Shown here: positions 1 through 64,000 of the stretch, one piece after another
Position numbering within the stretch: position 1 is the first letter of the stretch
Layout: each line of letters starts with the position of its first letter
Assembly (NCBI RefSeq): GCF_000813965.1
Contig: NZ_JWLI01000006.1
Location: 124,001 to 188,000, forward strand
Source: Leisingera sp. ANG-M7
GTDB taxonomy: Bacteria; Pseudomonadota; Alphaproteobacteria; Rhodobacterales; Rhodobacteraceae
Direction: 5' to 3'
DNA: 64,000 bases
Program-made: the position numbers and the translations under genes
The notes under the pieces: generated by a model
The model's input: the letters and a program-made list of their open reading frames with translations, nothing else
What the model was told of the DNA's origin: nothing
The model's database searches: none

Positions 1-1335
1 TCCATGATGCAGCGCGAGCGCTACGCGATGCCGGATGTGCGCAAGTCCATCTTCGACTTCATTTGGGAAGACGCGAGCCCAGATCTTTTGGAGGTGGCTG
101 GACGCATCGGCTCCATCAGCCGGTCTGGAAAGGATGAGGAGGGCGCGAACATTGGCAACTTGCGGGCAAGCTCTTTCGGGTCTGTTGGCACGATGCGGGA
201 CGTGCGTGGAAATCGCCTTTCCCGATTGTTCGATTTCACATCTGAGGAGATCCAAAGAGGAGCCAAAAAGATAAAGGACGTTGAAGAGGTTGTAAAAAAC
301 CAGACCTCCGACTTCTCGAATTCGAAATGGGTTCAGAGTTTGGCAAGTCAAGAAGACAGAGCCGAGTTAAGTGCTGAAAAGGGAATCCTCTGGTTCCCGC
401 TCGAAGACCTCGAAGCGCGCAGCGGTCAATTCAAGAACGTGCTTGGCTTGGCCACATTTGACCGTTTCAGCAGTCGAGGAGAGCAGTTCCGCTCGATTTC
501 TGCGCTCTCACTATTCGCGGCAATCGGCGAGCTTCTGGCGCGAGATGACGTCAGCGATCTTGGCGCAATGGCACCGACCTCGACTATGCCTGCCTTTATG
601 CCAGACGCGAAAGTGGCCCGCGAAGGGGCGATCGATGTCTCATCCACTTCTGCAAATGAGGAAGACGACAATAACGACGAGATCGAGACAGAAGACGAAA
701 GCTCCGGATATGCCGCGTTCCTGGAAAGCTTGCAGGCTTGGCATGAATTTGCGCGGGCGAACTCGGAACATGCAGCTTTGTCGCCGGCGATGCTGGCGCG
801 CGTTTCCGAACGAATTCACGACCAACTGATCGCGTTGGATGAAGCCGTGAAGGTGGACTGGAAGACGGGCCACATTCTTCATCGCCAGATCACAAACATT
901 TTGCATGCTTTGCTCGCAGTCTCGTCTGGTTGGTCCGGGCGTTTCGACTCGCCGAAAACCTCTGATCGCCCCCTTGTCGAGGGCCTACAACGTGCCGCCG
1001 CAGATGATGCGCGCAGGTTCCATTCGCTGGCCGCAATTGTGATTTCCTGCCCGCTTGTCTGGGCGTTCCTCAATCCAGAAGAAACCTACAAGCAAAGTGG
1101 GACCAACCTTCAGGTTCTGCGCGTTGAGGTCGAGAAAGCCCTGACGACTTGGCAGGAGGCGCGCGGGTCCAAAGAGGCGACATTCGATCCGGAGTGGTTA
1201 AAAGCTCCGGAAATAGAAATCGCAATCGGGCGCAGCAACAAAAGCAAGTCTCAACGAACGTTAAGGCAAAATGGCTTTTTCGATGTTCTGAACGTAGTGC
1301 CTTGCTATTCACCGAAATCCGGCACCTCAAAATGA
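1..1335 (+). CDS. rdrA: RdrA-like ATPase subunit of RADAR, C-terminal part only
   Basis: The frame is open from the first base and ends at TGA 1333-1335, so about 444 residues of the C-terminal half are visible and the start lies upstream of the window. The visible part has no Walker motifs or other domain I can name; it has a short acidic stretch (EEDDNNDEIETEDE) in the middle. The call rests on context: its stop overlaps the start of the adenosine-deaminase-like RdrB gene by 4 nt (ATGA), which is the rdrA-rdrB arrangement. In known RADAR, RdrA is a large AAA+-type ATPase whose N-terminal half carries the P-loop, and it works with RdrB in a phage-triggered, adenosine-deaminating assembly. 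The N-terminal ATPase domain must be upstream; its absence would overturn the call. Confidence 0.72.
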   Translation, partial: SMMQRERYAMPDVRKSIFDFIWEDASPDLLEVAGRIGSISRSGKDEEGANIGNLRASSFGSVGTMRDVRGNRLSRLFDFTSEEIQRGAKKIKDVEEVVKNQTSDFSNSKWVQSLASQEDRAELSAEKGILWFPLEDLEARSGQFKNVLGLATFDRFSSRGEQFRSISALSLFAAIGELLARDDVSDLGAMAPTSTMPAFMPDAKVAREGAIDVSSTSANEEDDNNDEIETEDESSGYAAFLESLQAWHEFARANSEHAALSPAMLARVSERIHDQLIALDEAVKVDWKTGHILHRQITNILHALLAVSSGWSGRFDSPKTSDRPLVEGLQRAAADDARRFHSLAAIVISCPLVWAFLNPEETYKQSGTNLQVLRVEVEKALTTWQEARGSKEATFDPEWLKAPEIEIAIGRSNKSKSQRTLRQNGFFDVLNVVPCYSPKSGTSK

Positions 1336-3950
1336 TCGACGACGAGCCCGAGCAAAAAGCCCGGCTTCGCGGGTTGATTGATATTGCCAAGGCAACGCTC
1401 TCGAACGTGCATCTTGCCCAATTTCTCGAGCACGAGGCGCCGGAACGCCGGACCGCGGACCAGCTTCAATCACTATGGGGACAGCATAAAAAGCGCGATG
1501 CGCTGAAGGCGGCTCATGCAAGCGGGCGCTTTCTTCACTACCGTAAGTTGAAGCCAAAGCTGACGGACGAAGCCATCGAGAACCGCATTGCCTTGACCGC
1601 GGCGGAATTGGATCGTGAGACGCGCACAAGCCGTCGCAATATTCTTGATGACCCGTCCAAATGCCTGGTCCCGGTCCTCACCCGTCTGGGCGAAACGTTC
1701 CTTTGCGAAGGGCGCGACGGGTCTTTGCGTGTGCATACGCGGCTATTGGCCGAATGGCAGGACTTGATCCTTGTTGTTCCTCCAATGTTGATCACGGCGG
1801 CTTGGATGGCGGCGCGCCGACCAACATCATGCGAAGACCGCCAATCTCTCTCGGCAGTGAAGAGCTTTCAGAAGCGGGTACAGGGATGGCTGTGCGACAG
1901 CACTCTACCCGTGGATGACGACCCTTTCTTGGATCAGCTCTGCCGGTCGGAAGGGCTTGACGAGACGCACATGCACCTGAATGGCACCACTGAAGCGGAC
2001 AAGATCTGGATCGACGCGCTACGGCGCCCCGACGCCGTTGTCGGAGCGCTGTCGCACAAGGTCGTATCGCGGGAGGGCGGCTTGCATGTTGCAATCGGGA
2101 ACGGCGTTGAGCGGCTGCTTCAGCAAGAAGACCAAAATCTCTCGCCAAGGCGTCTCAGAGCTCGGGTGGAACAGGCAATTGCCCTTAAGGCCTTTCTTTT
2201 GGAAGAAGTGCTTCAAGATCGCCCGAAGGACGCTCAAGCGGCCAACATTTCTTACAAAAATGCTGTCGAGAACCGAATTGCCGAATCCCAAGTATCGAGG
2301 ACAACCGCTGAAGCGCTGCATCTGATCGACATCATCGGAATGCTCGATCAACCGGAGGCCCGCGAGATGTATGGCGTGGCGTTCTACTGGTATGCTCTGC
2401 TGCGCGCACAATTCTGCCGCCTGTTGGTCCAGCAGGTTTCACAGATGGGCTTTGATCAGTTTCAACATATTACTTTGAACGAACTGCGGGAAACGACGGA
2501 AAAGGACTTCGCCGATCGGTTCCGGCAGATCGAACGAGGTGTGCAGGCGCCGGTCGATTTCCTTGAGGGGCGATTTGCTCCAAAGACGACACCAGATGCC
2601 ACTGCAAAACGCCTTATGCAAATGTTGAGCGGGTATCTGGAGTTCTTGGACGAGAAACCAGACGGAACGCCGCGAAAGCATCGAAATCGCCATCTATCCG
2701 ATCCCAAAAAGACCCCGATCTCACTTTCGGAACTCATTCGATTGATCCGAGTTTTTGAAAACGGTTCTGATAGCTTTCCGCCCAGTGAACGCCGATTGCG
2801 GCTGGGCTTGGTTGCGCATTTTATCAAGCGAACCGACGGGGGCGAACTGGAAAAGTTCTATCAACGGACGCAGCCTACACCAGTCTGTCGAGACGCCAGA
2901 GTGAGACGTGAAGCCGATCAGGCCGCGCGGGCTCTGGTCGTCTTGATGAAAAGCACCTCAGGTCTGTCAGAGCTTATCCGCGGAGTAGATGCCGCCAGCA
3001 ACGAGAGGCACGCTGGCCCCGAGGTCTTCGCACAGGTCTTTCGCAGGATGCGGCGGGCGGGCGTGCAACGCTTTACGTATCACGTTGGAGAAGATTTCGT
3101 TCACTTGGCCTCAGGTCTTCGCGCCATCTCGGAGGCCGTTCATTTCCTGGATCTCTCCGCTGGGTGTCGCATTGGCCATGGAACCGCGGCAGGCCTGTCG
3201 CCGGACAGATGGTGGAAAGCCCAAGGCGATGCGGTCGTCCAAACCCTCGAAGATCGCTTGGATGATCTCGTCTTCGTATGGGGTCTGCTGCGACAAAAGT
3301 CTTTGCTGGCAGAGAAAATCGTCCTGATCGAGATGGAAATCCGTCGTTTGGCCATGCGGATTTGGAAAACTCCTGCTCTTACACCTGACGTTCTGCACCG
3401 TGCTTGGAAGCTGCGGCGCATTGATCCGATTGTGCGAACATATGGACGTTATGACGTGGATCCTGACCGAAACGCAGAGATCAAGATGTTTCGTGACAGC
3501 GCGGTAAAGGACCCGGACGCACATTCTCAGTTTCTTCGGCGCCATGGTATCGACGTAGAAGCAGACGTTTTGGCTCGCGCAAGGCAGCCGATCTTTGTCG
3601 AGCAGGCCTCGGATGTCTTGTCCGCGGATGTCCTGCTGGTCGTTCAATCTGCGGTTCTGGAACTGCTGCAATGCCGTAGCATCGGCATCGAAACCTTGCC
3701 CAGCAGCAACGTGCGCATCAGCATCCATGAAACCTACGACGATCACCATATCAGCAGGTGGCTGGGATATGGCAGTAACTTCTGCCCCACTTCGGTCGTT
3801 GTCGGCTCGGATGACCCAGGCATTTTCGCCACCAGCCTGCGCATGGAGTACGCCCATATAAAGCGAGCGCTGCAGGCCCATGGCGCCGGAATGCATGCCG
3901 ATGCCAACCTGCAAGAGATGTGTAAAGCCTCTAAAAGGTATCGCTTTTGA
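1332..3950 (+). CDS. rdrB: RdrB-like divergent adenosine deaminase of RADAR
   Basis: This is an 872-residue protein with scattered adenosine deaminase metal-site motifs: THMHLNGT near residue 212 (the HxH that binds zinc), HVGEDF near 583 (His and catalytic Glu), RIGHG near 611 and GSDDPG near 825 (the Asp pair). Normal adenosine deaminases are about 350 residues, so the long N-terminus and the insertion between the first two motifs match RdrB rather than a housekeeping enzyme. I chose ATG 1332 because it overlaps the upstream stop as ATGA; the frame is open back to 1149, but that part lies inside rdrA. RdrB is known as the deaminase subunit that acts with RdrA during phage infection; whether the target in vivo is RNA or free nucleotides is outside what sequence shows. 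No third RADAR gene (such as a SLATT membrane protein) is seen downstream. Confidence 0.88.
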   Translation: MIDDEPEQKARLRGLIDIAKATLSNVHLAQFLEHEAPERRTADQLQSLWGQHKKRDALKAAHASGRFLHYRKLKPKLTDEAIENRIALTAAELDRETRTSRRNILDDPSKCLVPVLTRLGETFLCEGRDGSLRVHTRLLAEWQDLILVVPPMLITAAWMAARRPTSCEDRQSLSAVKSFQKRVQGWLCDSTLPVDDDPFLDQLCRSEGLDETHMHLNGTTEADKIWIDALRRPDAVVGALSHKVVSREGGLHVAIGNGVERLLQQEDQNLSPRRLRARVEQAIALKAFLLEEVLQDRPKDAQAANISYKNAVENRIAESQVSRTTAEALHLIDIIGMLDQPEAREMYGVAFYWYALLRAQFCRLLVQQVSQMGFDQFQHITLNELRETTEKDFADRFRQIERGVQAPVDFLEGRFAPKTTPDATAKRLMQMLSGYLEFLDEKPDGTPRKHRNRHLSDPKKTPISLSELIRLIRVFENGSDSFPPSERRLRLGLVAHFIKRTDGGELEKFYQRTQPTPVCRDARVRREADQAARALVVLMKSTSGLSELIRGVDAASNERHAGPEVFAQVFRRMRRAGVQRFTYHVGEDFVHLASGLRAISEAVHFLDLSAGCRIGHGTAAGLSPDRWWKAQGDAVVQTLEDRLDDLVFVWGLLRQKSLLAEKIVLIEMEIRRLAMRIWKTPALTPDVLHRAWKLRRIDPIVRTYGRYDVDPDRNAEIKMFRDSAVKDPDAHSQFLRRHGIDVEADVLARARQPIFVEQASDVLSADVLLVVQSAVLELLQCRSIGIETLPSSNVRISIHETYDDHHISRWLGYGSNFCPTSVVVGSDDPGIFATSLRMEYAHIKRALQAHGAGMHADANLQEMCKASKRYRF

Positions 3951-5141
3951 CGGCCAAAATCTATGTAGGCACGAGGCGAGTTCATCTTTGCTTTGAGAAT
4001 GACGCGCAGATGATTTGGTGGAAACTTCGCAATGCCCGCTCCCAGCGCATCTTGTTCGTTGGTGGTTGGTGCAGCGAATGACTGGAGTCCAACCTCGGTG
4101 CATGAAGGGTGCGAACGGCTCTTTGTCGACGTTCACGGTTGTTGCAGCAAAGGTCCACTGTGAACCCGAAGTGATCGCGCACGAATTAACATGTTTTACA
4201 GATGCAGAATTGCCCGTTTCTTGCTCAGGGGCCAAACCGATTCCAAGTTCACTGATAGAGAATGACTTCGATCGAAAGCGATGTTGATTAAACTGCGACA
4301 ACCCGGCATCTGTCGGTGTGTGCTGGCATTGCGCTGGCTCTCAAGTCGTCAACCCCAAGGAGACAGGAGATGACGATTTTCCGTCATGCGGCGGGATCAG
4401 TCTCGATCAATTCGATCGGATCAGTGTCCTGGTTCCGATGGATTGCTTCTTTCAGCGCATCGGCGAGTAAACAGAGTTCCTCGACGATGGGCGAGGCAGG
4501 GTCGATTTCGGTGAAACATGCTGCTTCGAGGGGCTCGAACTCGTGCACATTGCTCAGAGTTAGAAGATCATGGAGTGTGACGATCCCGCGTTTCAGTTTT
4601 TCTGTGAGCATGCGTTCGCCAGTGATGTCGTCAAGAAGGGCCTGCGTCCGGCGCAGTGCGGGTTGGGCGCCTCACTTTGAGACAGAGAAGCGGGATACAA
4701 GTTAGGTGGCCCGCTATGCTGCGCCGATTTCGCTTCGGTTTTCTGATGTTAAAGGGTGCGCATACCAGACCTGTTGAGCGCCGACGGGCCGGGGCTTTTC
4801 AAGGAAGTCGGTGCCGGGGCAGCCCGACTGAAATTTGGCATCGCGCGGTAATGTGGTTTGAACGCCCGCTCGTGTCTTCAGCGCCATATCGGGACAGGCT
4901 GCGTCCGGGCCTATCCGATGGCCCAATAAAGGATCCTGCTCGCCATGGTGCCCAAGGGGGGGCGGTTTCCTCGTAACCACTGTAATGTTCCAGAGCCCCT
5001 TGGCGACAGTGTCATTTGCAGACGATACGTTCAATCGGAGCTGTATTCAGAATTTTTAACACGGTCCATCATAGCGATATGCAAAGAACCGCGCGTTTGC
5101 TCGAGTGAAATTAGCAAGCGAGATGTAATAGTGTCCTGCAC
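3951..5141. other. Gene-poor spacer between RADAR and the helicase operon
   Basis: This stretch of about 1.2 kb separates two convergent units (rdrB on the plus strand, the helicase operon on the minus strand). Open frames exist on both strands but are short, Ser/Arg/Pro-rich and without good ribosome binding sites. The only protein-like one is the minus-strand frame at 4384-4611, listed separately. I found no tRNA, no repeat array and no recognisable transposase. It may be a decayed junction between two cargo modules. Confidence 0.5.
4384..4611 (-). CDS. Small acidic hypothetical protein or C-terminal gene remnant
   Basis: This is a 75-residue frame with an acidic, helix-like composition (for example ASPIVEELCLLADALKEAI) that looks more like a real protein than its overlapping frames. 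There is no Shine-Dalgarno sequence before ATG 4611. The protein-like reading continues upstream without a start (about 20 codons, including LRRTQALLDDITGE) until an in-frame TGA at 4672-4674. That suggests the 3' end of a decayed gene rather than an intact small gene. No family is recognised. A strong purine-rich box (AAGGAG) before ATG 4370 on the opposite strand leads into a low-complexity frame that I do not believe. Confidence 0.3.
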   Translation of the reverse strand: MLTEKLKRGIVTLHDLLTLSNVHEFEPLEAACFTEIDPASPIVEELCLLADALKEAIHRNQDTDPIELIETDPAA

Positions 5142-8100
5142 TCAGCACGGGCGCAGGCTGATCTGGAGTGCCGAAAGGTCAATGTCGCATTCCGCATTTT
5201 CGACGGTGTCAAGAAACGACAACAAGTCGTCCTGCCGTGGTTGACCAAAGGCGAGACGATAAAGGGCCACCGAGCGTTTGAGCCAGTCGAGCAGAGCAGC
5301 TTCGCGGCTGTAGGGCAGGGATAGCACGTACCGCTCGATGCAGGTTTCACCGTCAAGAAGCCAGAAAGGTTCCAGATCGCCGGGGCGTCTCGCTTGCCCA
5401 TGCGCAGACTCGAACATGGCGCGCCAGGGATCAGCATGCAGATCGCAGTCCTTCAGAGGCTGACCGTACCCTGCCGCAAGGTTTAACCTGACCGCGTGGT
5501 TCTTGTATCGATGAACACGGCCTTCACGTTGTTCGAGGTCCACCGGATTGGCGGGAAGATTCCAATGCACCAGCCGGTGGCAGTATGGATGGAAATCAAG
5601 TCCTTCCTGGCCAACGGACGTGGAGGCAAGGACAAAAGGTCTGAAGGGGGAGTTGAATGCGGTCCGAACCGTATCTGTCCGCTGCGCCCCTTCTTCCTGA
5701 CCTTTCTGCAGCAGACGCGTTGCGAAACGGCCCCGCATCTTGAGTTTAGAAGATATTTTCAGGCTGTTTCGCTTCACCTTGTACCGCTTGATGTCGATCT
5801 GAGCGGGCTTGAGTGAGAGCGCGTGGTCGATTGTCTCGGCAAGGCTGGTGACGGCGAGGCTTGGATCCTTGTCCATCAACCCCTCGGATTCCAGCAAACC
5901 ATGAAGGTACTCGTCCAAAACCGATTGCAGATCATGCTCGAGGCAGTACCTCAGGACCGAATGCCAATAGGTGTCATCGCTCTCGCTACGGAGCAGGGCC
6001 TGACTTTCGGGTTGATTGAACAAACTGCGGAAGGCCATCCCGATCCTGGTGGCAGCATTCAGCATCGCCGGATCATCGAGCTCCAGGGGGGGGACGACTC
6101 GTTTCAAGGCCCGCAGCGCACAGGTTGCAGGGCTGCCAAGCGCCATGTCCGTGAGATGGCGCAGCAAGGTCTCTGCATCCGGATGTCCGTACAGGGCGTC
6201 GCTTCTGGCAGCGTCGCTCAAAGCTTTCAGGTGATCGTACCAGCCATCCTGGCCATCGGTCCGCACGACGTCCGTGAGGATGTCACCCCCGGCCAGCCAC
6301 GCGTCAAAGGAGGTGTGGCCTACATCCAAGGCCGCCGCACAAGCCCAGTCCCACGTCATGGCACGTTCGGCGGGGTCGTCGCGGGACTTTCTTGATCTGT
6401 TTCCCGCGACAACACCGCGCTGGACAGGGTGTAGGCGCGCGCCCAGACCCGCCGACAGGGCGCGCAGGCGGTGGGACGCCTCGGCTTGCATGGCGGCAGC
6501 GCCGGCGACGGGGCCTGCGCTACGGTAAATTTCCAAGGGATCAACCGCCGCCGCCAGCGTCGGAGAGGGGATCACGAGGGGCAAGGCGCGAAGCCCGGTC
6601 AGGCGGTTGTTCGCCTTGATCCGATGAAATCGCAAAGGTTGTGAGCTTTTCTCGAAGGCCTCCGAAAAGCCGTGTTTCTGTCGATCGCCCATGCCCATCT
6701 CTCGCTCGCTTGCATAGGAAAGGAGCGCGGCAATCGCGTCAGGGACCATTGCCCACTGGGAGAAGATCAGGACTTTGCTCGCAGTCACCCGGGGTCCGAA
6801 ATAGGGCATGCTGGGCGGCATCCAGAGACGCCGCGCCATGTCATCCTTGAAGGCGATGTTCTGGAGTGCGCGCATGCGCCCATTGTTGAGCGGCAGCGGG
6901 CGGTAAGCTTCGACAGCTTTGATGTCTATCTGCGCAATTTTTGCGTCGCGGATCGCATCCAGAAGGGCTCGGCTTGGTGTATCCTTGAGGTGGTCCAGGC
7001 GCTGTCCCAGCTTATAGTCACGCATAAAGCTAAGCAGGTAGGGTGCGGACTTCCAATATTCGACTATTCCAGGAGCGTCGGCCGCCTCTGCCACCCGAGC
7101 TATGGCGCGCGCTTCCACCAGGTCGGCGGATTCGATCGTGACCGGCACCTCGATGTCACGCATCATAGCGTCCCGCTCGGCGGTCTCGGCAACGCGTTCT
7201 GTGCGGGCGATGACCTGGCGCAAGCGCTTCTCTATACCGGTCTTGATCGCGCGGGCGTCCTCGAAACTGCCGGGGAGCCCCTGCATTGCCAGCCGGTAGC
7301 GGCGCAACTCGTTTTCAAGTTCGGCGCGGACCGCCGGACCGTTGTCGCCGAACAGAAAGTTCAGGACATCCAGGAATTCGCGGTAGTGATCGCCGGCATC
7401 TGCATCGTCGTCTCGCAGGGACAGCATACGGTAAGGAGTGGCAGACAGAAGCAAGACCTTAGATCGGTTGCCATTCGGGTCTTCCGCGTTGAATAGCTTG
7501 CGTGCAAGGTCGGCCGCTTCACCGTCGCCGTTCAGAAGTTCCGTGAACCTCTGGAATTCATCGAGCACGATCAGGTCGGGTTCCAGTGCCTCGGCGCTTT
7601 CTCGTGCGAGGATTGTCCGGAGTTCGCCAACGATGGTCTCCCGCCGCCGGTTCAGATTTATATCGTTTCCACGCCAGCTCTTATAACATTGGGCGCAGTC
7701 TTCAAGCTCTTGCAACAGGTCGGGTCGCGCGGCGACCGCGCCCTGGAACCGGGCGGAGATCTGCGGCTCGACGGGCTGCTGATCGACCCACTCACGCGTT
7801 TTGCACCATCCTCGAGCCCCAGCATACCCCTGCAGCATTTTCGCGACGGCGCTCCGATCCTTTAAGAGCCGCCAGATAAGTTTCAAGATCAGCGCGCGCT
7901 CCTGCTTCAAGCCGCCGCCTTGCTTGAGGTCCAGCGAGGTCCCCGGCGTCAGACTGAAGAAATTGACACCCTTTTTCTTGATGCCTCCGGCCCGTGCCAG
8001 CTCAAGCGCGAGCATGGTGAGCCGCGTCGGCAGGACGCGCGAGTGCTCACCGCCCATGACGTTTAGTCGCGCGACGTTCTGTTTCGCGATTGCGCCGTTC

Positions 8101-8333
8101 GAGCAGATATAAACGATGTCGATACGCGGAACGGTATCCTGCAGAGCCTCGATGGCCCGGGCGATCACCCCGCGCGCCACCATCGTCTTGCCAAGGCCGA
8201 CTTCGTCGGCAACAAGGAAGTGTCGCACCGCGTCGTGATCCACGAGTAGTCGCCTTGCGACGTAGTCAACCGTCTTGCGTTGAAAGGCCTTGAGCGGGCG
8301 AAGTGCTGCTTCGGCCGAGAAACAATCGGTCAT
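5142..8333 (-). CDS. Large SF2 (DEAD/SNF2-like) helicase, last gene of the WYL operon
   Basis: This is a 1063-residue ATPase with a full superfamily 2 motif set: VADEVGLGKT (motif I) near residue 40, IVLDEFQRF (DExx-type Walker B) near 251, LLLSATPY (motif III) near 293, and in the C-terminal RecA domain STSVGQEGLDFH and QREGRVHRY (motif VI) near 934. The C-terminal motifs are of the SNF2/RapA kind, suggesting translocation on duplex nucleic acid. About 450 residues between the two RecA halves are unassigned. ATG 8333 is chosen because it overlaps the upstream stop as ATGA; an upstream in-frame start (8372) would lie inside the PLD gene. It is the last gene of a six-gene minus-strand operon. 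Its partners, a PLD-fold protein and DUF6361, point to phage or plasmid defence; that role is inference. Confidence 0.85.
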   Translation of the reverse strand: MTDCFSAEAALRPLKAFQRKTVDYVARRLLVDHDAVRHFLVADEVGLGKTMVARGVIARAIEALQDTVPRIDIVYICSNGAIAKQNVARLNVMGGEHSRVLPTRLTMLALELARAGGIKKKGVNFFSLTPGTSLDLKQGGGLKQERALILKLIWRLLKDRSAVAKMLQGYAGARGWCKTREWVDQQPVEPQISARFQGAVAARPDLLQELEDCAQCYKSWRGNDINLNRRRETIVGELRTILARESAEALEPDLIVLDEFQRFTELLNGDGEAADLARKLFNAEDPNGNRSKVLLLSATPYRMLSLRDDDADAGDHYREFLDVLNFLFGDNGPAVRAELENELRRYRLAMQGLPGSFEDARAIKTGIEKRLRQVIARTERVAETAERDAMMRDIEVPVTIESADLVEARAIARVAEAADAPGIVEYWKSAPYLLSFMRDYKLGQRLDHLKDTPSRALLDAIRDAKIAQIDIKAVEAYRPLPLNNGRMRALQNIAFKDDMARRLWMPPSMPYFGPRVTASKVLIFSQWAMVPDAIAALLSYASEREMGMGDRQKHGFSEAFEKSSQPLRFHRIKANNRLTGLRALPLVIPSPTLAAAVDPLEIYRSAGPVAGAAAMQAEASHRLRALSAGLGARLHPVQRGVVAGNRSRKSRDDPAERAMTWDWACAAALDVGHTSFDAWLAGGDILTDVVRTDGQDGWYDHLKALSDAARSDALYGHPDAETLLRHLTDMALGSPATCALRALKRVVPPLELDDPAMLNAATRIGMAFRSLFNQPESQALLRSESDDTYWHSVLRYCLEHDLQSVLDEYLHGLLESEGLMDKDPSLAVTSLAETIDHALSLKPAQIDIKRYKVKRNSLKISSKLKMRGRFATRLLQKGQEEGAQRTDTVRTAFNSPFRPFVLASTSVGQEGLDFHPYCHRLVHWNLPANPVDLEQREGRVHRYKNHAVRLNLAAGYGQPLKDCDLHADPWRAMFESAHGQARRPGDLEPFWLLDGETCIERYVLSLPYSREAALLDWLKRSVALYRLAFGQPRQDDLLSFLDTVENAECDIDLSALQISLRPC

Positions 8334-10168
8334 TGCGTCTTCTCCGAAATAACGGCCTGAAAGGTCTGCCACAGATGCAAAAAATCTTCGGGTATGACGT
8401 CGCTGCGCCCGGTGTCGGGGTCGCTGAGACGGGTGACCAGCCGTTCGATGTCGCGCAGCTGCCGACCGTCGCCCGACAGGGCCCGGACCATGTCCTCGAG
8501 GATCGGCGCGTCCTGGCCGGTACCGAAGGTACCCGAAAGGCTACCGTCTCGACCGGCGGAGAACAGGGCCTTTGCCGCATCGGACACGTCGGCCAGAAGC
8601 AGGCGGATATAGCGCAAGAAGGCGGTGCGGTTTTCGATCAAGGCGCGCAGGATCTCCGCGGTTCGGGCATAGGGCAAATCGACAAGCTCTGTCCCCAACG
8701 TGAATGTCAGTTCAAGACCGCTCTCGTCGTCGACCAGATTAACCCCGATCCAACGGGTTACATCCTTGAGTGCAAGGCGTGCCAGCAAGTGCTCTCTGTC
8801 ATAGAGAGACCGCAGCGAAATGCCATGTTCTATACCAGCGACGATGGGCCAAAGTCGCAACCGAATGCCCTCGGGGACGGCAACCTCCGTCCGGGAGGAG
8901 AGAAAGAGTCGAATTCTTCCTTCATCCTCTTCTTCGCAGCGCAACATCGGGTCAGATGTGGCCAGGTCGCGTCTGACGGCGTCCAGACGCTGTTCTGCTG
9001 CTTTCTCCACAAGAGTGTCAGGGTGATCAAAGGGCGCGAACTCCCGTAAAAAACGTCCCAGCCGCTCTGGCGACATCTGGTCCTGCACGGTGCCGATATC
9101 CTTGGTGTAACCCGAGAGGGTGGCAAAAACCTCGACATTGGTGCCACTGATCAGCGCAGGAGCCGTCGCATTGCCCGATCCAATTGTGATCTCAGTGCTT
9201 GAATAGCGCTCGGTGATGAAGGCTTTGGCATGGAGGCCACGAGCGGGAACCGGACCGGAGCCGTCCTCCTCGCCTTCATCGCCGTCCTCTGTCTCGGCCA
9301 TCTCGTCGAGCACTGCGATCTGATCGAACCGCGCGAGGGTTTCGGGTTGCAGGATGGCCAGTTCCTCAGCCCGGCTCAGAAGGCAGGCTTTAGCGGGGTC
9401 GATTCCGCGCGTGAGTGTCACAAGCGCCTTGTCGGTCACGAAGGGAGAAATGATGCCGAGTGTTCTGCCAATGCGGGGGCGCCAGACATCATCCGTCAGC
9501 CCATTGACCGCGAATCTGATGCTGCGAATGTGTTCGGGCTTATCCCACTCAGCGCGAGCCAGTTCATCCGCAAGAAAGGTGACCATGTCTTTCACGCGGT
9601 CCGGTGTCGGACGGCCGGAGGCGAGACCGGGCAGGGCGCGGACAAGCTTGACCAGCGGAGCGTTCTCTTCCCGCAAGGCAGTGGTTGCCGCGCCGTCCAG
9701 CGAAAGCGACAGGTCCCAAGAGGCGTCGGTTGTCAAATTACGGGACAGGAGCGCGAGGCGCAGGCGTGGCCGCCCGTGTCCACCTATAGGTGTGAAGCGC
9801 AGCAGCCAAAGCTTGGGGTGAAATGCGCCGTCACGCGGTGCGGTGACTTCGGTCACTGTCTCTTCGAGCAAGGCTGTCAGACGATTTGCCCCCTTGGGTA
9901 CGGCCTTTATCCGCCCCGCTTCGCAAAAGATGGCAATGCGGGCTGACAGCCGTTCCAGGCCTTCGAGCAGGGCCAGCGGGGTGTCCAGCGTCTCTTGCCG
10001 GTTCTCGGCCGCGTGGAAGGCAAGGGTTGCCGGAACCACCAACGCGGTTTCGAAATCCAGAGTGTAGGTCGTTGCCAGTGCGGCATCGAGGTCATAGCCC
10101 GCGGGCGCCCGCAGGATCTCGGCGTAGAGAGCCCGGTTTTCGGGATCGAGTGCCGCGTTATCCTGCAT
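8330..10168 (-). CDS. Phospholipase-D-fold (HKD) nuclease-like protein
   Basis: This 612-residue protein has two HxK motifs of the PLD superfamily: HPKLWLLRF near residue 117 and HAKAFITERYSSTEITIGSGN-like around residue 310, the latter followed by the small-residue GSGNA turn typical of the second half-site. Two half-sites in one chain would form one active site, as in PLD-type nucleases and some restriction enzymes. ATG 10168 follows an AAGGA box and overlaps the DUF6361 stop by 11 nt; a TTG two codons earlier is possible. The gene ends in an ATGA overlap with the helicase gene, so the two are probably made in fixed ratio. PLD plus SF2 helicase pairs are recurrent in defence (DISARM DrmC is one case), but the DUF1998 partner of DISARM is missing here. 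Confidence 0.8.
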   Translation of the reverse strand: MQDNAALDPENRALYAEILRAPAGYDLDAALATTYTLDFETALVVPATLAFHAAENRQETLDTPLALLEGLERLSARIAIFCEAGRIKAVPKGANRLTALLEETVTEVTAPRDGAFHPKLWLLRFTPIGGHGRPRLRLALLSRNLTTDASWDLSLSLDGAATTALREENAPLVKLVRALPGLASGRPTPDRVKDMVTFLADELARAEWDKPEHIRSIRFAVNGLTDDVWRPRIGRTLGIISPFVTDKALVTLTRGIDPAKACLLSRAEELAILQPETLARFDQIAVLDEMAETEDGDEGEEDGSGPVPARGLHAKAFITERYSSTEITIGSGNATAPALISGTNVEVFATLSGYTKDIGTVQDQMSPERLGRFLREFAPFDHPDTLVEKAAEQRLDAVRRDLATSDPMLRCEEEDEGRIRLFLSSRTEVAVPEGIRLRLWPIVAGIEHGISLRSLYDREHLLARLALKDVTRWIGVNLVDDESGLELTFTLGTELVDLPYARTAEILRALIENRTAFLRYIRLLLADVSDAAKALFSAGRDGSLSGTFGTGQDAPILEDMVRALSGDGRQLRDIERLVTRLSDPDTGRSDVIPEDFLHLWQTFQAVISEKTQ

Positions 10169-11327
10169 AAACAAGGTCCTTGATGTGGTTCGAGACGACG
10201 GGCGTCCAGCGGTAATTCAGGGGCGCCGTGCCCGAGGCACCGCTCCAGCGCATTAAGGCACCTTCATTGCGAAAGCGCGATTTCGGCCCTTTTAATCTGA
10301 CTTCGCGGTCACGGACCAACCTGTGAGCGTCAGGGTTCTCGAGCACCTGTCCCGCCGTGCGTAGTGTTATGTCGCGCCAGTCTTCTATAAAACGCCGGCT
10401 GTGAGGTTTGACGTTGTGGATCGTGGTTCTCGTCAAGAGCCAGAGGTCTGACAGGTCCCAATCAGCTAAATGCCCCAGACGCGTCTCTTCGGCCCATTCT
10501 TCGATACTGGTGGCATAAGTGTCTGCCCGATCATGCCAGATCGACTTAGTCGTTCCCTGCATCTCCGCCGCCTGGCGAGATAGCATCAGGTTGTAAAGCA
10601 GCGAGGCACCGTGCATTAGGCGTGAGAATCGTTCCGCATGATCGACTACCTTGGCGATGTCTGGCGGCCAATCAGCGCGTTCCGGATGCTCCCAGATCAT
10701 GTCACATTCGGGCGCAGTTGCCTTGCGGGACAAGAGGGTTAACAGGCTGCCCGGAGCAGATTGCACAAGCCGGTCCCTCAGAAAGCCGGTTTCATCCTCG
10801 GAAAGGGCAAAGACCGCTTCGCTGTCTGGTGCGACGAGGAAACCTTCGGGTGCTGTCGGCAGGCCGGCGGCCCAGAGCGCATCCATCTCTGCCGGGGTCG
10901 CTTCGAGGCAGGCATTTCGGCTGCCTTGAAACCTGCGGATGCCGAAGGTCAGCAACCCGGCCCAGTAGACGTCGCTGGGCAGGCGCTTCAGTTTCTCCCG
11001 CGCAGCACTGCCGATGACGTTCTGAGACTCGCCGCCCCGCACCAGTGCTTCGATGAGTCGGATCTCGAGTGAGCGGGCGAACTCCCGCCGGGCGGCTGCC
11101 GTGCCCTTGTGCGATCCGGCCATACGGTAGATCCAGGGCACGAAGAGCATGTAGCGGAGGCGCGTCTGGATGGTCGAAGTGCCCGGGAACATCAGGTCAG
11201 AGAGGGAATCCCTGACCGAGCCAAGGCCAAGCTCGTCGCGACTATCCTCCTGGCCAAAAAGATCCATGATGCGACGGGTCCGGTCCCGGTCGGCCTGGTC
11301 GAAATCGATCCATGCGAGAAATGACAT
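10158..11327 (-). CDS. DUF6361-family protein
   Basis: This 389-residue soluble protein begins MSFLAWIDFD and continues with a short charged stretch, a D(x)LFP-like segment (LSDLMFPGTSTIQTRLRY) and the aromatic patch MLFVPWIYR. I associate these features with the DUF6361 family, whose function is unknown. ATG 11327 shares one base with the upstream stop (TGATG), which argues for re-initiation after the AddA-like gene; the frame is open further upstream but only inside that gene. The gene sits between the AddA-like helicase-nuclease and the PLD protein. No catalytic motif is visible. The family assignment is from memory of the N-terminal pattern and should be confirmed by profile search. Confidence 0.7.
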   Translation of the reverse strand: MSFLAWIDFDQADRDRTRRIMDLFGQEDSRDELGLGSVRDSLSDLMFPGTSTIQTRLRYMLFVPWIYRMAGSHKGTAAARREFARSLEIRLIEALVRGGESQNVIGSAAREKLKRLPSDVYWAGLLTFGIRRFQGSRNACLEATPAEMDALWAAGLPTAPEGFLVAPDSEAVFALSEDETGFLRDRLVQSAPGSLLTLLSRKATAPECDMIWEHPERADWPPDIAKVVDHAERFSRLMHGASLLYNLMLSRQAAEMQGTTKSIWHDRADTYATSIEEWAEETRLGHLADWDLSDLWLLTRTTIHNVKPHSRRFIEDWRDITLRTAGQVLENPDAHRLVRDREVRLKGPKSRFRNEGALMRWSGASGTAPLNYRWTPVVSNHIKDLVYAG

Positions 11328-14300
11328 CAAACGGGATCCTCTATCCTTGCACGGGCGACGCTCAGGGTGCCTTCGCTCATCCAGTGGACGGCCATGCCAT
11401 TGACCGTCTTGTCGGGCCAACGTGCTTTGATTATCGCGACATAGGCGTCAAGTTGCGGCCGGTAGGTGGAAAAAGCGCTGGCCGGGTCGGGGCACGGACC
11501 GGACTTATGATCGACGATGAGCAGGCCGCCCGGTCCTTCGGCCAGACAATCCACGATGGCGTTGGTTTCCGATCCGTCGGCCAAGATTTCCTGAAGCGGA
11601 AGCTCGAAGTGCAGCCGGTCGTATCCCTGGTCCGCCAACCAGCGCGTTAGCGCCTGCGCTTGCGTCGCGATTTGGGAGATGGCGCGCTCAGGCAGGCCGG
11701 TGGCCGCGGCGAGACGATCTGCCCGTTCGGGACGTTCGGCCAGGACGCGGAAGGCGAGGTGCCAAGCGATGCCGCGCTCGGCCGCGTTGCCCGTGCGGGT
11801 CTCGGCTACGCCATCGGCAAGCTTTATGGTGTTCAGGGGCGCGGTGGGCAGCGGAGTATCTTCGACCAAATTCGATGGGCTGCGCCGCCAAGGTGTGCGC
11901 GGCGCTGCGTCCGGGGCGCGGGCCATCCCGAGGCGTGGGTGTGTGTCGCCAAGCGGCTGGGCCGTGAACGCGGGTTCGTCCGGAATGCCTTCGTGGACAT
12001 TGGCGGCAAAGGCCCGGCCAGCCACCGCCAGAGTGCCCGCACTCGTCTCAAACCCGGCACGGGCGCGCAGCAGATCGACCATCCGCCTGGGATGATCCGT
12101 AGGTTTGCTCGGTGGCCGTGGCATCAGCAGAATGAGCCGATCCCGTGCCCGTGTCAGCGCGACGTAGAGCTTGCGCGCCGCGTCGCGTTCATCCTCGGGG
12201 CGGCGCGCCTCTGTGAAGGGCTCCTGTGATTCCGGAGCGGCGAAGTCGGGCAGGAACCCGAGACCCGCGTGTTCCAGCGCATTGTCGAGTTCATCGAAAC
12301 CGTCAAACTCCGCCCGCATGGTTCCGGCGCGCTCCGCGATCGTCTTGTCGAGGCCGGCCACGATCGTTATCGGCCACTCGCGGCCTTTCGCAGAATGCCA
12401 GGTGCAGACCTCAATTCCCGAGGCGGACCAGCCGTCGGGGTCGGGGTGACGGTCCCACTCCTTGGCGGATTGCAGCAGGATCCACCCGAGAAAGACCTGC
12501 ACGCCGGCGCCGTGGAAGCCCGCGGCGGCCCGCAAGTCCTGCGCCATGACGTCGAACTCCAGCGCCTCGGCCTCGAAACGGGCAAGGTCCGCAAGCGCCT
12601 GCGCGGGCGCCTCCAGGCCTGCAGCCCAGTCGCGCAGACCGCCCGCGCGCAGGACTGTGGCTAAGGTTTCCGCTACCGGCCGGGTTTCGACCAGGTCAGT
12701 TATCGCGTGCAGCGGCGCCAGGGAGACATGGGTGGCCAGCACCCCGTCCACTGCGCTGCGAAGTGCATCTTCCAGCGCCATGCGGGGCGGGCCGAGCGTC
12801 AGCCAGGTCAGCGCGGCATGCGTGTCTTCGGGATCGGCCGTCAGCGCCATTGCGGCCCGGGCGGCGCGCATAGCGGGAGAACTCAGCCAGCCATCTTGCC
12901 GGATCCGCACCGGCAGGCCGCGGGCCTCCAGCGCAGCAGCCGCGGCGCCGGCTTTGTCGTGTGTGTAGGTGAGCACAGCGATGTCGCTGGGCCGGGCCGG
13001 GCGCATGTCCTCGCGCGTCTTGTCGTAGACCAGAGTGCCTGCGGCCAGGATGTCGGCCACGCGGTTGGCGATGCACTGTGGCGTCGTATCCTTTCGGCCT
13101 TTCGGTAAGTGCATAACTTCGAGCGCGGTTTCTCCTGTGGCAGCGCGTTGCGGCTCGAGGGGATCATAGGTGTCGAAAAGGGTTGGCCCGAGGGTGTTGA
13201 CGAACTCCATAATCCGCGCCTCGGAGCGCCAATTGCGGTAAAGCGGCGTGACCCTGTCCAGGTGTGCGGCTTGCAAGGCTTCGGACAGCCGGGGGTCGGC
13301 GCCCTGGAAGCCCATGATAGATTGCTTGGTGTCGCCCACGAGTAGCGCGCGTTTCGCACCGCGCGCCAGCCGCCAGAGCAAGGCGAACTGTACCGGGTTG
13401 GTGTCCTGGAACTCGTCGATCACCACGCAGTCGATTTCACCCAGCGTGGCCTGCAGGATCTCGGGGCAGTTACGGAGCAGGCTTTCCGTCTCGGCGATCA
13501 TGTCGGCATAGTCGATCAGGCCGGCGCTCCGCTTCGCGGCCTTGTAGGCCTCCAGAACCTGCTGCGCGCCGGTGACAAGCGCGGTTAGGTGCTTCTTGGC
13601 ATCGGCCATAGGGCCGGGATGGCGAGGCAAGGTGTCGGCGGCGTCGATGACGGTTTGGGCAAGGGCGTCATAGCCCTCGGGTGTAGGGGCGCCGCGTTTC
13701 GACAGCCTGATGTTGCGCAATTTCTGCCAAAGCTTCCAGTCCGTGGTCAACGACTCGCCCATGGCAGCGCGTCGCAGGTCACGGTGGTTCTCGGAAAAAG
13801 CCTTCGTGGCCGAGGAATTGCCCTCGAACATCGGCGCGATATTATTTGGAAACGCGTCCAGCAGGCAACGGACGGCGGCTTGCAACGCCTCAGTCAGGGC
13901 CGCACCATCGCTGTCGCAAGGGCCGTAGCCCACGGTCAGGGCGTCAAGCGCAGGGCGCAGGATCTCGGGTGACTGTCCCCGCACGCCGAGCCCGCGAATG
14001 AGATCCACCGTCCTCAGTACATCGGCCCGGAACCCGTCCTCGGCGCTGGCCTGGTTCGCGTGGTTCCACGCATAGCCGAAGCGTCCGAGGTCGGCCATCA
14101 GAGGTTCCAGCGCTGCGCAGCGGTCCATTTCGAGACGGATCAGAAGGTCGCGCTCGGGCTCGCTGAGCAGGCGGCTCTTGGGCGAACGGCCGGCGGCAAA
14201 GGCGTGTTCGGTCAGCAGCCGCTGGCCCAGTGAATGGATCGTTCCCATGTAAGCGCGGTCGATCTCCACTGCGTCCTCGATCCGGCCGCGCGACATGAGT

Positions 14301-14470
14301 TCGGCCCGCACCCGGTCACGCATTTCGGCGGCGGCGGCCTCGGTGAAGGTCACTGCAAGGATGCGGCCTGGAGAAACCTCTCCGGACGCGACCCAGTCGC
14401 CCAGCTCCTTCTGGATGTGGTAGGTTTTGCCCGCACCGGCGCCGGCGGGCACGATGGACAACTGGCGCAT
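11327..14470 (-). CDS. AddA/RecB-like UvrD helicase with C-terminal PD-(D/E)XK nuclease
   Basis: This 1047-residue superfamily 1 helicase has AGAGAGKT near residue 10, VVIDEFQDTN near 350, GDTKQSIMGFQG just after it, CTWHSAKGREW, and motif VI YVALTRARDRL. At the C-terminus near residue 985 it has a RecB-family nuclease: IVDCLAE, VDHKSG and QLDAY supply the D, E/D-x-K and QhxxY elements. The domain order equals AddA. ATG 14470 is preceded by a strong AGGAGGAGG box at good spacing and shares one base with the AddB-like stop; GTG 14473 is the alternative. It is not the housekeeping AddA by context: it is shorter than usual and embedded with DUF6361, PLD and SF2 helicase genes. It probably forms a heterodimer with the preceding AddB-like protein that unwinds and degrades DNA ends. 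Confidence 0.85.
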   Translation of the reverse strand: MRQLSIVPAGAGAGKTYHIQKELGDWVASGEVSPGRILAVTFTEAAAAEMRDRVRAELMSRGRIEDAVEIDRAYMGTIHSLGQRLLTEHAFAAGRSPKSRLLSEPERDLLIRLEMDRCAALEPLMADLGRFGYAWNHANQASAEDGFRADVLRTVDLIRGLGVRGQSPEILRPALDALTVGYGPCDSDGAALTEALQAAVRCLLDAFPNNIAPMFEGNSSATKAFSENHRDLRRAAMGESLTTDWKLWQKLRNIRLSKRGAPTPEGYDALAQTVIDAADTLPRHPGPMADAKKHLTALVTGAQQVLEAYKAAKRSAGLIDYADMIAETESLLRNCPEILQATLGEIDCVVIDEFQDTNPVQFALLWRLARGAKRALLVGDTKQSIMGFQGADPRLSEALQAAHLDRVTPLYRNWRSEARIMEFVNTLGPTLFDTYDPLEPQRAATGETALEVMHLPKGRKDTTPQCIANRVADILAAGTLVYDKTREDMRPARPSDIAVLTYTHDKAGAAAAALEARGLPVRIRQDGWLSSPAMRAARAAMALTADPEDTHAALTWLTLGPPRMALEDALRSAVDGVLATHVSLAPLHAITDLVETRPVAETLATVLRAGGLRDWAAGLEAPAQALADLARFEAEALEFDVMAQDLRAAAGFHGAGVQVFLGWILLQSAKEWDRHPDPDGWSASGIEVCTWHSAKGREWPITIVAGLDKTIAERAGTMRAEFDGFDELDNALEHAGLGFLPDFAAPESQEPFTEARRPEDERDAARKLYVALTRARDRLILLMPRPPSKPTDHPRRMVDLLRARAGFETSAGTLAVAGRAFAANVHEGIPDEPAFTAQPLGDTHPRLGMARAPDAAPRTPWRRSPSNLVEDTPLPTAPLNTIKLADGVAETRTGNAAERGIAWHLAFRVLAERPERADRLAAATGLPERAISQIATQAQALTRWLADQGYDRLHFELPLQEILADGSETNAIVDCLAEGPGGLLIVDHKSGPCPDPASAFSTYRPQLDAYVAIIKARWPDKTVNGMAVHWMSEGTLSVARARIEDPV

Positions 14471-17058
14471 CACACGTCCTCCTCCTGGGGGGTGTCGGGC
14501 AGGCTGAAGGCCGCCACCAACGGGTTGTCGAGCGCATAGGCTCGGATGCCCCGCTCCTTGGACATCTCGGCATCACCCGCGCGGTTGAGGCGGATGGCTC
14601 CCGCACCGACTTCGGCCAGAACATGCGCCAGGTGATCCATGGCATTGGCCGAGGCATTCTCCCCGGTGGCCTCCACCCGTGGTATGTCGCCGCCTTGCGC
14701 ATCTGACAGGACGGTGCCGTCCCGCAGCATGTGATAGGCAGTGACGACCTGTGCCCCCTCCGCCACCAGCCGGGTCAACGCGGTGTCTTTGGTGGGGCGT
14801 TCCAGCATCGCACGGTACAGTGCGACCTGCAGGTCCCAGCCTTTGCTCATGCGATCACGCCGTCCAGCTGCGCTGGAGCGCTTGTGATCCACCACGAGAA
14901 TGCGCCCATCGGGCAGACGTAGCAGGCAATCCGCCTTGCCGTGCAGAAGTAGGCCGCCATGCTCTCCGGAGAGGGCGATCTCGTTGTGCAGAATCTCGGA
15001 CTTGGTGTCGCGGAGGAACCCTGCCCAGGCGGTGCAGACCTGCATGGCCTCCTGCAGGAGGGAGCGGCGTTCCGTGGCCCAGACAGCTTCAGCGAGCCAG
15101 GCGGCATGACGGCTAATGGCGGCGTCGAGAACCCCGGGCACCTTGGCCGTAAGACTGTCGCCATCCGGCACCAGCGCGCCTTCAACAAAGATGTCCTCGA
15201 GCACCTGGTGCATTAGTGTACCAAGTGTCATCACGTCGAGTGTCTCCGGCGCCCAGGCGCGCTCTTTCGCGCCAAGCTCGTCCAGCAGCCAGCCCAGTGG
15301 GCTGGTCAGCAGGGTCTCCAGGCGCGAGGGAGAATGCGGCAGCGGCGCACCTTCCGGCGTTTTGCGCAATGCCGTGAGATCGACGCCCGGCTTGTCGACG
15401 GTCGCGAGGCCGCGCTGGATATGGACCATGCCGCCCGCGGGCAATTCCGGGGCGCCTCCCTGCGGGACAGGGTCGATGCGGGTGTATGCGACGGGCCAGT
15501 CCTGGGGTGGGGCCTTGCGTAGCTCGGTCGCCAACGCATCTGGGTTCTCGGCGCCCAGCATATGAGCCACCAGGGCCAGCCCGGTGGACGGCGTCAGCCG
15601 ATCCCCCCGGAGATCCAGTGCCGGCACCAAGAGCGTAAGCCCGTCGCTCGCCACTCCAAGCTGACGCCGGAAGAGCTCCAGCCCGCGCGCGAGTTTCTGT
15701 TGCCGCCCGCTGAGCAGAAGCCCAGTGGCGCGGATCTCAGCAATCTCGCCTTCGGTGAAGAACGGGTTGGAGCCCGGCAGGCGCGGCCAGTGCCGGCCCG
15801 CCATGCCAAGCACCATGAGCTGTCGGACCGGGCGCCAGGGCAAGGCATTCTCCGTGAAAAGCGATACGCCTTCAACGAAGCGATCATACCCCTTTGCCGC
15901 GTTTGGTTGTGGCTTGGCGAGACGGTGCAGCAAAGGCCAGTCGAGGGTCTCAACGATGACGGCTTTCAAACGGGCGATCCGGGGATGAAGTCGTGCCTGC
16001 GGCACGGCCCGGGCGGCCACGCCGAGACGCGCAAAGAGCTGCGCGGGGCTCTCGCAAGGGCGCAGCGCATCCAGAAAATCGCGGGCAATCCCGGTTTGTT
16101 CCGCGGCGGTGCGGGACCAGCCGTGGTCCATTAGCTCCCGTGCCATCCGCCGCCCGATGTCCGGCGGCCAGGGCATCCCGGGTAAGACGTAAAGCGAGGC
16201 CAGCGCGGTCCGCGGCACAGGTCCGCCCAGCAGAACGAGCAGCAGGGACAGCAGTTCGCCCGTCGTGTCGCGCCGCACCGCCTCCACCGGCAGCCCGGAG
16301 AGCGGGATCCCTACGCGATCGAACGCATCGGCCAAGGCCTGTCCATAGGCAGAAACATCCGGCACGAGCAGGCCGATCTCCCCGGCTTGCGCGACGCTTC
16401 CACGATCCAGCAGCGAACGGGCAAGGGCGGCGGCGAACTCGGCCTCTTCGCGTGGATCGCGCAGCCCGTGGCAGGCCACCGATGAATCGACCGCAACCTT
16501 GCCGGAGCGGCGCCCGAGGTTCTCCTGAAGGTGGCGAAGCGCTGTGCCTTCTGCACCGGCCGGTGCCAGGTGGGCGGTTTCTTCCCATCCGTGGTGCGCG
16601 GCAAGCCTGGCCGCGACGGCGGCTTCGGCGGGCGCAGTGAAGGCGCAGGCCGGACCGGTCAGTGGTAAAGGCTCCAGAGCCATCTCGGCCGTGCTGCGCA
16701 GGACTTGGCGCCAGGTCGCCAAGGGTGTGGGCAAGGCATCAAGGTCGCGCCAGAGGTCGCGAAGCGCAGCCAGATGTACCCGCGCTCGGCCGCTTGCCAG
16801 CCGCTCCGGCGCAAGGTCGGACGGATCGAGATTTGGCGAGGCCGTCGCCAGCGAGACCAGCCCGGCCTCAACGGCGCGCGCGGTCTCTTGCGGGGCGGCG
16901 GCGAAGCTGTCCGACCAGGGCGCATTAAGGCCGAGATGGTCTTCCAGCGTAAACTCGGGAAAAAGAGGGGCAAGATAGACCTCGGCCAGAAGGTCGTCGG
17001 TAACATGGCGCACGGCCCCGGTGACCGGAGAACGTGTCAGCAGAGGATCGATGCGCAT
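14470..17058 (-). CDS. AddB-like inactivated helicase with PD-(D/E)XK nuclease
   Basis: This 862-residue protein lacks a Walker A motif but keeps the AddB/RecC-like layout, including EIGLLVPD and a VLGMAGRHWPRLPGSNPFF block. A C-terminal RecB-type nuclease lies near residues 690-740, with GKADCLLRL, ILVVDHKRS and DLQVALYRAML. Chromosomal AddB is usually somewhat longer. No AddB-type iron-sulfur cysteine set is obvious, which is a difference worth checking. I chose ATG 17058, preceded by AAAGG seven bases away; the frame also opens at a TTG at 17085. It is overlapped by the AddA-like gene and is the first structural gene after the WYL regulator. The 73-bp gap before it carries a copy of the putative WYL operator (17110-17125). 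Confidence 0.8.
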   Translation of the reverse strand: MRIDPLLTRSPVTGAVRHVTDDLLAEVYLAPLFPEFTLEDHLGLNAPWSDSFAAAPQETARAVEAGLVSLATASPNLDPSDLAPERLASGRARVHLAALRDLWRDLDALPTPLATWRQVLRSTAEMALEPLPLTGPACAFTAPAEAAVAARLAAHHGWEETAHLAPAGAEGTALRHLQENLGRRSGKVAVDSSVACHGLRDPREEAEFAAALARSLLDRGSVAQAGEIGLLVPDVSAYGQALADAFDRVGIPLSGLPVEAVRRDTTGELLSLLLVLLGGPVPRTALASLYVLPGMPWPPDIGRRMARELMDHGWSRTAAEQTGIARDFLDALRPCESPAQLFARLGVAARAVPQARLHPRIARLKAVIVETLDWPLLHRLAKPQPNAAKGYDRFVEGVSLFTENALPWRPVRQLMVLGMAGRHWPRLPGSNPFFTEGEIAEIRATGLLLSGRQQKLARGLELFRRQLGVASDGLTLLVPALDLRGDRLTPSTGLALVAHMLGAENPDALATELRKAPPQDWPVAYTRIDPVPQGGAPELPAGGMVHIQRGLATVDKPGVDLTALRKTPEGAPLPHSPSRLETLLTSPLGWLLDELGAKERAWAPETLDVMTLGTLMHQVLEDIFVEGALVPDGDSLTAKVPGVLDAAISRHAAWLAEAVWATERRSLLQEAMQVCTAWAGFLRDTKSEILHNEIALSGEHGGLLLHGKADCLLRLPDGRILVVDHKRSSAAGRRDRMSKGWDLQVALYRAMLERPTKDTALTRLVAEGAQVVTAYHMLRDGTVLSDAQGGDIPRVEATGENASANAMDHLAHVLAEVGAGAIRLNRAGDAEMSKERGIRAYALDNPLVAAFSLPDTPQEEDV

Positions 17059-17109
17059 ACAGCAACCTTTCGAATCGTTATGCAATCTTCACCATGATCC
17101 CGTCACGGG

Positions 17110-17125
17110 GTGTCAGAAACTGTCA
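17110..17125 (-). promoter_or_regulatory. Putative WYL operator, copy 2 (before the AddB-like gene)
   Basis: Read on the minus strand this is TGACAGTTTCTGACAC, identical at 15 of 16 positions to the element at 18171-18186 on the plus strand. It contains TGACA twice, ten bases apart, one helical turn. It lies in the short gap between the WYL gene and the AddB-like gene, about 50 nt before the chosen start of the latter. A site in both places fits a regulator that controls itself and the effector genes separately. The role is inferred from repetition and position. Confidence 0.55.
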
Positions 17126-17131
17126 GGCACA

Positions 17132-18127
17132 TCAGGGAAAAGCCTGGAAATCGCTTCGCCGATGCATGGCGACCATCTCGCGCAGGGCCTGTGGCGCGCG
17201 CACCTCGACCTGATCGCCCCATTGGTAAAGGTGCCAAGCCATCTCGGTGTGGCCAGAGGCTTGGAACCGCACGGTCAAGGCGCCGTCCGGCTCCTCCTCC
17301 ATTTGCTGGTTGGGGTGAAAGACGAACTGCCGTGCCACCGGTGCCGCGGCCGGGGAAAACCGCCATTCCACGGGGCCGTACTCGGCCTCCGAATGAAACG
17401 AGCCAAAGGCTTGGGCGGCAAAGGAGGAAAGGTCAAATTCCGGATCGCGGGAAAAGCTGCGCGACGTGATCCGGGCGTCCTGGATCCGATCGATGCGGAA
17501 CCGGCGCATCCGGCCATCGCCCTGTGCCGGCAAGGCCACGAGGTAGCGCCGCGTGCCCAGTAGAAGCCCGTATGGCTGCAGCAGGCGCCCCGCAGAGCGC
17601 CCGTCGGCAGATTGATAAGTGATTTCCAATTCCCAAGGCGCGCGCAAGGCCTCGGTAAGCACTCTGAGGAGCCGCAGGTCCGCCACCACGCGCGGACCGG
17701 GGCGTGAGGCAAATCCTTGCGCCTCCAACAAGGCGTCCGCATCGGCCTCGGCGCGGAGGGCCTGGCTCGAGGGCATGGCCGCAAGCAGCCTGTCGCGCAG
17801 GATCTGCAACCGCAACGACTCGTCCGGGGAACCGTCGCGTTCGGCCCGTTTGACTGCAAGCTCCAGCGCGGCCAGCTCGCTATCACGGATTCCCTGTGCC
17901 TGGAGCCATCGCGGATCGTGGCGTGGCATATGCCAGCGCCGCCGTCGATCTTCGCCTTGGCTGATGTCGACTTGGGGGAAGAGCGCCTCGAAAGAGCGCA
18001 TCATGCGCTGAGCGGTTCGATGATCGCAGCCGAAGGCCTCGGTGACGTCCTGAAGCGCGACGCCGTCGAACCGGGACATGGCCATTTCTGCAAGACGCAA
18101 CAGATCTGCGGCCTTCGCATAAGACAT
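17132..18127 (-). CDS. WYL-domain transcriptional regulator (BrxR/CapW-like)
   Basis: This 331-residue protein has an N-terminal winged-helix segment (residues about 5-60, with AEMAMSRFDGVALQDVTEAF and a DHRTAQRMMRSF recognition-helix-like stretch). It also has a WYL domain around residues 165-225, with LQPYGLLLGTRRYLVAL followed by RFRIDRI, and a C-terminal WCX-like tail ending in RAPQALREMV. The canonical WYL triplet reads RYL here. Regulators of this class sit first in many defence operons and usually repress them until a ligand or nucleic acid binds. ATG 18127 is preceded by GAGG eight bases away. The next gene begins only 73 bp downstream, and near-identical 16-bp elements lie on both sides of the gene, so autorepression plus repression of the operon is likely. 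Confidence 0.85.
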   Translation of the reverse strand: MSYAKAADLLRLAEMAMSRFDGVALQDVTEAFGCDHRTAQRMMRSFEALFPQVDISQGEDRRRRWHMPRHDPRWLQAQGIRDSELAALELAVKRAERDGSPDESLRLQILRDRLLAAMPSSQALRAEADADALLEAQGFASRPGPRVVADLRLLRVLTEALRAPWELEITYQSADGRSAGRLLQPYGLLLGTRRYLVALPAQGDGRMRRFRIDRIQDARITSRSFSRDPEFDLSSFAAQAFGSFHSEAEYGPVEWRFSPAAAPVARQFVFHPNQQMEEEPDGALTVRFQASGHTEMAWHLYQWGDQVEVRAPQALREMVAMHRRSDFQAFP

Positions 18128-18506
18128 TAAAATTTCCTCGGAAGAAATCCCGCGTTACTGCCGAAATTGGTGACAGTTTTTGACACGCTGCCGGGGCAGA
18201 ATGTATTTGTCAATGGACCTAAGGTGGCGGTTACAACTTGTCCCAAGTTTCCTCCAATTCCGTGTGAGACTTTGGGCCGTTCTTTAACGCTCACTAAATC
18301 CCAACTTATGCGCTCACCCGCCATCAGGTTGTAAAGCTTTTCCAGGCTGCGAGGTCTTAAAGTAAAACGGCCCGGAACTTTGAGTCTGTCTCAGTGATGA
18401 TGTCCGTCGATGAATTTGATGCGGCGACGAGACGCGCCCCGAGCAGATTGTATTTCACGCGGCCCTACGAAGGCGTCGGCTCGGAGCATTCACCACGACC
18501 TAATTC
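18128..18506. promoter_or_regulatory. Regulatory region upstream of the WYL operon
   Basis: This 379-bp stretch lies between the end of the HelD-like gene and the WYL gene, both on the minus strand. On the minus strand there is a perfect TTGACA at 18213-18208; a -10 at 17 bp would be CAGCGT, which is poor and falls on the 16-bp operator-like element. That layout fits a weak or activatable promoter blocked by a bound repressor. No coding frame here is convincing. Confidence 0.45.
18171..18186 (+). promoter_or_regulatory. Putative WYL operator, copy 1 (upstream of the WYL gene)
   Basis: TGACAGTTTTTGACAC lies 44 nt before the WYL start codon and matches the element at 17110-17125 at 15 of 16 positions, in inverted orientation. 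Each copy holds two TGACA half-sites in direct repeat, ten bases apart. The site lies just downstream of a TTGACA hexamer (18213-18208, minus strand), a place where bound protein would block transcription. The function is inferred. Confidence 0.55.
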
Positions 18507-21413
18507 TTATGTTGTCTTTTGGGTTCTCGCTTTTCCGCTACAGTCTGGAAAGCGAACGCAGCCGAGAAACGGCCCGAAGCGCCCATTTCGTTCGACCAGC
18601 CAACCATCGTTGCAGCTTGGGCAGGATTGCTGGACTGTGCCACATTCGGTGCAGGTCGCCTCATTGTCAGTTGTTTCACGACGCGGTAGCCCACTGCCAC
18701 AGGCGGAGCAAGCGGACATCCTGTTTCCGCATAACTGCACGTGTTCACATCGATACCAGCCCGGGCCATCTTGGCCGGGCATAAAGAGCAAACGCCCGCC
18801 GCATTGCTGGCAAGTGTGGGTGTGTTCTGCAGCTTCCTGAGGGCTGGCAACCTGATAATTCGGATCTTTCAGAAGTTCCGTGACGAAAGAAGAAGGGCGG
18901 GCCTCGGACGCTAAAATTGTTACGGTGTGCCGGGCGCGCGTCATCGCAACATACATCACGCGTCTTTCCTCGGCATTCGTGAAGGGCTCAGTTTCGGGCG
19001 AAACCAAACTCAGTAGAGGGTCGTCCACGATCATTGAGGGGAACCCCATGCGGGCGTTATCGGCGCCGAGAATGACCACATGATCCGCCTCCAGCCCCTT
19101 CGAGGCGTGGATGGTCTTGAATTTGATCGACAATCCAGGATGCCTCCTCCGAAGGTGTCGCAAATTCGGTTCGAGGAAGCGATATCTGCCAAGCAGTAGA
19201 ACAGAAGGCTGGCGATCCGCGGCTGGTGCTTCCGATGCCAACGCTGCCAAGGTTTCCGTTAAGACTTTTTCGCCGGTTTCTCGTCGCGTCCATGCAATCC
19301 AGATGGCCGGCTGATCGGTTTTGCCCGCAGGAATGACTGTCTTTGTGATCTGCGCGGGGTTGCAGAGAATAAAACGCCGCGCGGCCAGCGCGATCCTGTC
19401 TACAGAGCGGAACGTCCGTCCGAGATCAACTGTCCGGTGAATTCCGGTTTGACCGGCAAATTCCCCCCCAAATTCTGTGCCAAAATTTCGCATGATGTGG
19501 ATATCGGAACCGGCAAATCGGTATATCGACTGCCAGTCATCTCCAACAGCGAAAATTTTGGCATCTGCGTGCTGTTCTTTTAGCGCCTTGATGAGCTTTG
19601 CGCGACCGGTTGAGATATCCTGAAACTCATCGACAAGGATGTGACGGAAGGGACTATCGTAGCGCCCGCTCTCAACGAGCAAAGTGGCGCGGTTCACCAT
19701 ATCTTCGAAATCGATACGTTCGCCGAGCCTGATTTGATATTCGCGGTAAACAGCAGCGAATATCTTGAGGAATGCCTCAGCCCGTTTGCCCATCTTCAAC
19801 GTCGATGCCTTATCTTCGCAGTCGTCAAGCTGATACCCGCCATTCTTGAAGTGCCTCAAGAAGGTGGCGATTAGGGATGTGAAGCTGTCGACCACGCCGA
19901 CCTGCGTGACCTGGTCGTAGATCTCGATGTCGGGGATAGGTCGGGGCGTGACATGGGGCTTGACCTTTTCTGCGAGGGATACGAGCAAGCGGCCCGCCTC
20001 GCGCTCCCAGCTGTAAGTCTCGAGAAGGACGGTGCCGTGCTCTTCGTGGACCTGACGTTTCCATTCCATGCCCGCAAGGTATTCTTCTCGATCGACAAAG
20101 GGTGCTGTCATCAGTTCTACGGTGCCGTCGCTTAAGCTTTTTTTGCGGACTCCGAAGTGTTCCAGGTAGACACCACTCTCTGTCAGGCGGAAATCGGGTG
20201 TGTAGGTCCGGCGGCCTGTCTCCTGTAACTTGTGTTCGTAGTTGGGTTCGTACTCATAGGCGATGCCGTTCCGGTAGAACCAGTTCGCGATTTGAAGTTC
20301 TTCGAAGCTTTTGACCGTTTCACCTTTCAATGTCCGGAGGTTGCGGCTCTCGACTTCGGAATACCAGTCGTGAGCGGACTGATAGTCCCATGGCATGGGG
20401 AAGTCGTCAAAGAAGCCGGCGAACCAACCGATCACGATTTCGGCTACATCAGCCATACGGCTGACGATATCGCGCAAGATTTCCTTGATCAGCGAGAGAA
20501 AGGCCTTGTCATCTGTCGCCGTTGGCGCAAGTGGCGGCTTTTCTCCTTCGACTACACCGATGATTTCGTAGGCCAGCGCGTGGAATGTGCGGGCGGCAAT
20601 TGGCACTCCGCACCGGGCTTCGATCCGCTCCGACATTTCCGCTGCTGCATCCTTGGCGAAGGCCAATAAAAGAAGTTCGTCCGGTGCTCTGACGCCAGAT
20701 TTCAACAGGTAAGCAGCTTTTGCGGTGATAACGCTGGTCTTGCCAGATCCGGCGCCAGCGAGAACCAACGTGGCGTCTTCGTCGACCACGACCGACAACC
20801 GTTGCTCCGGTGTCAGTGGCATCGACTCAACTGTGTCGAAGAATTTCTTCCACTCATCGAGTTGTCGATCGACGAAGGTGTTTATTGCCGCTTCCCGTGT
20901 ATGATGCGGATTTCGCGCGAAATTGGTGATCGGCGTCACATGTTCGATCACCTGATCTCCTACTGCTGCGGGATTCAGCTTGGAAAGGACCCTGTTGTTT
21001 AGGTCTTCTGCTCGCCTTGCCAGAGGATCGATCAAATGCGCTGAAGGATACCTGTCCAGTGTTTTTAGTGCAGCAAGCGCCTCGAGAAGCCTGGAGATGC
21101 TCTCATTTTCATCGGCAAACTTTTGGAGGTTAAAACTGGTCCAAGTCTTTTCGGTCGCTTCTGCGAATGATTGCGCGCTGGAAGCGGACACTGCCGGCAG
21201 TAAAATCTGCCTCCCATTGTCCAGGCTCAAGGTGAGGGAAGCCGCAAACAATCCCTTTTTTAGGCGTGGCGCCGAGGCTATTTCGTCAAACCTAAAAGTG
21301 TTCTGTCTTTTGCCTTCTACTTCCAGTCGGTTGTCGTGGAGGACCAAGGTGCGAGCATGCCGTCGTAGAGGATCGGAAAAGACCGCCAAAAGAGGAATTG
21401 AAGTGAGTTTCAT
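18507..21413 (-). CDS. HelD-like UvrD-family helicase with nuclease-like insertion and zinc ribbons
   Basis: This 968-residue superfamily 1A helicase has a helicase IV-type N-terminus (EQRLSVVVDEDATLVLAGAG with Walker A GAGSGKTS near residue 215), VDEFQDIS near 591, GDDWQSIYRFAGSDIH, TIHASKGLEADHV and YVAMTRARHTV. Between motif I and motif II, around residues 365-425, it carries SFEELQIANWFYRNGI, YTPDFRL and YLEHFGV; this E...D...ExF pattern resembles a PD-(D/E)XK endonuclease insertion. The last 100 residues hold six Cys-rich pairs (CQQCGG, CSACGSG, CTECGT, CPSCNDG, CVRFPDC), zinc ribbons like those at topoisomerase C-termini. ATG 21413 is chosen; a GGAGG lies 13 bases upstream. E. coli HelD lacks both the insertion and the tail. 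The island location suggests a defence or plasmid-related role, which is inference. Confidence 0.82.
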   Translation of the reverse strand: MKLTSIPLLAVFSDPLRRHARTLVLHDNRLEVEGKRQNTFRFDEIASAPRLKKGLFAASLTLSLDNGRQILLPAVSASSAQSFAEATEKTWTSFNLQKFADENESISRLLEALAALKTLDRYPSAHLIDPLARRAEDLNNRVLSKLNPAAVGDQVIEHVTPITNFARNPHHTREAAINTFVDRQLDEWKKFFDTVESMPLTPEQRLSVVVDEDATLVLAGAGSGKTSVITAKAAYLLKSGVRAPDELLLLAFAKDAAAEMSERIEARCGVPIAARTFHALAYEIIGVVEGEKPPLAPTATDDKAFLSLIKEILRDIVSRMADVAEIVIGWFAGFFDDFPMPWDYQSAHDWYSEVESRNLRTLKGETVKSFEELQIANWFYRNGIAYEYEPNYEHKLQETGRRTYTPDFRLTESGVYLEHFGVRKKSLSDGTVELMTAPFVDREEYLAGMEWKRQVHEEHGTVLLETYSWEREAGRLLVSLAEKVKPHVTPRPIPDIEIYDQVTQVGVVDSFTSLIATFLRHFKNGGYQLDDCEDKASTLKMGKRAEAFLKIFAAVYREYQIRLGERIDFEDMVNRATLLVESGRYDSPFRHILVDEFQDISTGRAKLIKALKEQHADAKIFAVGDDWQSIYRFAGSDIHIMRNFGTEFGGEFAGQTGIHRTVDLGRTFRSVDRIALAARRFILCNPAQITKTVIPAGKTDQPAIWIAWTRRETGEKVLTETLAALASEAPAADRQPSVLLLGRYRFLEPNLRHLRRRHPGLSIKFKTIHASKGLEADHVVILGADNARMGFPSMIVDDPLLSLVSPETEPFTNAEERRVMYVAMTRARHTVTILASEARPSSFVTELLKDPNYQVASPQEAAEHTHTCQQCGGRLLFMPGQDGPGWYRCEHVQLCGNRMSACSACGSGLPRRETTDNEATCTECGTVQQSCPSCNDGWLVERNGRFGPFLGCVRFPDCSGKARTQKTT

Positions 21414-21543
21414 TGGTCGGAGTATTCCTCCCTTCCTTTGGCATGTCGGTTCCGCACAAGGTAATGAAGCCAATCCGTCCAGATTTTCGCCGAGTGCTTT
21501 TTAGTGACAAGCGGGTACCTTTCCCCGGCATGCGAAAAGCCGG

Positions 21544-21565
21544 AGGCCCTTTCCGCTCAGGGCCT
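21544..21565 (-). terminator. Possible weak terminator after the exonuclease gene
   Basis: AGGCCCT and AGGGCCT form a 7-bp stem around an 8-base loop, 60 bp downstream of the exonuclease stop. On the minus strand the stem is followed by CCGGCTTTTC, a short and displaced T tract, so termination would be weak. Confidence 0.35.
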
Positions 21566-21625
21566 ATAGTTTTGATGCCCGGAAGGAGTGCTCACCTGTA
21601 AGCTGCCTATGTCGTGACAGAGCAC

Positions 21626-22204
21626 TCAGGCGTCATGGAAGCAGACCTCGAGGCCTTTCGCCCTCTCAGCATGCAAGACAACTTCAGCCGCAGCCCGCGC
21701 ATCTTCCTCGGCATCATGGTGATCGAAGGAAAGCCCCAGATGCCTTTTCAAAGACGCGAGCCCGTGCCCACCGTTTCCCTTTAATTCCGGCCACGCTCGC
21801 CGCGCAATTGTCACGCTGTTCTGCCAATTCCAAACTGGCTCATCGCGTTTGAGTGCGGTACAGGCGGCTCGGAATGCACTCCTGTCGAAACCGGAATGCT
21901 GGTAGACAGTGATGCCGCTTAGTGGGGCTTCGAGTAAAATAAGGGCCTCTGCGAAGCTCGGTGCTCCTTTTACGGTTGATTGGCTGATCCCGTGCAAACC
22001 GGTAAATGCCCAAGTTGGCGTTGCAGGGTCGACGTAGGTCATCCAGGTCTCGATGGAGTTGTCGGGAAGCACGCAGGCCACACCGATCTGGCAAATACTC
22101 GCGCGGTCATGGTTGGCGGTTTCAACGTCAAGCGCGACGAAGCGAAAGGAGCCCGAAGGGAATTTGCGACCTTCCGATTGGCCGCACCTGAGGAAACTCA
22201 ACAT
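21626..22204 (-). CDS. DEDDh 3'-5' exonuclease (DnaQ/RNase T-like)
   Basis: This is a 192-residue protein with the full DEDDh set: FVALDVETA (Asp26, Glu28), GLHGIS, SGFDRSAF (second Asp) and the C-terminal HHDAEEDARAAAEV, which carries the His and last Asp. Size and motif spacing fit a free-standing exonuclease of the PolC/DnaQ epsilon-like kind, with no fused domain. ATG 22204 has AAAGG about ten bases upstream. The gene is on the same strand as the HelD-like helicase, 212 bp before it, and an IS3 remnant begins immediately upstream. A second, divergent DEDDh-like gene lies at 23950-24549 on the other side of that remnant. A defence or repair accessory function is inference. Confidence 0.85.
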   Translation of the reverse strand: MLSFLRCGQSEGRKFPSGSFRFVALDVETANHDRASICQIGVACVLPDNSIETWMTYVDPATPTWAFTGLHGISQSTVKGAPSFAEALILLEAPLSGITVYQHSGFDRSAFRAACTALKRDEPVWNWQNSVTIARRAWPELKGNGGHGLASLKRHLGLSFDHHDAEEDARAAAEVVLHAERAKGLEVCFHDA

Positions 22205-22265
22205 TGGAAGACACCTTTATTAGAATTGGACCTGTCACGTTTTGAGAATTGCTCCAAGTTCTCAT

Positions 22266-22815
22266 TTACGCAGCTTGAGTCTCGAAGGCCAAGGGGCTTT
22301 TTCAGCCAAAAGCTGAGTGCCCTCGTCAAATTTGTAGAAGCCGTTGAGGGATTTGAAGTTCGCCAGCTCGGCGGCCCGCGTAGTCGACAGGGAACGCTGC
22401 CATAGCAACTCGGCCTTGATCTACTTGAAGTTGGTCCCGACGGCAGCGTTACGGCGACATCTTCAGGTTCCGTTCATTGAGGTATGGAAGCCAAGCTGGC
22501 CCAGGAGATTTTTTAGTCGAGGGAACAGTATCGGCTGCCCCGATTGGTAAGATGAATGTAGTCCGCAAGCGGTGGCTGCAGGGCGAGGGCAGAGTTCAGA
22601 GCCCGGATCGCCAAGTCAGGATTCTTCCAGTTGCTGACCACCCAGCCGATGACACGCCGGCAATCCAGAAGGGGGACGAGCGAAGGGGCCGGATGCCCGA
22701 TTGAGGAAGTCACTCCTGATGCCGACAGCTTCTGAAGGCGTCGATGTTGTAATGATGGACAGTACAAACCCTTCAACGGCCGCCTAAGTTGAGTTGCATA
22801 AGTGCAGCATGGCAC
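22266..22815 (-). pseudogene. Decayed IS3-family transposase (OrfB, DDE) remnant
   Basis: On the minus strand, pieces of an IS3 OrfB can be read in order but in shifting frames: RRVIGWVVSNWKNPDLAIRA then HLTNRGSRYCS (the second catalytic region, normally HSDRGSQY) in 22815-22513; after a shift at an A-run, LLGQLGFHTSMNGT, IKAELLWQRS and LNGFYKF; and finally HSAFG and KSPLAFETQAA, ending at TAA 22268-22266. At least two stop codons and two frameshifts interrupt it, and the catalytic HSDRG reads HLTNRG. No OrfA or terminal inverted repeats were found. It is non-functional and marks an old insertion in the island. Confidence 0.82.
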
Positions 22816-22935
22816 AGCAAAAGGTTGCGATCAGTGGACTTTCGCCTTCGTCCAAATCTGAATTTATGAGAACCCTATCAATAAGTTACATGTCAAAGCT
22901 GTGAATGGGCTAATGAATCCGCGGAGGGAGCTGAA

Positions 22936-23133
22936 ATGACAGAAAAAAACCAAAGAACAGAGGACGCCACGCGCTACCGCATCGCTCGCTCGGATGCTCC
23001 GATTAGGACCATAACTGACAAAATTGAAGAGGTTTTCGGCCTGCCCACTGGAAGCGTCGTTTTGGTTAAGCCTGACGGCCGTAAGAAAAGGTCTGATGCG
23101 ACCATTCAAAGTCTTAGGGATGAGTGGGAGTGA
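22936..23133 (+). CDS. Small basic hypothetical protein, first of a gene pair
   Basis: This 65-residue protein has a very good ribosome binding site (GGAGGGAG seven to eight bases before ATG 22936). It is charged (TRYRIARSDAPIRTITDKIE and a lysine-rich DGRKKRSD near the C-terminus) and has no membrane segment. Its stop is followed by only 6 bp before the next start, so the two form an operon. The sequence resembles no family I can name. A small-upstream-partner layout of this kind occurs in toxin-antitoxin pairs, but nothing in either protein shows that function. Confidence 0.7.
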   Translation: MTEKNQRTEDATRYRIARSDAPIRTITDKIEEVFGLPTGSVVLVKPDGRKKRSDATIQSLRDEWE

Positions 23134-23139
23134 AAACCA

Positions 23140-23667
23140 ATGCCTAATTCTGATGCGCTCGTTGTCTGCGACTTTTTCGAAAAAATGGATGGAGCTATTG
23201 GTGAGGTCAGCTTTGTTAAGAAGCCCGATATCCGTTTGCTCGCAGAATTTAGCGATTTGAAAGGTGAGCCAATCCTTCTGAGTTTCGGGGAGGCCTACCT
23301 TCTGGGAGCGGTCTCCGAGATTGCCGAAGAGGTATGGTCACATCAAATAAAATCGGCTTTCTTGGAAGCAGATGCCTTCTGTGAGATGGCAGATGAATGG
23401 TTCGAGTTTACGCATATTCAATCACTGACGATAATAGCGAAACTTGGTGATCAAAATTCATTTTTTGAAGAGGAGGGGCTGATTTCTTTTCGAAATGGCG
23501 TTTCAGAAGGAATGAGGGATCTTCGAAGTCTGCGCGTTATATTGAATTGTAGCTATGAGGCATTGGTTCACGCGCAAGAGCTACTCACTTGGCCGCTTGC
23601 AAGTTTCGAGTGGCGTGTAGAAGCAGGAAAGAAATTTACGCGGCGCAAAAGGAATAACGCGTCTTAA
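23140..23667 (+). CDS. Hypothetical protein, second of a gene pair
   Basis: This 175-residue acidic protein ends in a basic tail (KKFTRRKRNN). It has no signal peptide and no recognised catalytic motif. Codon use is more AT-rich than in the flanking genes, consistent with separate acquisition. It follows the 65-residue gene by 6 bp and is preceded by a GGAG-like box overlapping the end of that gene. Partners other than its neighbour cannot be proposed from sequence. Between it and the exonuclease gene at 23950 lie about 280 bp without a convincing frame. Confidence 0.65.
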   Translation: MPNSDALVVCDFFEKMDGAIGEVSFVKKPDIRLLAEFSDLKGEPILLSFGEAYLLGAVSEIAEEVWSHQIKSAFLEADAFCEMADEWFEFTHIQSLTIIAKLGDQNSFFEEEGLISFRNGVSEGMRDLRSLRVILNCSYEALVHAQELLTWPLASFEWRVEAGKKFTRRKRNNAS

Positions 23668-23949
23668 GGGGGACTTGAAAAAGTTGTCGACAAGTCATTC
23701 GACACGTTGAAAACTCAGGAAGTGAATTTTCGGCAACTCAGCCTTTTGTGGCGAGAAGGGTCGACAGGCTGTTTGATGTTGCACAAGTGCCCATGGTCTT
23801 GCCCTTAAAAATAGGCGCCTTCGCGGAGTGTTTACGTGGAAGACGAAAGGTTCGCTTGTTCAAGCCGAGTGTTTGTGGGGGGCTACTCTGCACAACCATG
23901 TTTCGTAAACAAGTCCGCGCCGATATAATCTCCTTCAGGGAGATTTGGG

Positions 23950-24549
23950 ATGTCAGACGAGAAGCAAAAGTCGGGTTCTTATTCAGACGCAACTACTCGA
24001 GTGCGCAGTGGCTTCGGTTCCGGTGTTTGCCTGAATATGAAGGACGGCCACCAAAGTCCTGTTTTTATTGATTTTGAAGCGTCGAGCCTGAGCACCGTGT
24101 CATGGCCTATAGAGGTGGGGCTCGCGTGGAACGCCGGGAAATGCGTTGTTGTTGAAAGTAAGTTGATCCGGCCGAGACCGGAGTGGCCGGAGGCCGATTG
24201 GTGTCCTGAGAGCCAGGCAATCCATGGCATTATGCGCTCGGAGCTTGATAGTGCAAATAGTGCGGATGAGGTGGTCGATTGGCTACTGGAGACAGTAGCG
24301 GCGCGCCCCCTTGTGAGCGATGCGCCGGAGTTCGACCAGCGGTGGCTCGATCGCTTGCTTGGTAGTCCGGGACCGGAAATCGACGATTTTGACCGCGCCG
24401 TCTGGGAAGCTTTCTCTGATGGTGGAAACATAAAGGCAGGTGGATTGCAACGAGTGTATCAATTCCGGGCAAAAGAAAAGGCAATTCACCGCGCCGGCGA
24501 TGATGCGGCAGTATTGTGTAACTCGTGGATTGCAGGGCTTGGGAAGTAA
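23950..24549 (+). CDS. DEDDh-like 3'-5' exonuclease, divergent
   Basis: This 199-residue protein carries FIDFEASSL (Asp41, Glu43), SQAIHGI (matching the HGI of DnaQ-like enzymes), SDAPEFDQRWLD (second Asp region) and a C-terminal HRAGDDAAV with the His and last Asp. The fold assignment is therefore DnaQ-like, although the overall sequence is far from the one at 21626-22204. The first 35 residues are Ser/Gly-rich and probably disordered. ATG 23950 is preceded by AGGGAGATTTGGG, a good ribosome binding site. It converges with zorD (end at 24802) and may be an independent single-gene cargo or an accessory to its neighbours. Confidence 0.7.
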   Translation: MSDEKQKSGSYSDATTRVRSGFGSGVCLNMKDGHQSPVFIDFEASSLSTVSWPIEVGLAWNAGKCVVVESKLIRPRPEWPEADWCPESQAIHGIMRSELDSANSADEVVDWLLETVAARPLVSDAPEFDQRWLDRLLGSPGPEIDDFDRAVWEAFSDGGNIKAGGLQRVYQFRAKEKAIHRAGDDAAVLCNSWIAGLGK

Positions 24550-24801
24550 CCAAACTCGAAAACGATGTTAGGAACACTGAGCTTATTGGCGACTCATCCT
24601 GACGCTCCGAGCAAAGTGATCTACCCAGCCATCGAGCTGCAATGCCATTTGCATATCGCCTGCATTCTCCTTGAAACAGCAGAGCTCCACGGTATGCAGC
24701 CCGTGGCCGTGCAAGCCCGCAGCAACGAACTCCGAGACGCAGCGGTTGGAAACAGGTTTCAGTTTGTAGCGAGCCTTTGTCCGCCTTGGTTGAGATGTAG
24801 T

Positions 24802-27800
24802 TTAGCTAAGTTCGTAGGCGCCGTCGGCGTCAGGCGTCACAGGTGGCAGCCCATCGCGGCGGAATTGTTCGGCCATGCTGTCTGCAATAACGGCGTGCTG
24901 GCCGCGTGTGGGAGAGGCGACGGCCTCCGTCAAACTGGTGACGTCAGCGGCGCTGTCCCCTATTGGCCAGAGGGCCTGTTCCGCCAGCTTGCGTTTTCGC
25001 TGCATAAGGCTTTGCAGAAGGCAGTCGAAACTTTCTGCTCCTAATTCGGGGTGCAGGGCCATCGGGATATGCACAGAAACCGGACGCGTCTGGCCAATGC
25101 GATGGACACGGTCATTGCACTGCTCTTCAACTGCCGGATTCCACCAGCGAGACAGGTGGATGACGTGGGTTGCTGCCGTTAACGTTAGTCCAGTGCCTGC
25201 CGCCTTTGGCCCCAAGATAAGCATGTCGAAACAACTGTCGGCGTTCAACCGTGACTGAAACCTGTTTACTATCTCTTGCCGCTTCGGGATCAGCGTGTCG
25301 CCATTTATGATGTCGATACGATCGAGGCCGAAAATGTGACGCACGATTTCGGCAAAGCGAAACTGCATTTCCCGGTGTTCTATGAAGACCAGAACACGCT
25401 CGTTCACCGCCTGGATCCTGTGCAGGATGTCGATGACCGCGTCCAAACGCGCACTCTTTGCAATGAATTGGTTCGGCGGGGGGGCGCCAGTGTCGCCGGG
25501 GTGTACCGAGACTGAGCGGATGTGATGCAGCATCTTCAGGGCAGCACTGGGGCCGCCGTTGGCCAGATTCAGCTGCGCACGGTCGTATGCGTCGGCCTGT
25601 ACCTTCGGCATCAGGCGGGGATGCAAGAAACGGCGTTTGACCGGAAGGTCGCGGGCAACTTCGTCTTTCAGGCGGCGCAGGCCAAGGGGGGGCATGGTGC
25701 CGCGAGGTTTGAACACGCGCGCATGCAGTTCAGCCATATTATCGGCGTTGGGTTGCGCATAGCGCTCCCGGAAGTCTACGCCGGAGCCGAGGCAGCCAGG
25801 GGCTATTCGGTCCATGATGGTCCAGAGGTCGATGGCCGCGTTTTCGATCGGTGTACCGGTGAGCCCGAGGCGGAAGTCGGCGTTCATCGCTTCGACGGCT
25901 TTTGAGGCAAGCGTGGTGCGGTTCTTGATGTTCTGGATCTCGTCCATGACCATCGCCGAAAAGGGTACGCGGCCCAGCGAGTGCTGATAGTTTGCAAGTG
26001 TCGTGTATGTGGTCAGCAACCAGTAACGGTGGGCGCGTCCATCCTCAAAGGCCTCATCCATCCAGTCGAGATCAAGTTGGGGCAAGCCGGATTGTGTTTC
26101 GGTGCCGCGGGCGCCTCGGCGTTTCTGAGATCCCAGAGAACTTCCGTAGAGGCGTACCAGTGTTCCGAAGCCGCGGCCTTCGACGTGGGTCTCAACTTCC
26201 TGTTCCCAATTGCGAAGAAGCGACGTTGGGGCAACAATCAGGATCGGTCCGCGATTCAGCGCAGCGGGCTGATTCATATGCTCTTTGAGCCAGGTTAAGA
26301 AAGCGATGGTCTGAAGAGTCTTGCCCAACCCCTGTTCATCGGCGTTGAGGATGCCGGGCAACCCGGCTTGCCACGCTTGCAGCGACCAATCGAAACTATC
26401 GAGCTGGTGTTGATGAAGTGGGGTACGGATTGCTCCCGGCAACGAAGGGGGAATGGTTGGAATGCGGGGTTCGAGCTGGGCTTCCCAGGATACGTCGTCG
26501 TAGTTGTCCAGCGTGTCGAGGATTATCGGCCCGCCTGCTTCTGGTGCCTCTTCCCGCTCTTCCGGAGTGGCGTTCATATTTTCACGCCGCTCGATTTCCC
26601 CTTCGATCGCCGCGAGGCGGCCAGACGTGACCTTGAAGGTTTCTCCTCCCAGTTCAGCCGGAGTGTCCGTGCCGGATTGGAGCACGTCGGCCATGAGGTC
26701 GCGGAGGTCGCGGAGGTCCGCATCAGGCATGGCCTGAATAGCCTCGACGAGATGTTGAGCGAAGGCCTCCGGCAGCCAGGTAGTGCCGCTTCCTTCAATC
26801 GGGACCTTTGGGCGATCGTAGACAGTGATGCCGGTCACACGCTCTGAGTATTCACGGCTTTCTATCAAGGCTGGGCCAGCGATGGCCTCTACCATCTCCT
26901 CTTGTCCGGCCGCGTCGAGCCCGTCAAGCGTGCCGGTCTCTTCCAGGTGACGGTTCACGGCTTCAGATATGAAAGCGCGCGGGTTCTCTATGAAAGCGCG
27001 GCGTTCCTCGCGTGGAGCTTTCTGGATACGGGCCATTTCTTCCAGAACTGGGGCCGCTCCGCGATCTATAACGAGGTAGGAATTATTCCCGAGCTGGTAG
27101 GCCGGCCGAGCTCCTCGAGCATGCAAGCGATGTTGAAAAACGGCGAGGGCCTCACCGGTCAGTTCTGCGTCCCCCTCGCAAATGGCGCCGTCGGAGATGC
27201 CGTCATCGTCAAGTCGTTGTGAGGAGTATGGGACGACTTCGAACTGGCCCAGCGGTGTGTCGGGTGAAATCGAGAACCGATCGGCTATACGAACTTCGAG
27301 CCCTCGCAAGAAAGCTGTCATCGACAGCCTTGCCATTTCCCGGTTGGCGAGCATCTCGGTGCCGGTCAGATCTTCGGGTTCGATGGCGCGGCGGAAGTCG
27401 GCAAGCGCACGCCAGTGTTCCTCTAACGTCTGGCTGGCATCGAATGTGTCCGCAAGGTCCAGCGCGCGCTTCATCCAAAGCGGCAGGCGGCGCAGGCCGT
27501 CAGTGGTCCGCAGGATTGCACCGGTGCGTTTCGGGGTTTCGCGGCGGCCATCGCGGGACCACTCGTAGTGAAGGCGAAAATCGGGTCGGCCCAAGACGCC
27601 AGTCACGTCAGTTTTTAGCATCAAATCGACAGCGCGGGGCAGGCCGAGCGCCTCTGCCGCAGGCGCAGACAGGCTTGCGGCTGCATCGTGGGAGACTGTC
27701 AAGCGACCGGGGGTAATAGTGACCTCATCTGGGTGGGTATCGCCCCAAGCGCGCAGGTCGCCTATCGCAAACAGCAGGTTGCGGTCCTCTGGTGCGAGGT

Positions 27801-27921
27801 CGGTAAAACTGCGTGTGTTTGGTTTTACCAAAAGCCGGGACAGCAGCCCCTGCTTCTGCTGCGGAAAACAAATCTCAATGCAGTCGTCGGATATGTTGTG
27901 GACGGGCGAGGAGTCAGACAT
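24802..27921 (-). CDS. zorD: ZorD, SNF2-family helicase of type I Zorya
   Basis: This 1039-residue SNF2-type ATPase has NADEQGLGKTLQT (motif I) near residue 525, VMDEIQNIKN (DExx box) near 657, LGLTGTPIEN (motif III), and at the C-terminus GTGLTLTAATHVIHL and NDRVHRIGQTRPV (motif VI) near 934. The long N-terminal half is unassigned, as in other ZorD proteins. ATG 27921 is used because it overlaps the zorC stop by 8 nt; the upstream open frame lies inside zorC. In type I Zorya, ZorD is the cytosolic effector nuclease-helicase that acts with ZorC once the ZorAB membrane motor senses infection. Gene order and motif set give a secure call. Confidence 0.93.
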   Translation of the reverse strand: MSDSSPVHNISDDCIEICFPQQKQGLLSRLLVKPNTRSFTDLAPEDRNLLFAIGDLRAWGDTHPDEVTITPGRLTVSHDAAASLSAPAAEALGLPRAVDLMLKTDVTGVLGRPDFRLHYEWSRDGRRETPKRTGAILRTTDGLRRLPLWMKRALDLADTFDASQTLEEHWRALADFRRAIEPEDLTGTEMLANREMARLSMTAFLRGLEVRIADRFSISPDTPLGQFEVVPYSSQRLDDDGISDGAICEGDAELTGEALAVFQHRLHARGARPAYQLGNNSYLVIDRGAAPVLEEMARIQKAPREERRAFIENPRAFISEAVNRHLEETGTLDGLDAAGQEEMVEAIAGPALIESREYSERVTGITVYDRPKVPIEGSGTTWLPEAFAQHLVEAIQAMPDADLRDLRDLMADVLQSGTDTPAELGGETFKVTSGRLAAIEGEIERRENMNATPEEREEAPEAGGPIILDTLDNYDDVSWEAQLEPRIPTIPPSLPGAIRTPLHQHQLDSFDWSLQAWQAGLPGILNADEQGLGKTLQTIAFLTWLKEHMNQPAALNRGPILIVAPTSLLRNWEQEVETHVEGRGFGTLVRLYGSSLGSQKRRGARGTETQSGLPQLDLDWMDEAFEDGRAHRYWLLTTYTTLANYQHSLGRVPFSAMVMDEIQNIKNRTTLASKAVEAMNADFRLGLTGTPIENAAIDLWTIMDRIAPGCLGSGVDFRERYAQPNADNMAELHARVFKPRGTMPPLGLRRLKDEVARDLPVKRRFLHPRLMPKVQADAYDRAQLNLANGGPSAALKMLHHIRSVSVHPGDTGAPPPNQFIAKSARLDAVIDILHRIQAVNERVLVFIEHREMQFRFAEIVRHIFGLDRIDIINGDTLIPKRQEIVNRFQSRLNADSCFDMLILGPKAAGTGLTLTAATHVIHLSRWWNPAVEEQCNDRVHRIGQTRPVSVHIPMALHPELGAESFDCLLQSLMQRKRKLAEQALWPIGDSAADVTSLTEAVASPTRGQHAVIADSMAEQFRRDGLPPVTPDADGAYELS

Positions 27922-29269
27922 GCTGCAGAACCCACTGTGACCAGTTGTAGATAGAGTTGTGGGGTTTCGAGTTGCGTGAAGCGCGCATGATGTCGTCGCA
28001 ATAATACTGACGCTCGTAGAGTTTTGGCGCTCTCGGGTCATCCATTCGGAAGATGTGTGTCTTGTAGCTGTGGCAGCCATCAACAACAACTTTATTGCCG
28101 ATCCGCATGATGAGTAGTGAGGTACTGCCGTTGCGGTCCGACTGGCGACCGAAGCGGCGGTTCATGTCGGTTGTGCCGCCGCGCATTAGATTCTGCTGTG
28201 CGTAGCGGCGCGCTTCCGATCCGAAGGCGACCCAAGCTTCGTCGATCATCTTGTCTTGATAGAGTTTTAGCCAGAAGTCCCGGCGAGGTGGCCACATGTG
28301 ACTGTCCTGCGTCGCGGTGACCATGTCGCAAAAGAACTTCATGTCTTGGTGCGTTAGCCAACGCAGCAGGACAGCACGGAGGGAGGGATCGAAGCCCGAC
28401 CAGATGCCGCCTGTGTGGAGGCGTGGGTCGTTCCAAGCCGCGATGATTGCCTCGCTCAGCTCGTCGCGCAAGTCATCGGGCGGCGTTCGGTCACGCCAGA
28501 CAGATAGAAGGGCTTCCACCGCGGGACCAGCTCCCGCTTGCAGCACTGGTCCGTTTTCCGGTGTCAGCCAGTTGAAGAGTTTCTGGCGTGTCTCTTTTTG
28601 ATCCAGGTCAGGTGCGAGGCTTTCAATGAAGAACTTTTGTGCCGCCTTGGCCAAGCCGTAGGTATGCGGACTGGTGAGCCCGATGGATTTGAGAAGCAAG
28701 TATGCGTTGTCTGCATTGCGCATAATTTGTGCCAGCGCCAAAGGCACGGCGTCGGGCTGGAACAACTCGGGCAGGGCGGCCAATAGCTTTCGATGGCGCG
28801 CTCCCAAATCGCCGCTCCTTTTCTCCAAAGCCGTCGCGAGATAAAGAGTGTGATCGGTCCCAGGGGTGAAGCTGTCGATGTAAATACCAACCATCCCGTC
28901 CAGAAAAGCACCGGGTTCGCGTGTGGCAATCTCGGAGAGGTAGAATTCGCGTACAGACGCCAGATCCGGCTTCATTCGCCGAACTTCGTCGAAAACCGCC
29001 ACCGCTGCCGATATGACGCGTTGTGTGGTGATATCCTCCCAATTCCAGTTCGAAACTCGGTACAGCATGTCCTGCGCCAGCTTCTCGCGGTCTCGGTCCA
29101 TTGGGGAGTGAATCGCATCGGGCCAGCGAGTCAGAATATTGTCGACGCAACGCTTGATCTGGTCGAGCGGAGGAAGTGCGCGTCTGCGGAAAGACGGCGC
29201 GCGCTCTATCATCGCGCGTGCGGAAACGCGTGGCCGGGCGTTCGTGCCATCTAAGCCTGAGATGTTCAT
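27914..29269 (-). CDS. zorC: ZorC, EH_Signature-type protein of type I Zorya
   Basis: This 451-residue protein is helical and repeat-like, with stretches such as RHRKLLAALPELFQ and a C-terminal segment of EH_Signature type (FGRQSDRNGSTSLLIMRIGN and the preceding FGSEARRYAQQNLMRGG region). The EH_Signature domain defines ZorC. ATG 29269 overlaps the zorB stop as ATGA. Known work places ZorC downstream of the ZorAB motor as a DNA-interacting partner of ZorD; here the operon order zorA-zorB-zorC-zorD is canonical. No catalytic motif is seen. Confidence 0.9.
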   Translation of the reverse strand: MNISGLDGTNARPRVSARAMIERAPSFRRRALPPLDQIKRCVDNILTRWPDAIHSPMDRDREKLAQDMLYRVSNWNWEDITTQRVISAAVAVFDEVRRMKPDLASVREFYLSEIATREPGAFLDGMVGIYIDSFTPGTDHTLYLATALEKRSGDLGARHRKLLAALPELFQPDAVPLALAQIMRNADNAYLLLKSIGLTSPHTYGLAKAAQKFFIESLAPDLDQKETRQKLFNWLTPENGPVLQAGAGPAVEALLSVWRDRTPPDDLRDELSEAIIAAWNDPRLHTGGIWSGFDPSLRAVLLRWLTHQDMKFFCDMVTATQDSHMWPPRRDFWLKLYQDKMIDEAWVAFGSEARRYAQQNLMRGGTTDMNRRFGRQSDRNGSTSLLIMRIGNKVVVDGCHSYKTHIFRMDDPRAPKLYERQYYCDDIMRASRNSKPHNSIYNWSQWVLQHV

Positions 29270-30234
29270 GGTTGGGCTCCTGCACCCTTCAGCGCAGAGC
29301 GGATGACTTCGATTCCGTCGGTGTGCTGCGGTGTTACCATGATGAACCGAAGGTCGATCCGGCGATTGGTTGCGCGGCCTTCTGTTGTGTCATTCGTCGC
29401 GACAGGACGATCTGGCCCGTATGCAGCCACTGATAACACCGGCTGACGCTTGAGATTTTGGTGCTGCATGATCCCCCCGGCCGCTTGGGTCATAGCGAAA
29501 AAGGTACTGTTGGCGCGTGCTGCTGAGAGTGTCCGGTTCAGCTGATCTGTACCGACATCGTCCGTGTGGCCTTCGATCTGAACCGCTTCGATCATCACAA
29601 AACCCGGGTTGCAGAGGCTGTCGAACCGTGATGCCTCGCCCAGCGTGTAACATGGCAGCACTTCATTGAGACGCTGGGCGAGCCGTGCAACGATTTTGCG
29701 TCTGTCCGGAGCGAGGTCAGACCTGCCTGAGGCAAACAGACCTTCGCCCTGAAACCGCAGCGCGTCGGATTCTTCACTCAGTTCGACCTGCAGGTTGGGA
29801 AAGTCTGCCCGGATTGCATCACGCAGACGGGTAAGCACCTTACGCCTCTCTTGGGCCACCTGAGCCAGGTAGGCCTCGAGCGGGTCGACCTGCTTTAGCT
29901 CAGCAAGTTCCCGGCGAAGGTCTTCATTTTCTGCGATTAGTTGCGTTACCTTAGCCTGTAGCCGCTCCCTTTGAAGGAGCAATTCCGCAAGTTCGGCCTC
30001 AAGCCGAACAATGATTTTTGCCCGGCTCTCGGCTATCTGTTGCCAGTTGTCCCGTTCCTGGATGACTTGGTCATATTCGTATTTCGAGACCGCATCCGGG
30101 TCACGCATCTGGCTGGCAAAGAAAGCGAGCAGAATCATCATGATGAATAGAAATCCGACCGTCATGTCGGTCATCGAGACAAACGCGCTTTCTTCCTCCT
30201 CTTCGTGACGGACCTGTTTAGCCTGCGCTCTCAT
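29266..30234 (-). CDS. zorB: ZorB, MotB/OmpA-like stator subunit of Zorya
   Basis: This 322-residue protein has one membrane segment at about residues 22-41. It begins SMTDMTVGF, whose Asp23 is the proton-carrying residue expected of MotB-like subunits. A coiled coil follows (ERDNWQQIAESRAKIIVRL and LQAKVTQLIAENEDLRREL), then a periplasmic OmpA-like domain with IEGHTDDVG and TEGRATNRRIDLRF, the peptidoglycan-binding signature. Start and stop overlap zorA and zorC by ATGA. It should form a 5:2-type proton channel with ZorA. Confidence 0.93.
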   Translation of the reverse strand: MRAQAKQVRHEEEEESAFVSMTDMTVGFLFIMMILLAFFASQMRDPDAVSKYEYDQVIQERDNWQQIAESRAKIIVRLEAELAELLLQRERLQAKVTQLIAENEDLRRELAELKQVDPLEAYLAQVAQERRKVLTRLRDAIRADFPNLQVELSEESDALRFQGEGLFASGRSDLAPDRRKIVARLAQRLNEVLPCYTLGEASRFDSLCNPGFVMIEAVQIEGHTDDVGTDQLNRTLSAARANSTFFAMTQAAGGIMQHQNLKRQPVLSVAAYGPDRPVATNDTTEGRATNRRIDLRFIMVTPQHTDGIEVIRSALKGAGAQP

Positions 30235-32291
30235 GCACGACCCCGCGGTTGCGACGGCAGGAAGGCCTCGGCCTGTTCTACGACGCTCTTAAGCGTGTCG
30301 AGTCCTGGTGCCAGAGTGTCACGCATCTGTCCGACGTGATCCTGTGCCGTTCCGAGCGCTTCTTCGAGTTTTACGTTGTACTGCGCCAGTGCTCGACCCA
30401 GCATCTCGTCGATCTGGTCGAGCTTCTCGGCTTCATTGGAAAGTTGGGCCATGGCGGCACGCGTGGCCTCGAGCGATCGGTGGATGCCTTCGCGTTCGTT
30501 TCCGAGCGCAGTCTGCGCCGTGTCAAGAACTTGCGCGGCCCTTTCAGCCACCGTGGCCGAATTTTGCATCAAGGTTTCAGAAACCGTTTCGACCAGGTCC
30601 CCAACCCGTCGCAGGGTGACTTCGATGCGTTCGTTCGAGGCTCGGATCGGGTCAGTTGCGGCTGTCAGGCTCTGACTTGTGGCACGGAAGCTTTCGGACG
30701 CCCCGTGGATCGCATCGGCACCAGTGTTCATGCCTTGCGCCGCGCTTTGCGCACCAGAGGCTCCACGCTGGACCGCGTCTGCCATGCTCTCCAATCGTGC
30801 GCTAATCGTCTCAAGCCGCGACATTAGCTCGTCTCCGATGACGCCGCCCATCTCGGTGCCAAGTTTGGCGATGTCCAAGCTCGTTTGGTTGAAACTTTCC
30901 AGCAGAGACTTGCCGGCCCCTTCTATTGCCCGGCCAGCCTCCACGCTGCTTTGAGCCATTCTGTCCTGCGCTGCCTTACTGCTTTCCTCACTGGCGCTGG
31001 TCAGAGTATCGCGGAAATTTTCTGCGGCGGTGCGCATTTCCTCTGCTGCAGTGCGCATGGCATCTGCCCCTTGGCCGGTATTCTCCCGAATTCCTGCCAG
31101 TGTCTCATTCATAACGGTCAAGAGGCGCTCGGCCCCTTCATTCATCGCCTCGGAGGCAGTGCGACCGCTGGCGGCAACCTCAGCGCGCATTTCAGACATC
31201 GCGCGCGACATCTGATCAAGCGCGTCGCGCATGCCGTTGCCCGCTTGGCTATTGGTTTCCCCCATTCGGTCTACCATCAGGCCGATACGGTCGGTGGCTT
31301 CACCGAGTGACTCGCTCGCTCGGGTCAAAGCATTGCCGACTGAATGAGAAAGCTGCTGGGAGAGGTCGCCGACGAGCCCTTCCATGCTGCTTGTACCCAT
31401 CGAGGTAACCCGATCAAAGATCGGATCCATCTTGGCGGCAATAGCTCCGGTGATCTGCTCAGGTAGAGCTTCCAACGGCCGCTGGAGCTCGGCAACCATA
31501 CCCATACCAATTTCACGTAGGTGCTCGCGCTGCTCAGTGGCGGCGCGCAGCTGGCGGAACCCGATATCCTCCAGGCTGACGAAAACCAAGCGGCGTTCGA
31601 TGCCAATGCAGAGGTGATGCAGCGCAGCGTCAATTGTGTTCTGGCGTGTGCGGAGGAGGAAGGTGAACAGGATTGAGCAAAACAGTCCGACCAGTGACAT
31701 GACAAACTTGGCCGAGGCGATTTGCATGAAGTCCTGCATCGCCTGGTCCATACCGCCAGATCCGGCGTTAATGGATTGGGAAAACTGGTGCAGCGCTGCG
31801 ACCAATCCAAGAAAGGTTAGCAAAAGGCCTGCAGAAACCAGTGTGTTTGGCAATATACGAAAAAAACCAGGACCAAAGCCTAAATCCGCAACGTTGAGAA
31901 AAGACGCCGGCCGGATTGAATTTCGAAGCCGCATGGGTCCGTCTACATCATCAAGCACAATGGTTTCGTTGAACTCGTCAAACGCTTCCCATACAGTTTC
32001 TCGAGGCCCTTTCTTGCGATATTCGGTTTTGAGTTCGTGAATGAGGTCCGAATGACCTTCCGCAAAGGAAGGAATATCTGGGAATGCCCTTATTTTGCGG
32101 TCGATCAATCGAACAGAATTTAATTGACGGTGGGTCCGTATAAAGTACCACAGCCCCAAGATGATCGTGGCCAAGACAAGCATGCCGGCTATTTGACCGG
32201 GGCGGCTGTCAGATAACGTAAGAGCCTCGGCAAGTGTAATAATGCCGTCCTTCACAAAAAGGCCGAGGTTTTCACCCAATTCACGTAGCAC
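30231..32291 (-). CDS. zorA: ZorA, MotA/ExbB-like motor subunit with long cytoplasmic tail
   Basis: This 686-residue protein has membrane segments at about residues 34-52, around LVSAGLLLTFLGLVAALH and at FVMSLVGLFCSILFTFLL, the MotA/ExbB channel region. A predicted coiled-coil tail of more than 400 residues follows, rich in heptad-like Ala/Glu repeats (EEMRTAAENFRDTLTSA). The long tail is the ZorA hallmark and is thought to relay the signal. The start is GTG 32291, supported by AGGAG six bases upstream. It is first in the zorABCD operon; the upstream 1.1 kb holds no gene and presumably the promoter. Confidence 0.94.
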   Translation of the reverse strand: MLRELGENLGLFVKDGIITLAEALTLSDSRPGQIAGMLVLATIILGLWYFIRTHRQLNSVRLIDRKIRAFPDIPSFAEGHSDLIHELKTEYRKKGPRETVWEAFDEFNETIVLDDVDGPMRLRNSIRPASFLNVADLGFGPGFFRILPNTLVSAGLLLTFLGLVAALHQFSQSINAGSGGMDQAMQDFMQIASAKFVMSLVGLFCSILFTFLLRTRQNTIDAALHHLCIGIERRLVFVSLEDIGFRQLRAATEQREHLREIGMGMVAELQRPLEALPEQITGAIAAKMDPIFDRVTSMGTSSMEGLVGDLSQQLSHSVGNALTRASESLGEATDRIGLMVDRMGETNSQAGNGMRDALDQMSRAMSEMRAEVAASGRTASEAMNEGAERLLTVMNETLAGIRENTGQGADAMRTAAEEMRTAAENFRDTLTSASEESSKAAQDRMAQSSVEAGRAIEGAGKSLLESFNQTSLDIAKLGTEMGGVIGDELMSRLETISARLESMADAVQRGASGAQSAAQGMNTGADAIHGASESFRATSQSLTAATDPIRASNERIEVTLRRVGDLVETVSETLMQNSATVAERAAQVLDTAQTALGNEREGIHRSLEATRAAMAQLSNEAEKLDQIDEMLGRALAQYNVKLEEALGTAQDHVGQMRDTLAPGLDTLKSVVEQAEAFLPSQPRGRA

Positions 32292-33396
32292 TGAGTTCTC
32301 CTGATGTCTTGTTCTGATGCCTGTAGGCCCTGTTTTGCGACCCTATTTTGCCTCTCAGCCCCCTTCAAGGCAGTAGAGTATTGGTTTGGAGATTTTCTTT
32401 ATAGTTGTTACTCGTGGCACTCTTCCTACCCGGGCTCTGCCGCCGAGGTTCCTGGCGCTGACCAGTTGGAGGTACGCGGCGTGAAATCGCCGATGAACTT
32501 GGTATAGGCCTTCGAACACTGACACGATGGAGCCGAGAGGACCGGGATGCTGTAGAGCCCCGCGACGTGCAGGTTGATCTGCAGGCAGAGTTGAAGCCCT
32601 TGCGCAAGGAGGTTGCCGTCCTCGAGCAGGTGTGACCGGCTGGGGTGCAGATAGGAAACCTTGCGGGCGTGCTTTGCGGCCCTGGGTGCCGAAGGTGAAA
32701 TCTGGCGCCGCGTAGGACAGGGCAAGTTCTGGGGCCGCCGTCCGGTCCACCTGTCCATCCGCGAAACGCGTCTGGAAGAGGGAGCCACACCGCCGGAAAT
32801 CAAGAAGGTCTGCTTGCTGCTTGAGACCACTCGTAGGCGACTCTGCTCAAAGCAATCTGAAGTTTTTGTGCAACATCGCCTTTTGAAGGGTCCGCGCCGT
32901 TGAGCAGAAGCAACGGCCCAAGCCTTTGGTCCTCAGTCTTGCATTTCCGCAGCCAACCGTACTGCAGCGCGAAGTTTCGCGACTTTCGCGGCGCAGATCG
33001 CGAAGTCTTCGAGCGCTATGCGCAGCTGAAGCAGCACAAAGCCGTGTTCAGTTGTCATCGAGTCTTTATGGGCGCCAACGGAGTTGTGTTCATCATGCAC
33101 GAACCAAACCCGCGTTTCGTCACGTATGGCCTTTATGGCGCTGCGCTCGGTTGGGAGTAGCACCTACGGTCAGTAAGGACCCGAAACCCTGAACAGAGCG
33201 AAAAAACCGTGGACTCTTCGGGAAGTGCGTCACCCTTCATGCCGACAGCTACAATCTCCCCTTCTGTTCGCGCTGAAATTTTTGATTTTCGATGGCTGCG
33301 CCGGATGATCCCCCGGTCTCATAAAGACGGCCCGGAGATCATCCGGTCCGCCATCAAGTCGCCTTCACCGGCCCGTCACGGAAACATGGCCCTTCC
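32292..33396. other. Gene-poor stretch upstream of zorA
   Basis: About 1.1 kb carry only overlapping, low-complexity frames on both strands (for example 32426-32830 minus and 32900-33160 plus) with no ribosome binding sites and no recognisable motifs. The zorA promoter should lie at its left edge. It may be the scar of a lost gene; I see no transposase signature in it. Confidence 0.45.
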
Positions 33397-33961
33397 TCAA
33401 TCCTTCATTGCAACACGCGCTCCGGAGTGTTGCACACGGTTCATTGCCCGTCTTTCGACTGTGTCAAGCAGGTCTGGGCAGTTCAAAGGCTCCATTGTTT
33501 CCGAAAAGCGATTTTCAATTCTTCTAAGTTTCCAGAAAAGGGTGAGCGCCCTGTCAGCATCCACCGCTGGATCAGTATCGTCGGGGGCGTTGTTGAGCGC
33601 GAGAAATCTTGAACAGCCCCTGCAACTCTTCAAGCTTTTCCTGTGCGAGCTCCCAGGCCAAGCGAGATTGCATCCGCCGAAGGCGAACCCTATTCGAGTC
33701 GGTTTCGCGACGGTCTTGCTCTTCATGGAAGCGTGCAAGGCACCTATGGATATTCGGTGTCTTTGGGTTCGCCTTTATTCGTGCTTCAATTTCTGCGATC
33801 GCCGCCGCCAGTTCCATAGGGGTCATCAAATGTGCCGACCCAGCCCGACAGGCCGGGCGAAACCTTAGGGGCATCAGATCCCGGATATCGCCGAGATCTG
33901 ACAGTTGCGGTTTAAGGGGCTGGCGCGCAGTGTCTTGGCCCTGGGAATTGGAAAGGCACAT
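33397..33961 (-). pseudogene. Hypothetical helical protein, apparently frameshifted
   Basis: From ATG 33961 (GGAGG ten bases upstream; TTG 33964 also fits) a frame runs to TGA at 33572-33574 and ends KISRAQQRPRRY. Dropping one base in the C5 run (G5 on the plus strand, 33583-33587) changes the reading to QQRPDDTDPAVDADRAL and continues through ALTLFWKLRRIENRFSE to a stop at 33397, giving about 187 residues with uniform protein-like composition. The length 565 is one base more than a multiple of three, as expected. The middle is a charged coiled coil (ELAAAIAEIEARIKAN and LAWELAQEKLEELQGL). It follows the 91-residue gene by 21 bp. Options are a real pseudogene, a sequencing error or slippage at the C-run. 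No family is recognised. Confidence 0.55.
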
Positions 33962-33982
33962 CAATTCGTTTCCTCCCCGCCC

Positions 33983-34258
33983 TCAGACAAGATCAGGCGC
34001 TTGAGTCTCGGCAAGCGCTTTGTTCAGCAGCATCTGGATCATTGCATAATGCGTTGCCACGAAATCCATGGCGCAGCCGCCGGTCTCTTGCCAAGTCGCC
34101 CGGTCGATAAAAACCGAAATTGGACCCGGAGCCAGTTCGGCTTCCACCGCGAGGCTGTCATCGGCTCCATCGATGTTTGCCTTGAAATTGGCTTTCAGGC
34201 AGAAACCATCGGCAATGCTGAAGTTCGAGAGCACGAGGTTGGAGGTGTCGTTCGTCAT
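33983..34258 (-). CDS. Small hypothetical protein
   Basis: This 91-residue protein has an excellent ribosome binding site (AAAGGA six to seven bases before ATG 34258). It contains an alternating strand-like middle (ISVFIDRATWQE) and no signal peptide or membrane segment. It is followed by the frameshifted gene at 33961 and probably co-transcribed with it. No family is recognised. It lies between Zorya and the recombinase module and may belong to a small cargo operon of its own. Confidence 0.65.
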   Translation of the reverse strand: MTNDTSNLVLSNFSIADGFCLKANFKANIDGADDSLAVEAELAPGPISVFIDRATWQETGGCAMDFVATHYAMIQMLLNKALAETQAPDLV

Positions 34259-34545
34259 AGTAGTTTCCTTTAAGCAGGCTTCCTCGTCACTTGAGGCAGC
34301 AGGTTAGGTTTGTAGACATGCAGTTCGCACTGTTTAGCAGTTGGCCGGAGGGCCTCGCTGCGACAGGAAGAACATGGGTTCATATCCACAGCGTGGAAAA
34401 AATTTCTTGTTTGGTTTGACTGCTGGAGACCGAACTGACCGCTTTGGCCAGGTTGGATCGGAAGATTGCCCGCCGTTTCAAAGATGTTGTGTCAGGTCTG
34501 CTTATGGTGCGGCGTGTTAAGGAAATTCCGGGGAAGGGCGGATTT

Positions 34546-34600
34546 TGTTGAAAACGGTCCCTGACCACCCCGTGCGGATGATGTGCCCCCGTTTTCAACA
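34546..34600. repeat. Perfect 12-bp inverted repeat beside the recombinase module
   Basis: TGTTGAAAACGG at 34546-34557 and CCGTTTTCAACA at 34589-34600 are exact inverse complements with a 31-base spacer. The element lies 63 bp beyond the 3' end of the second recombinase gene, in an otherwise empty 400-bp stretch. It has no T tract after either arm, so it is a poor terminator. It could be a binding or crossover-flanking site for the recombinases, or part of the element end. That role is inference from position only. Confidence 0.5.
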
Positions 34601-34662
34601 CGACCCGGAAAATGCGGAAATTACAGGGGGTTGAGGCGGTTAGCAGGTTCCGCTGGCCGCCG

Positions 34663-35991
34663 TCAGATATCCAGCTCTACGCAGGCACCTTGGCAGGATT
34701 TGAGGTAACTACCAAATTCCTGGGCAGCCCCGACCCCCTCGGAATGGTCGTAGTGGCGCGCCACCGTGGCCGGTGAATTGTGGCCAAGCAGGGATGTGGC
34801 AGCCCGTCCACCTCCGGCCAAGGTTTCGCTTGCTTCGGTTGCTGCATTGTCACGAAGGCGGTGAATGGGGATCCGAACTCCAAAGGCCTTTTCGGTCATG
34901 TTCCCGGTCAACCTGCCAATCTGCGCCTCGCTGATCGCCGCGTTTTGCGATTTCACGGATGGGAACAAGGCGCGCCCGTCATCGAAGATCGGGCGGAAGG
35001 ATCGGCGGTATTCCAACAGGGCCGCTGCCAGAGGTGCGTTGCGAAAGGTGCGTTCAAAAGGCGCGCCTTGTTTTCGGTCTTCCGGCAGTTTCAACATTGA
35101 GGCCGGGATGCAAACGCGGATCGTCTCGTGATCCGGCAGTGTGAGCGTGCTGTCAAACGCAAGACAGGACAGCGCCCGGGCGCGCTGGGGCAGAGCCGTG
35201 CCAATCGCGAGGATCAACCCGTTGCGAAACTGGAGCGCCGCGTGCAGCCCGCGCATCGGCCTGGCGCGGGCCTCGCAGATGTGCTGAAATCCGAGGTCGT
35301 AGATTGTCGAGGCGCCGACCAGCTGCGCACCGGTCTTCGTGCCCGGACCCTCCGCGCTTGCCCGGTCGCGCCAGTCCGCCACGACGAAGTCGCAGGCTGC
35401 GGAGGAAAAACCAGGCTGGGCGCGTGCCATCCCACTCAGGATGCGTTCCATGTAGTCGGCGGCGGAGCTTGTCGTCACTGGTCGCTCAGCACCCGTTTGG
35501 GTAGTTACATGGTGGCCGAAAGCATCCAGTGCGGCACCGGTCGGTGTCAGGCTCAGCCCGTTGGAAGCGCAGTAGTCCTCCCATTTTTTCAAAGCGCTGA
35601 TCACGCTTTGGGTATAGGCTGCGCTCCAGAGCGTGCGGCCCTTGACGCGCTTGCCCTGACGCGACAGCGCAATATGTTCGGCGACCTGTTGCCGCCACGG
35701 GGCTGGGAGGTGCCGGAGTGCTTCCTCGGCCCGGGTCCAAGCGGTCTTGCGGGGAGCTTTGGGCGTCACTCGGTGGCTGCGAAGAACCTGTCCGAAATGA
35801 GCGGTGCGCTCGGCGCCCCACATTTCTGCGGCCACCCTTTGAACATGGGCAAAATCTGCCAGGGCCTTATCGCCGACCTCGCCCATACGCTGTTGCAGGT
35901 GGGCCGAAAGCTCGGCTCGTCCGGGAATGGGATCGCCTGGTGCCGCAGAGCGGATGTCCGCGAGCAGGCGGATATGGACATTGGCTTTCAT
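34663..35991 (-). CDS. Tyrosine recombinase (phage integrase family), second of a pair
   Basis: This 442-residue protein has catalytic elements near the C-terminus: PQRARALSCLAF (first Arg region), IHRLRDNAATEA (HxxR) and LLGHNSPATVARHYDH (LGH and the Tyr nucleophile). The N-terminal half contains the SAM-like DNA-binding region (TQSVISALKKWEDYC). ATG 35991 overlaps the stop of the upstream recombinase as ATGA, so both are made together. Paired or triple recombinases of this kind (RIT elements, Tn554 TnpA/TnpB) move as a unit; here only two are present, with a helix-turn-helix protein as third member. Confidence 0.85.
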   Translation of the reverse strand: MKANVHIRLLADIRSAAPGDPIPGRAELSAHLQQRMGEVGDKALADFAHVQRVAAEMWGAERTAHFGQVLRSHRVTPKAPRKTAWTRAEEALRHLPAPWRQQVAEHIALSRQGKRVKGRTLWSAAYTQSVISALKKWEDYCASNGLSLTPTGAALDAFGHHVTTQTGAERPVTTSSAADYMERILSGMARAQPGFSSAACDFVVADWRDRASAEGPGTKTGAQLVGASTIYDLGFQHICEARARPMRGLHAALQFRNGLILAIGTALPQRARALSCLAFDSTLTLPDHETIRVCIPASMLKLPEDRKQGAPFERTFRNAPLAAALLEYRRSFRPIFDDGRALFPSVKSQNAAISEAQIGRLTGNMTEKAFGVRIPIHRLRDNAATEASETLAGGGRAATSLLGHNSPATVARHYDHSEGVGAAQEFGSYLKSCQGACVELDI

Positions 35992-38093
35992 TGGAAATTC
36001 CTTACTGTGCCGCGTTTTGAGGAGGTGTTTGTGGTCTTCCCGTTCAGTTTCTGCTGCCACTCGTCGAGCACCAGCGCCTCGTCGAGCTCGGCGTAGTAGT
36101 CGAGCGTCGTCTGCAGGCTCACGTGGCCGAGCAGGCGCTGGACCTTGGGCAGGTTGTCCGGGCTGTCCTTGAGCCAGATCCAGCCAATCAGGTGCCTGTA
36201 GAGGTGCGGGTGGATGTTGACGCCGACGTGCCGCGCCAGCAGACTGGTTACACGCTTGAGCAGCGTGCCGTAGTGGGTGCCCGGCACGCCCTTGCCTTGG
36301 GTCGGGAACAGGTACGGGTTCTGTTTGTCATCGGGCTTCAGTATTCGAGGCCGAAGCACCTCGAGATAGTTTCTGAGCAGACGGCTGGTGCGTTCGCTGA
36401 GCGGGATCGGCAGGTCGGCATCGCTTTGGCAACGCATCTTGACCTCGACGGCGGGGACGGTGAGGCGCGCCAGTTTGCCTTGCCAGGAAATCCAGTCCAG
36501 CCGCGCGCGTAAAACGTTGTCGCTGCGCGGCGCCCGGCTCATCAGGATGTCGTGAGCCAATGCCGCCATCACGTCGCGGATAAGTTCGTCATCCATGACA
36601 TCAGCCTTGGCCGGAAGCGAACCAGTCTTCCTTCCTTGTTGACACCGGCGCCTGTCAATCTCAGCGTTCACGTTCATGATCGCGGCACCCGTCAGGTTGA
36701 TGGTCTGGAAAATCCTTTCTTGGGTAAACTGGTGAAGTTTTGCCCGATTTCTCGGGGAAATCCCTTTGAAACCCGGGTTGTGAAGCCTAATGAGTTCTGA
36801 AATTTCTTCCAGATCTTCAGCCGAACGCCCTACGAAGCCGGATGCGATCTTGCGCATTGCTTTCAAGACACTTGTGACATAGCCACTGGGGTAGTCGCTT
36901 TTGTTTCCATCAGAGAGTGCTTCAGCACCAACTTCCAGATACTCTGGATCTGTCAGTTCCTCGATCGTTTCCGGGACAACGTCGGTCGTGGCGATAATGG
37001 CCTTTGCCATGGAGATGACATAGCCCCGACGGCAGGCAAGTGTCGTGTCGGCCCACCGGTCCCTACCGGTAAGAAAACCCTTCTCTGCCATGAGTTTGGG
37101 CGATCCCTTTCTACCCGGCTTTCCCGATAGACGGCGCCGTTCCTTTTTAGCATTCCGGAGGCGTGCCTTCTTGTCCGAAACCGGATTTTCTGCCGCGTCG
37201 AGCGCGGCGATGAATTCAGCCCGGGATCGCCCGTCCTGCGACATTTGACCCGTAGCCCAAGGGGCCACCCGGTTATCAAATTCTGTGAGGAGAGGATTGA
37301 GTTGAGAGTTGCAGACACCGAACTTGTCGCGCCCGTCCTCGAACGGGTGCGGGGCGGCGGCAAATTCGAACTCTGCAAAATCCGGGTGATCTGTCAAAGA
37401 TCGCAGCAGCGTTGCGATTTCGCGCACATGCTTTTCGCACTGAACTTCGCCCTTGGCGGAAACCTCGACCCGATGGCGATAGTAATCCGCCAATGTGGCT
37501 GTCGAAATCTCGGCGGGTTGAATGCCCTTGTCGTGCAGGAAGAGGAGAAACGAACCCGAAATCAGCCGAGCAGTGTCAGCCAGGTCGCTGTCCCGGATCG
37601 CTTCGTGGACCTTTTTGTAAACCCCGCCGATATCGTCGATCCGGCGCTTCCGTTGGCGCGACTGGCCGTTACCTGCGGCAGTCACCAATGTAGACCGGTA
37701 GGTCGACATGCTTCCCTTGGTCAGGTTGAAGCTTGCAGGGCTATGGCTGTCGAAAAAGTCAATCACGTCCTGCTTGCAGACAACCTTTAGTTCCGGCACC
37801 CAGCCGGCCTCGCGGCATAGCCATTTCAGGCGCGAGCACAGGGTTTTGTTCCCGGCAGATTGCGCCTCGGCGATGAGGTCCGCATAGGTCCGGGGGGCCT
37901 CGCCGCCCGTTTCCAGGAGGTCGCGGCCAGTCGCCTCTGATAGCGCCATGAGCGTGGAATGGCGGGGTTTGAGGCCGGGGATGTTGAGAATGTCGGCGAC
38001 GGCTTTCGGGTTCAGTCCCGCGCGCAGTGACAGCGCCCGTCGGGATTCGCCGCTGGTGTCGAGAAAATCCTTCAGTTCCTGTGCAAGGGTCAT
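35988..38093 (-). CDS. Large tyrosine recombinase with N-terminal helix-turn-helix
   Basis: This 701-residue protein has a Cro/C1-like helix-turn-helix at the N-terminus (RRALSLRAGLNPKAVADIL). It has a long central region and a C-terminal tyrosine recombinase domain with HLYRHLIGWIWLKD (HxxR-type) and RLLGHVSLQTTLDYYAE (LGH and Tyr). Most integrases are 350-450 residues, so the extra 250 residues are notable. A lysine- and arginine-rich patch (KKARLRNAKKERRRLSGKPG) lies in the middle. ATG 38093 is preceded by a GGAG/AGGA box. It is 30 bp downstream of the small helix-turn-helix gene and overlaps the next recombinase. Confidence 0.83.
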   Translation of the reverse strand: MTLAQELKDFLDTSGESRRALSLRAGLNPKAVADILNIPGLKPRHSTLMALSEATGRDLLETGGEAPRTYADLIAEAQSAGNKTLCSRLKWLCREAGWVPELKVVCKQDVIDFFDSHSPASFNLTKGSMSTYRSTLVTAAGNGQSRQRKRRIDDIGGVYKKVHEAIRDSDLADTARLISGSFLLFLHDKGIQPAEISTATLADYYRHRVEVSAKGEVQCEKHVREIATLLRSLTDHPDFAEFEFAAAPHPFEDGRDKFGVCNSQLNPLLTEFDNRVAPWATGQMSQDGRSRAEFIAALDAAENPVSDKKARLRNAKKERRRLSGKPGRKGSPKLMAEKGFLTGRDRWADTTLACRRGYVISMAKAIIATTDVVPETIEELTDPEYLEVGAEALSDGNKSDYPSGYVTSVLKAMRKIASGFVGRSAEDLEEISELIRLHNPGFKGISPRNRAKLHQFTQERIFQTINLTGAAIMNVNAEIDRRRCQQGRKTGSLPAKADVMDDELIRDVMAALAHDILMSRAPRSDNVLRARLDWISWQGKLARLTVPAVEVKMRCQSDADLPIPLSERTSRLLRNYLEVLRPRILKPDDKQNPYLFPTQGKGVPGTHYGTLLKRVTSLLARHVGVNIHPHLYRHLIGWIWLKDSPDNLPKVQRLLGHVSLQTTLDYYAELDEALVLDEWQQKLNGKTTNTSSKRGTVRNFQ

Positions 38094-38123
38094 GTTCCTG
38101 GCTCCGTTTCAGTGGGCGACCGG

Positions 38124-38351
38124 TCACTCGAGGTCGAGATCCGGCCTTCCAGCTTCAGGCCGGACACGAAGCTCGAAGACCGCGAGCCACTCGTCCTTGA
38201 CCGTCCAGGATTTCCCCAGTTTCGCCGCCTGCAGCTTGACCAGCCCGTGCGGCGTCGGGCAGCCGTAGTTGATCCAGTCCCGGATCGTGTGCGGATCGCG
38301 CTTGAAGATCTCGGCGATTTCGTTGGTTGAGTAATACTTGGGCGTTTTCAT
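38124..38351 (-). CDS. Small helix-turn-helix (excisionase/MerR-like) protein
   Basis: This 75-residue protein starts MKTPKYYSTNEIAEIFKRDP and continues with HTIRDWINYGCP, the winged helix-turn-helix pattern of excisionases and MerR-like factors. GGGAGGAAACC before ATG 38351 is a good ribosome binding site. It is first of a three-gene unit with the two recombinases, so a directionality factor or regulator for them is the likely role. The 270 bp upstream, shared with the divergent ATPase gene, should hold both promoters. Confidence 0.75.
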   Translation of the reverse strand: MKTPKYYSTNEIAEIFKRDPHTIRDWINYGCPTPHGLVKLQAAKLGKSWTVKDEWLAVFELRVRPEAGRPDLDLE

Positions 38352-38621
38352 TGGTTTCCTCCCTTTGTCTTCGGAGGAAATGGGCCCCGACGGCGTTGGG
38401 AGGAAATTTTTTAGGAAATATAGTCTGTTGCAGCTTTGAGCTGGCGATGTTGTTGATGAGACGTGTTTGTTTGAACTTTTTCCCCGTCGAAAAAAGGGTC
38501 ACGCCAGTAATAGAAGAACTATTTCCGGTCTGCCCCAAATTTTCCGGATCAAACCGCTGTTTCCGTGATTTCCACAACGGACCCACTTCCCCGTCAGTTG
38601 AGGTGAAACGGAAAGCTGACG

Positions 38622-40832
38622 ATGAGCTTAATTTGCAGCACGACCAGAGTGCCGCGGGACGGAACCGGGAGATTCACGGGGCAGGGAGCATTTGACAGCG
38701 AAGTCCTGGTTCCAAGCACGCGGTTCACGCCACTCGTGGATGCGGATATAGACCTGCGCGTGGCCTTGCAGGGGGCCGAAACCATACTTGCCCTGCCTGG
38801 AGAGGTTTGCCTCGGCGTTGCCACCGTCGCATGCCGGGCCAGTCCAGGCGCCGGCAAGAGTCGGCTGGCACGGTTGTTGCTGGCTGAGAAGGACAGACGC
38901 GGCGAGGAATGCCGGGTGTCCTTCCACCTTCCAACCCTCGCCCTTGCCGAGGAGGCGGCGGCCGAGGCTGTTGATCTCGGGTTAAGGGCGCAGGCGATCC
39001 GCGGCCGTTCGGCGCCGCGTCCGGATGGGGTCGGTTCGATGTGCGCCAAGAGCGATCTGGTCGAGCGGGCGAGTCGTTTGGGTGTAGCCGTGCGAAACAG
39101 CTTTTGCCGGCGGGTCGAGGAAGATGGTACGGAAAGGCGCTGCCCGCACTTCGACCAATGCGCTTACCTGACGCAGTTCCAAGCTGGAGCTACGCACAAC
39201 TTTCTCGCCACCAGCTATCTTTCGCTGCCAGACCCGGTGGAAGATTGCGACTTGCGGATTGTCGACGAGACGTTCTGGCAGCATTTTTTGTCGATTAGGG
39301 ATGTGTCCGCTGCGTCCTTTGCCGAGCCGCGCACATTCTTGCCAGCCTCGGCGGCAGGCGATCACGCCGATCTGCTCGATGCGGCTCGACAGGTCGTGGC
39401 AGCACTAATCGCGGGGACATCGCCGTTGTCCTTGCCGTTTTCTCCCGCGGATTATTTGGCTTTCGTCGACTTGGAATGGCGGGGAAAAGCCTCGGATCCC
39501 TGGTTTGCCCCGGACCAGAGCGGCGTGCTGCAGGAAAAGCTGCTGAAGCAGGCGGAAGTGAGCCACCGCCAAGTGTCGCGCTTTGCCGCTATCTGGCAGG
39601 TGCTGGCCGACGCGAAGGAGGCTGGTCTCGACGCGACCGAGAGACTCCGTTTGACTTCAAACGATGACAAGCATTTCATTCGGGTTCTGCGCCGGAAGCC
39701 GGTACGTCATCAACAGCCGATGCTTGTACTTGATGCAGACGCAGATGAGGAAATCTTGTCGGCGCTCGATTGCGATATTCGTGGCATCCATGATGTCACG
39801 CTGCGACCGAACGCGGTTGTGGCGCAGCTTCACGATCGCCGGATGACGAACGGCAGCTTGCTGAGAAAGCCGGGGCTGCGCGAGACGTGGCGGCAGATAA
39901 TCACACGCGAAGTACTGACTGACCAACTCGGGCGGAATGGCGGCGTGTTGGTCGGTGCCACCCGCAAGGTCGTACGTGCGTTCTTCGAAGATGCCGGCTA
40001 TTGCTTTGATGGCATGTCGGAGAACGCGGTTTCGGACTACATGCTGGATACAAAGCTTTATGGTGCGCATTGGCTCTGGTTTGGTGGTCGCGCGCTTGGC
40101 TCAAACCGTTACAGAGATTGTTCAAGCGTCATTGTGATCGGGCGGGAGGAACTACCCGCTGCGGCACTGGAAGACCAGGCGCGGGCGCTCTGGGGGGATA
40201 CGCCTGGCGAACCGCTCAACCTGCTTGCTTCGGATGTTCTGGGAAACACCAAGATGCCCGAGTTGGCTATCCCTTACGAAATGACTGACGGTTCGGCAAA
40301 GGCAGTATTTGTGCCCTGCCACCCTGATCGCCGTGTCCGCCGCCTGCAGTTGCAAAGCCGCGAGCTTGCAACGAGGCAGTTGATCGAACGGTTGCGCCTG
40401 GCTCGGGCGCAATATCCGAAACGGGTTCTCATCGGCTGCAACATTCCCATTCCCGGCATCCCTGTGGATGAGCTGGTTTCGTGGCAGGAGATTTCGCCGA
40501 CCAGGCTCGAAGCGGCAATGAACGACGGTCTTTTGTCGAAAGGTGGCATAAGGTTGTCGGCTAACGGGCTCGCCGAGGGTGCGCCGAAAATATTTCCAAG
40601 CATTGAGGCCGCGCGAACTTACCTGAAGCGCAACATGTCCTTGGGCTTCAAGTCGTGGGCGATGAATCATCCATTGTACTGCGGGCAGGTCCGTTTCGCA
40701 GATATTCGGCGTTCTGCCCCACACGCCCGGAAGGAGATCGTAGCGTTGCTTGCTTCTGGCGGTGACGAGGTAAAAGCAGCCACAAGACTCTGGGGGGCGC
40801 TTAAGTCCTTCGCGCCACTTGAACAGCAGTAG
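38622..40832 (+). CDS. P-loop ATPase/helicase-like protein with a cysteine cluster
   Basis: This 736-residue protein has Walker A SPGAGKSRLA near residues 74-83, a Cys cluster near 162-179 (FCRRV, RRCPHFDQC), Walker B LRIVDETFW near 213-221, and a later segment, VLDADADEEI and GGRALGSNRYRDCSSVIVIGREE, seen in replication-helicase-like proteins of integrated elements. Three or four Cys between motifs I and II recall iron-sulfur helicases of the XPD type, but the fit is loose. The first 60 residues are unusual and the ribosome binding site is weak, so an N-terminal truncation (loss of a primase domain) is possible. It is divergent from the recombinase module and probably belongs to the same element. 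Confidence 0.6.
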   Translation: MSLICSTTRVPRDGTGRFTGQGAFDSEVLVPSTRFTPLVDADIDLRVALQGAETILALPGEVCLGVATVACRASPGAGKSRLARLLLAEKDRRGEECRVSFHLPTLALAEEAAAEAVDLGLRAQAIRGRSAPRPDGVGSMCAKSDLVERASRLGVAVRNSFCRRVEEDGTERRCPHFDQCAYLTQFQAGATHNFLATSYLSLPDPVEDCDLRIVDETFWQHFLSIRDVSAASFAEPRTFLPASAAGDHADLLDAARQVVAALIAGTSPLSLPFSPADYLAFVDLEWRGKASDPWFAPDQSGVLQEKLLKQAEVSHRQVSRFAAIWQVLADAKEAGLDATERLRLTSNDDKHFIRVLRRKPVRHQQPMLVLDADADEEILSALDCDIRGIHDVTLRPNAVVAQLHDRRMTNGSLLRKPGLRETWRQIITREVLTDQLGRNGGVLVGATRKVVRAFFEDAGYCFDGMSENAVSDYMLDTKLYGAHWLWFGGRALGSNRYRDCSSVIVIGREELPAAALEDQARALWGDTPGEPLNLLASDVLGNTKMPELAIPYEMTDGSAKAVFVPCHPDRRVRRLQLQSRELATRQLIERLRLARAQYPKRVLIGCNIPIPGIPVDELVSWQEISPTRLEAAMNDGLLSKGGIRLSANGLAEGAPKIFPSIEAARTYLKRNMSLGFKSWAMNHPLYCGQVRFADIRRSAPHARKEIVALLASGGDEVKAATRLWGALKSFAPLEQQ

Positions 40833-41018
40833 CGTTTCGATGAAAACAGCCTGAGGGTCGGCTGCCGGCAGGGTCAGTTTCATATTGGTCCGGATTTCGA
40901 AAACAAACTGGGGTCTCAGGCAAATTCCATTGAACCCAGGTTGTCGATCGGCCAATCTTCGCGGCGGGGTTGTGGCGCAGTCCGGAACTTAAAAGAAAAA
41001 CACTTACAGGAATTCGAA

Positions 41019-42539
41019 ATGAGCATCGAAAAGACGCTGTTTGCCGCCGCCGACAAGATGCGCGGCTCCATGGATGCCGGGGAATACAAGCATATCGCCT
41101 TGGGCCTGCTGTTTCTGCGCCATGTCTCGATGTCCTTTGAGCGCCTGCACGATCAGCTCTCCAAGGAAGAATACTCCGACCCGGAGGATCCGGATGAATA
41201 CCTGGCCGAGAGCATCTTCTGGGTGCCTGAAAAGGCGCGATGGTCGACGCTGGCCAAGCAATCCAAGGATCCCAAGATCGGGATCATGATCGACGATGCA
41301 ATGCGGGCGATTGAAGCGGACAATGAAAGCCTCAAGGGCGCGCTGCCCAAGGTCTTCGGCAAAGAGAGCATCGACCGCACTATGCTCACCGGCCTGATCG
41401 ACCTGTTCACAAACCTCAAGCTGGATGGCAGCAAGGCTGATTTCGACCTCATTGGCCGCATCTACGAATACTGCATTGGCGAGTTTGCCAGTTCAGAAGG
41501 CAAGCGCGGCGGTGAGTTCTACACACCCAAGTCCGTCGTAGACACGCTGATTGAGATGATCGAGCCCACCAAGGGCCGTGTCTATGACCCATGCTGTGGC
41601 ACCGGGGGCTTCTTCGTTCAGTCCGAAAAATTCATCGATGCCCACTCCGGCCAGCGCAATGACATCGCCATCTACGGACAGGAGCGCAACCACACCACCT
41701 TTGGCCTCGCGCGCATGAACCTTGCCATCCGGGGTATCTTTGGCGACATCCGCTGGAATTCCGAAGGCACCCTGGTCAAGGACGCTTTTGCCGACGAACG
41801 GTTCGACTATGTCCTGGCAAATCCGCCCTTCAACATTTCAGACTGGTCTGGCGAGCTGCTGCGCGAAGATGCGCGCTGGAAATATGGTGCGCCGCCAGTA
41901 GGCAACGCCAACTTTGCCTGGATCCAACATATCCATCACCATCTTTCTGCATCCGGCATTGGCGGGGTGGTTATGGCCAATGGCTCCATGTCTTCAATGT
42001 CGAGCGGGGAAGGCGACATCCGCCGGGCGCTGGTCGAGGGCGACGCGGTTGATGCCATGGTGGCGCTGCCGGGGCAGCTGTTCTACGGCACCCAGATCCC
42101 GGCCTGCCTGTGGATCCTGGCGCGGGACAAGTCCAACGGCATCGCCAAGGACGCCAAGCTGCGCGATCGGCGGGGTGAGGTGCTGTTTATCGACGCCCGC
42201 AATATGGGCGCGCTGGTGCCGGGCAGCCGCAAGCAGAAGGAATTGTCCGAGGAAGAGATCATCCGCATCGCCACCGCCTATCACGCCTGGCGCGGGGAGC
42301 CGGATGCTGGCGAATACGAAGACGTGCCGGGTTTCTGCAAATCGGCGGGCAAGGAAGAGATCGCCAAACACAACTATGTTCTGACCCCGGGTCGGTATGT
42401 CGGGGCAGGGGCCTCCGAGGAAGATGGTGAACCCTTTGAGGAGAAGTTTTCACGCCTCATGGGAGAGCTGCGTAGCCAGTTCGCCGAGGGACGGCGGTTG
42501 GAGAAGCAGATTGAAGATGGTTTGGAGCGTCTGGTATGA
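41019..42539 (+). CDS. hsdM: Type I restriction-modification DNA methyltransferase subunit
   Basis: This 506-residue N6-adenine methyltransferase has [11 protein letters not shown] (AdoMet-binding motif I) near residue 189 and NPPFNISDW (catalytic NPPF) near 268. The N-terminal helical domain begins [19 protein letters not shown], as in HsdM. ATG 41019 is chosen over the upstream in-frame start at 40941 because the HsdM family starts here and AGGA lies before it. It overlaps hsdS by ATGA. With HsdS it methylates the target sequence; with HsdR it forms the restriction complex. Confidence 0.96.
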
Positions 42540-43756
42540 GCCGAATGGTCCATCTCGAAGATGTTGCAACAGAAATAACCGTTGGCCATGTCGGATCAAT
42601 GGCGAACGAATACATTGAAGATGGCGTTCCCTTCCTGCGTTCATTGAACGTGCTGCCGCATCGTATAGAGACATCGGAAATCAAGTACATTTCTCCCGGC
42701 TTTCATGGGAAACTCAAGAAGTCAGCCTTGAAACCTGGCGATGTTGTTATCGTTCGGACAGGGAAACCTGGGACCTGTGCAGTAATTCCTGGAGACCTGC
42801 CCGTTTCCAATTGCTCCGATCTGGTGATTGTTCGCTGTGGCCCGGAGTTGCGTCCAAGGTTTCTTGCATACTGGGTGAATACGATTGCGCGGGATCATGT
42901 CGCCTCTCATGTGGTCGGCGCTGTGCAGCAGCATTTTAATGTCGGCTCGGCCAAAAAAATGCCCATTCGATTGCCGGATCTTAGGGTGCAGGATGACATC
43001 CTTTCAATACTCGGGGCGCTGGATGACAAGATCGAGCTGAACCGCAAGACGGCGGCAACCTTGGAGGAGATGGCGCGAGCGCTGTACCGGTCGTGGTTCG
43101 TCGATTTCGACCCCGTCCACGCCAAAGCCGCAGGCCGCGCCCCAGCCCATATGGATGCCCAAACCGCGGCTCTCTTCCCTGACAACTTCGGCGAGGATGG
43201 CCTGCCGGAGGGGTGGGTGTCAGAAACAGTTGGGGACCTGTTCACCCTTCAAAGGGGCTTTGATCTGCCAAAGAAGAACCGTGAGGACGGGCCTTACCCG
43301 GTGCTCGCGGCCGGAGGTCACCATGGGACACACAAAGATTTCAAGGTGAAGGGGCCAGGGGTCACCACCGGCCGAAGCGGCGTGATCGGGGAAGTGTTCC
43401 TGGTTCTGGAAGATTTCTGGCCGCTGAACACATCTCTTTGGGTAAAAGAATTCAAGAAATGCTCGCCATTCTTTGCATACTTCTTCCTGCAAACTCTGGA
43501 TTTGAAGGCTTTGAATTCAGGCTCGGCAGTGCCTTCCTTGAACCGAAACAACGTCCACAATCTGGCTGTAGGCACACCACCTTCCGACGTCATTTCATCT
43601 TTCGACAACTTGGTCTCCCCTATGTTTAATCGCATACAGGCGGCAACCAACGAAAGCCAAACCCTCGCTACCCTCCGAGACACGCTCCTGCCGCGTCTGA
43701 TGTCAGGAGAATTGCGTGTTGGAGAGGCGAAAGAGCAGGTGGGGGAGTTTGTATGA
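42536..43756 (+). CDS. hsdS: Type I restriction-modification specificity subunit
   Basis: This 406-residue protein has two target-recognition domains separated by helical spacers: [21 protein letters not shown] with [20 protein letters not shown] in the centre, and [20 protein letters not shown] at the C-terminus. The spacer sequences are strongly conserved in HsdS, while both recognition domains would set the target sequence, which cannot be read out here. Start and stop overlap hsdM and the HEPN-like gene (both ATGA). Confidence 0.95.
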
Positions 43757-44322
43757 TGGATAATCTGCCGTTCGACAAAGTCTTTGCCAAACAAGATGGG
43801 CAAGCCGAGCGCTTTCCGGGTTTCCTATTGGAAGATCACGGAAAGCACACCCGTGCTGAGCCCAAAGTACTTGCTTGGGTCTATGCAGAAGCAACGCTTC
43901 GCACCATCGATTTCGGATTGGAAAATCTGGACACGCCAGAAGCCGGATATCCCGCATTGTTCATGGCACGGCATACGGTGGAGCTATACCTCAAAGGGCT
44001 GGTTCCAGATTGGGAAACCCAAAAGCCCAAAGGCAAGAACCGGCACGCGATTGATTACTTGAAAGAAATCCTGTCGGAACAGTTGAAGCGAGACTACGAT
44101 GAACAGGAGGTTCAAGCCCTGTCAAAGTTCTTGACGCAGTTTTCGAAGCTCGATCCAAAGTCCATGGCTTTCAGGTATCAGGATGGTGCGGTTGTCAGCC
44201 TCAGGGATGATCCATTGTCGGATCCTGAAATCTGGATTGATTTCCAAGCGCTAAAGCAATCACTCTCAATGATATTTGAAGCCCTTGATAAAATTTGGGG
44301 CAAGCAAAATTCCAAGGCTTAA
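43753..44322 (+). CDS. HEPN-like protein inside the type I RM operon
   Basis: This 189-residue helical protein has ARHTVELYLKGL near residues 72-83 and KNRHAIDYL near 95-103. These recall the HEPN four-helix fold, in which an R-x4-6-H motif can be an RNase site; the precise motif is not clear here, so an inactive HEPN or antitoxin-like role is also possible. It overlaps the hsdS stop (ATGA) and precedes the DUF4268 gene by 9 bp. HEPN genes embedded between hsdS and hsdR are seen in other type I loci and may add an abortive layer if restriction fails; that is inference. Confidence 0.65.
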   Translation: MMDNLPFDKVFAKQDGQAERFPGFLLEDHGKHTRAEPKVLAWVYAEATLRTIDFGLENLDTPEAGYPALFMARHTVELYLKGLVPDWETQKPKGKNRHAIDYLKEILSEQLKRDYDEQEVQALSKFLTQFSKLDPKSMAFRYQDGAVVSLRDDPLSDPEIWIDFQALKQSLSMIFEALDKIWGKQNSKA

Positions 44323-44331
44323 GTCAAACAT

Positions 44332-45468
44332 ATGTTCCAGGTAGACCTTTCCAAGAACCGTATTCAAAAGCTTGAAGAAAGAAGATTTTCCGACCTCAAT
44401 CTGCGAGAGCGCGAACACCTCCAGGAATGGCTGGCCGGGCAGCCGGATGCGCTTGGAGAGGAGCTCCTGATCATCCAAAAGGAGTTCGACGGTTTCGCCG
44501 ACACGCGCGAACGGTTGGACCTGCTGGCGCTCGACAAGGATGGGCAGTTGGTGGTGATTGAAAACAAGCTGGACGACTCCGGCCGCGACGTGACCTGGCA
44601 GGCGCTGAAATACACCGCCTATGTCTCAGGGCTAACCAAAACGCAGATCATCGACATCTACCAGCAGTACCTGGACCGGTATTGCGGGGGCGGAAATGCT
44701 GCGGCGCAGATCTGCGATTTCCTTGACGTTGAAGAGCTTGGAGAGGTCATCCTGAACCCGGGTAATGACCAGCGGCTGATCTTCATTGCTGCCAACTTCA
44801 GGAAGGAAGTCACCTCGACCGTGCTCTGGCTACGCGAGCATCGTATCGACGCACGATGCTTTAAGGTCGTGCCGTATGTCTTTGGAGAAGAACTCTTTGT
44901 TGATATCCAGCCGGTGATCCCGACGCCTGAGGCCGCGGATTTCATGATTGGAATGGCAGAGAAAGAAACCGAGGCGCGGGGCGCGCACGGCGAGCAGAAG
45001 ACCCGCCACAAATTGCGTCGCGAGTACTGGGAAATGACCTTGGAGGCTTTGAAAGAAGCAGGGGACACGCTGTATCAGAACATCAGTCCCGGCAAGGATC
45101 ACTGGTTGAGCGCTGGGTCCGGTGTAAGATCCTGTCACTATGCGATGATCTTTGGAAAATCGGTGCTTCGGGTGGAGTTTTCCTTTGCTCGCGCCGTTGC
45201 CGAGGAGAACAAATGGCTGTTCGACCGCCTGATCCAGAAAAGGGATCAGATCGAAGCGGATTTCGGGCACAAGATCGAGTGGCTGAGGTTGGACGACAAG
45301 AAGGCTTGCCGGCTTCAGTATGAAGTCCCTTGTGACGGGTTCAATCGAGAGGAATGGCCCAATCACATCGCCTGGCATGTTGATCACATCCAAAAATGGG
45401 AGAGGGCGTTGAGAGGTCCTCTGGCTGAGGTTAATCAGGCCCTGAAAGCAAACGGTGGTGTTTCCTGA
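44332..45468 (+). CDS. DUF4268 protein with PD-(D/E)XK nuclease-like N-terminus
   Basis: This 378-residue protein has [19 protein letters not shown] at residues 61-79, which gives the D...ExK core (Asp63, Glu77, Lys79) of a PD-(D/E)XK fold. The C-terminal half (from about residue 235, [11 protein letters not shown] onward) matches DUF4268, with [19 protein letters not shown] and [16 protein letters not shown]. It lies between the HEPN-like gene and hsdR, and its stop shares one base with the hsdR start (TGATG). Likely a DNA-acting accessory of the RM operon; the substrate is unknown. Confidence 0.82.
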
Positions 45469-48400
45469 TGGCCTGGGCGACCGAAGCGGACCTTGAAGCG
45501 GTCTTCATGGAGGACCTTGGGGCGCTGGGGTATTCCTTGCATCATGGCTCCGAAATTTCGCCAGAAATGCGAAACCCAATGCGGACGAGCTTTCGGGAAA
45601 CGTTTCTTTTGCCGGTTTTTTTCGATGCCCTGAAACGTCTAAACCCGGAATTGCCCGATGCCGCGGTGCAAGAGGCTGCAACACGAGTTCACGACGTGGT
45701 CTTTGCCACCGATGTTGTGCAGGAGAACCGGCGTCTGCATGACCTTCTCGTCAACGGTGTGGCTCTGACGTATTTCGCGGATGGTGAAGAACGCAATACA
45801 CGCGTTCAGGTCGTCGATTGGGAAAACCAGAAGAACGATTGGCGCGCCGTCAATCAGGTGGACGTGGTTGGGAAGAACCCTCGGATCCCGGACGTGGTCC
45901 TGTTCCTGAATGGCTTGCCGTTGGTCGTTGTCGAACTTAAGGGGACGGAAGGGGCGGAGATTGATGCTGCCTATCGCCAGATCGACACCTACAAAGAAGA
46001 TATCCCCGATCTCTTTCGCACAACTCTTTTGACGGTCATTTCGGATGGGCTGAGTGCCCGCTATGGCTCGCTGTCGGCTGGGCTTGATCGGTTCATGCGA
46101 TGGCGTACCATCGACGGCGAGACTATCGTCGAAGAGAATACGGCGCTTGCCCTCCAAACTCTGACACAAGGGCTTCTGAACCCGCAAACGCTTCTGGATC
46201 TGCTGCGCTGGTTTGTAGTGTTCGAAGATGACGGTAAAGGACCGATCAAGAAGATCGCCGGCTATCATCAATTCCATGCTGTACGGAAGGCCATCCATAC
46301 GATTTTGACCGCTCAGGGAGGAGATGGCAAAGGCGGTGTCATCTGGCACACCCAAGGGTCCGGTAAATCCCTTCTGATGACTTTCCTCGCGGGGCGCGTG
46401 ATGCGGCATCCTGGTCTTGAAAACCCGACCCTCGTCGTTCTAACTGACCGTAATGACCTGGATAATCAGCTCTTTGCAACCTTCGGTCGATGTAAGGATC
46501 TGTTTGGCGAAGACCCGGTCCAGGCTGACAGTGTCAGTGATCTGAAAAACCTGCTGAACCGTGAAGTAGGTGGCGTTGTTTTTTCCACGATACAGAAATT
46601 CCGGCCGGAAAAGGGTGAGGTCTTTCCAGAGCTGACGAACCGTTCCAACGTCATCGTCATGGTCGATGAAGCGCACCGAACACAATACGGGTTCGAGGCG
46701 AAGATGAAGAAGGAGACAGGGGAAGTCCGTCATGGCCTCGCTTACCAACTTCGCCAGGCGCTACCCAATGCCGTTTACATTGCCTTCACAGGAACACCTG
46801 TCGAGTTGGTGGGAGCTAACACAAGGGGTGTTTTTGGCGATTACATTGACGTTTATGACATCGCCCAAGCTGTCGAGGATGGGGCGACGGTTCCAATCTA
46901 TTATGAAGCACGCGTTGCCAAGGTAGAGTTGGACGAGGAACTTTCCGGGGAACTCGACGAGGAATTCGACGAAGCCACCGAAGCAATGGAAGAAAGTGAG
47001 GCGGCGGCGATCGCTCGAAAATGGTCGCGTGTCGAAGCACTTGTAGGGGCTGACAAACGCCTGGATACGGTGGTCGAGGATGTACTGGAGCATTTCGACG
47101 CGCGGCTTGCGGCAATGGACGGCAAGGCAATGATTGTCTGCATGAGCCGACGCATCTGCGTTGAAGTGTATAATAGGATCGTGGAACTAAGACCTGATTG
47201 GCATGGAGACACTGACGAAACTGGTCAGGTCAAAGTCATCATGACTGGGAACGCAACTGATCCTGCGGAATTCCGGCCCCATATTCGCTCGAAGTCCCGC
47301 CAGGAAGCGATCAGGAACCGCACAAAGGATCCGGCTGATCCGCTGAAACTCGTCATCGTCCGTGACATGTGGTTGACCGGATTTGATGCGCCCTGCATGC
47401 ATACCCTTTATGTCGACAAGCCCATGCGTGGGCATGGCCTCATGCAGGCTATCGCCCGGGTGAATCGGGTATTTCAGGACAAACCCGCCGGGCTGGTCGT
47501 TGACTATATTGGTATCGCTGCGGAATTGAAGTCCGCGCTCGCCCACTACAGTCAGTCTGATCAGCAACAGACAGGGATCAGTGAAACCGAAGCCGTCGCC
47601 GCTTTTCTGGATGCGCTCGACGTGGCGCGTACCCAGTTCCATGGCTTTGACTATTCTCAGGCCCTGGGGGGGACACCTGCTGAGCGGCTTCGCGTACTAC
47701 CGGGCGCTCTCGATCACATTTTGCAAAAGGACAGACTGGGCGAAGGCGGTGTTGTAAAGCGTTTCAACGATACCACTGCGGCCCTGGTAAAGGCCTTCAA
47801 ACTCGCTTCAGGCAGTCCTCAGGCTACCGAACACACGGAAGAAGTAGCCTTCTTCTCTGCAGTCAGGTCAGGTCTCGAGAAGGTTGGAGCCGGGCCGGTA
47901 GCGCGGTCTTCCAGGAATCCGGATTTTGCAATTCAGCAGCTTGTGAATCGGGCGATTGCGTCAACGGAAGTCGTGGATGTCCTGGAAGCCTGCGGCTTCG
48001 ATCGCCCTGACATCAGCGTTCTGTCTGATGCCTTCATGATCGAAATCCAAAACATGAAGCATAAGAACCTGGCGGTGGAAGCGCTCAAGAAGCTCTTGAA
48101 TGGTGAAATCACGGCGAAGACAAGAACGAATATCGTTCAAAGAGAGGAGTTTTCTTCACGCTTGGAGCAGGCGATTGCCAAATACCACAATAGAAGTGTT
48201 GACGCCCTTCAGATCCTTCAGGAACTAATTGAAATTGCTAAGGACTTGCGTGATGAGCCCGATGACGGGCTGACCGCTGAAGAAAGGGCATTTTATGATG
48301 CGCTGGCGCAGAACAACAGCGCGGTTGAAGTCATGAGCAACGATGAATTGCGGGTCATCGCATCAGAGCTGGTCAAGACTGTGCGGAAGAATTCGGGTAC

Positions 48401-48551
48401 GGATTGGTGGCGCCGGGACAATGTACGGGCCAAGATGCGCATTGCCGTAAAAAAAATCCTACAAAGGCATGGATACCCGCCTGATCTTGCATCTGAAGCT
48501 GTGAAGACTGTTCTTCGCCAGGCCGAGGCCTTGGCAACCGAGATAAATTGA
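45468..48551 (+). CDS. hsdR: Type I restriction endonuclease motor subunit
   Basis: This 1027-residue protein has the PD-(D/E)XK site near residues 140-158 ([10 protein letters not shown] then VVVELKG), Walker [12 protein letters not shown] near 296, DEAH box [12 protein letters not shown] near 398, IAFTGTPVE as motif III, and motif VI region [14 protein letters not shown]. It translocates DNA and cleaves unmodified sites with HsdMS. TGATG coupling to the upstream gene makes the start at 45468 secure. A hairpin follows 24 bp after the stop. Confidence 0.96.
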
Positions 48552-48574
48552 TCGGCAGAGGAGGCTAAGCAAAA

Positions 48575-48596
48575 GGCCCCGCAAATGTGTGGGGCC
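48575..48596 (+). terminator. Hairpin terminator after hsdR
   Basis: GGCCCCGC (48575-48582) and GTGGGGCC (48589-48596) form an 8-bp stem with one G-T pair around a 6-base loop, 24 bp after the hsdR stop. There is no T run after it, so termination may be partial or factor-assisted. Confidence 0.5.
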
Positions 48597-48800
48597 ATCT
48601 GTGTGTGCGAAGCGTCATTTCATTTGAGCAAAGCCTCCTCCTCGGCCGAGTAAAACGTCTCCTGCGCGGCGGGAACTGGAGATCGATCAGTTGCGCCAAA
48701 TCGGGGAGAATGTCATCGTCTATCAATGTCCTCAGTTGTAGAACACAAGACTTGATCTGACATTTCTGCTCTTTTGACGGCTCGTAGAGGAATTGACAGA

Positions 48801-49073
48801 TCACATTTGATCCATCTCTGCCCACTGGTCCTGAAAACGGGTAGTCTCGGTGGCATGCCTTTCGTCAATAAAGTTGGCGAAATCCGTCAGATGGATGAAT
48901 CTCTGCGCCTTCTGGCTGTTCTCATCGAGGCTGAAATAGGGAATCCGGATCTCGCCGCCGTCGATTTTCTGTTTCAGCGTGTCGGGCTTGTATCTCCAGT
49001 AACCGGCCGCAGCTTCGAGCGGGATGACCGGATCAGCGCCAAAGCGGGCCAGCAGCATGTCGATTGTCTTCAT
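48801..49073 (-). CDS. PrtN-like (pyocin activator family) small DNA-binding protein
   Basis: This 90-residue protein resembles pyocin activator PrtN: short N-terminal MKTIDMLLARF, PVIPLE, a helix-turn-helix-like TLKQKIDGGEIRIPYFSL and a C-terminal HLTDFANFIDERHA. ATG 49073 fits the family length and has GGAG seven bases upstream; the longer upstream frame is ignored. In Pseudomonas, PrtN activates prophage-like genes. Here the gene sits at the integrase end of the island and shares an upstream 15-bp element, at the same distance, with the integrase gene, which points to control of integration or excision. Confidence 0.78.
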   Translation of the reverse strand: MKTIDMLLARFGADPVIPLEAAAGYWRYKPDTLKQKIDGGEIRIPYFSLDENSQKAQRFIHLTDFANFIDERHATETTRFQDQWAEMDQM

Positions 49074-49100
49074 TGGGTTCTCCGTCTTCTCTTCAGATGT

Positions 49101-49115
49101 GAAGAGGAATTCGGT
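49101..49115 (-). promoter_or_regulatory. Leader element shared with the integrase gene, copy at the PrtN-like gene
   Basis: GAAGAGGAATTCGGT (plus strand) begins 28 nt upstream of ATG 49073 and matches 51147-51161 at 14 of 15 positions. Both copies sit in minus-strand leaders at exactly the same distance from the start. Each is followed toward the gene by a CTTC-type inverted partner (CTTC...GAAG). It may be an operator or promoter element; the function is inferred. Confidence 0.55.
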
Positions 49116-49227
49116 CCGCGGCCGGAAATTAAAAATGCGGTTTGTTTGGTACCGGGTAAGGGGGCTTCGGCAGACTCTACGAACCGAGCGCGGACGGCAG
49201 CAGCCAGTGTTCCGGGAGGCGGCGTGA

Positions 49228-49764
49228 TGGGCGCATCTGAGGCGTGACTTCCATGATGTCTGGGAGGCGAGCAGGTCGGAGATCGTAGGGGAGGCCCCCG
49301 ACCGGAACGGCAAACTCTGCGACGCTGAACAGGAGATCTCCGGTCAGCCCGCCGAGCTGCGCAAGCCTGCGCGTCAACAGAACTCCGGACTCCTGATCGG
49401 GGCCTTCAAGGCGTGGGTTGAGCCCCAGCTTGCGCGCATTCCGGGAAAGGGCGATCTGGCCAAGGCCTTCCGGTATGGGGTGTCCCGCTGGCCCTCCTTT
49501 GCACTCTTCCTGTAGGACGGGTGCATCGGCATCGACAAAAATCCGGCCGAGCGGTCCATACGCCCGATCGGGATCGGTAGGAAAAACTGGCTCTTCGCAG
49601 GATCCGACAGCGGCGGGGAAACTCTGGCCCGCGCCATAACGCTCGTCGAGACCGCGAAGATGATTGGTGCCGATCCGCAAGCCTGGTTGGCCGACGTGCT
49701 CGACAGCATCCACGATCACAAGATCAATCGGATCGACGAGCTTCTTCCATAGAATTGGACGCCA
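49228..49764 (+). pseudogene. IS66-family transposase (TnpC) C-terminal remnant
   Basis: One plus-strand frame carries WAHLRRDFHDVWEA, ARIPGKGDLAKAFRYGVSRW, DKNPAERSIRPIGIGRKNW, LFAGSDSGGETLARAITLVE, DPQAWLADVL and HDHKINRIDELLP, all characteristic of the IS66 transposase C-terminus. The frame is broken by TAG at 49513-49515 (in place of the Glu of LFLEDG) and TAG at 49750-49752 (in place of the Trp of LLPWNW), with another stop just upstream of 49228. The N-terminal two thirds and the other IS66 genes are missing. It is inactive and lies between the PrtN-like gene and the integrase. Confidence 0.88.
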
Positions 49765-49817
49765 CTGGTGTAATCCGTGGTATCAACCGGTCGGTTACGG
49801 TACCGGTCGCCCGGGGA

Positions 49818-51119
49818 TTACTTCTCGGACGCATTGTCCTCAGGCAGGCATTCGCACATTTCGAGGACACGTTCAAACCAAGGCCAGTCGGCAAATTTGT
49901 CACCTGACTCTTCGACGTGCTCGTAGCGATACAAACATCCGCCGTTCTTGTGGCCAGAGATTTTTGAGACAAACGCTGCTGGCATACCCATTTCAAAAAG
50001 CCGACTGATGGCCTCGTGCCTCAAGTCGTGGAAGCGCAGGCCTTCGACGCCAACCTTGTCTCTGTGACGGCGATATGCGGTGCCGACCGATTTTGCATTG
50101 AAAGGAAAGATGTACTCCGAGGTTCTGGGCATAGCAAGAATGATCGCCAGCGCTTCTTTGGACAGTGCGCACCATACGTCATTCCCCTTTTTCCTCCGCG
50201 GGTGTTTCATATCGCGGACCAGAATTTTGCAACTCGCTTCGCGCAGGTCGTCCCAGCGCAAGCGGCAAATTTCACTCAATCTTCGAGCGGAAAAAATTGC
50301 GAACACTAAAAGGACCGCAACAGGAAGTTTTTGGCGACGGTTGCTGGCAAGCGAGCTGAGAATCTTGTCAAGCTCACCCAGTTCTGGGCGCCTTTCCCTT
50401 TCTTCCGAACGTGCAAGGATCTCATCCTCCCAGAGAGTTTCCATTGCCAGTGTAACGACCTCGATCGGGATGAGAGTCCCGCGGCGTTGAGCCCATTTCA
50501 GGGCGGAAGCCAAATGCGTCATATAGCCGGCGACTGTTTGCGAAGTTCGTTCCTCGTTTAGAAGTTCCTCCGCGAATTCATAAAGCTGTTGCTGGGTCAG
50601 CGTAGAAACCCTTGTCTTGCCAAATTCGTGCTTTTTTATGAACTCGAGGTTTTGTTTGGCAGAGCGCCCGAGCTCCCTTCCGCGTTTGAGCCGATCGGCA
50701 ATCACGTCTGCGATCGTTTTCTCCGTGAGGACTTTGATTGGAAACCCATGCAATTCGATCACCGCCAGCTTTTTGTCCCGCCACTCTTTAGCGTTCTTCA
50801 GATGGCGGAAGGTCTTGCACAGGCTGTGCTGCTTCCCATCTACCCGGCGGCGGATCTGAACGCGATAGGTTTTGCGGCCTCCGGATGTGACCCGTTCGGC
50901 GATGTAAGGTTCCACTTTTGGCTCTTTCGTGCCTTTTTTCTTTGAGGCTTTTGCTGGGCTTGGCTCAGCCTTTTTCTGTGTTGCTGTCGGTGTACGGTCT
51001 TGCACGGGTGTAGCCGCAAAGGAAAACGGCTGCGCGGCATGTTGCGCGCCTTGGTTGGCGCCACGCTGTGCAGCGATTGTGGCAAGCATGTTGTTTGTGC
51101 TGTCGTCGATACTGGTCAT
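49818..51119 (-). CDS. dusA-associated tyrosine integrase
   Basis: This 433-residue integrase has an Ala/Lys-rich linker (residues 1-70), an arm-binding segment (YRVQIRRRVDGKQHSLCKTF), a core-binding domain, and a catalytic domain with ARRLSEICRLRWDD (Arg), FHDLRHEAISRL (HxxR) and SGHKNGGCLYRYEH (His and Tyr). It starts at ATG 51119 and points away from dusA, whose start is 276 bp to the right. This is the layout of elements that insert at the 5' end of dusA. The 15-bp element at 51147-51161 in its leader also precedes the PrtN-like gene. Confidence 0.92.
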   Translation of the reverse strand: MTSIDDSTNNMLATIAAQRGANQGAQHAAQPFSFAATPVQDRTPTATQKKAEPSPAKASKKKGTKEPKVEPYIAERVTSGGRKTYRVQIRRRVDGKQHSLCKTFRHLKNAKEWRDKKLAVIELHGFPIKVLTEKTIADVIADRLKRGRELGRSAKQNLEFIKKHEFGKTRVSTLTQQQLYEFAEELLNEERTSQTVAGYMTHLASALKWAQRRGTLIPIEVVTLAMETLWEDEILARSEERERRPELGELDKILSSLASNRRQKLPVAVLLVFAIFSARRLSEICRLRWDDLREASCKILVRDMKHPRRKKGNDVWCALSKEALAIILAMPRTSEYIFPFNAKSVGTAYRRHRDKVGVEGLRFHDLRHEAISRLFEMGMPAAFVSKISGHKNGGCLYRYEHVEESGDKFADWPWFERVLEMCECLPEDNASEK

Positions 51120-51146
51120 CTTAAAAGGTTCCTTCTTCGGTGGTGC

Positions 51147-51161
51147 GAAGAGGAAGTCGGT
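51147..51161 (-). promoter_or_regulatory. Leader element shared with the PrtN-like gene, copy at the integrase
   Basis: GAAGAGGAAGTCGGT (plus strand) begins 28 nt upstream of ATG 51119 and matches 49101-49115 at 14 of 15 positions at the same distance. CTTC about 9 bases toward the gene forms an inverted partner with GAAG. It could be the target of the PrtN-like activator; the function is inferred. Confidence 0.55.
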
Positions 51162-51323
51162 TCATCCCAGAAAAGTTTGCTGGGGTTTGATTGCCGATTC
51201 CATCGGTGCAGTCGGAGACCAGGGGGGGCGGTTCCCGGGGGTGGCGGAATGCCCGGAAGGGGCGGTGTCCTGTCGGCTCGAGTGTGCTACACGGTAGCAA
51301 TCCAGAATCGAAAATCGCCAAAA

Positions 51324-51350
51324 ACCCGGAGAAATACCCGGAAATCCGGG
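51324..51350. repeat. Short repeats near the dusA attachment region
   Basis: ACCCGGA occurs at 51324-51330 and again at 51336-51342, twelve bases apart. The second copy is part of CCCGGAAATCCGGG (51337-51350), a near-palindrome with 6-bp arms. Between an integrase gene and its target, such repeats are candidates for arm-type or accessory-factor sites. It lies about 90 bp from the expected crossover. Confidence 0.4.
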
Positions 51351-51394
51351 GGAATTTTGCTACATGGCTGTCAGGGTGAAGTGAGGCTAACGCA

Positions 51395-52390
51395 TTGAAA
51401 AGTAACGCACAAAAAGCGGCGCGTTTGAGCGTGGCGCCCATGATGGACTGGACTGACCGGCACTGCCGCAATCTGCACCGGCTGCTGAGCCAGCAGGCGC
51501 TGCTGTATACCGAGATGGTCACCGCGCCGGCGCTGGTGCGGGGCGGTGCGCTGCATCTCTTGGACTTCAACGCCGAGGAGCATCCGGTGGCGTTGCAGCT
51601 GGGCGGCTCCGATCCTGCCGAGCTGGCAGAGGCCGCGCGGCTGGGGGCGCAGGCGGGCTATGATGAGATCAACCTCAACTGCGGTTGCCCCAGCGACCGG
51701 GTGCAATCCGGTGCCTTTGGCGCGGTGCTGATGCAGACGCCGGAACTGGTGGCGGATTGCGTGGCGGCCATGCGCGAGGCGGTTGAGGTCGAGGTCACCG
51801 TTAAGTGCCGCATTGGAGTGGACGAGCAGGAGCCGGAGCAAGTGCTTCCGGATTTCCTGGAGAAGATCCGTGAAGCAGGCTGCCGGCGCGTGACCATTCA
51901 TGCCCGCAAGGCCTGGCTGCAGGGGCTGTCGCCCAAGGAGAACCGGGACATCCCGCCGCTGGATTATAATCTGGTGCACCGGATGAAGGCGGCCTTTCCG
52001 GATCTGCATGTCTCGATCAATGGCGGCATAGCCACGCTGGCAGAGGCGAAGGCGCATCTGGACCAGGGCCTTGACGGGGTGATGGTGGGACGTGCGGCCT
52101 ATCACCAGCCTGCGGATGTTCTCTGCGCGGCAGACCCTGAGATTTACGGCATCGGTGCCGCCAGCAACCCGGCCGATGCTGTGCGGCAGATGCTGCCCTA
52201 TATCGAGGCCTGCCTTACCGGAGGCGCCAAGCTGAACCAGATCACCCGCCACATGCTGGGGCTGTTTGCGGGCAAGCCCGGCGCGCGCCAGTGGCGGCGG
52301 ATGCTGTCCGAGGGCGCCTGCCGGGCGGGTGCAGGTCCGGATCTGGTGCTGGAAGCCCTGGCGCAAGTGGAGAGCCGCGCGGCGGCGTGA
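51395..52390 (+). CDS. dusA: tRNA-dihydrouridine(20/20a) synthase DusA
   Basis: This 331-residue FMN enzyme reduces uridine 20/20a in the tRNA D-loop. It contains APMMDWTDRHCRNL, NLNCGCPSDRVQ (catalytic Cys) and ISINGGIATL/VMVGRAAYHQP-type phosphate-binding elements. The start is TTG 51395, with GTGAGG eight bases upstream; no ATG or GTG start upstream fits. The codons for MMDWTD coincide with the attachment core of dusA-integrating elements, so the sequence upstream of that point, including this start codon and its ribosome binding site, probably came with the island and replaced the native 5' end. Confidence 0.96.
   Translation: MKSNAQKAARLSVAPMMDWTDRHCRNLHRLLSQQALLYTEMVTAPALVRGGALHLLDFNAEEHPVALQLGGSDPAELAEAARLGAQAGYDEINLNCGCPSDRVQSGAFGAVLMQTPELVADCVAAMREAVEVEVTVKCRIGVDEQEPEQVLPDFLEKIREAGCRRVTIHARKAWLQGLSPKENRDIPPLDYNLVHRMKAAFPDLHVSINGGIATLAEAKAHLDQGLDGVMVGRAAYHQPADVLCAADPEIYGIGAASNPADAVRQMLPYIEACLTGGAKLNQITRHMLGLFAGKPGARQWRRMLSEGACRAGAGPDLVLEALAQVESRAAA
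51437..51456 (+). other. Candidate attachment core at the dusA 5' end
   Basis: CCCATGATGGACTGGACTGA encodes PMMDWTD of dusA, the conserved block used as integration target by dusA-associated elements. The integrase next door and the island gene content support it. The matching repeat should lie at the left end, outside the window; I found no second copy inside. The exact core cannot be fixed without that copy. Confidence 0.6.
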
Positions 52391-52477
52391 CGCGGCGCCT
52401 CACGTGCGAGTGTCTTGTGCAAGAGGGCTGCGGCCGCTAACCCTTTGCCGCAGACGCAAAAGCCCGAGGTTCCTCTG

Positions 52478-53332
52478 ATGACTGATCCTGCTGTGACCGC
52501 AGCCTTGCTGCCAGAGCCCGCTCTGCTGATGCAGATGGCGGCTCTGCTGGTTGTGATCGGCGGTTTTGCCGGTGTTCTGGCCGGGCTGTTGGGTGTCGGC
52601 GGCGGTATCGTGCTGGTGCCCGCCTTCTTCTACGCCTTCCAGACCCTGGGTTATGGCGGAGATCAGCTGATGCAGATCTGCCTGGCGACCTCGCTGGCAA
52701 CCATCATCGTGACGTCACTGCGCTCTGTCATGAGCCACAACAAGAAAGGTGCGGTGGATTGGGAGATCCTGCGCAGCTGGGGGATCGGCATCGCCTTGGG
52801 CGCCGTGGTGGGCGTGCTGGCGGCTTCTGCCCTGCGCTCCACCGTGCTGCAGGGGGTCTTTGGCGGTCTGGCGCTGGTGATTGGCTTCTACCTGGGGCTG
52901 GGCCGCTCCGAATGGCGGCTGGCAGAGGCGATGCCCAAGGGAGCCAAGCGTATGGCGCTGTCGCCGGCCGTTGGCTTCCTTTCGGTGCTGATGGGGATTG
53001 GCGGCGGCAGTTTCGGAGTGCCGCTGATGACCCTGCACGGGGTTGCGGTGCACCGGGCGGTGGCGACCGCCGCCGGGTTCGGCGTTATTATCGCAGTACC
53101 CTCGGTGGCCGGCTTCTTGCTCTTGGAGGTGGATCCGGCCACGCGGCCGCCCTTCACCATCGGGGCGGTCAATCTGGTGGCGTTCTTCATTGTGATCGCG
53201 ATGACGCTGATTACAGCGCCTTGGGGAGTGAAGCTGGCCCATGCAATGGACCCCAAGCCGCTGAAGCGGGTGTTCGGGGCGTTTCTGGTGCTGGTGGCGC
53301 TTAATATGCTGCGCAAGGCTTTCGGGTACTAA
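52478..53332 (+). CDS. TauE/SafE family membrane transporter
   Basis: This 284-residue integral membrane protein has about eight hydrophobic segments. The family signature GVLAGLLGVGGGIVLVP occurs near the N-terminus, and its internal repeat SVLMGIGGGSFGVPLM lies in the second half. The family exports sulfite, sulfoacetate or other organosulfonates. ATG 52478 follows a GAGG box; the open frame extends to 52415 without a good start. It is followed by the PhyH-type gene after 4 bp, probably co-transcribed. Confidence 0.9.
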   Translation: MTDPAVTAALLPEPALLMQMAALLVVIGGFAGVLAGLLGVGGGIVLVPAFFYAFQTLGYGGDQLMQICLATSLATIIVTSLRSVMSHNKKGAVDWEILRSWGIGIALGAVVGVLAASALRSTVLQGVFGGLALVIGFYLGLGRSEWRLAEAMPKGAKRMALSPAVGFLSVLMGIGGGSFGVPLMTLHGVAVHRAVATAAGFGVIIAVPSVAGFLLLEVDPATRPPFTIGAVNLVAFFIVIAMTLITAPWGVKLAHAMDPKPLKRVFGAFLVLVALNMLRKAFGY

Positions 53333-53336
53333 GAGA

Positions 53337-54134
53337 ATGAAAAAGCAGTTCGAACAGTTTCAGGACAAGGGCTGGGTTCGCTTTGCCCAGGACCCGCAAG
53401 TGGCGGAATGGGCGGCGGATGCACTGCAGTATGGGGTGACGGCGCTGGACGACCCGGCCTGTGCAGAGTGGTTCCAATGCGAGCGCACCTGGTTCATCGG
53501 TGTCGATGCCTTGCCGAATGATGCCTCAGGCAAACTGCCTGACGGACCGCCGCTGGCGGGCGCGCCTATCGATTTCATCACCCATCAACTCGGGCCCATT
53601 CCGGACCTGCACCGTGCACAGGTGTCTTCCGTGTTTCCCGGCTACCCGCGTCCGCGGCCGGGCGAGGGCGAGGCGGCCTTCCGCTACCGCATCAAACGCG
53701 ACGCTGCGCATGTGGACGGCGTGAAAATGTACGGCGAGCACCGCCGGCGCAAAGTGGAGGAGCCGCACGCCTGGGTGCTGGGCATCCCGCTGAATGAAAG
53801 CAGCCTTGATGCTTCGCCCTTGGTGATCTGGGAGGGCAGCCACCGGATCATGCGCCGTGCCTTTGCCGCTGCCTTTGAGGGGGTGCCGCAATCGGGCTGG
53901 GCGGATGTGGATGTGACCGATGCCTATACCGCCGCCCGTGCCGAAGTGTTTGAGACCTGCCCGCGGATTACAGTACACGCCAAGCCCGGCGAGAGCTATC
54001 TTATGCACCGTCTGTGCCTGCACGGGGTTGCGCCCTGGGGCGAGGGGGCAAGCGCGCCGGAAGAGGGTCGGATGATTGCGTACTTCCGCCCGGAGCTTGC
54101 GGATTGGACCAAGAAATGGCTGGCGGAGGGCTAG
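53337..54134 (+). CDS. PhyH-type Fe(II)/2-oxoglutarate dioxygenase
   Basis: This 265-residue protein has HVDGVK as the HxD iron-binding pair near residues 125-130. The distal His is in LMHRLCLHGVAPW, and the Arg in EEGRMIAYFRPE should bind 2-oxoglutarate. The pattern matches phytanoyl-CoA dioxygenase-like enzymes; the substrate cannot be told. The start lies 4 bp after the transporter stop, and a metabolic link with that transporter is possible but unproven. Confidence 0.8.
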   Translation: MKKQFEQFQDKGWVRFAQDPQVAEWAADALQYGVTALDDPACAEWFQCERTWFIGVDALPNDASGKLPDGPPLAGAPIDFITHQLGPIPDLHRAQVSSVFPGYPRPRPGEGEAAFRYRIKRDAAHVDGVKMYGEHRRRKVEEPHAWVLGIPLNESSLDASPLVIWEGSHRIMRRAFAAAFEGVPQSGWADVDVTDAYTAARAEVFETCPRITVHAKPGESYLMHRLCLHGVAPWGEGASAPEEGRMIAYFRPELADWTKKWLAEG

Positions 54135-54174
54135 GTGTAAGCTTGTCCAAACTTGGATGCGGATGGAGTAATCG

Positions 54175-54615
54175 TTGGAAAAAGCAACCATTGAACTCGA
54201 TCAAGACGACTGGCACGGCTATTCCACGGAGAGCGTTTGGGTGTCCGAGGTTTCCACGGGAAAATACAGGGTCGAGAATATCCCCTTTTTTGCGAAAGGG
54301 CTGAGTTTCCGTGACATCGTTTCCGTGAGAGAGATAGACGACCTGCTTATCGTTGATAAACGTCTTAGAAGCGCAAAGGGCTCGACTTACCGTATCCTTC
54401 CGGCCAAAGGCGGTTCCAAGAACGTTCTGAACCAGCTCTTGACCGCATTGAACGCAGCCGGCTGTGCTTATGAGCACGGTGATTTTGGATTCGACCTTTA
54501 TGCTCTGAACGTTCCCGCAGGTGTGGACGTGCATAAGGTTTATGCGTTGCTCGAAGCTGGCGAACAAAGCAAGGTCTGGGACTTTGAAGAAGGTGATTGT
54601 TCCCACGACATCTGA
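54175..54615 (+). CDS. DUF4265-family protein
   Basis: This 146-residue protein has the DUF4265 pattern: VWVSEV, YRVENIPFFAKGLSFRD, a central SAKGSTYRI strand and a C-terminal segment around LYALNVPAG. The start is TTG 54175 with GGAG eight bases upstream. The family has no known function and often occurs as a single small gene. It lies 40 bp after the dioxygenase gene. Confidence 0.72.
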   Translation: MEKATIELDQDDWHGYSTESVWVSEVSTGKYRVENIPFFAKGLSFRDIVSVREIDDLLIVDKRLRSAKGSTYRILPAKGGSKNVLNQLLTALNAAGCAYEHGDFGFDLYALNVPAGVDVHKVYALLEAGEQSKVWDFEEGDCSHDI

Positions 54616-54788
54616 AGTCAATTGTGTCCCCGATGACACAGTCGCGCTTGGAGTACCCTCTGCCAAGGAAGGTGAACAGCGCTTCTTTAAGAAAGGTCAG
54701 CATTGCTGCCGAAATGTTTCGCGCGCGAAACATTGGGTCAGCACTTATTCCGCATGATTGACAAGCGGTTACCTCACCGTGCGCCGCG

Positions 54789-55025
54789 TTAGCTGCGTTT
54801 TAACCTCGCGCCGCGGCCGCCGCGGCGCTTGACCAGTTTGCTGGCGCGGGCGGGCAGGTCGTTCATGATGGTGGCGCGCTCCTCGTTGGTCATCTTGGAC
54901 CAGTCGCGGATTTCGTCGATGGAGCGGTAGCAGCCGGTGCAGATGCGGGCCTCGGGGTGGACGACGCAGATCTTGATGCAGGGGGACTGGATTTCGTCCC
55001 GTTTCCAAACGTCGTCAGTCATCAT
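54789..55025 (-). CDS. DUF1289 Cys-rich small protein
   Basis: This 78-residue protein has the DUF1289 signature SPCIKICVVHPEARICTGCY, with four Cys that probably bind metal, followed by EIRDWSKMTNEER and a basic C-terminus (KLVKRRGGRGARLKRS). It begins directly after the ruvX stop (TGAATGATG), so it belongs to the ccmI-ruvX operon. The function is unknown; DUF1289 genes are frequent in proteobacterial housekeeping operons. Confidence 0.88.
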   Translation of the reverse strand: MMTDDVWKRDEIQSPCIKICVVHPEARICTGCYRSIDEIRDWSKMTNEERATIMNDLPARASKLVKRRGGRGARLKRS

Positions 55026-55499
55026 TCACCCGTTCTTCAAATGCCGCATCCGGTCCAATGCGCCCTGGAGAATATAGGAGGCCGCGACGTGATCGATAAC
55101 CTCTGCGCGGCGTTTGCGTGTCGTATCTGCTTCAAGAAGCGCTTTTTCTGCCGCCACGGTACTGAGGCGCTCGTCCCAGAAGCTGATCGGCAGATCGGTG
55201 AGCTGGCCAAAGTTTCGGGCAAAGGCGCGGGTGGACTGGCAGCGGGGGCCTTCGGTGCCGTCCATGTTGCGGGGCAGGCCCAGAAGGATGCCGCTGATGT
55301 CGCGTTCCTTGATGATTTCCAGCAGACGTGCCGCGTCTGTAGAAAACTTCTTGCGCTTTACGGTTTCCAGGGGCGTTGCAACGGCACCGATACGGTCGGA
55401 GACCGCGACGCCGATGGTTTTAGTGCCCAGATCCAGCCCCATCAGCGCGTTCATCGGCGGCAGGGCGGCGGCAAAGCCTTCAAATGCGTCGTAGATCAT
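55026..55499 (-). CDS. ruvX: RuvX/YqgF, putative Holliday junction resolvase / rRNA maturation nuclease
   Basis: This 157-residue RNase H-fold protein has MGLDLGTKTIGVAVSD (first Asp), ILLGLPRNMDGTEG, FWDERLSTVAAE (Glu) and VIDHVAASYIL (last Asp). This is the complete YqgF set. In bacteria the essential role is in 16S rRNA 5' end maturation as well as junction cleavage in vitro. It overlaps ccmI by ATGA and abuts the DUF1289 gene. Confidence 0.95.
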   Translation of the reverse strand: MIYDAFEGFAAALPPMNALMGLDLGTKTIGVAVSDRIGAVATPLETVKRKKFSTDAARLLEIIKERDISGILLGLPRNMDGTEGPRCQSTRAFARNFGQLTDLPISFWDERLSTVAAEKALLEADTTRKRRAEVIDHVAASYILQGALDRMRHLKNG

Positions 55500-56731
55500 T
55501 CTGCCAGTCCTGCCTGCGCGGCGATGGTATCCAGAAGTGCCAGGGCTTCGGCGTCAGCCTCAAAAGCGCCGCGGGCCTCGTCATAGACAGTGCGGGCGCG
55601 CTCAGTCTCGCCAAGCACGGACAGGGCGCCGATCAGGCGGGCCCATTCCTCGGCGCTGCCGCCCTCGGTTGCCAGCCGGTCGGACAGGCGGGTGACCATA
55701 CCGCGGATCATCTCCTGCTGCTCTTCGGGGCTGAGTTCGCTGGCGCCAGCCATGTCTTCGGCGCTGGGGCCGGGCAGGGCGGGGGCGGTGCCGCCGGGGG
55801 TGATCGGGCGGTATTCGACACCGGCGCGGAAGGCCATTTCCTCGATCTGGCCCTGAATGCCCTTGACCCACAGGGCATCCGCTGGGCCGTCGCGCAGGGT
55901 TGCAGCCCATTCGCGGTAGGCGAGGTCCGGGCGGCCGATCTGGCCCAGCATCAGGCCCCAGTAATAGCGGGCAGGCCCGTGGCTGGGATCAATGGCGCGG
56001 GCTTTTTGCAAGTCTGTCTGCGCCTCTGGCGACACGTAGCCGCCGGCCGCCATGATCTTGAGTTCGGCCAGTTCAGTGAAGTCGCGGGCGTTCACTTTGC
56101 CCTCGGCCAGACGGATATAGTTCGTCTTGGCCTGATAGGCGGCCTTGAAGTTGCCGAGGTTGGCCTCGTGCTGGGCCAGCAGAGCCTGGCCGCGGGCATC
56201 ATCTTCACGCTCGCCTGCGGTCTTGCGCAGTTGTTCGACCAGCTTGAGGTAGCCCTCTTCCACCTCGGGGCGCTGGATAGCCGGAACATCGGCCTCAGCC
56301 TCAATCTGCGAGGGGCGGTTTTCGGCGCGCTCGCCTGCCAGGCGGATACGGTCCTGCAGGCCGAGGTCGGCGTAGCCGGGCGCGCCCAGCTGCCAGTACA
56401 GGCCCAAAGTGCCGCCGGTGATCAGCAGCGCAGTGGCAATGGCAAAGCCCAGCGACAGGGCGCGGGGCTGGGACGGGCCGGACTTGCGCTTTTGCAGCTG
56501 CGCGTCAGCGGCCAGAATGCGGCGCGAGATCTCGGTTCGGATGCGGTCTGCGTCGGCTTCGGCGATGACGCCGCGGGCCAGATCCTTGTCGACTTCGCGC
56601 AATTGCTGTCGGTAGACACGCAAATCGTAAGCCGCGGCAGGTTCGCCTTGCTCACGGGCGCGAATGATGATCATTGCCAGCAGCAGCGCGGCTGCAAAGG
56701 CGATTAGGGCGGTGACTGTCCAGAAAATCAT
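55496..56731 (-). CDS. ccmI: CcmI, cytochrome c maturation chaperone
   Basis: This 411-residue membrane protein has an N-terminal transmembrane helix (residues about 2-23), a cytoplasmic loop with YRQQLREVDKDLARG, and a second helix near residue 105 (GFAIATALLITGGTLGLYW). Its periplasmic tetratricopeptide-like tail includes DLQKARAIDPSHGPARYYWG. In alphaproteobacteria CcmI holds apocytochrome c for heme ligation. It is first of the ccmI-ruvX-DUF1289 operon. Confidence 0.92.
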   Translation of the reverse strand: MIFWTVTALIAFAAALLLAMIIIRAREQGEPAAAYDLRVYRQQLREVDKDLARGVIAEADADRIRTEISRRILAADAQLQKRKSGPSQPRALSLGFAIATALLITGGTLGLYWQLGAPGYADLGLQDRIRLAGERAENRPSQIEAEADVPAIQRPEVEEGYLKLVEQLRKTAGEREDDARGQALLAQHEANLGNFKAAYQAKTNYIRLAEGKVNARDFTELAELKIMAAGGYVSPEAQTDLQKARAIDPSHGPARYYWGLMLGQIGRPDLAYREWAATLRDGPADALWVKGIQGQIEEMAFRAGVEYRPITPGGTAPALPGPSAEDMAGASELSPEEQQEMIRGMVTRLSDRLATEGGSAEEWARLIGALSVLGETERARTVYDEARGAFEADAEALALLDTIAAQAGLAE

Positions 56732-56919
56732 GCCGTCTCCGAAGTTTGGTTTTCATCTATATGCGGGGCGGGGCGAACAAAAGGGCCAATCTGCCGCGGG
56801 ATGCTGCAATGCGTCATTTCGATATGTCGCAATAACGCAGAAACAGGGCGATAAACGGCACTGGTCAGCCATGCGTTTCGGGCATACCCGCTATCAGACA
56901 CGAACCATCGGATTCGCTC

Positions 56920-58164
56920 ATGAAACGCTATTCAGTCTTTGCTGTTGCGCGGGAAGCCCTGCGCTATCACACCGGATGGGAGCGCGCCTGGCGCTCGCCG
57001 GAACCCAAACGCCACTACGATGTCGTCATCGTGGGTGCGGGCGGGCATGGCCTCGCCACTGCCTACTACCTGGGTAAAAACTTCGGCATTACCAATGTCG
57101 CAATTATCGAGAAGGGCTGGCTTGGCGGCGGCAATACGGGCCGGAACACCACCATCATCCGCTCGAACTACCTGCAGGATCCCTCGGCTGCGATCTATGA
57201 AAAAGCGCGCAGCCTGTATGAAACCATGTCGCAGGACCTGAACTACAACGTGATGTTCAGCCCGCGCGGCGTGATCATGCTGGCGCAGACCGAGCATGAG
57301 ATCCGCGGCTACAAGCGCACCGCGCATGCCAACCAGCAGCAGGGTGTGCAGACCGAATGGATCAGCCCGGAGCGGGTGAAAGAAATCGTGCCGATCATCA
57401 ACCTGCACGGTCCCCGTTACCCCGTGCTGGGCGGCCTCTATCAGGAACGCGGTGGCACCGCCCGTCACGATGCCGTGGCCTGGGGCTATGCGCGTGCGTG
57501 CTCCGACATGGGCATGGACATCATCCAGAAATGCGAAGTCACCGGTGTGCGCACCGAGAACGGCCGCACCGTGGGTGTCGACACAACCAAGGGCCCGATC
57601 GATTGCGACAAGATCGGTATGATCGTTGCCGGTAATGCTTCGGTGCTGTCGGAAATGGCGGGCTTCCGTCTGCCGATGGAATCCGTTGCCCTTCAGGCGA
57701 TGGTGTCCGAGCCGATCAAACCCTGCATGGACGTGGTTGTGATGGCCAACACCGTGCACGGCTACATGTCCCAGTCCGACAAGGGCGAGATGGTCATCGG
57801 CGGCGGCACCGACGGGTTCAACAACTACACCCAGCGCGGTTCGTTCCACCATATCGAGGAAACCGTGCGCGCCCTGGTCGAAACCTTCCCGATGGTCAGC
57901 CGCCTGAAGATGCTGCGCCAGTGGGGCGGTATCGTGGATGTGACCGGCGACCGCTCGCCGATTATCTCCAAGACCCCGGTTCAGAACTGCTTCATCAACT
58001 GCGGCTGGGGCACCGGCGGCTTTAAATCCATCCCGGGTTCGGGCTGGGCGATGGCAGAGCTGATGGCCACTGGCCATTCGCCGCTGACTGAGGAGTTCTC
58101 GATCAACCGCTTCAAAGAAGGCAAGTTCATCGACGAGAGCGTCGCCGCCGGTGTGGCGCACTAA
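56920..58164 (+). CDS. soxB: Sarcosine oxidase beta subunit
   Basis: This 414-residue flavoprotein has VVIVGAGGHGLATAYYL near residue 36 (FAD-binding) and GNTGRNTTIIRSNYL, with a C-terminal INCGWGTGGFKSIPGSGWAM. It is the FAD/FMN-bearing subunit that oxidises sarcosine. It is first of the soxBDAG cluster, 33 bp before soxD, and divergent from ccmI with a 190-bp gap that should hold its promoter. Confidence 0.96.
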   Translation: MKRYSVFAVAREALRYHTGWERAWRSPEPKRHYDVVIVGAGGHGLATAYYLGKNFGITNVAIIEKGWLGGGNTGRNTTIIRSNYLQDPSAAIYEKARSLYETMSQDLNYNVMFSPRGVIMLAQTEHEIRGYKRTAHANQQQGVQTEWISPERVKEIVPIINLHGPRYPVLGGLYQERGGTARHDAVAWGYARACSDMGMDIIQKCEVTGVRTENGRTVGVDTTKGPIDCDKIGMIVAGNASVLSEMAGFRLPMESVALQAMVSEPIKPCMDVVVMANTVHGYMSQSDKGEMVIGGGTDGFNNYTQRGSFHHIEETVRALVETFPMVSRLKMLRQWGGIVDVTGDRSPIISKTPVQNCFINCGWGTGGFKSIPGSGWAMAELMATGHSPLTEEFSINRFKEGKFIDESVAAGVAH

Positions 58165-58197
58165 CGCCGCAAAATTCAATACTGTGGAGCAAGCACA

Positions 58198-58539
58198 ATG
58201 CTGATCCTTGAATGCCCCTATTGCGGCGTCAAAGCCGAAGAAACCGAACTGGCCGCGGGCGGCGAAGCGCATCTGAAGCGCTATGGCCCCGGCTCCTCGG
58301 ATGATGAGTTCCATGACTACCTGTTCATGCGCGAAAACCCCAAAGGCGTTCACTTTGAACGCTGGCGCCATGCCAATGGCTGCGGCAAGTGGTTCCACGC
58401 CGCCCGCTGCACCATGACGCTGGAGGTCTTTGGCACCTACACCGCACAGACCAGCGTGCCGACGCAGGAGATCCTGGACAAGATCGCTGCCAAACGCCCT
58501 GGCTGGACCTGGCGCGAATTTGCGGACGGGAAGAAATGA
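58198..58539 (+). CDS. soxD: Sarcosine oxidase delta subunit
   Basis: This 113-residue protein has LECPYCGVKAEET with the two N-terminal Cys and GCGKWFHAARC near residue 60 with His and Cys, which together bind zinc in heterotetrameric sarcosine oxidase. It lies between soxB and soxA, as usual for the cluster. Confidence 0.95.
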   Translation: MLILECPYCGVKAEETELAAGGEAHLKRYGPGSSDDEFHDYLFMRENPKGVHFERWRHANGCGKWFHAARCTMTLEVFGTYTAQTSVPTQEILDKIAAKRPGWTWREFADGKK

Positions 58540-58588
58540 ACCTCCGCCTGATTGAAACACCCGCTTTTCTCTTGAAAGGTCTGCGCCC

Positions 58589-61500
58589 ATGAGCACGCGT
58601 CTTGCCAAACACGGCCGGCTGATCGACCGCTCCAAACAGATCGCCTTCACCTTCAACGGCAAATCCATGCAGGGTTTTGCCGGCGATACCCTGGCGTCCG
58701 CTCTGCTGGCTAACGGCCAGGTGATGATGGGCCGCTCGTTCAAATACCACCGCCCGCGCGGCGTCGTCGCATCGGGTTCGGAAGAGCCCAATGCCCTGAT
58801 GCAGCTGGGTGTGGGCGACCGTTACGAGCCGAACCAGCGCGCCACCACGACCGAGCTGTTCGCCGGTCTGACCGCACAGTCGCAGAACCACTGGCCGAGC
58901 CTGGAATTCGACGTTCTGGCGGTGAACAACAAGCTGTCGCGTTTCCTGACCGCCGGCTTCTACTACAAGATGTTCATCCACCCGCGTCCGCTGTGGAAAC
59001 ACGTGTATGAGCCGATCATCCGGAAGTCCGCAGGTCTGGGCGCAGCGCCTGACAAGGAACTGAAGGACGCCGACACCTACGAGCACTTCTACTTTTTTGC
59101 GGATGTGCTGGTTATCGGCGGCGGTGTTGCCGGCCTGCAGGCGGCCAAGGCGGCTGCTGCGTCGGGTGCCAAGGTTCTGGTGCTGGAGCAGAACAACTTC
59201 TGGGGCGGCCGCGCACCGGTCGACGGCGGCACCATCGACGGTGAAGCGCCCGAGGCCTGGATCGAAAAGACCCTGGCCGAGCTGCGCGGTATGGACAACG
59301 TCACCCTGCGCGACCGCTGCATGGGCTCCGGTGTCTATGACCACGGGTATGCCCTGGGTTATGAGCGCCTGACCGACCACGCGCCGGGCCAGGGCGGCCC
59401 GCGCCACCGCCTGTGGCGGATCCGCGCCTCCCAGATCGTCACCGCAACCGGTGCGATCGAACGTCCGCTGTCCTTCGCCGGCAACGATGTTCCCGGCGTG
59501 ATGCTGGCAGCCTCGATGCGCGACTATGTGGTGAACTGGGGCATCAACCCGGGCCAGAAGGTCGTGGTCGCCACCAACAACGACGATGCCTACCGCACCG
59601 CGCTGGTGTTGCATGACGCTGGCGTCGAAGTGGTGCGTGTGGTCGACACCCGCGAAACCGGCGGCGGCGCGCTGATGGAAGCGGTCCGCGAAAAGGGTAT
59701 CCGTGTTGAACTGGGCCGGGCCATCGCCAAGGTGAAGGACGGCAAATGCGTGACCGAGGTCGCCATCTGCGCCCAGAACGGTGAAGGCGGCGCGCGCGAG
59801 ACCGTGCAGGCTGACGCTGTTGCCATGTCCGGCGGCTGGTCGCCGGTGGTTCACCTGTGGTCCCACTGCGGCGGCAAGCTGATCTGGGACGAGGTGAACG
59901 CCAACTTCCGCCCCGATGCCTCCCGTCCGCCGCTGGGCGACAATGGCCAAGGCTTTGTGGTTCCGGCAGGTGCCGCAAACGGCGAGTTTGGCCTGGGCGC
60001 GCTGCTGGAAGATGCAGCGGCGGCTGGTGCCAAGGCGGCTGAAGCGGCGGGCTTCCCGGCGAAATCCGTGGCGGCTGCCAAGGGCGAGTCTGAGGCGGAA
60101 GCGCAGATGGAGGCGGTCTGGCTGATGCCTGCCAAAGCCGACATCAAGCTGCGCATGAAGTCCTGGCTGGACTATCAGAACGACGTGAAAGTGTCGGACG
60201 TGCAGCTGGCGGCACGCGAAGGCTATGAGAGCGTCGAGCACACCAAGCGTTACACCACGCTGGGTATGGCGACCGACCAGGGCAAGCTTTCGAACATCAA
60301 CGGCCTGGCCATTCTGGCCGACAGCCTGAACTCGGAAATCCCGCAGGTGGGCACCACCACCTTCCGTCCGCCGTACCATCCGATCTCGCTGGGCGCGATC
60401 GCTGGCGAGGCTCGGGCCGAGATCTTCCAGCCGGTGCGCAAGACACCGATTGCCGACTGGCTGGACAAGAACGGCGCGGATTGGGAACCGGTTGGCCAGT
60501 GGCGCCGCCCGTTTGCCATCACCAAATCGGGTGAGGACCGTCATGCCGCGGTGAACCGCGAGGTGAAGAACACCCGCGAGAACCTGGGCCTGCTGGACGC
60601 CTCGACTCTGGGTAAGCTGGTGGTAAAAGGCCCCGACGCAGGCAAGTTCCTGGACATGATGTACACCAACATGATGTCCACGCTGAAGGTGGGCAAATGC
60701 CGTTATGGCCTGATGTGCACCGAGAACGGCTTTTTGATGGACGACGGTGTGGTTGCCCGCATCGACGAGGACACCTTCCTGTGCCACACCACCACCGGCG
60801 GCGCCGAGCGCATCCACGGCTGGATGGAAGAGTGGTTGCAGACCGAATGGTGGGACATGAAGGTCTATGTCGCCAACGTGACGGAGCAGTATGCCCAGAT
60901 CGCCGTGGTCGGCCCCAACGCCCGCAAGGTGCTGGAGAAGCTGAACGCGGCAGCAGGCGGCGGCATGGATGTCTCGAAAGAGGCGCTGCCTTTCATGGAA
61001 TGGCGCGACGGCAAGATCGGCGAGTTTGACGCCCGTGCTTACAGGATCTCCTTCTCGGGCGAGCTGTCCTATGAGATCGCGGTTGCGGCCTCGGAAGGCC
61101 AGGCGTTCTGGGATGCGCTGATGGACGCAGGCAAGGAATTCGGCGTCATGCCTTACGGCACCGAAACCCTGCACATCCTGCGGGCCGAGAAGGGCTTCAT
61201 CATGATCGGCGACGAGACCGATGGCACCGTGATCCCGCAGGATCTGGGTTTGCATTGGGCACTGTCCAAGAAGAAGGAAGACTATCTGGGCAAACGTGCG
61301 CAGCAGCGGTCGCATATGGTTGATCCGGAGCGCTGGCAGCTGGTTGGCCTGGAAACCGTCGACGGTTCCGTGCTGCCCGATGGTGCTTATGCACTGGGTG
61401 AAGGCGTCAACGCCAATGGCCAGCGCAACATGATCGGCCGCGTGACCTCGACCTACCACTCCGCGACCCTGGGCCGCGGCATCGCCATGGGCCTGGTCAA

Positions 61501-61621
61501 GCATGGTCCCAAGCGCATGGGCGAAGTGATCGAATTCCCGGGCACTGACGGCAAGACCTATAAAGCCAAGATCGTTGATCCGGTCTTCTATGATAAGGAT
61601 GGAGAGAAGCAGAATGTCTAA
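58589..61621 (+). CDS. soxA: Sarcosine oxidase alpha subunit
   Basis: This 1010-residue protein has an N-terminal ferredoxin-like segment (FTFNGKSMQGFAGDTLASAL), an NAD-binding domain with VLVIGGGVAGLQAAKAA near residue 175, and a C-terminal aminomethyltransferase-like (GcvT) half with LKGVNANG-type folate-binding features. The latter passes the formaldehyde unit to tetrahydrofolate. Its stop overlaps soxG by 8 nt. Confidence 0.96.
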   Translation: MSTRLAKHGRLIDRSKQIAFTFNGKSMQGFAGDTLASALLANGQVMMGRSFKYHRPRGVVASGSEEPNALMQLGVGDRYEPNQRATTTELFAGLTAQSQNHWPSLEFDVLAVNNKLSRFLTAGFYYKMFIHPRPLWKHVYEPIIRKSAGLGAAPDKELKDADTYEHFYFFADVLVIGGGVAGLQAAKAAAASGAKVLVLEQNNFWGGRAPVDGGTIDGEAPEAWIEKTLAELRGMDNVTLRDRCMGSGVYDHGYALGYERLTDHAPGQGGPRHRLWRIRASQIVTATGAIERPLSFAGNDVPGVMLAASMRDYVVNWGINPGQKVVVATNNDDAYRTALVLHDAGVEVVRVVDTRETGGGALMEAVREKGIRVELGRAIAKVKDGKCVTEVAICAQNGEGGARETVQADAVAMSGGWSPVVHLWSHCGGKLIWDEVNANFRPDASRPPLGDNGQGFVVPAGAANGEFGLGALLEDAAAAGAKAAEAAGFPAKSVAAAKGESEAEAQMEAVWLMPAKADIKLRMKSWLDYQNDVKVSDVQLAAREGYESVEHTKRYTTLGMATDQGKLSNINGLAILADSLNSEIPQVGTTTFRPPYHPISLGAIAGEARAEIFQPVRKTPIADWLDKNGADWEPVGQWRRPFAITKSGEDRHAAVNREVKNTRENLGLLDASTLGKLVVKGPDAGKFLDMMYTNMMSTLKVGKCRYGLMCTENGFLMDDGVVARIDEDTFLCHTTTGGAERIHGWMEEWLQTEWWDMKVYVANVTEQYAQIAVVGPNARKVLEKLNAAAGGGMDVSKEALPFMEWRDGKIGEFDARAYRISFSGELSYEIAVAASEGQAFWDALMDAGKEFGVMPYGTETLHILRAEKGFIMIGDETDGTVIPQDLGLHWALSKKKEDYLGKRAQQRSHMVDPERWQLVGLETVDGSVLPDGAYALGEGVNANGQRNMIGRVTSTYHSATLGRGIAMGLVKHGPKRMGEVIEFPGTDGKTYKAKIVDPVFYDKDGEKQNV

Positions 61622-62180
61622 GGCTGTTTCCGTACTGAACGGCACCCGTTTCTCGGGTCTGGCCACCGTCGAGGATGCCGGCCTGCAGGGCATGATCACC
61701 CTGCGCGGCGATCTGGGGTCGAAAGCGCTGAAGGCGGCTGTCAAAGCCGCCACCGGCGCCGAGGTTCCGGCACAGGGCTCCATCTCGGTTGCCGAAAACG
61801 GCGCCGCGGCTTGGATGTCCCCGGACGAATTGCTGCTGCTGGTTCCCTTTGAGGATGCAGTTGCCAAGACCGCGGATGTGGCCGAGGCGCTGAAGGGCGA
61901 GCACGCGCTGGCAGTGAACGTCTCCGACGCCCGTGCCTTTTTCCGCCTTTCGGGCGAGGGCGCGCGCGAGGTGCTGGGCAAGGTGAGCCCGGTGGACTTT
62001 GATGCTGCGGCCTTCAAGCCCGGCCAGTTCCGCCGCTCGCGCCTGGCACAGGTGGCTGGCGCCTTCTGGTTGAACGAAGACGGCAGCTTCTACATTGTCT
62101 GCTTCCGCTCAGTTGGTGAATATGTGTTCAAACTGTTGAGCGCAGGGGCGCATCCGCAAAGTAAAGTGGGTGTTTACTAA
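61614..62180 (+). CDS. soxG: Sarcosine oxidase gamma subunit
   Basis: This 188-residue protein begins MSKAVSVLNGTRFSGLATVE and contains WMSPDELLLLVP and FRRSRLAQVAGAFWL, typical of SoxG. ATG 61614 overlaps the soxA stop; the upstream open frame is inside soxA. It is last of the cluster and followed by a strong terminator. Confidence 0.93.
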   Translation: MSKAVSVLNGTRFSGLATVEDAGLQGMITLRGDLGSKALKAAVKAATGAEVPAQGSISVAENGAAAWMSPDELLLLVPFEDAVAKTADVAEALKGEHALAVNVSDARAFFRLSGEGAREVLGKVSPVDFDAAAFKPGQFRRSRLAQVAGAFWLNEDGSFYIVCFRSVGEYVFKLLSAGAHPQSKVGVY

Positions 62181-62224
62181 AATTCTCACTCGCTTTCTGC
62201 TTGTGACGCCTTTGCGCGTCATTT

Positions 62225-62261
62225 ACGGTGCCCTGGAGACCTCCTAGGGCACCGTTTTTTT
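62225..62261 (+). terminator. Rho-independent terminator of the soxBDAG operon
   Basis: ACGGTGCCCT (62225-62234) and AGGGCACCGT (62246-62255) form a perfect 10-bp stem around an 11-base loop, followed by seven T (62255-62261). It lies 45 bp after the soxG stop. Confidence 0.93.
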
Positions 62262-62366
62262 GGTGGCAGGTCCAGGACGGTTTCCTTTTGCAGCTTTTGC
62301 AAGCAGTTGAATTTTTGCCGTTTCCGAGGGGGAGCGGCTGCGTGACGATGTTTCCGGGGGCGCCCA

Positions 62367-62801
62367 ATGGATCTGCTTAAATGCAGTGTCTTTATATTGG
62401 TCTGTACGCTTGCAGGGGCGGGTGCCATGGCGGGGCCAAGGGTCCAATGCAGTTTGAACCCAATATCGGGAACTGAGTGGATTCCCCGCGAGGTGAGCAT
62501 TCATTTCTCCGATGATTTTAGTGTGGCCGAGATCGAAGATTTAGCATTTGTCGTGCCGGTGGTCGCCAAGGTCGAGCGTCACAGCGCGACCTCTTATGCA
62601 ATGAACTGGGCATTGCCGCGGCTGGCCGTTGCCGGAAATGCGGGGATGCCCGGGCCGCGGTTCCGGGCTGTTTTGAATACCTCAAACCTGAAGATGAGCA
62701 TTCAGGCCGTCAGGAAAGGCCAGGACGGTTTGCCGCCTCGCGGAAGCGGCCACTGCAAAGTAGATCAAGGCTTGCCGCTGCTTGCGCAGAACGAGGGTTG
62801 A
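62367..62801 (+). CDS. Secreted hypothetical protein, first of three paralogues
   Basis: This 144-residue protein has a signal peptide (about 22 residues, FILVCTLAGAGAMA before the cleavage). The mature part starts with a Cys motif (VQCSLNP), then WIPREVSIHFSDD, and ends GSGHCKVDQG. The pattern (Cys near the start, W-I/L-x-P-x-x-x, strand-rich middle, second Cys near the end) recurs in the next two genes, so a disulfide-closed periplasmic or secreted fold is likely. The function is unknown. Confidence 0.75.
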   Translation: MDLLKCSVFILVCTLAGAGAMAGPRVQCSLNPISGTEWIPREVSIHFSDDFSVAEIEDLAFVVPVVAKVERHSATSYAMNWALPRLAVAGNAGMPGPRFRAVLNTSNLKMSIQAVRKGQDGLPPRGSGHCKVDQGLPLLAQNEG

Positions 62802-62950
62802 CCTGAAAGCCTTCCGGCGATTGGGCTTTCTAGGAGTGCGCTGAACTGGCACCGCTTAAAAACCAAATCTTTTTTACTGACGCAGGAAAGCGCTTGCGTT
62901 CCCCCGCAGTGGTTGCAATCAGCTCCGGGATGAATTCGGAGACGTAACTG

Positions 62951-63355
62951 ATGAAACGTATTGCACTTTCCGCGATTGCGGCTGCCGTCAGCCTTGCGGG
63001 GCAGACGGCCTTTGCCGAAACGGTCTATGACTGCGAGATTAAGGTGTTCACGAACAATGGCTGGATCGCACCAAGGGTCATTGTCATGTGGAACGAAGAA
63101 GACAAGTCCGCACGCGTCTATGACCGTTATGTTCATAAGCTGGTGGGAGAGCCGCTTCAGGTTAAGGTCGAGCAGCGAAACGAGGTGTCATACAATCTGG
63201 ATTGGCGGGTGGACGACATTCCAGTGAGCAACGCCCGGATGTCAATGGATGGACTGTATGCTGCGGTTCTCAATGTTCAGAAGAACACTTTGTCAGTTCG
63301 AAACGTGAGAACAGGCGCCCGCGGGCGGGGCAAATGCAAGGTGAAGCAAGGGTGA
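62951..63355 (+). CDS. Secreted hypothetical protein, second of three paralogues
   Basis: This 134-residue protein has a clear signal peptide ending AFA-ET. The mature part has VYDCEIKVF, GWIAPRVIVMWNEED, KVEQRNEVSYNLDWRVDD and a C-terminal GKCKVKQG. It shares the Cys and Trp spacing of its neighbours. GGAG nine bases before ATG 62951 is the ribosome binding site. No family is recognised. Confidence 0.8.
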   Translation: MKRIALSAIAAAVSLAGQTAFAETVYDCEIKVFTNNGWIAPRVIVMWNEEDKSARVYDRYVHKLVGEPLQVKVEQRNEVSYNLDWRVDDIPVSNARMSMDGLYAAVLNVQKNTLSVRNVRTGARGRGKCKVKQG

Positions 63356-63395
63356 TCCAAGCCTTTTGAAGACCGGAAGTTTGAGTAGGAAAAAA

Positions 63396-63884
63396 ATGAA
63401 TAAGATACTTTGCGCCGTTGCCGGTGCCGTAGCCGTTCTGTGGGCAGGTGTTCCTGGGACTGTGGGTGCGTCAGGCGTGGATGCCGTGTTTCGCTGTGAG
63501 GTTGAGCGGTTCGGCGGAGGAAAACCTGTTTCTGAAGGCGGCGGCGGATGGCTTTCCCCTCAGACATTTTTTGAATTTTCCGACAACTGGCAGAAGGTTC
63601 AGGTGATTGATACACGCGTAACTACGTCCCGCGAAGGGACGGTCTATGCCAAAGTGAAACAGGCGAGGGATGGGAGCTTTAAGTTCAAATGGAGGGTTAG
63701 TCGGCCAACATCTTTGGATATCTGGACGCCAGTGGGCTATCGGGCCGAACTTGACCCTCAATCCAAAACTGGGGTCTTGCGGGCAAAAGTTTCGCTTGGA
63801 TACCATTCAAGGATCCGAGGAGAACTGACCTGCGAACAGATCAAAAGAAGCGACATACCTGAACCGGATCAGTTGCAATTCTGA
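63396..63884 (+). CDS. Secreted hypothetical protein, third of three paralogues
   Basis: This 162-residue protein is read from ATG 63396, which AGGA precedes; the open frame also has a TTG at 63366. The signal peptide ends near VGAS. The mature part has VFRCEVERF, GWLSPQTFFEFSDNWQ, an expanded strand-rich centre (FKFKWRVSRP) and ELTCEQI near the C-terminus. It matches the other two paralogues in layout. The remaining 116 bp of the window hold no further gene. Confidence 0.78.
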   Translation: MNKILCAVAGAVAVLWAGVPGTVGASGVDAVFRCEVERFGGGKPVSEGGGGWLSPQTFFEFSDNWQKVQVIDTRVTTSREGTVYAKVKQARDGSFKFKWRVSRPTSLDIWTPVGYRAELDPQSKTGVLRAKVSLGYHSRIRGELTCEQIKRSDIPEPDQLQF

Positions 63885-64000
63885 GTTTCAGTGCAGCGGT
63901 TAATCTGGCTTGAACCTGCAAAGGCTGTGCCTGTGCAGAAAATGCGCATAGACCTTGCGCTGTTTGCGTGCCTAAGCACTTGACCTGATAGCGCCCGCAC

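Follow-up and report, generated by a model that had tools for sequence, protein, structure and literature searches.

Shared two-block leaders of int and an rdfN-like gene in a dusA-integrated island of Leisingera, and their likeness to a repeat array beside the attachment site

Among the closest described systems are the integrative elements of dusA, in which the homologue of PrtN acts as a recombination directionality factor (RDF), RdfN; the Vibrio RdfN has 76 residues and excises the Vibrio dusA element (PMC8409611). The same study asks what signals drive rdfN in prophage-like dusA islands, and its main text makes no mention of arm-type or arm sites, RdfN binding, a footprint or EMSA. RDF sites are described as direct repeats one helical turn apart, and the RDF Apl also regulates promoters (PMC7498355), while RdfS of ICEMlSymR7A, besides binding attP, activates intS and represses the promoter of its own gene (PMC11963761). 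The P-box of PrtN usually consists of four 10-11-nt repeats located 60-100 bp upstream of the SD (PMC4905994).

The window analysed here, 64,000 nt of Leisingera sp. ANG-M7, holds a gene of the PrtN family close to an integrase gene and dusA:
48801-49073, minus strand: rdfN-like gene, 90 aa, PF11112 (PyocinActivator/PrtN), from Pfam, phrog_1300 and AlphaFold2/Foldseek.
49228-49752 (approximate), plus strand: remnant of an IS66-like transposase between rdfN and int, from a three-frame translation with internal stops.
49818-51119, minus strand: int, tyrosine recombinase of 433 aa (PF00589, 2.9e-18; phrog_1 integrase).
51284-51300, minus strand: inverted repeat TTGCTACCGTGTAGCAC, proposed Int arm-type sites, at a fixed position in relatives.
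51307-51346, minus strand: four 10-bp direct repeats, consensus GGTTTCCccg, proposed RdfN array, from a shuffle test.
51395-52390, plus strand: dusA (PF01207, 4.6e-84).
51430-51445, minus strand: attachment core (attL) inside the 5′ end of dusA, a conserved core with its partner outside the window.

The 90-aa protein matches PF11112 with 58.6 bits, against a Pfam cut-off of 24.2, and is, like RdfN, a small PF11112 protein of a dusA island. An AlphaFold2 model of RdfN built from 5 sequences (pLDDT 86) found P2 4lhf, RdfS 8dgl and BldC among its Foldseek matches (E 0.01-0.1), together with MarR-type proteins and with no match at E 0.001 or below. The gene is best read as rdfN, the RDF of dusA islands, rather than as a pyocin-type activator; the activator role suggested by the first-pass annotation is probably wrong, because the PrtN homologue of dusA islands is RdfN and the window protein matches the phrog_1300 excisionase (1.1e-16). 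The P-box unit ATTGnn(n)GT occurs in 0/42 int and rdfN leaders of 120 nt, and its 31 matches in the window (50 expected) include none in either leader. A pyocin-type P-box regulon was ruled out on the lack of the unit in the 42 leaders.

Elements specific to dusA (Farrugia 2015) are said to have a tyrosine integrase at the 5′ end of dusA and imperfect att repeats, with the original 5′ end at the far side. Both features were found here: int and dusA are divergent, the tyrosine integrase directly adjoins the 5′ end of dusA, and the att repeats at the two ends are imperfect, the far-end partner (C55:115719-115750, outside the window) being 32 nt long and 90.6% identical to the dusA 5′ segment. 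GTAGCA occurs twice beside the far end, after this partner repeat. The island is dusA-integrated and about 60 kb long, and the search for integrase relatives elsewhere in the class (E<=1e-80) returned 1/385 genomes, the window's own. Between rdfN and int there are 744 nt in the window and 72-191 nt in 12 of the 14 measured relatives whose int frame is open; the transposase remnant in this interval, which we take to belong to the IS66 family, is outside the int/rdfN control unit.

Two near-identical 15-mers, GAAGAGGAATTCGGT at 49101-49115 in the leader of the rdfN-like gene and GAAGAGGAAGTCGGT at 51147-51161 in the int leader, had been singled out by the first-pass annotation. Since the start codons (minus strand) begin at 49073 and 51119, both copies lie 28 positions (27 bases between) from the start codon, in identical orientation, exactly as had been claimed. 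The inverted partners are there as well, as CTCTTC-6 nt-GAAGAG before the rdfN-like gene and TTCCTCTTC...GAAG-A-AGGAA before int. Ten sites of the window lie within 3 mismatches of GAAGAGGAANTCGGT, the two leader copies with 0 and the other eight with 3, against 5.4 expected, so that the count by itself is unremarkable. When 346 leaders were scanned for 15-nt stretches ending at or before -14, same-genome pairs with at least 14/15 identity at an equal start distance numbered 1 among 59,685. This rarity, and the recurrence of the two blocks described below before both genes in divergent islands, make it scarcely credible that the pair arose by chance or by recent copying of one leader to a place before the other gene, although the near-identical full 15-mer is confined to the window and its nearest relatives (similar in the int leader of L068 and the rdfN leader of L048). 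A further suggestion had been to look for the element in other dusA islands, its absence there being named as the refuting result. The core passed this check, as a degenerate form of it, GAACCnAcTTCC, is present in related islands, but past the nearest relatives the full 15-mer is not conserved, its CTCTTC half varying and often being swapped for another self-complementary pair.

This core is the lower of two blocks shared by the leaders of both genes:
49106-49117, minus strand: lower block of rdfN, GGACCGAATTCC, core of the 15-mer; 0/488 controls as high at that distance.
49122-49131, minus strand: upper block of rdfN, TAATTTCCGG, from matrix tests.
51152-51163, minus strand: lower block of int, GAACCGACTTCC, from matrix tests.
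51166-51175, minus strand: upper block of int, CTTTTCTGGG, from matrix tests and its match to the array unit.
51184-51195, minus strand: third shared stretch, GGCAATCAAACC, noted by visual inspection of the leaders of int and rdfN in near relatives.

In related dusA islands, GAACCnAcTTCC begins 35-45 nt upstream of both genes, and the second block, TTTCCG, lies about 20 nt upstream of it, about 60 nt before int and rdfN. Reciprocal matrix tests were run against 488 control leaders (from a simple ORF caller, with starts picked by SD match), with the window excluded from training; in the first matrix test the window had been included in training, and L053 and L067 excluded. For the lower block, the int-trained matrix placed 13/19 rdfN leaders in the top 1% of controls (p=2.6e-7; 8/12 representatives), and the rdfN-trained matrix 10/23 int leaders (p=4e-6; 5/13 representatives). 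The upper block gave 8/19 from int to rdfN (p=3.6e-8) and 4/23 from rdfN to int (p=6.8e-9). Training on int leaders left the lower matrix shifted by one base (consensus AAtCcAccTCCC), and training on rdfN leaders brought the upper matrix to cAAaTTTTC, with the same places being picked. Leaders of L061, L062, L063, L066, L067 and L124 stayed outside the top 1% from int to rdfN, and eight int leaders (L049, L051, L052, L053, L061, L065, L066 and L067) were ordinary from rdfN to int, 84 to 292 of the 488 controls scoring equally high. In these samples near-duplicate leaders were down-weighted or removed from the representative counts, integrases of 32-37% identity that had no dusA next to them in the sequence seen (L054-L057 and others) were excluded from the motif tests, and L048, with its truncated int, supplies only an rdfN leader. 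Several int start codons (L049, L063, L067) were set by hand or homology, and that of L123 changed between tests.

Related islands thus have the blocks before both genes, yet not in every case, and the common control of the two genes proposed by the annotation is well supported by these leader comparisons. The search for a sigma-70-like promoter in the two leader regions found none.

The TTTCCG block matches the unit of the 10-bp direct-repeat array beside the attachment site, both for int (p=2.6e-10, 15 representatives) and for rdfN (p=8.9e-7, 12 representatives), and the unit is enriched at -66..-52 of both sets of leaders; inspection of these same sequences had guided the choice of the array seed and of the block boundaries. 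In the window the int upper block is a weaker match than in many relatives, 49/488 controls being as high. As for the lower block, the array matrix finds no match in int leaders (p=0.32) and a weak one in rdfN leaders (p=0.0094); the lower block as one more array unit is unsupported for int.

The array itself was scored with groups left out in turn. In 18/20 loci its score was unreached in 200 shuffles (one shuffle reached it in L095, and 5 did so in L050), and the window array, with a matrix from other groups, was likewise unreached in 200. All three spacings are exactly 10 bp in 16/20 loci, one spacing being 9 in the other 4, within a model that itself fixes four units 9-11 bp apart. The direct repeats beside the att core are therefore spaced as helix-phased RDF sites are. 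Two PF11112-bearing phages outside the training set have phased units beside a dusA-like core identified by eye (as high in 0/100 shuffles for Yersinia YeP1 and 1/100 for EKP1), with likely Int arm sites that differ from those of the islands. The array matrix found no array in the far-end flank of the island (52/100 shuffles as high) and nothing in E. coli PhiR40, whose record ends at the core (80/100). Klebsiella Kp4882 was not counted, as its score was low (5.7, 0/100) and its core unidentified.

Next to the array, GCTACnnnGTAGCA was found in all 23 dusA-linked loci that were read, its distance to the att core being 147 nt in 22 of them and 146 nt in the remaining one. This bears on the improbable alternative that the element shared by the leaders is an arm-type site at which bound Int represses int and rdfN. 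IntS of KplE1 does repress intS through sites overlapping or near its promoter (PMC2951348), and the int copy sits between int and the attachment core. The rdfN copy, on the other hand, is about 2.3 kb away from the core, and the fixed place of GCTACnnnGTAGCA, with GTAGCA also at the far end, makes it the better arm-site candidate.

That a block shared by two leaders has the sequence of the repeat unit beside the insertion site suggests that one small protein steers excision and tunes both genes. The explanation we prefer, with a confidence that is about even, is that RdfN acts in excision by binding the array and, in the manner of RdfS and Apl, exerts feedback by binding the same unit at the int and rdfN promoters, the 15-mer element being the lower half of a two-block control region common to both genes. 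What the sequences themselves show is the shared blocks and the array, with their conservation and spacing. RdfN, which we infer as the binder, would sit head to tail on the four repeats and turn Int towards excision, while at the single unit about 60 nt before int and rdfN it could tune both promoters. The lower block would mark the promoter or leader start of both genes and continue into a small hairpin, under which the int ribosome-binding site tends to lie. Several points weigh against this model. Each promoter has one clear unit, and RDFs usually need several sites; the lower block is unexplained by the array motif. The leaders that scored as ordinary in the reciprocal tests, the failure to find a sigma-70-like promoter and the lower block before an HTH gene (described below) also count against it. 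In Vibrio the rdfN promoter is AcaCD-driven, with int active irrespective of AcaCD (PMC8409611). The annotation had put forward the PrtN-like protein itself as the common regulator. Such control is plausible by way of the upper block, which has the sequence of the phased array unit. It is more doubtful for the 15-mer itself, which the array matrix does not match in int leaders and matches weakly in rdfN leaders, and whose core also precedes homologues of a third gene on a kind of plasmid for which the search with the window protein found no PF11112 relative, as set out below.

The 15-mer also begins a small leader hairpin:
49089-49106, minus strand: dyad CTCTTC-ACATCT-GAAGAG, possible mRNA hairpin of the rdfN leader (z -1.50, p 0.073 over -38..-1).
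51129-51155, minus strand: dyad/hairpin of the int leader over the ribosome-binding region (z -4.47, 0/300 shuffles as stable over -38..-1).

Alternatively, though we regard it as unlikely, the element could be mainly an RNA device, in which TTCC/CTTC forms the 5′ hairpin arm closing the ribosome-binding site and damps translation of int and rdfN, for example on read-through transcripts. The -38..-1 segments are more stable than shuffles, with a mean z of -1.16 for 30 representatives and -0.03 for 244 controls (p=5.9e-7 overall, 0.0025 for int and 1.5e-5 for rdfN), and the stems stay paired as their sequence changes (CTCTTC/GAAGAG, CCCATC/GATGGG, CGTCAG/CTGACG). The SD is paired with the upstream part at 0.54, compared with 0.35 (p=0.0018), and this pairing exceeds that with a shuffled upstream part at p=0.035. 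However, this 38-nt segment was chosen after a 48-nt test had yielded little (int p=0.215, a modest rdfN p=0.008, SD pairing no higher than controls at p=0.09), rdfN shows no rise in SD pairing (p=0.198; for the excess, p=0.61), and only 7/30 representatives are below p<0.05 when taken one by one. Folding is weak in the int leaders of group B, a search of Rfam 15 gave 0 matches over the gathering score in 38000-52000, and a hairpin leaves the conserved GAACC and the upper block unexplained.

The composite of both blocks scores highest in the window before a third gene:
38520-38575, plus strand: TTTCC-type units and GATCAAACC before the third gene, from the composite scan.
38579-38590, plus strand: lower block before the third gene, GGACCCACTTCC, top composite score in the window; 0/488 controls as high.
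38622-40832, plus strand: third gene with composite leader, 736 aa, P-loop by eye, with primase/helicase-like distant relatives.

This leader was dropped under a stricter SD filter. The 736-aa protein has no Pfam match over the cut-off, no PHROG family, no confirmed relatives on viral contigs and no sequence match to a solved structure at E<=1; its nearest plasmid homologues (48-51%) are hypothetical, and remoter ones are annotated as toprim, primase/polymerase or helicase. Plasmids of Roseovarius and Sulfitobacter carry homologues whose leaders retain CGACCGATTTCC at -38 (2/488 controls as high) and have hairpins (z -3.1 to -3.5), which favours the RNA device and counts against the RdfN model. 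A search with the window RdfN matched 6 plasmid records, none of them Roseobacter, and could miss divergent homologues. In the window the lower block also stands before an HTH gene at 38351. It is absent before 5 homologues of that gene, by which a general leader of HTH/recombinase modules was ruled out.

Such a distribution could also mean that another protein, of the island or the host, recognises the two blocks together and activates a small regulon made up of int, rdfN and the 736-aa gene, with RdfN acting at the array only; we hold this to be possible, if rather doubtful. The third gene as the best composite match, the plasmid homologues beyond the matched range of RdfN, the difference between the lower block and array motifs and the external activator of the Vibrio rdfN (PMC8409611) all speak for it. 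No candidate regulator was found, however, and the identity of the upper block with the array unit is not something that a separate regulator predicts. Within the genome, GAACCGAMTTCC occurs 34 times with at most 1 mismatch (2 exact) against 39 for its reversed pattern; being no commoner than that, it therefore points to no genome-wide regulon, and a host regulon of this kind was rejected.

More speculatively still, and with clearly limited confidence, the composite leader (RDF unit, GAACCnAcTTCC and ribosome-site hairpin) could define a regulon that joins int and rdfN to a primase-like gene in the mobile elements of one bacterial family, in which the RDF would set both recombination direction and expression, and the lower block with its hairpin would be an undescribed leader type that has spread to primase-like genes of plasmids.

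If the preferred RdfN model is true, the attachment region of a widespread island class becomes readable from sequence, and pyocin activation and excision by PF11112 proteins would rest on a common mode of binding to 10-bp repeats. Its predictions extend rdfN studies to another group of dusA islands and place RdfN on a 40-bp array at a fixed place by the core, with a further RdfN site before int and before rdfN; the proposed Int arm sites belong to the same set of predictions.

Among known systems, RdfN of Vibrio IMEVchUSA3 shares with the window the Pfam family, the target gene and an int beside dusA, and differs in that its int is active regardless of AcaCD and its rdfN AcaCD-driven (PMC8409611). 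Pseudomonas PrtN is likewise PF11112 by Pfam name and has tandem 10-11-nt units upstream of regulated genes, yet the P-box unit is ATTGnn(n)GTnn(n), usually in four copies, (PMC4905994), whereas the GATTTCC-like unit of the window is arrayed at att and stands singly at promoters. Apl of phage 186 resembles the proposed RdfN in its helical-turn direct repeats and in doubling as a promoter regulator; Apl works at the phage pR-pL, while the window has a single clear unit before int and before rdfN (PMC7498355). RdfS/IntS of ICEMlSymR7A offers a winged-HTH RDF at attP, at the int promoter and at its own promoter (PMC11963761). In contrast to it, the putative RDF of the window is a PF11112 protein, the target is dusA, and int and rdfN share a second block and a leader hairpin. 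The TorI and IntS proteins of KplE1 belong to families different from those of the window. The likeness in KplE1 is that int answers to both its RDF and its integrase, acting at sites within the attachment region, but intS alone is described as being under such control (PMC2951348).

The two 15-mers that the first-pass annotation had described before the PrtN-like gene (rdfN) and the integrase gene (int) were found in one orientation, each with 28 positions to its start codon. Ten sites in the window lie within three mismatches of GAAGAGGAANTCGGT, these two with none and the remaining eight with three, and identity of at least 14 of 15 at one distance was reached by 1 of 59,685 leader pairs (346 leaders, same genome). 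As a pair at equal distance, the match is well beyond chance.

The leaders of related loci were compared, 19 of int and 16 of rdfN at first, and later 23 and 19. A first 12-mer matrix built from 17 int leaders (consensus GAACCaAcTTCC) scored above all 488 controls at the same distance in 11 of 16 rdfN leaders, with p = 1.2e-6 over 11 representatives, the window being part of the training set. In a second test, with the window removed from training, new loci added and 488 control leaders, the int-trained matrix of the lower block, the core of the 15-mer, placed 13 of 19 rdfN leaders in the top 1% of controls (8 of 12 representatives, p = 2.6e-7), and the rdfN-trained one did so for 10 of 23 int leaders (5 of 13 representatives, p = 4e-6). 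An upper block, CGATTTCCG, located about 20 nt upstream of the lower one, behaved similarly from int to rdfN (p = 3.6e-8, 8 of 19 leaders in the top 1%) and from rdfN to int (p = 6.8e-9, 4 of 23), fewer leaders reaching the top 1% than for the lower block in both directions. The rdfN leaders of six loci (L061, L062, L063, L066, L067, L124) fell below the top 1% in the int-trained lower-block test, and eight int leaders (L049, L051, L052, L053, L061, L065, L066, L067) were ordinary under the rdfN matrix; int is frameshifted in L067. Judged from these matrices, many islands keep the core in front of both genes but not the exact 15-mer, and the recurrence of both blocks before both genes in relatives supports the common control that the annotation had proposed.

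The control region is a property of each gene separately, since both blocks are retained before rdfN in the window and in L050 despite long gaps between int and rdfN. Of the 14 relatives measured whose int frame is open, 12 have a gap of 72-191 nt, L061 one of 444 nt and L050 one of 3,358 nt; that of the window spans 744 nt and holds an IS66-like remnant:
49228-49752, plus strand: transposase remnant interrupted by stop codons; it separates int from the rdfN leader and begins some 100 bp upstream of the control region of rdfN.

The PrtN-like protein (90 aa) belongs to PF11112, of which it is the sole match in the genome at E ≤ 0.001, and also matches the phrog_1300 excisionase. Its structural model (pLDDT 86, built from 5 sequences) has among its best matches P2 4lhf, presumably the Cox protein, RdfS and BldC, plus MarR-type proteins, with E values of 0.01-0.1 only. 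The integrase gene adjoins dusA, and the far island end lies beyond the window, where 32 nt (C55:115719-115750) repeat the 5' segment of dusA at 90.6% identity, followed by two GTAGCA sites; this copy gives an island size of about 60 kb. In several relatives (L047, L067, L095, L122, L048) int or rdfN is frameshifted, stop-containing or truncated, so that some islands look stranded. According to two dusA-island papers, RdfN, a PF11112 protein, is the recombination directionality factor of a Vibrio dusA element (PMC8409611), and a prtN homologue, of unknown role there, occurs in 60 of 94 dusA islands (PMC4482086). By analogy with this RdfN, the protein of the window, named an activator in the annotation, is more likely an excision factor.

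The loci have a common layout between int and the att core within dusA. A distance of 147 nt separates the inverted repeat GCTACnnnGTAGCA from the core in 18 of 19 loci (146 nt in one) and in all four additional loci; this inverted repeat is immediately preceded by direct repeats with the consensus GGTTTCCccg:
51307-51346, minus strand: array of four 10-bp direct repeats.
The fit assumed four units with spacings of 9-11 bp, the matrix seed being drawn from these data; 16 of 20 loci have spacings of 10 bp throughout, and in the other four a single spacing is 9 bp. When the matrix came from training on the other groups, the array score was never reached by 200 shuffles for 18 of 20 loci, and was reached once for L095 and five times for L050. 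The 20th locus, a Pseudomonas phage (L116), has a shorter core-to-repeat distance. Two phages outside the training set, YeP1 of Yersinia (0 of 100 shuffles) and one recorded as Elizabethkingia EKP1 (1 of 100), carry phased units beside what is, by eye, a dusA-like core, and their likely arm sites differ from those of the island loci. A Klebsiella record, with a low array score and no recognisable core, and an E. coli record, which stops at the core, are both uninformative on the array. Arrays accompanied by differing arm sites suggest, from few cases, that the array tracks RdfN rather than one Int arm motif. The phased array of the window also scores, at 51325-51350 (minus strand), as two overlapping terminator-like hairpins, with three terminator-like sites found in 51090-51450 versus 0.4 expected.

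Scanning the window with both matrices placed the top composite of upper and lower block at position 38579, in front of a 736-aa gene (distance 43 nt) that was dropped by a stricter ribosome-site filter and admitted by a later one; int ranked second, position 43426 third and rdfN fourth. The third, inside hsdS, looks like chance. The leader of the 736-aa gene holds GATCAAACC, TTTCC units, GGACCCACTTCC and a CGTCAG/CTGACG pair. None of 488 control leaders reaches three set threshold pairs for both blocks at fixed distances; composite scores of at least 18 occur four times in 400 kb of the same genome (best 22.8), so a single composite match is not proof. Three homologues of this gene on Roseovarius and Sulfitobacter plasmids, of which two are almost the same, carry CGACCGATTTCC at -38, with a score that 2 of 488 controls reach, and their leaders form strong hairpins; a search with the window's RdfN matched six records in all, none of them a Roseobacter plasmid. 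This combination suggests that the lower block may respond to a factor different from RdfN. One other island, that of L061, has such a composite:
L061:3445 and L130:18945, minus strand: composite preceding a 1,329-aa gene located some 0.7 kb downstream of rdfN.
The first 378 aa of its product match TPR over the cut-off and Mrr just below it. In the window, a type I restriction-modification set (HsdM, HsdS, HsdR; 40941-48551, plus strand) follows the 736-aa gene, and two further ORFs lie between, one with DUF4268. Nearby lies a row of genes whose order recurs on a Sulfitobacter dubius plasmid, annotated there as HTH, site-specific integrase and site-specific integrase:
34663-38351, minus strand: 75-aa HTH_17-like gene (below the Pfam cut-off), 701-aa tyrosine recombinase and 465-aa ORF.
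The 75-aa gene has a leader with GGGCCCATTTCC and a hairpin TTTCCTCC/GGAGGAAA; the lower block of this leader is not conserved in five homologues. About 20 nt before the lower block of int, rdfN and the 736-aa gene, in the window and near relatives, stands an (A)TCAAACC-like stretch, whose 5' half may resemble an IHF site:
51166-51195, minus strand: stretch before int.
49139-49146, minus strand: stretch before rdfN.
38547-38555, plus strand: stretch before the 736-aa gene.

Leader segments from -38 to -1 are more stable than their shuffles (mean z -1.16 in 30 representatives versus -0.03 in 244 controls, p = 5.9e-7), individually so in 7 of 30. The ribosome site pairs more with the sequence upstream of it than in controls, overall (p = 0.0018) and for int (p = 0.0014), not for rdfN (p = 0.198), and the excess of this pairing over a shuffled upstream part gives p = 0.035, 0.0082 and 0.61, respectively. 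Group B int leaders fold weakly. As stems vary in sequence among loci with their pairing preserved, a structure is favoured, on folding evidence that is post hoc and moderate given an earlier 48-nt version of the test (int p = 0.215, rdfN p = 0.008, ribosome-site pairing p = 0.09). In L149, the HTH homologue of a recombinase module has its ribosome-binding region enclosed by a hairpin of high stability (-16.0 kcal/mol) in the 40 nt before the gene; hairpin leaders may be common in recombinase/HTH modules.

We know of no earlier report of this array, of the proposed arm sites or of the leader that int and rdfN share: 'arm-type' and 'arm site' are absent from the main text of PMC8409611 and PMC4482086, and a search of the open-access literature for rdfN with dusA returned one paper, which does not prove them new.

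In regard to the protein acting on the leaders, the array matrix, learned outside them and then applied to them, finds a match in the upper block both before int (15 representatives, p = 2.6e-10) and before rdfN (12 representatives, p = 8.9e-7), with no match to the lower block of int (p = 0.32) and a weak one to that of rdfN (p = 0.0094). The window's int upper block is among the weaker cases, 49 of 488 controls being as high. Matching before both genes makes the upper block the best candidate for an RdfN site in the two promoters; the PrtN-like protein, suggested in the annotation as the binder, is thus the likely binder of the upper block and no more than a candidate for the 15-mer itself. 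In published systems, the PrtN P-box usually consists of four 10-11-nt repeats located 60-100 bp upstream of the SD (PMC4905994), its unit ATTGnn(n)GT being found in 0 of 42 leaders here; recombination directionality factors have sites made of direct repeats spaced by one helical turn, and Apl regulates promoters too (PMC7498355); RdfS binds to attP and acts as activator of int and repressor of its own promoter (PMC11963761); and intS is repressed by TorI via sites near its -35 (PMC2951348). All four systems, P-box, Apl, RdfS and TorI, were counted as support for RdfN at the upper block.
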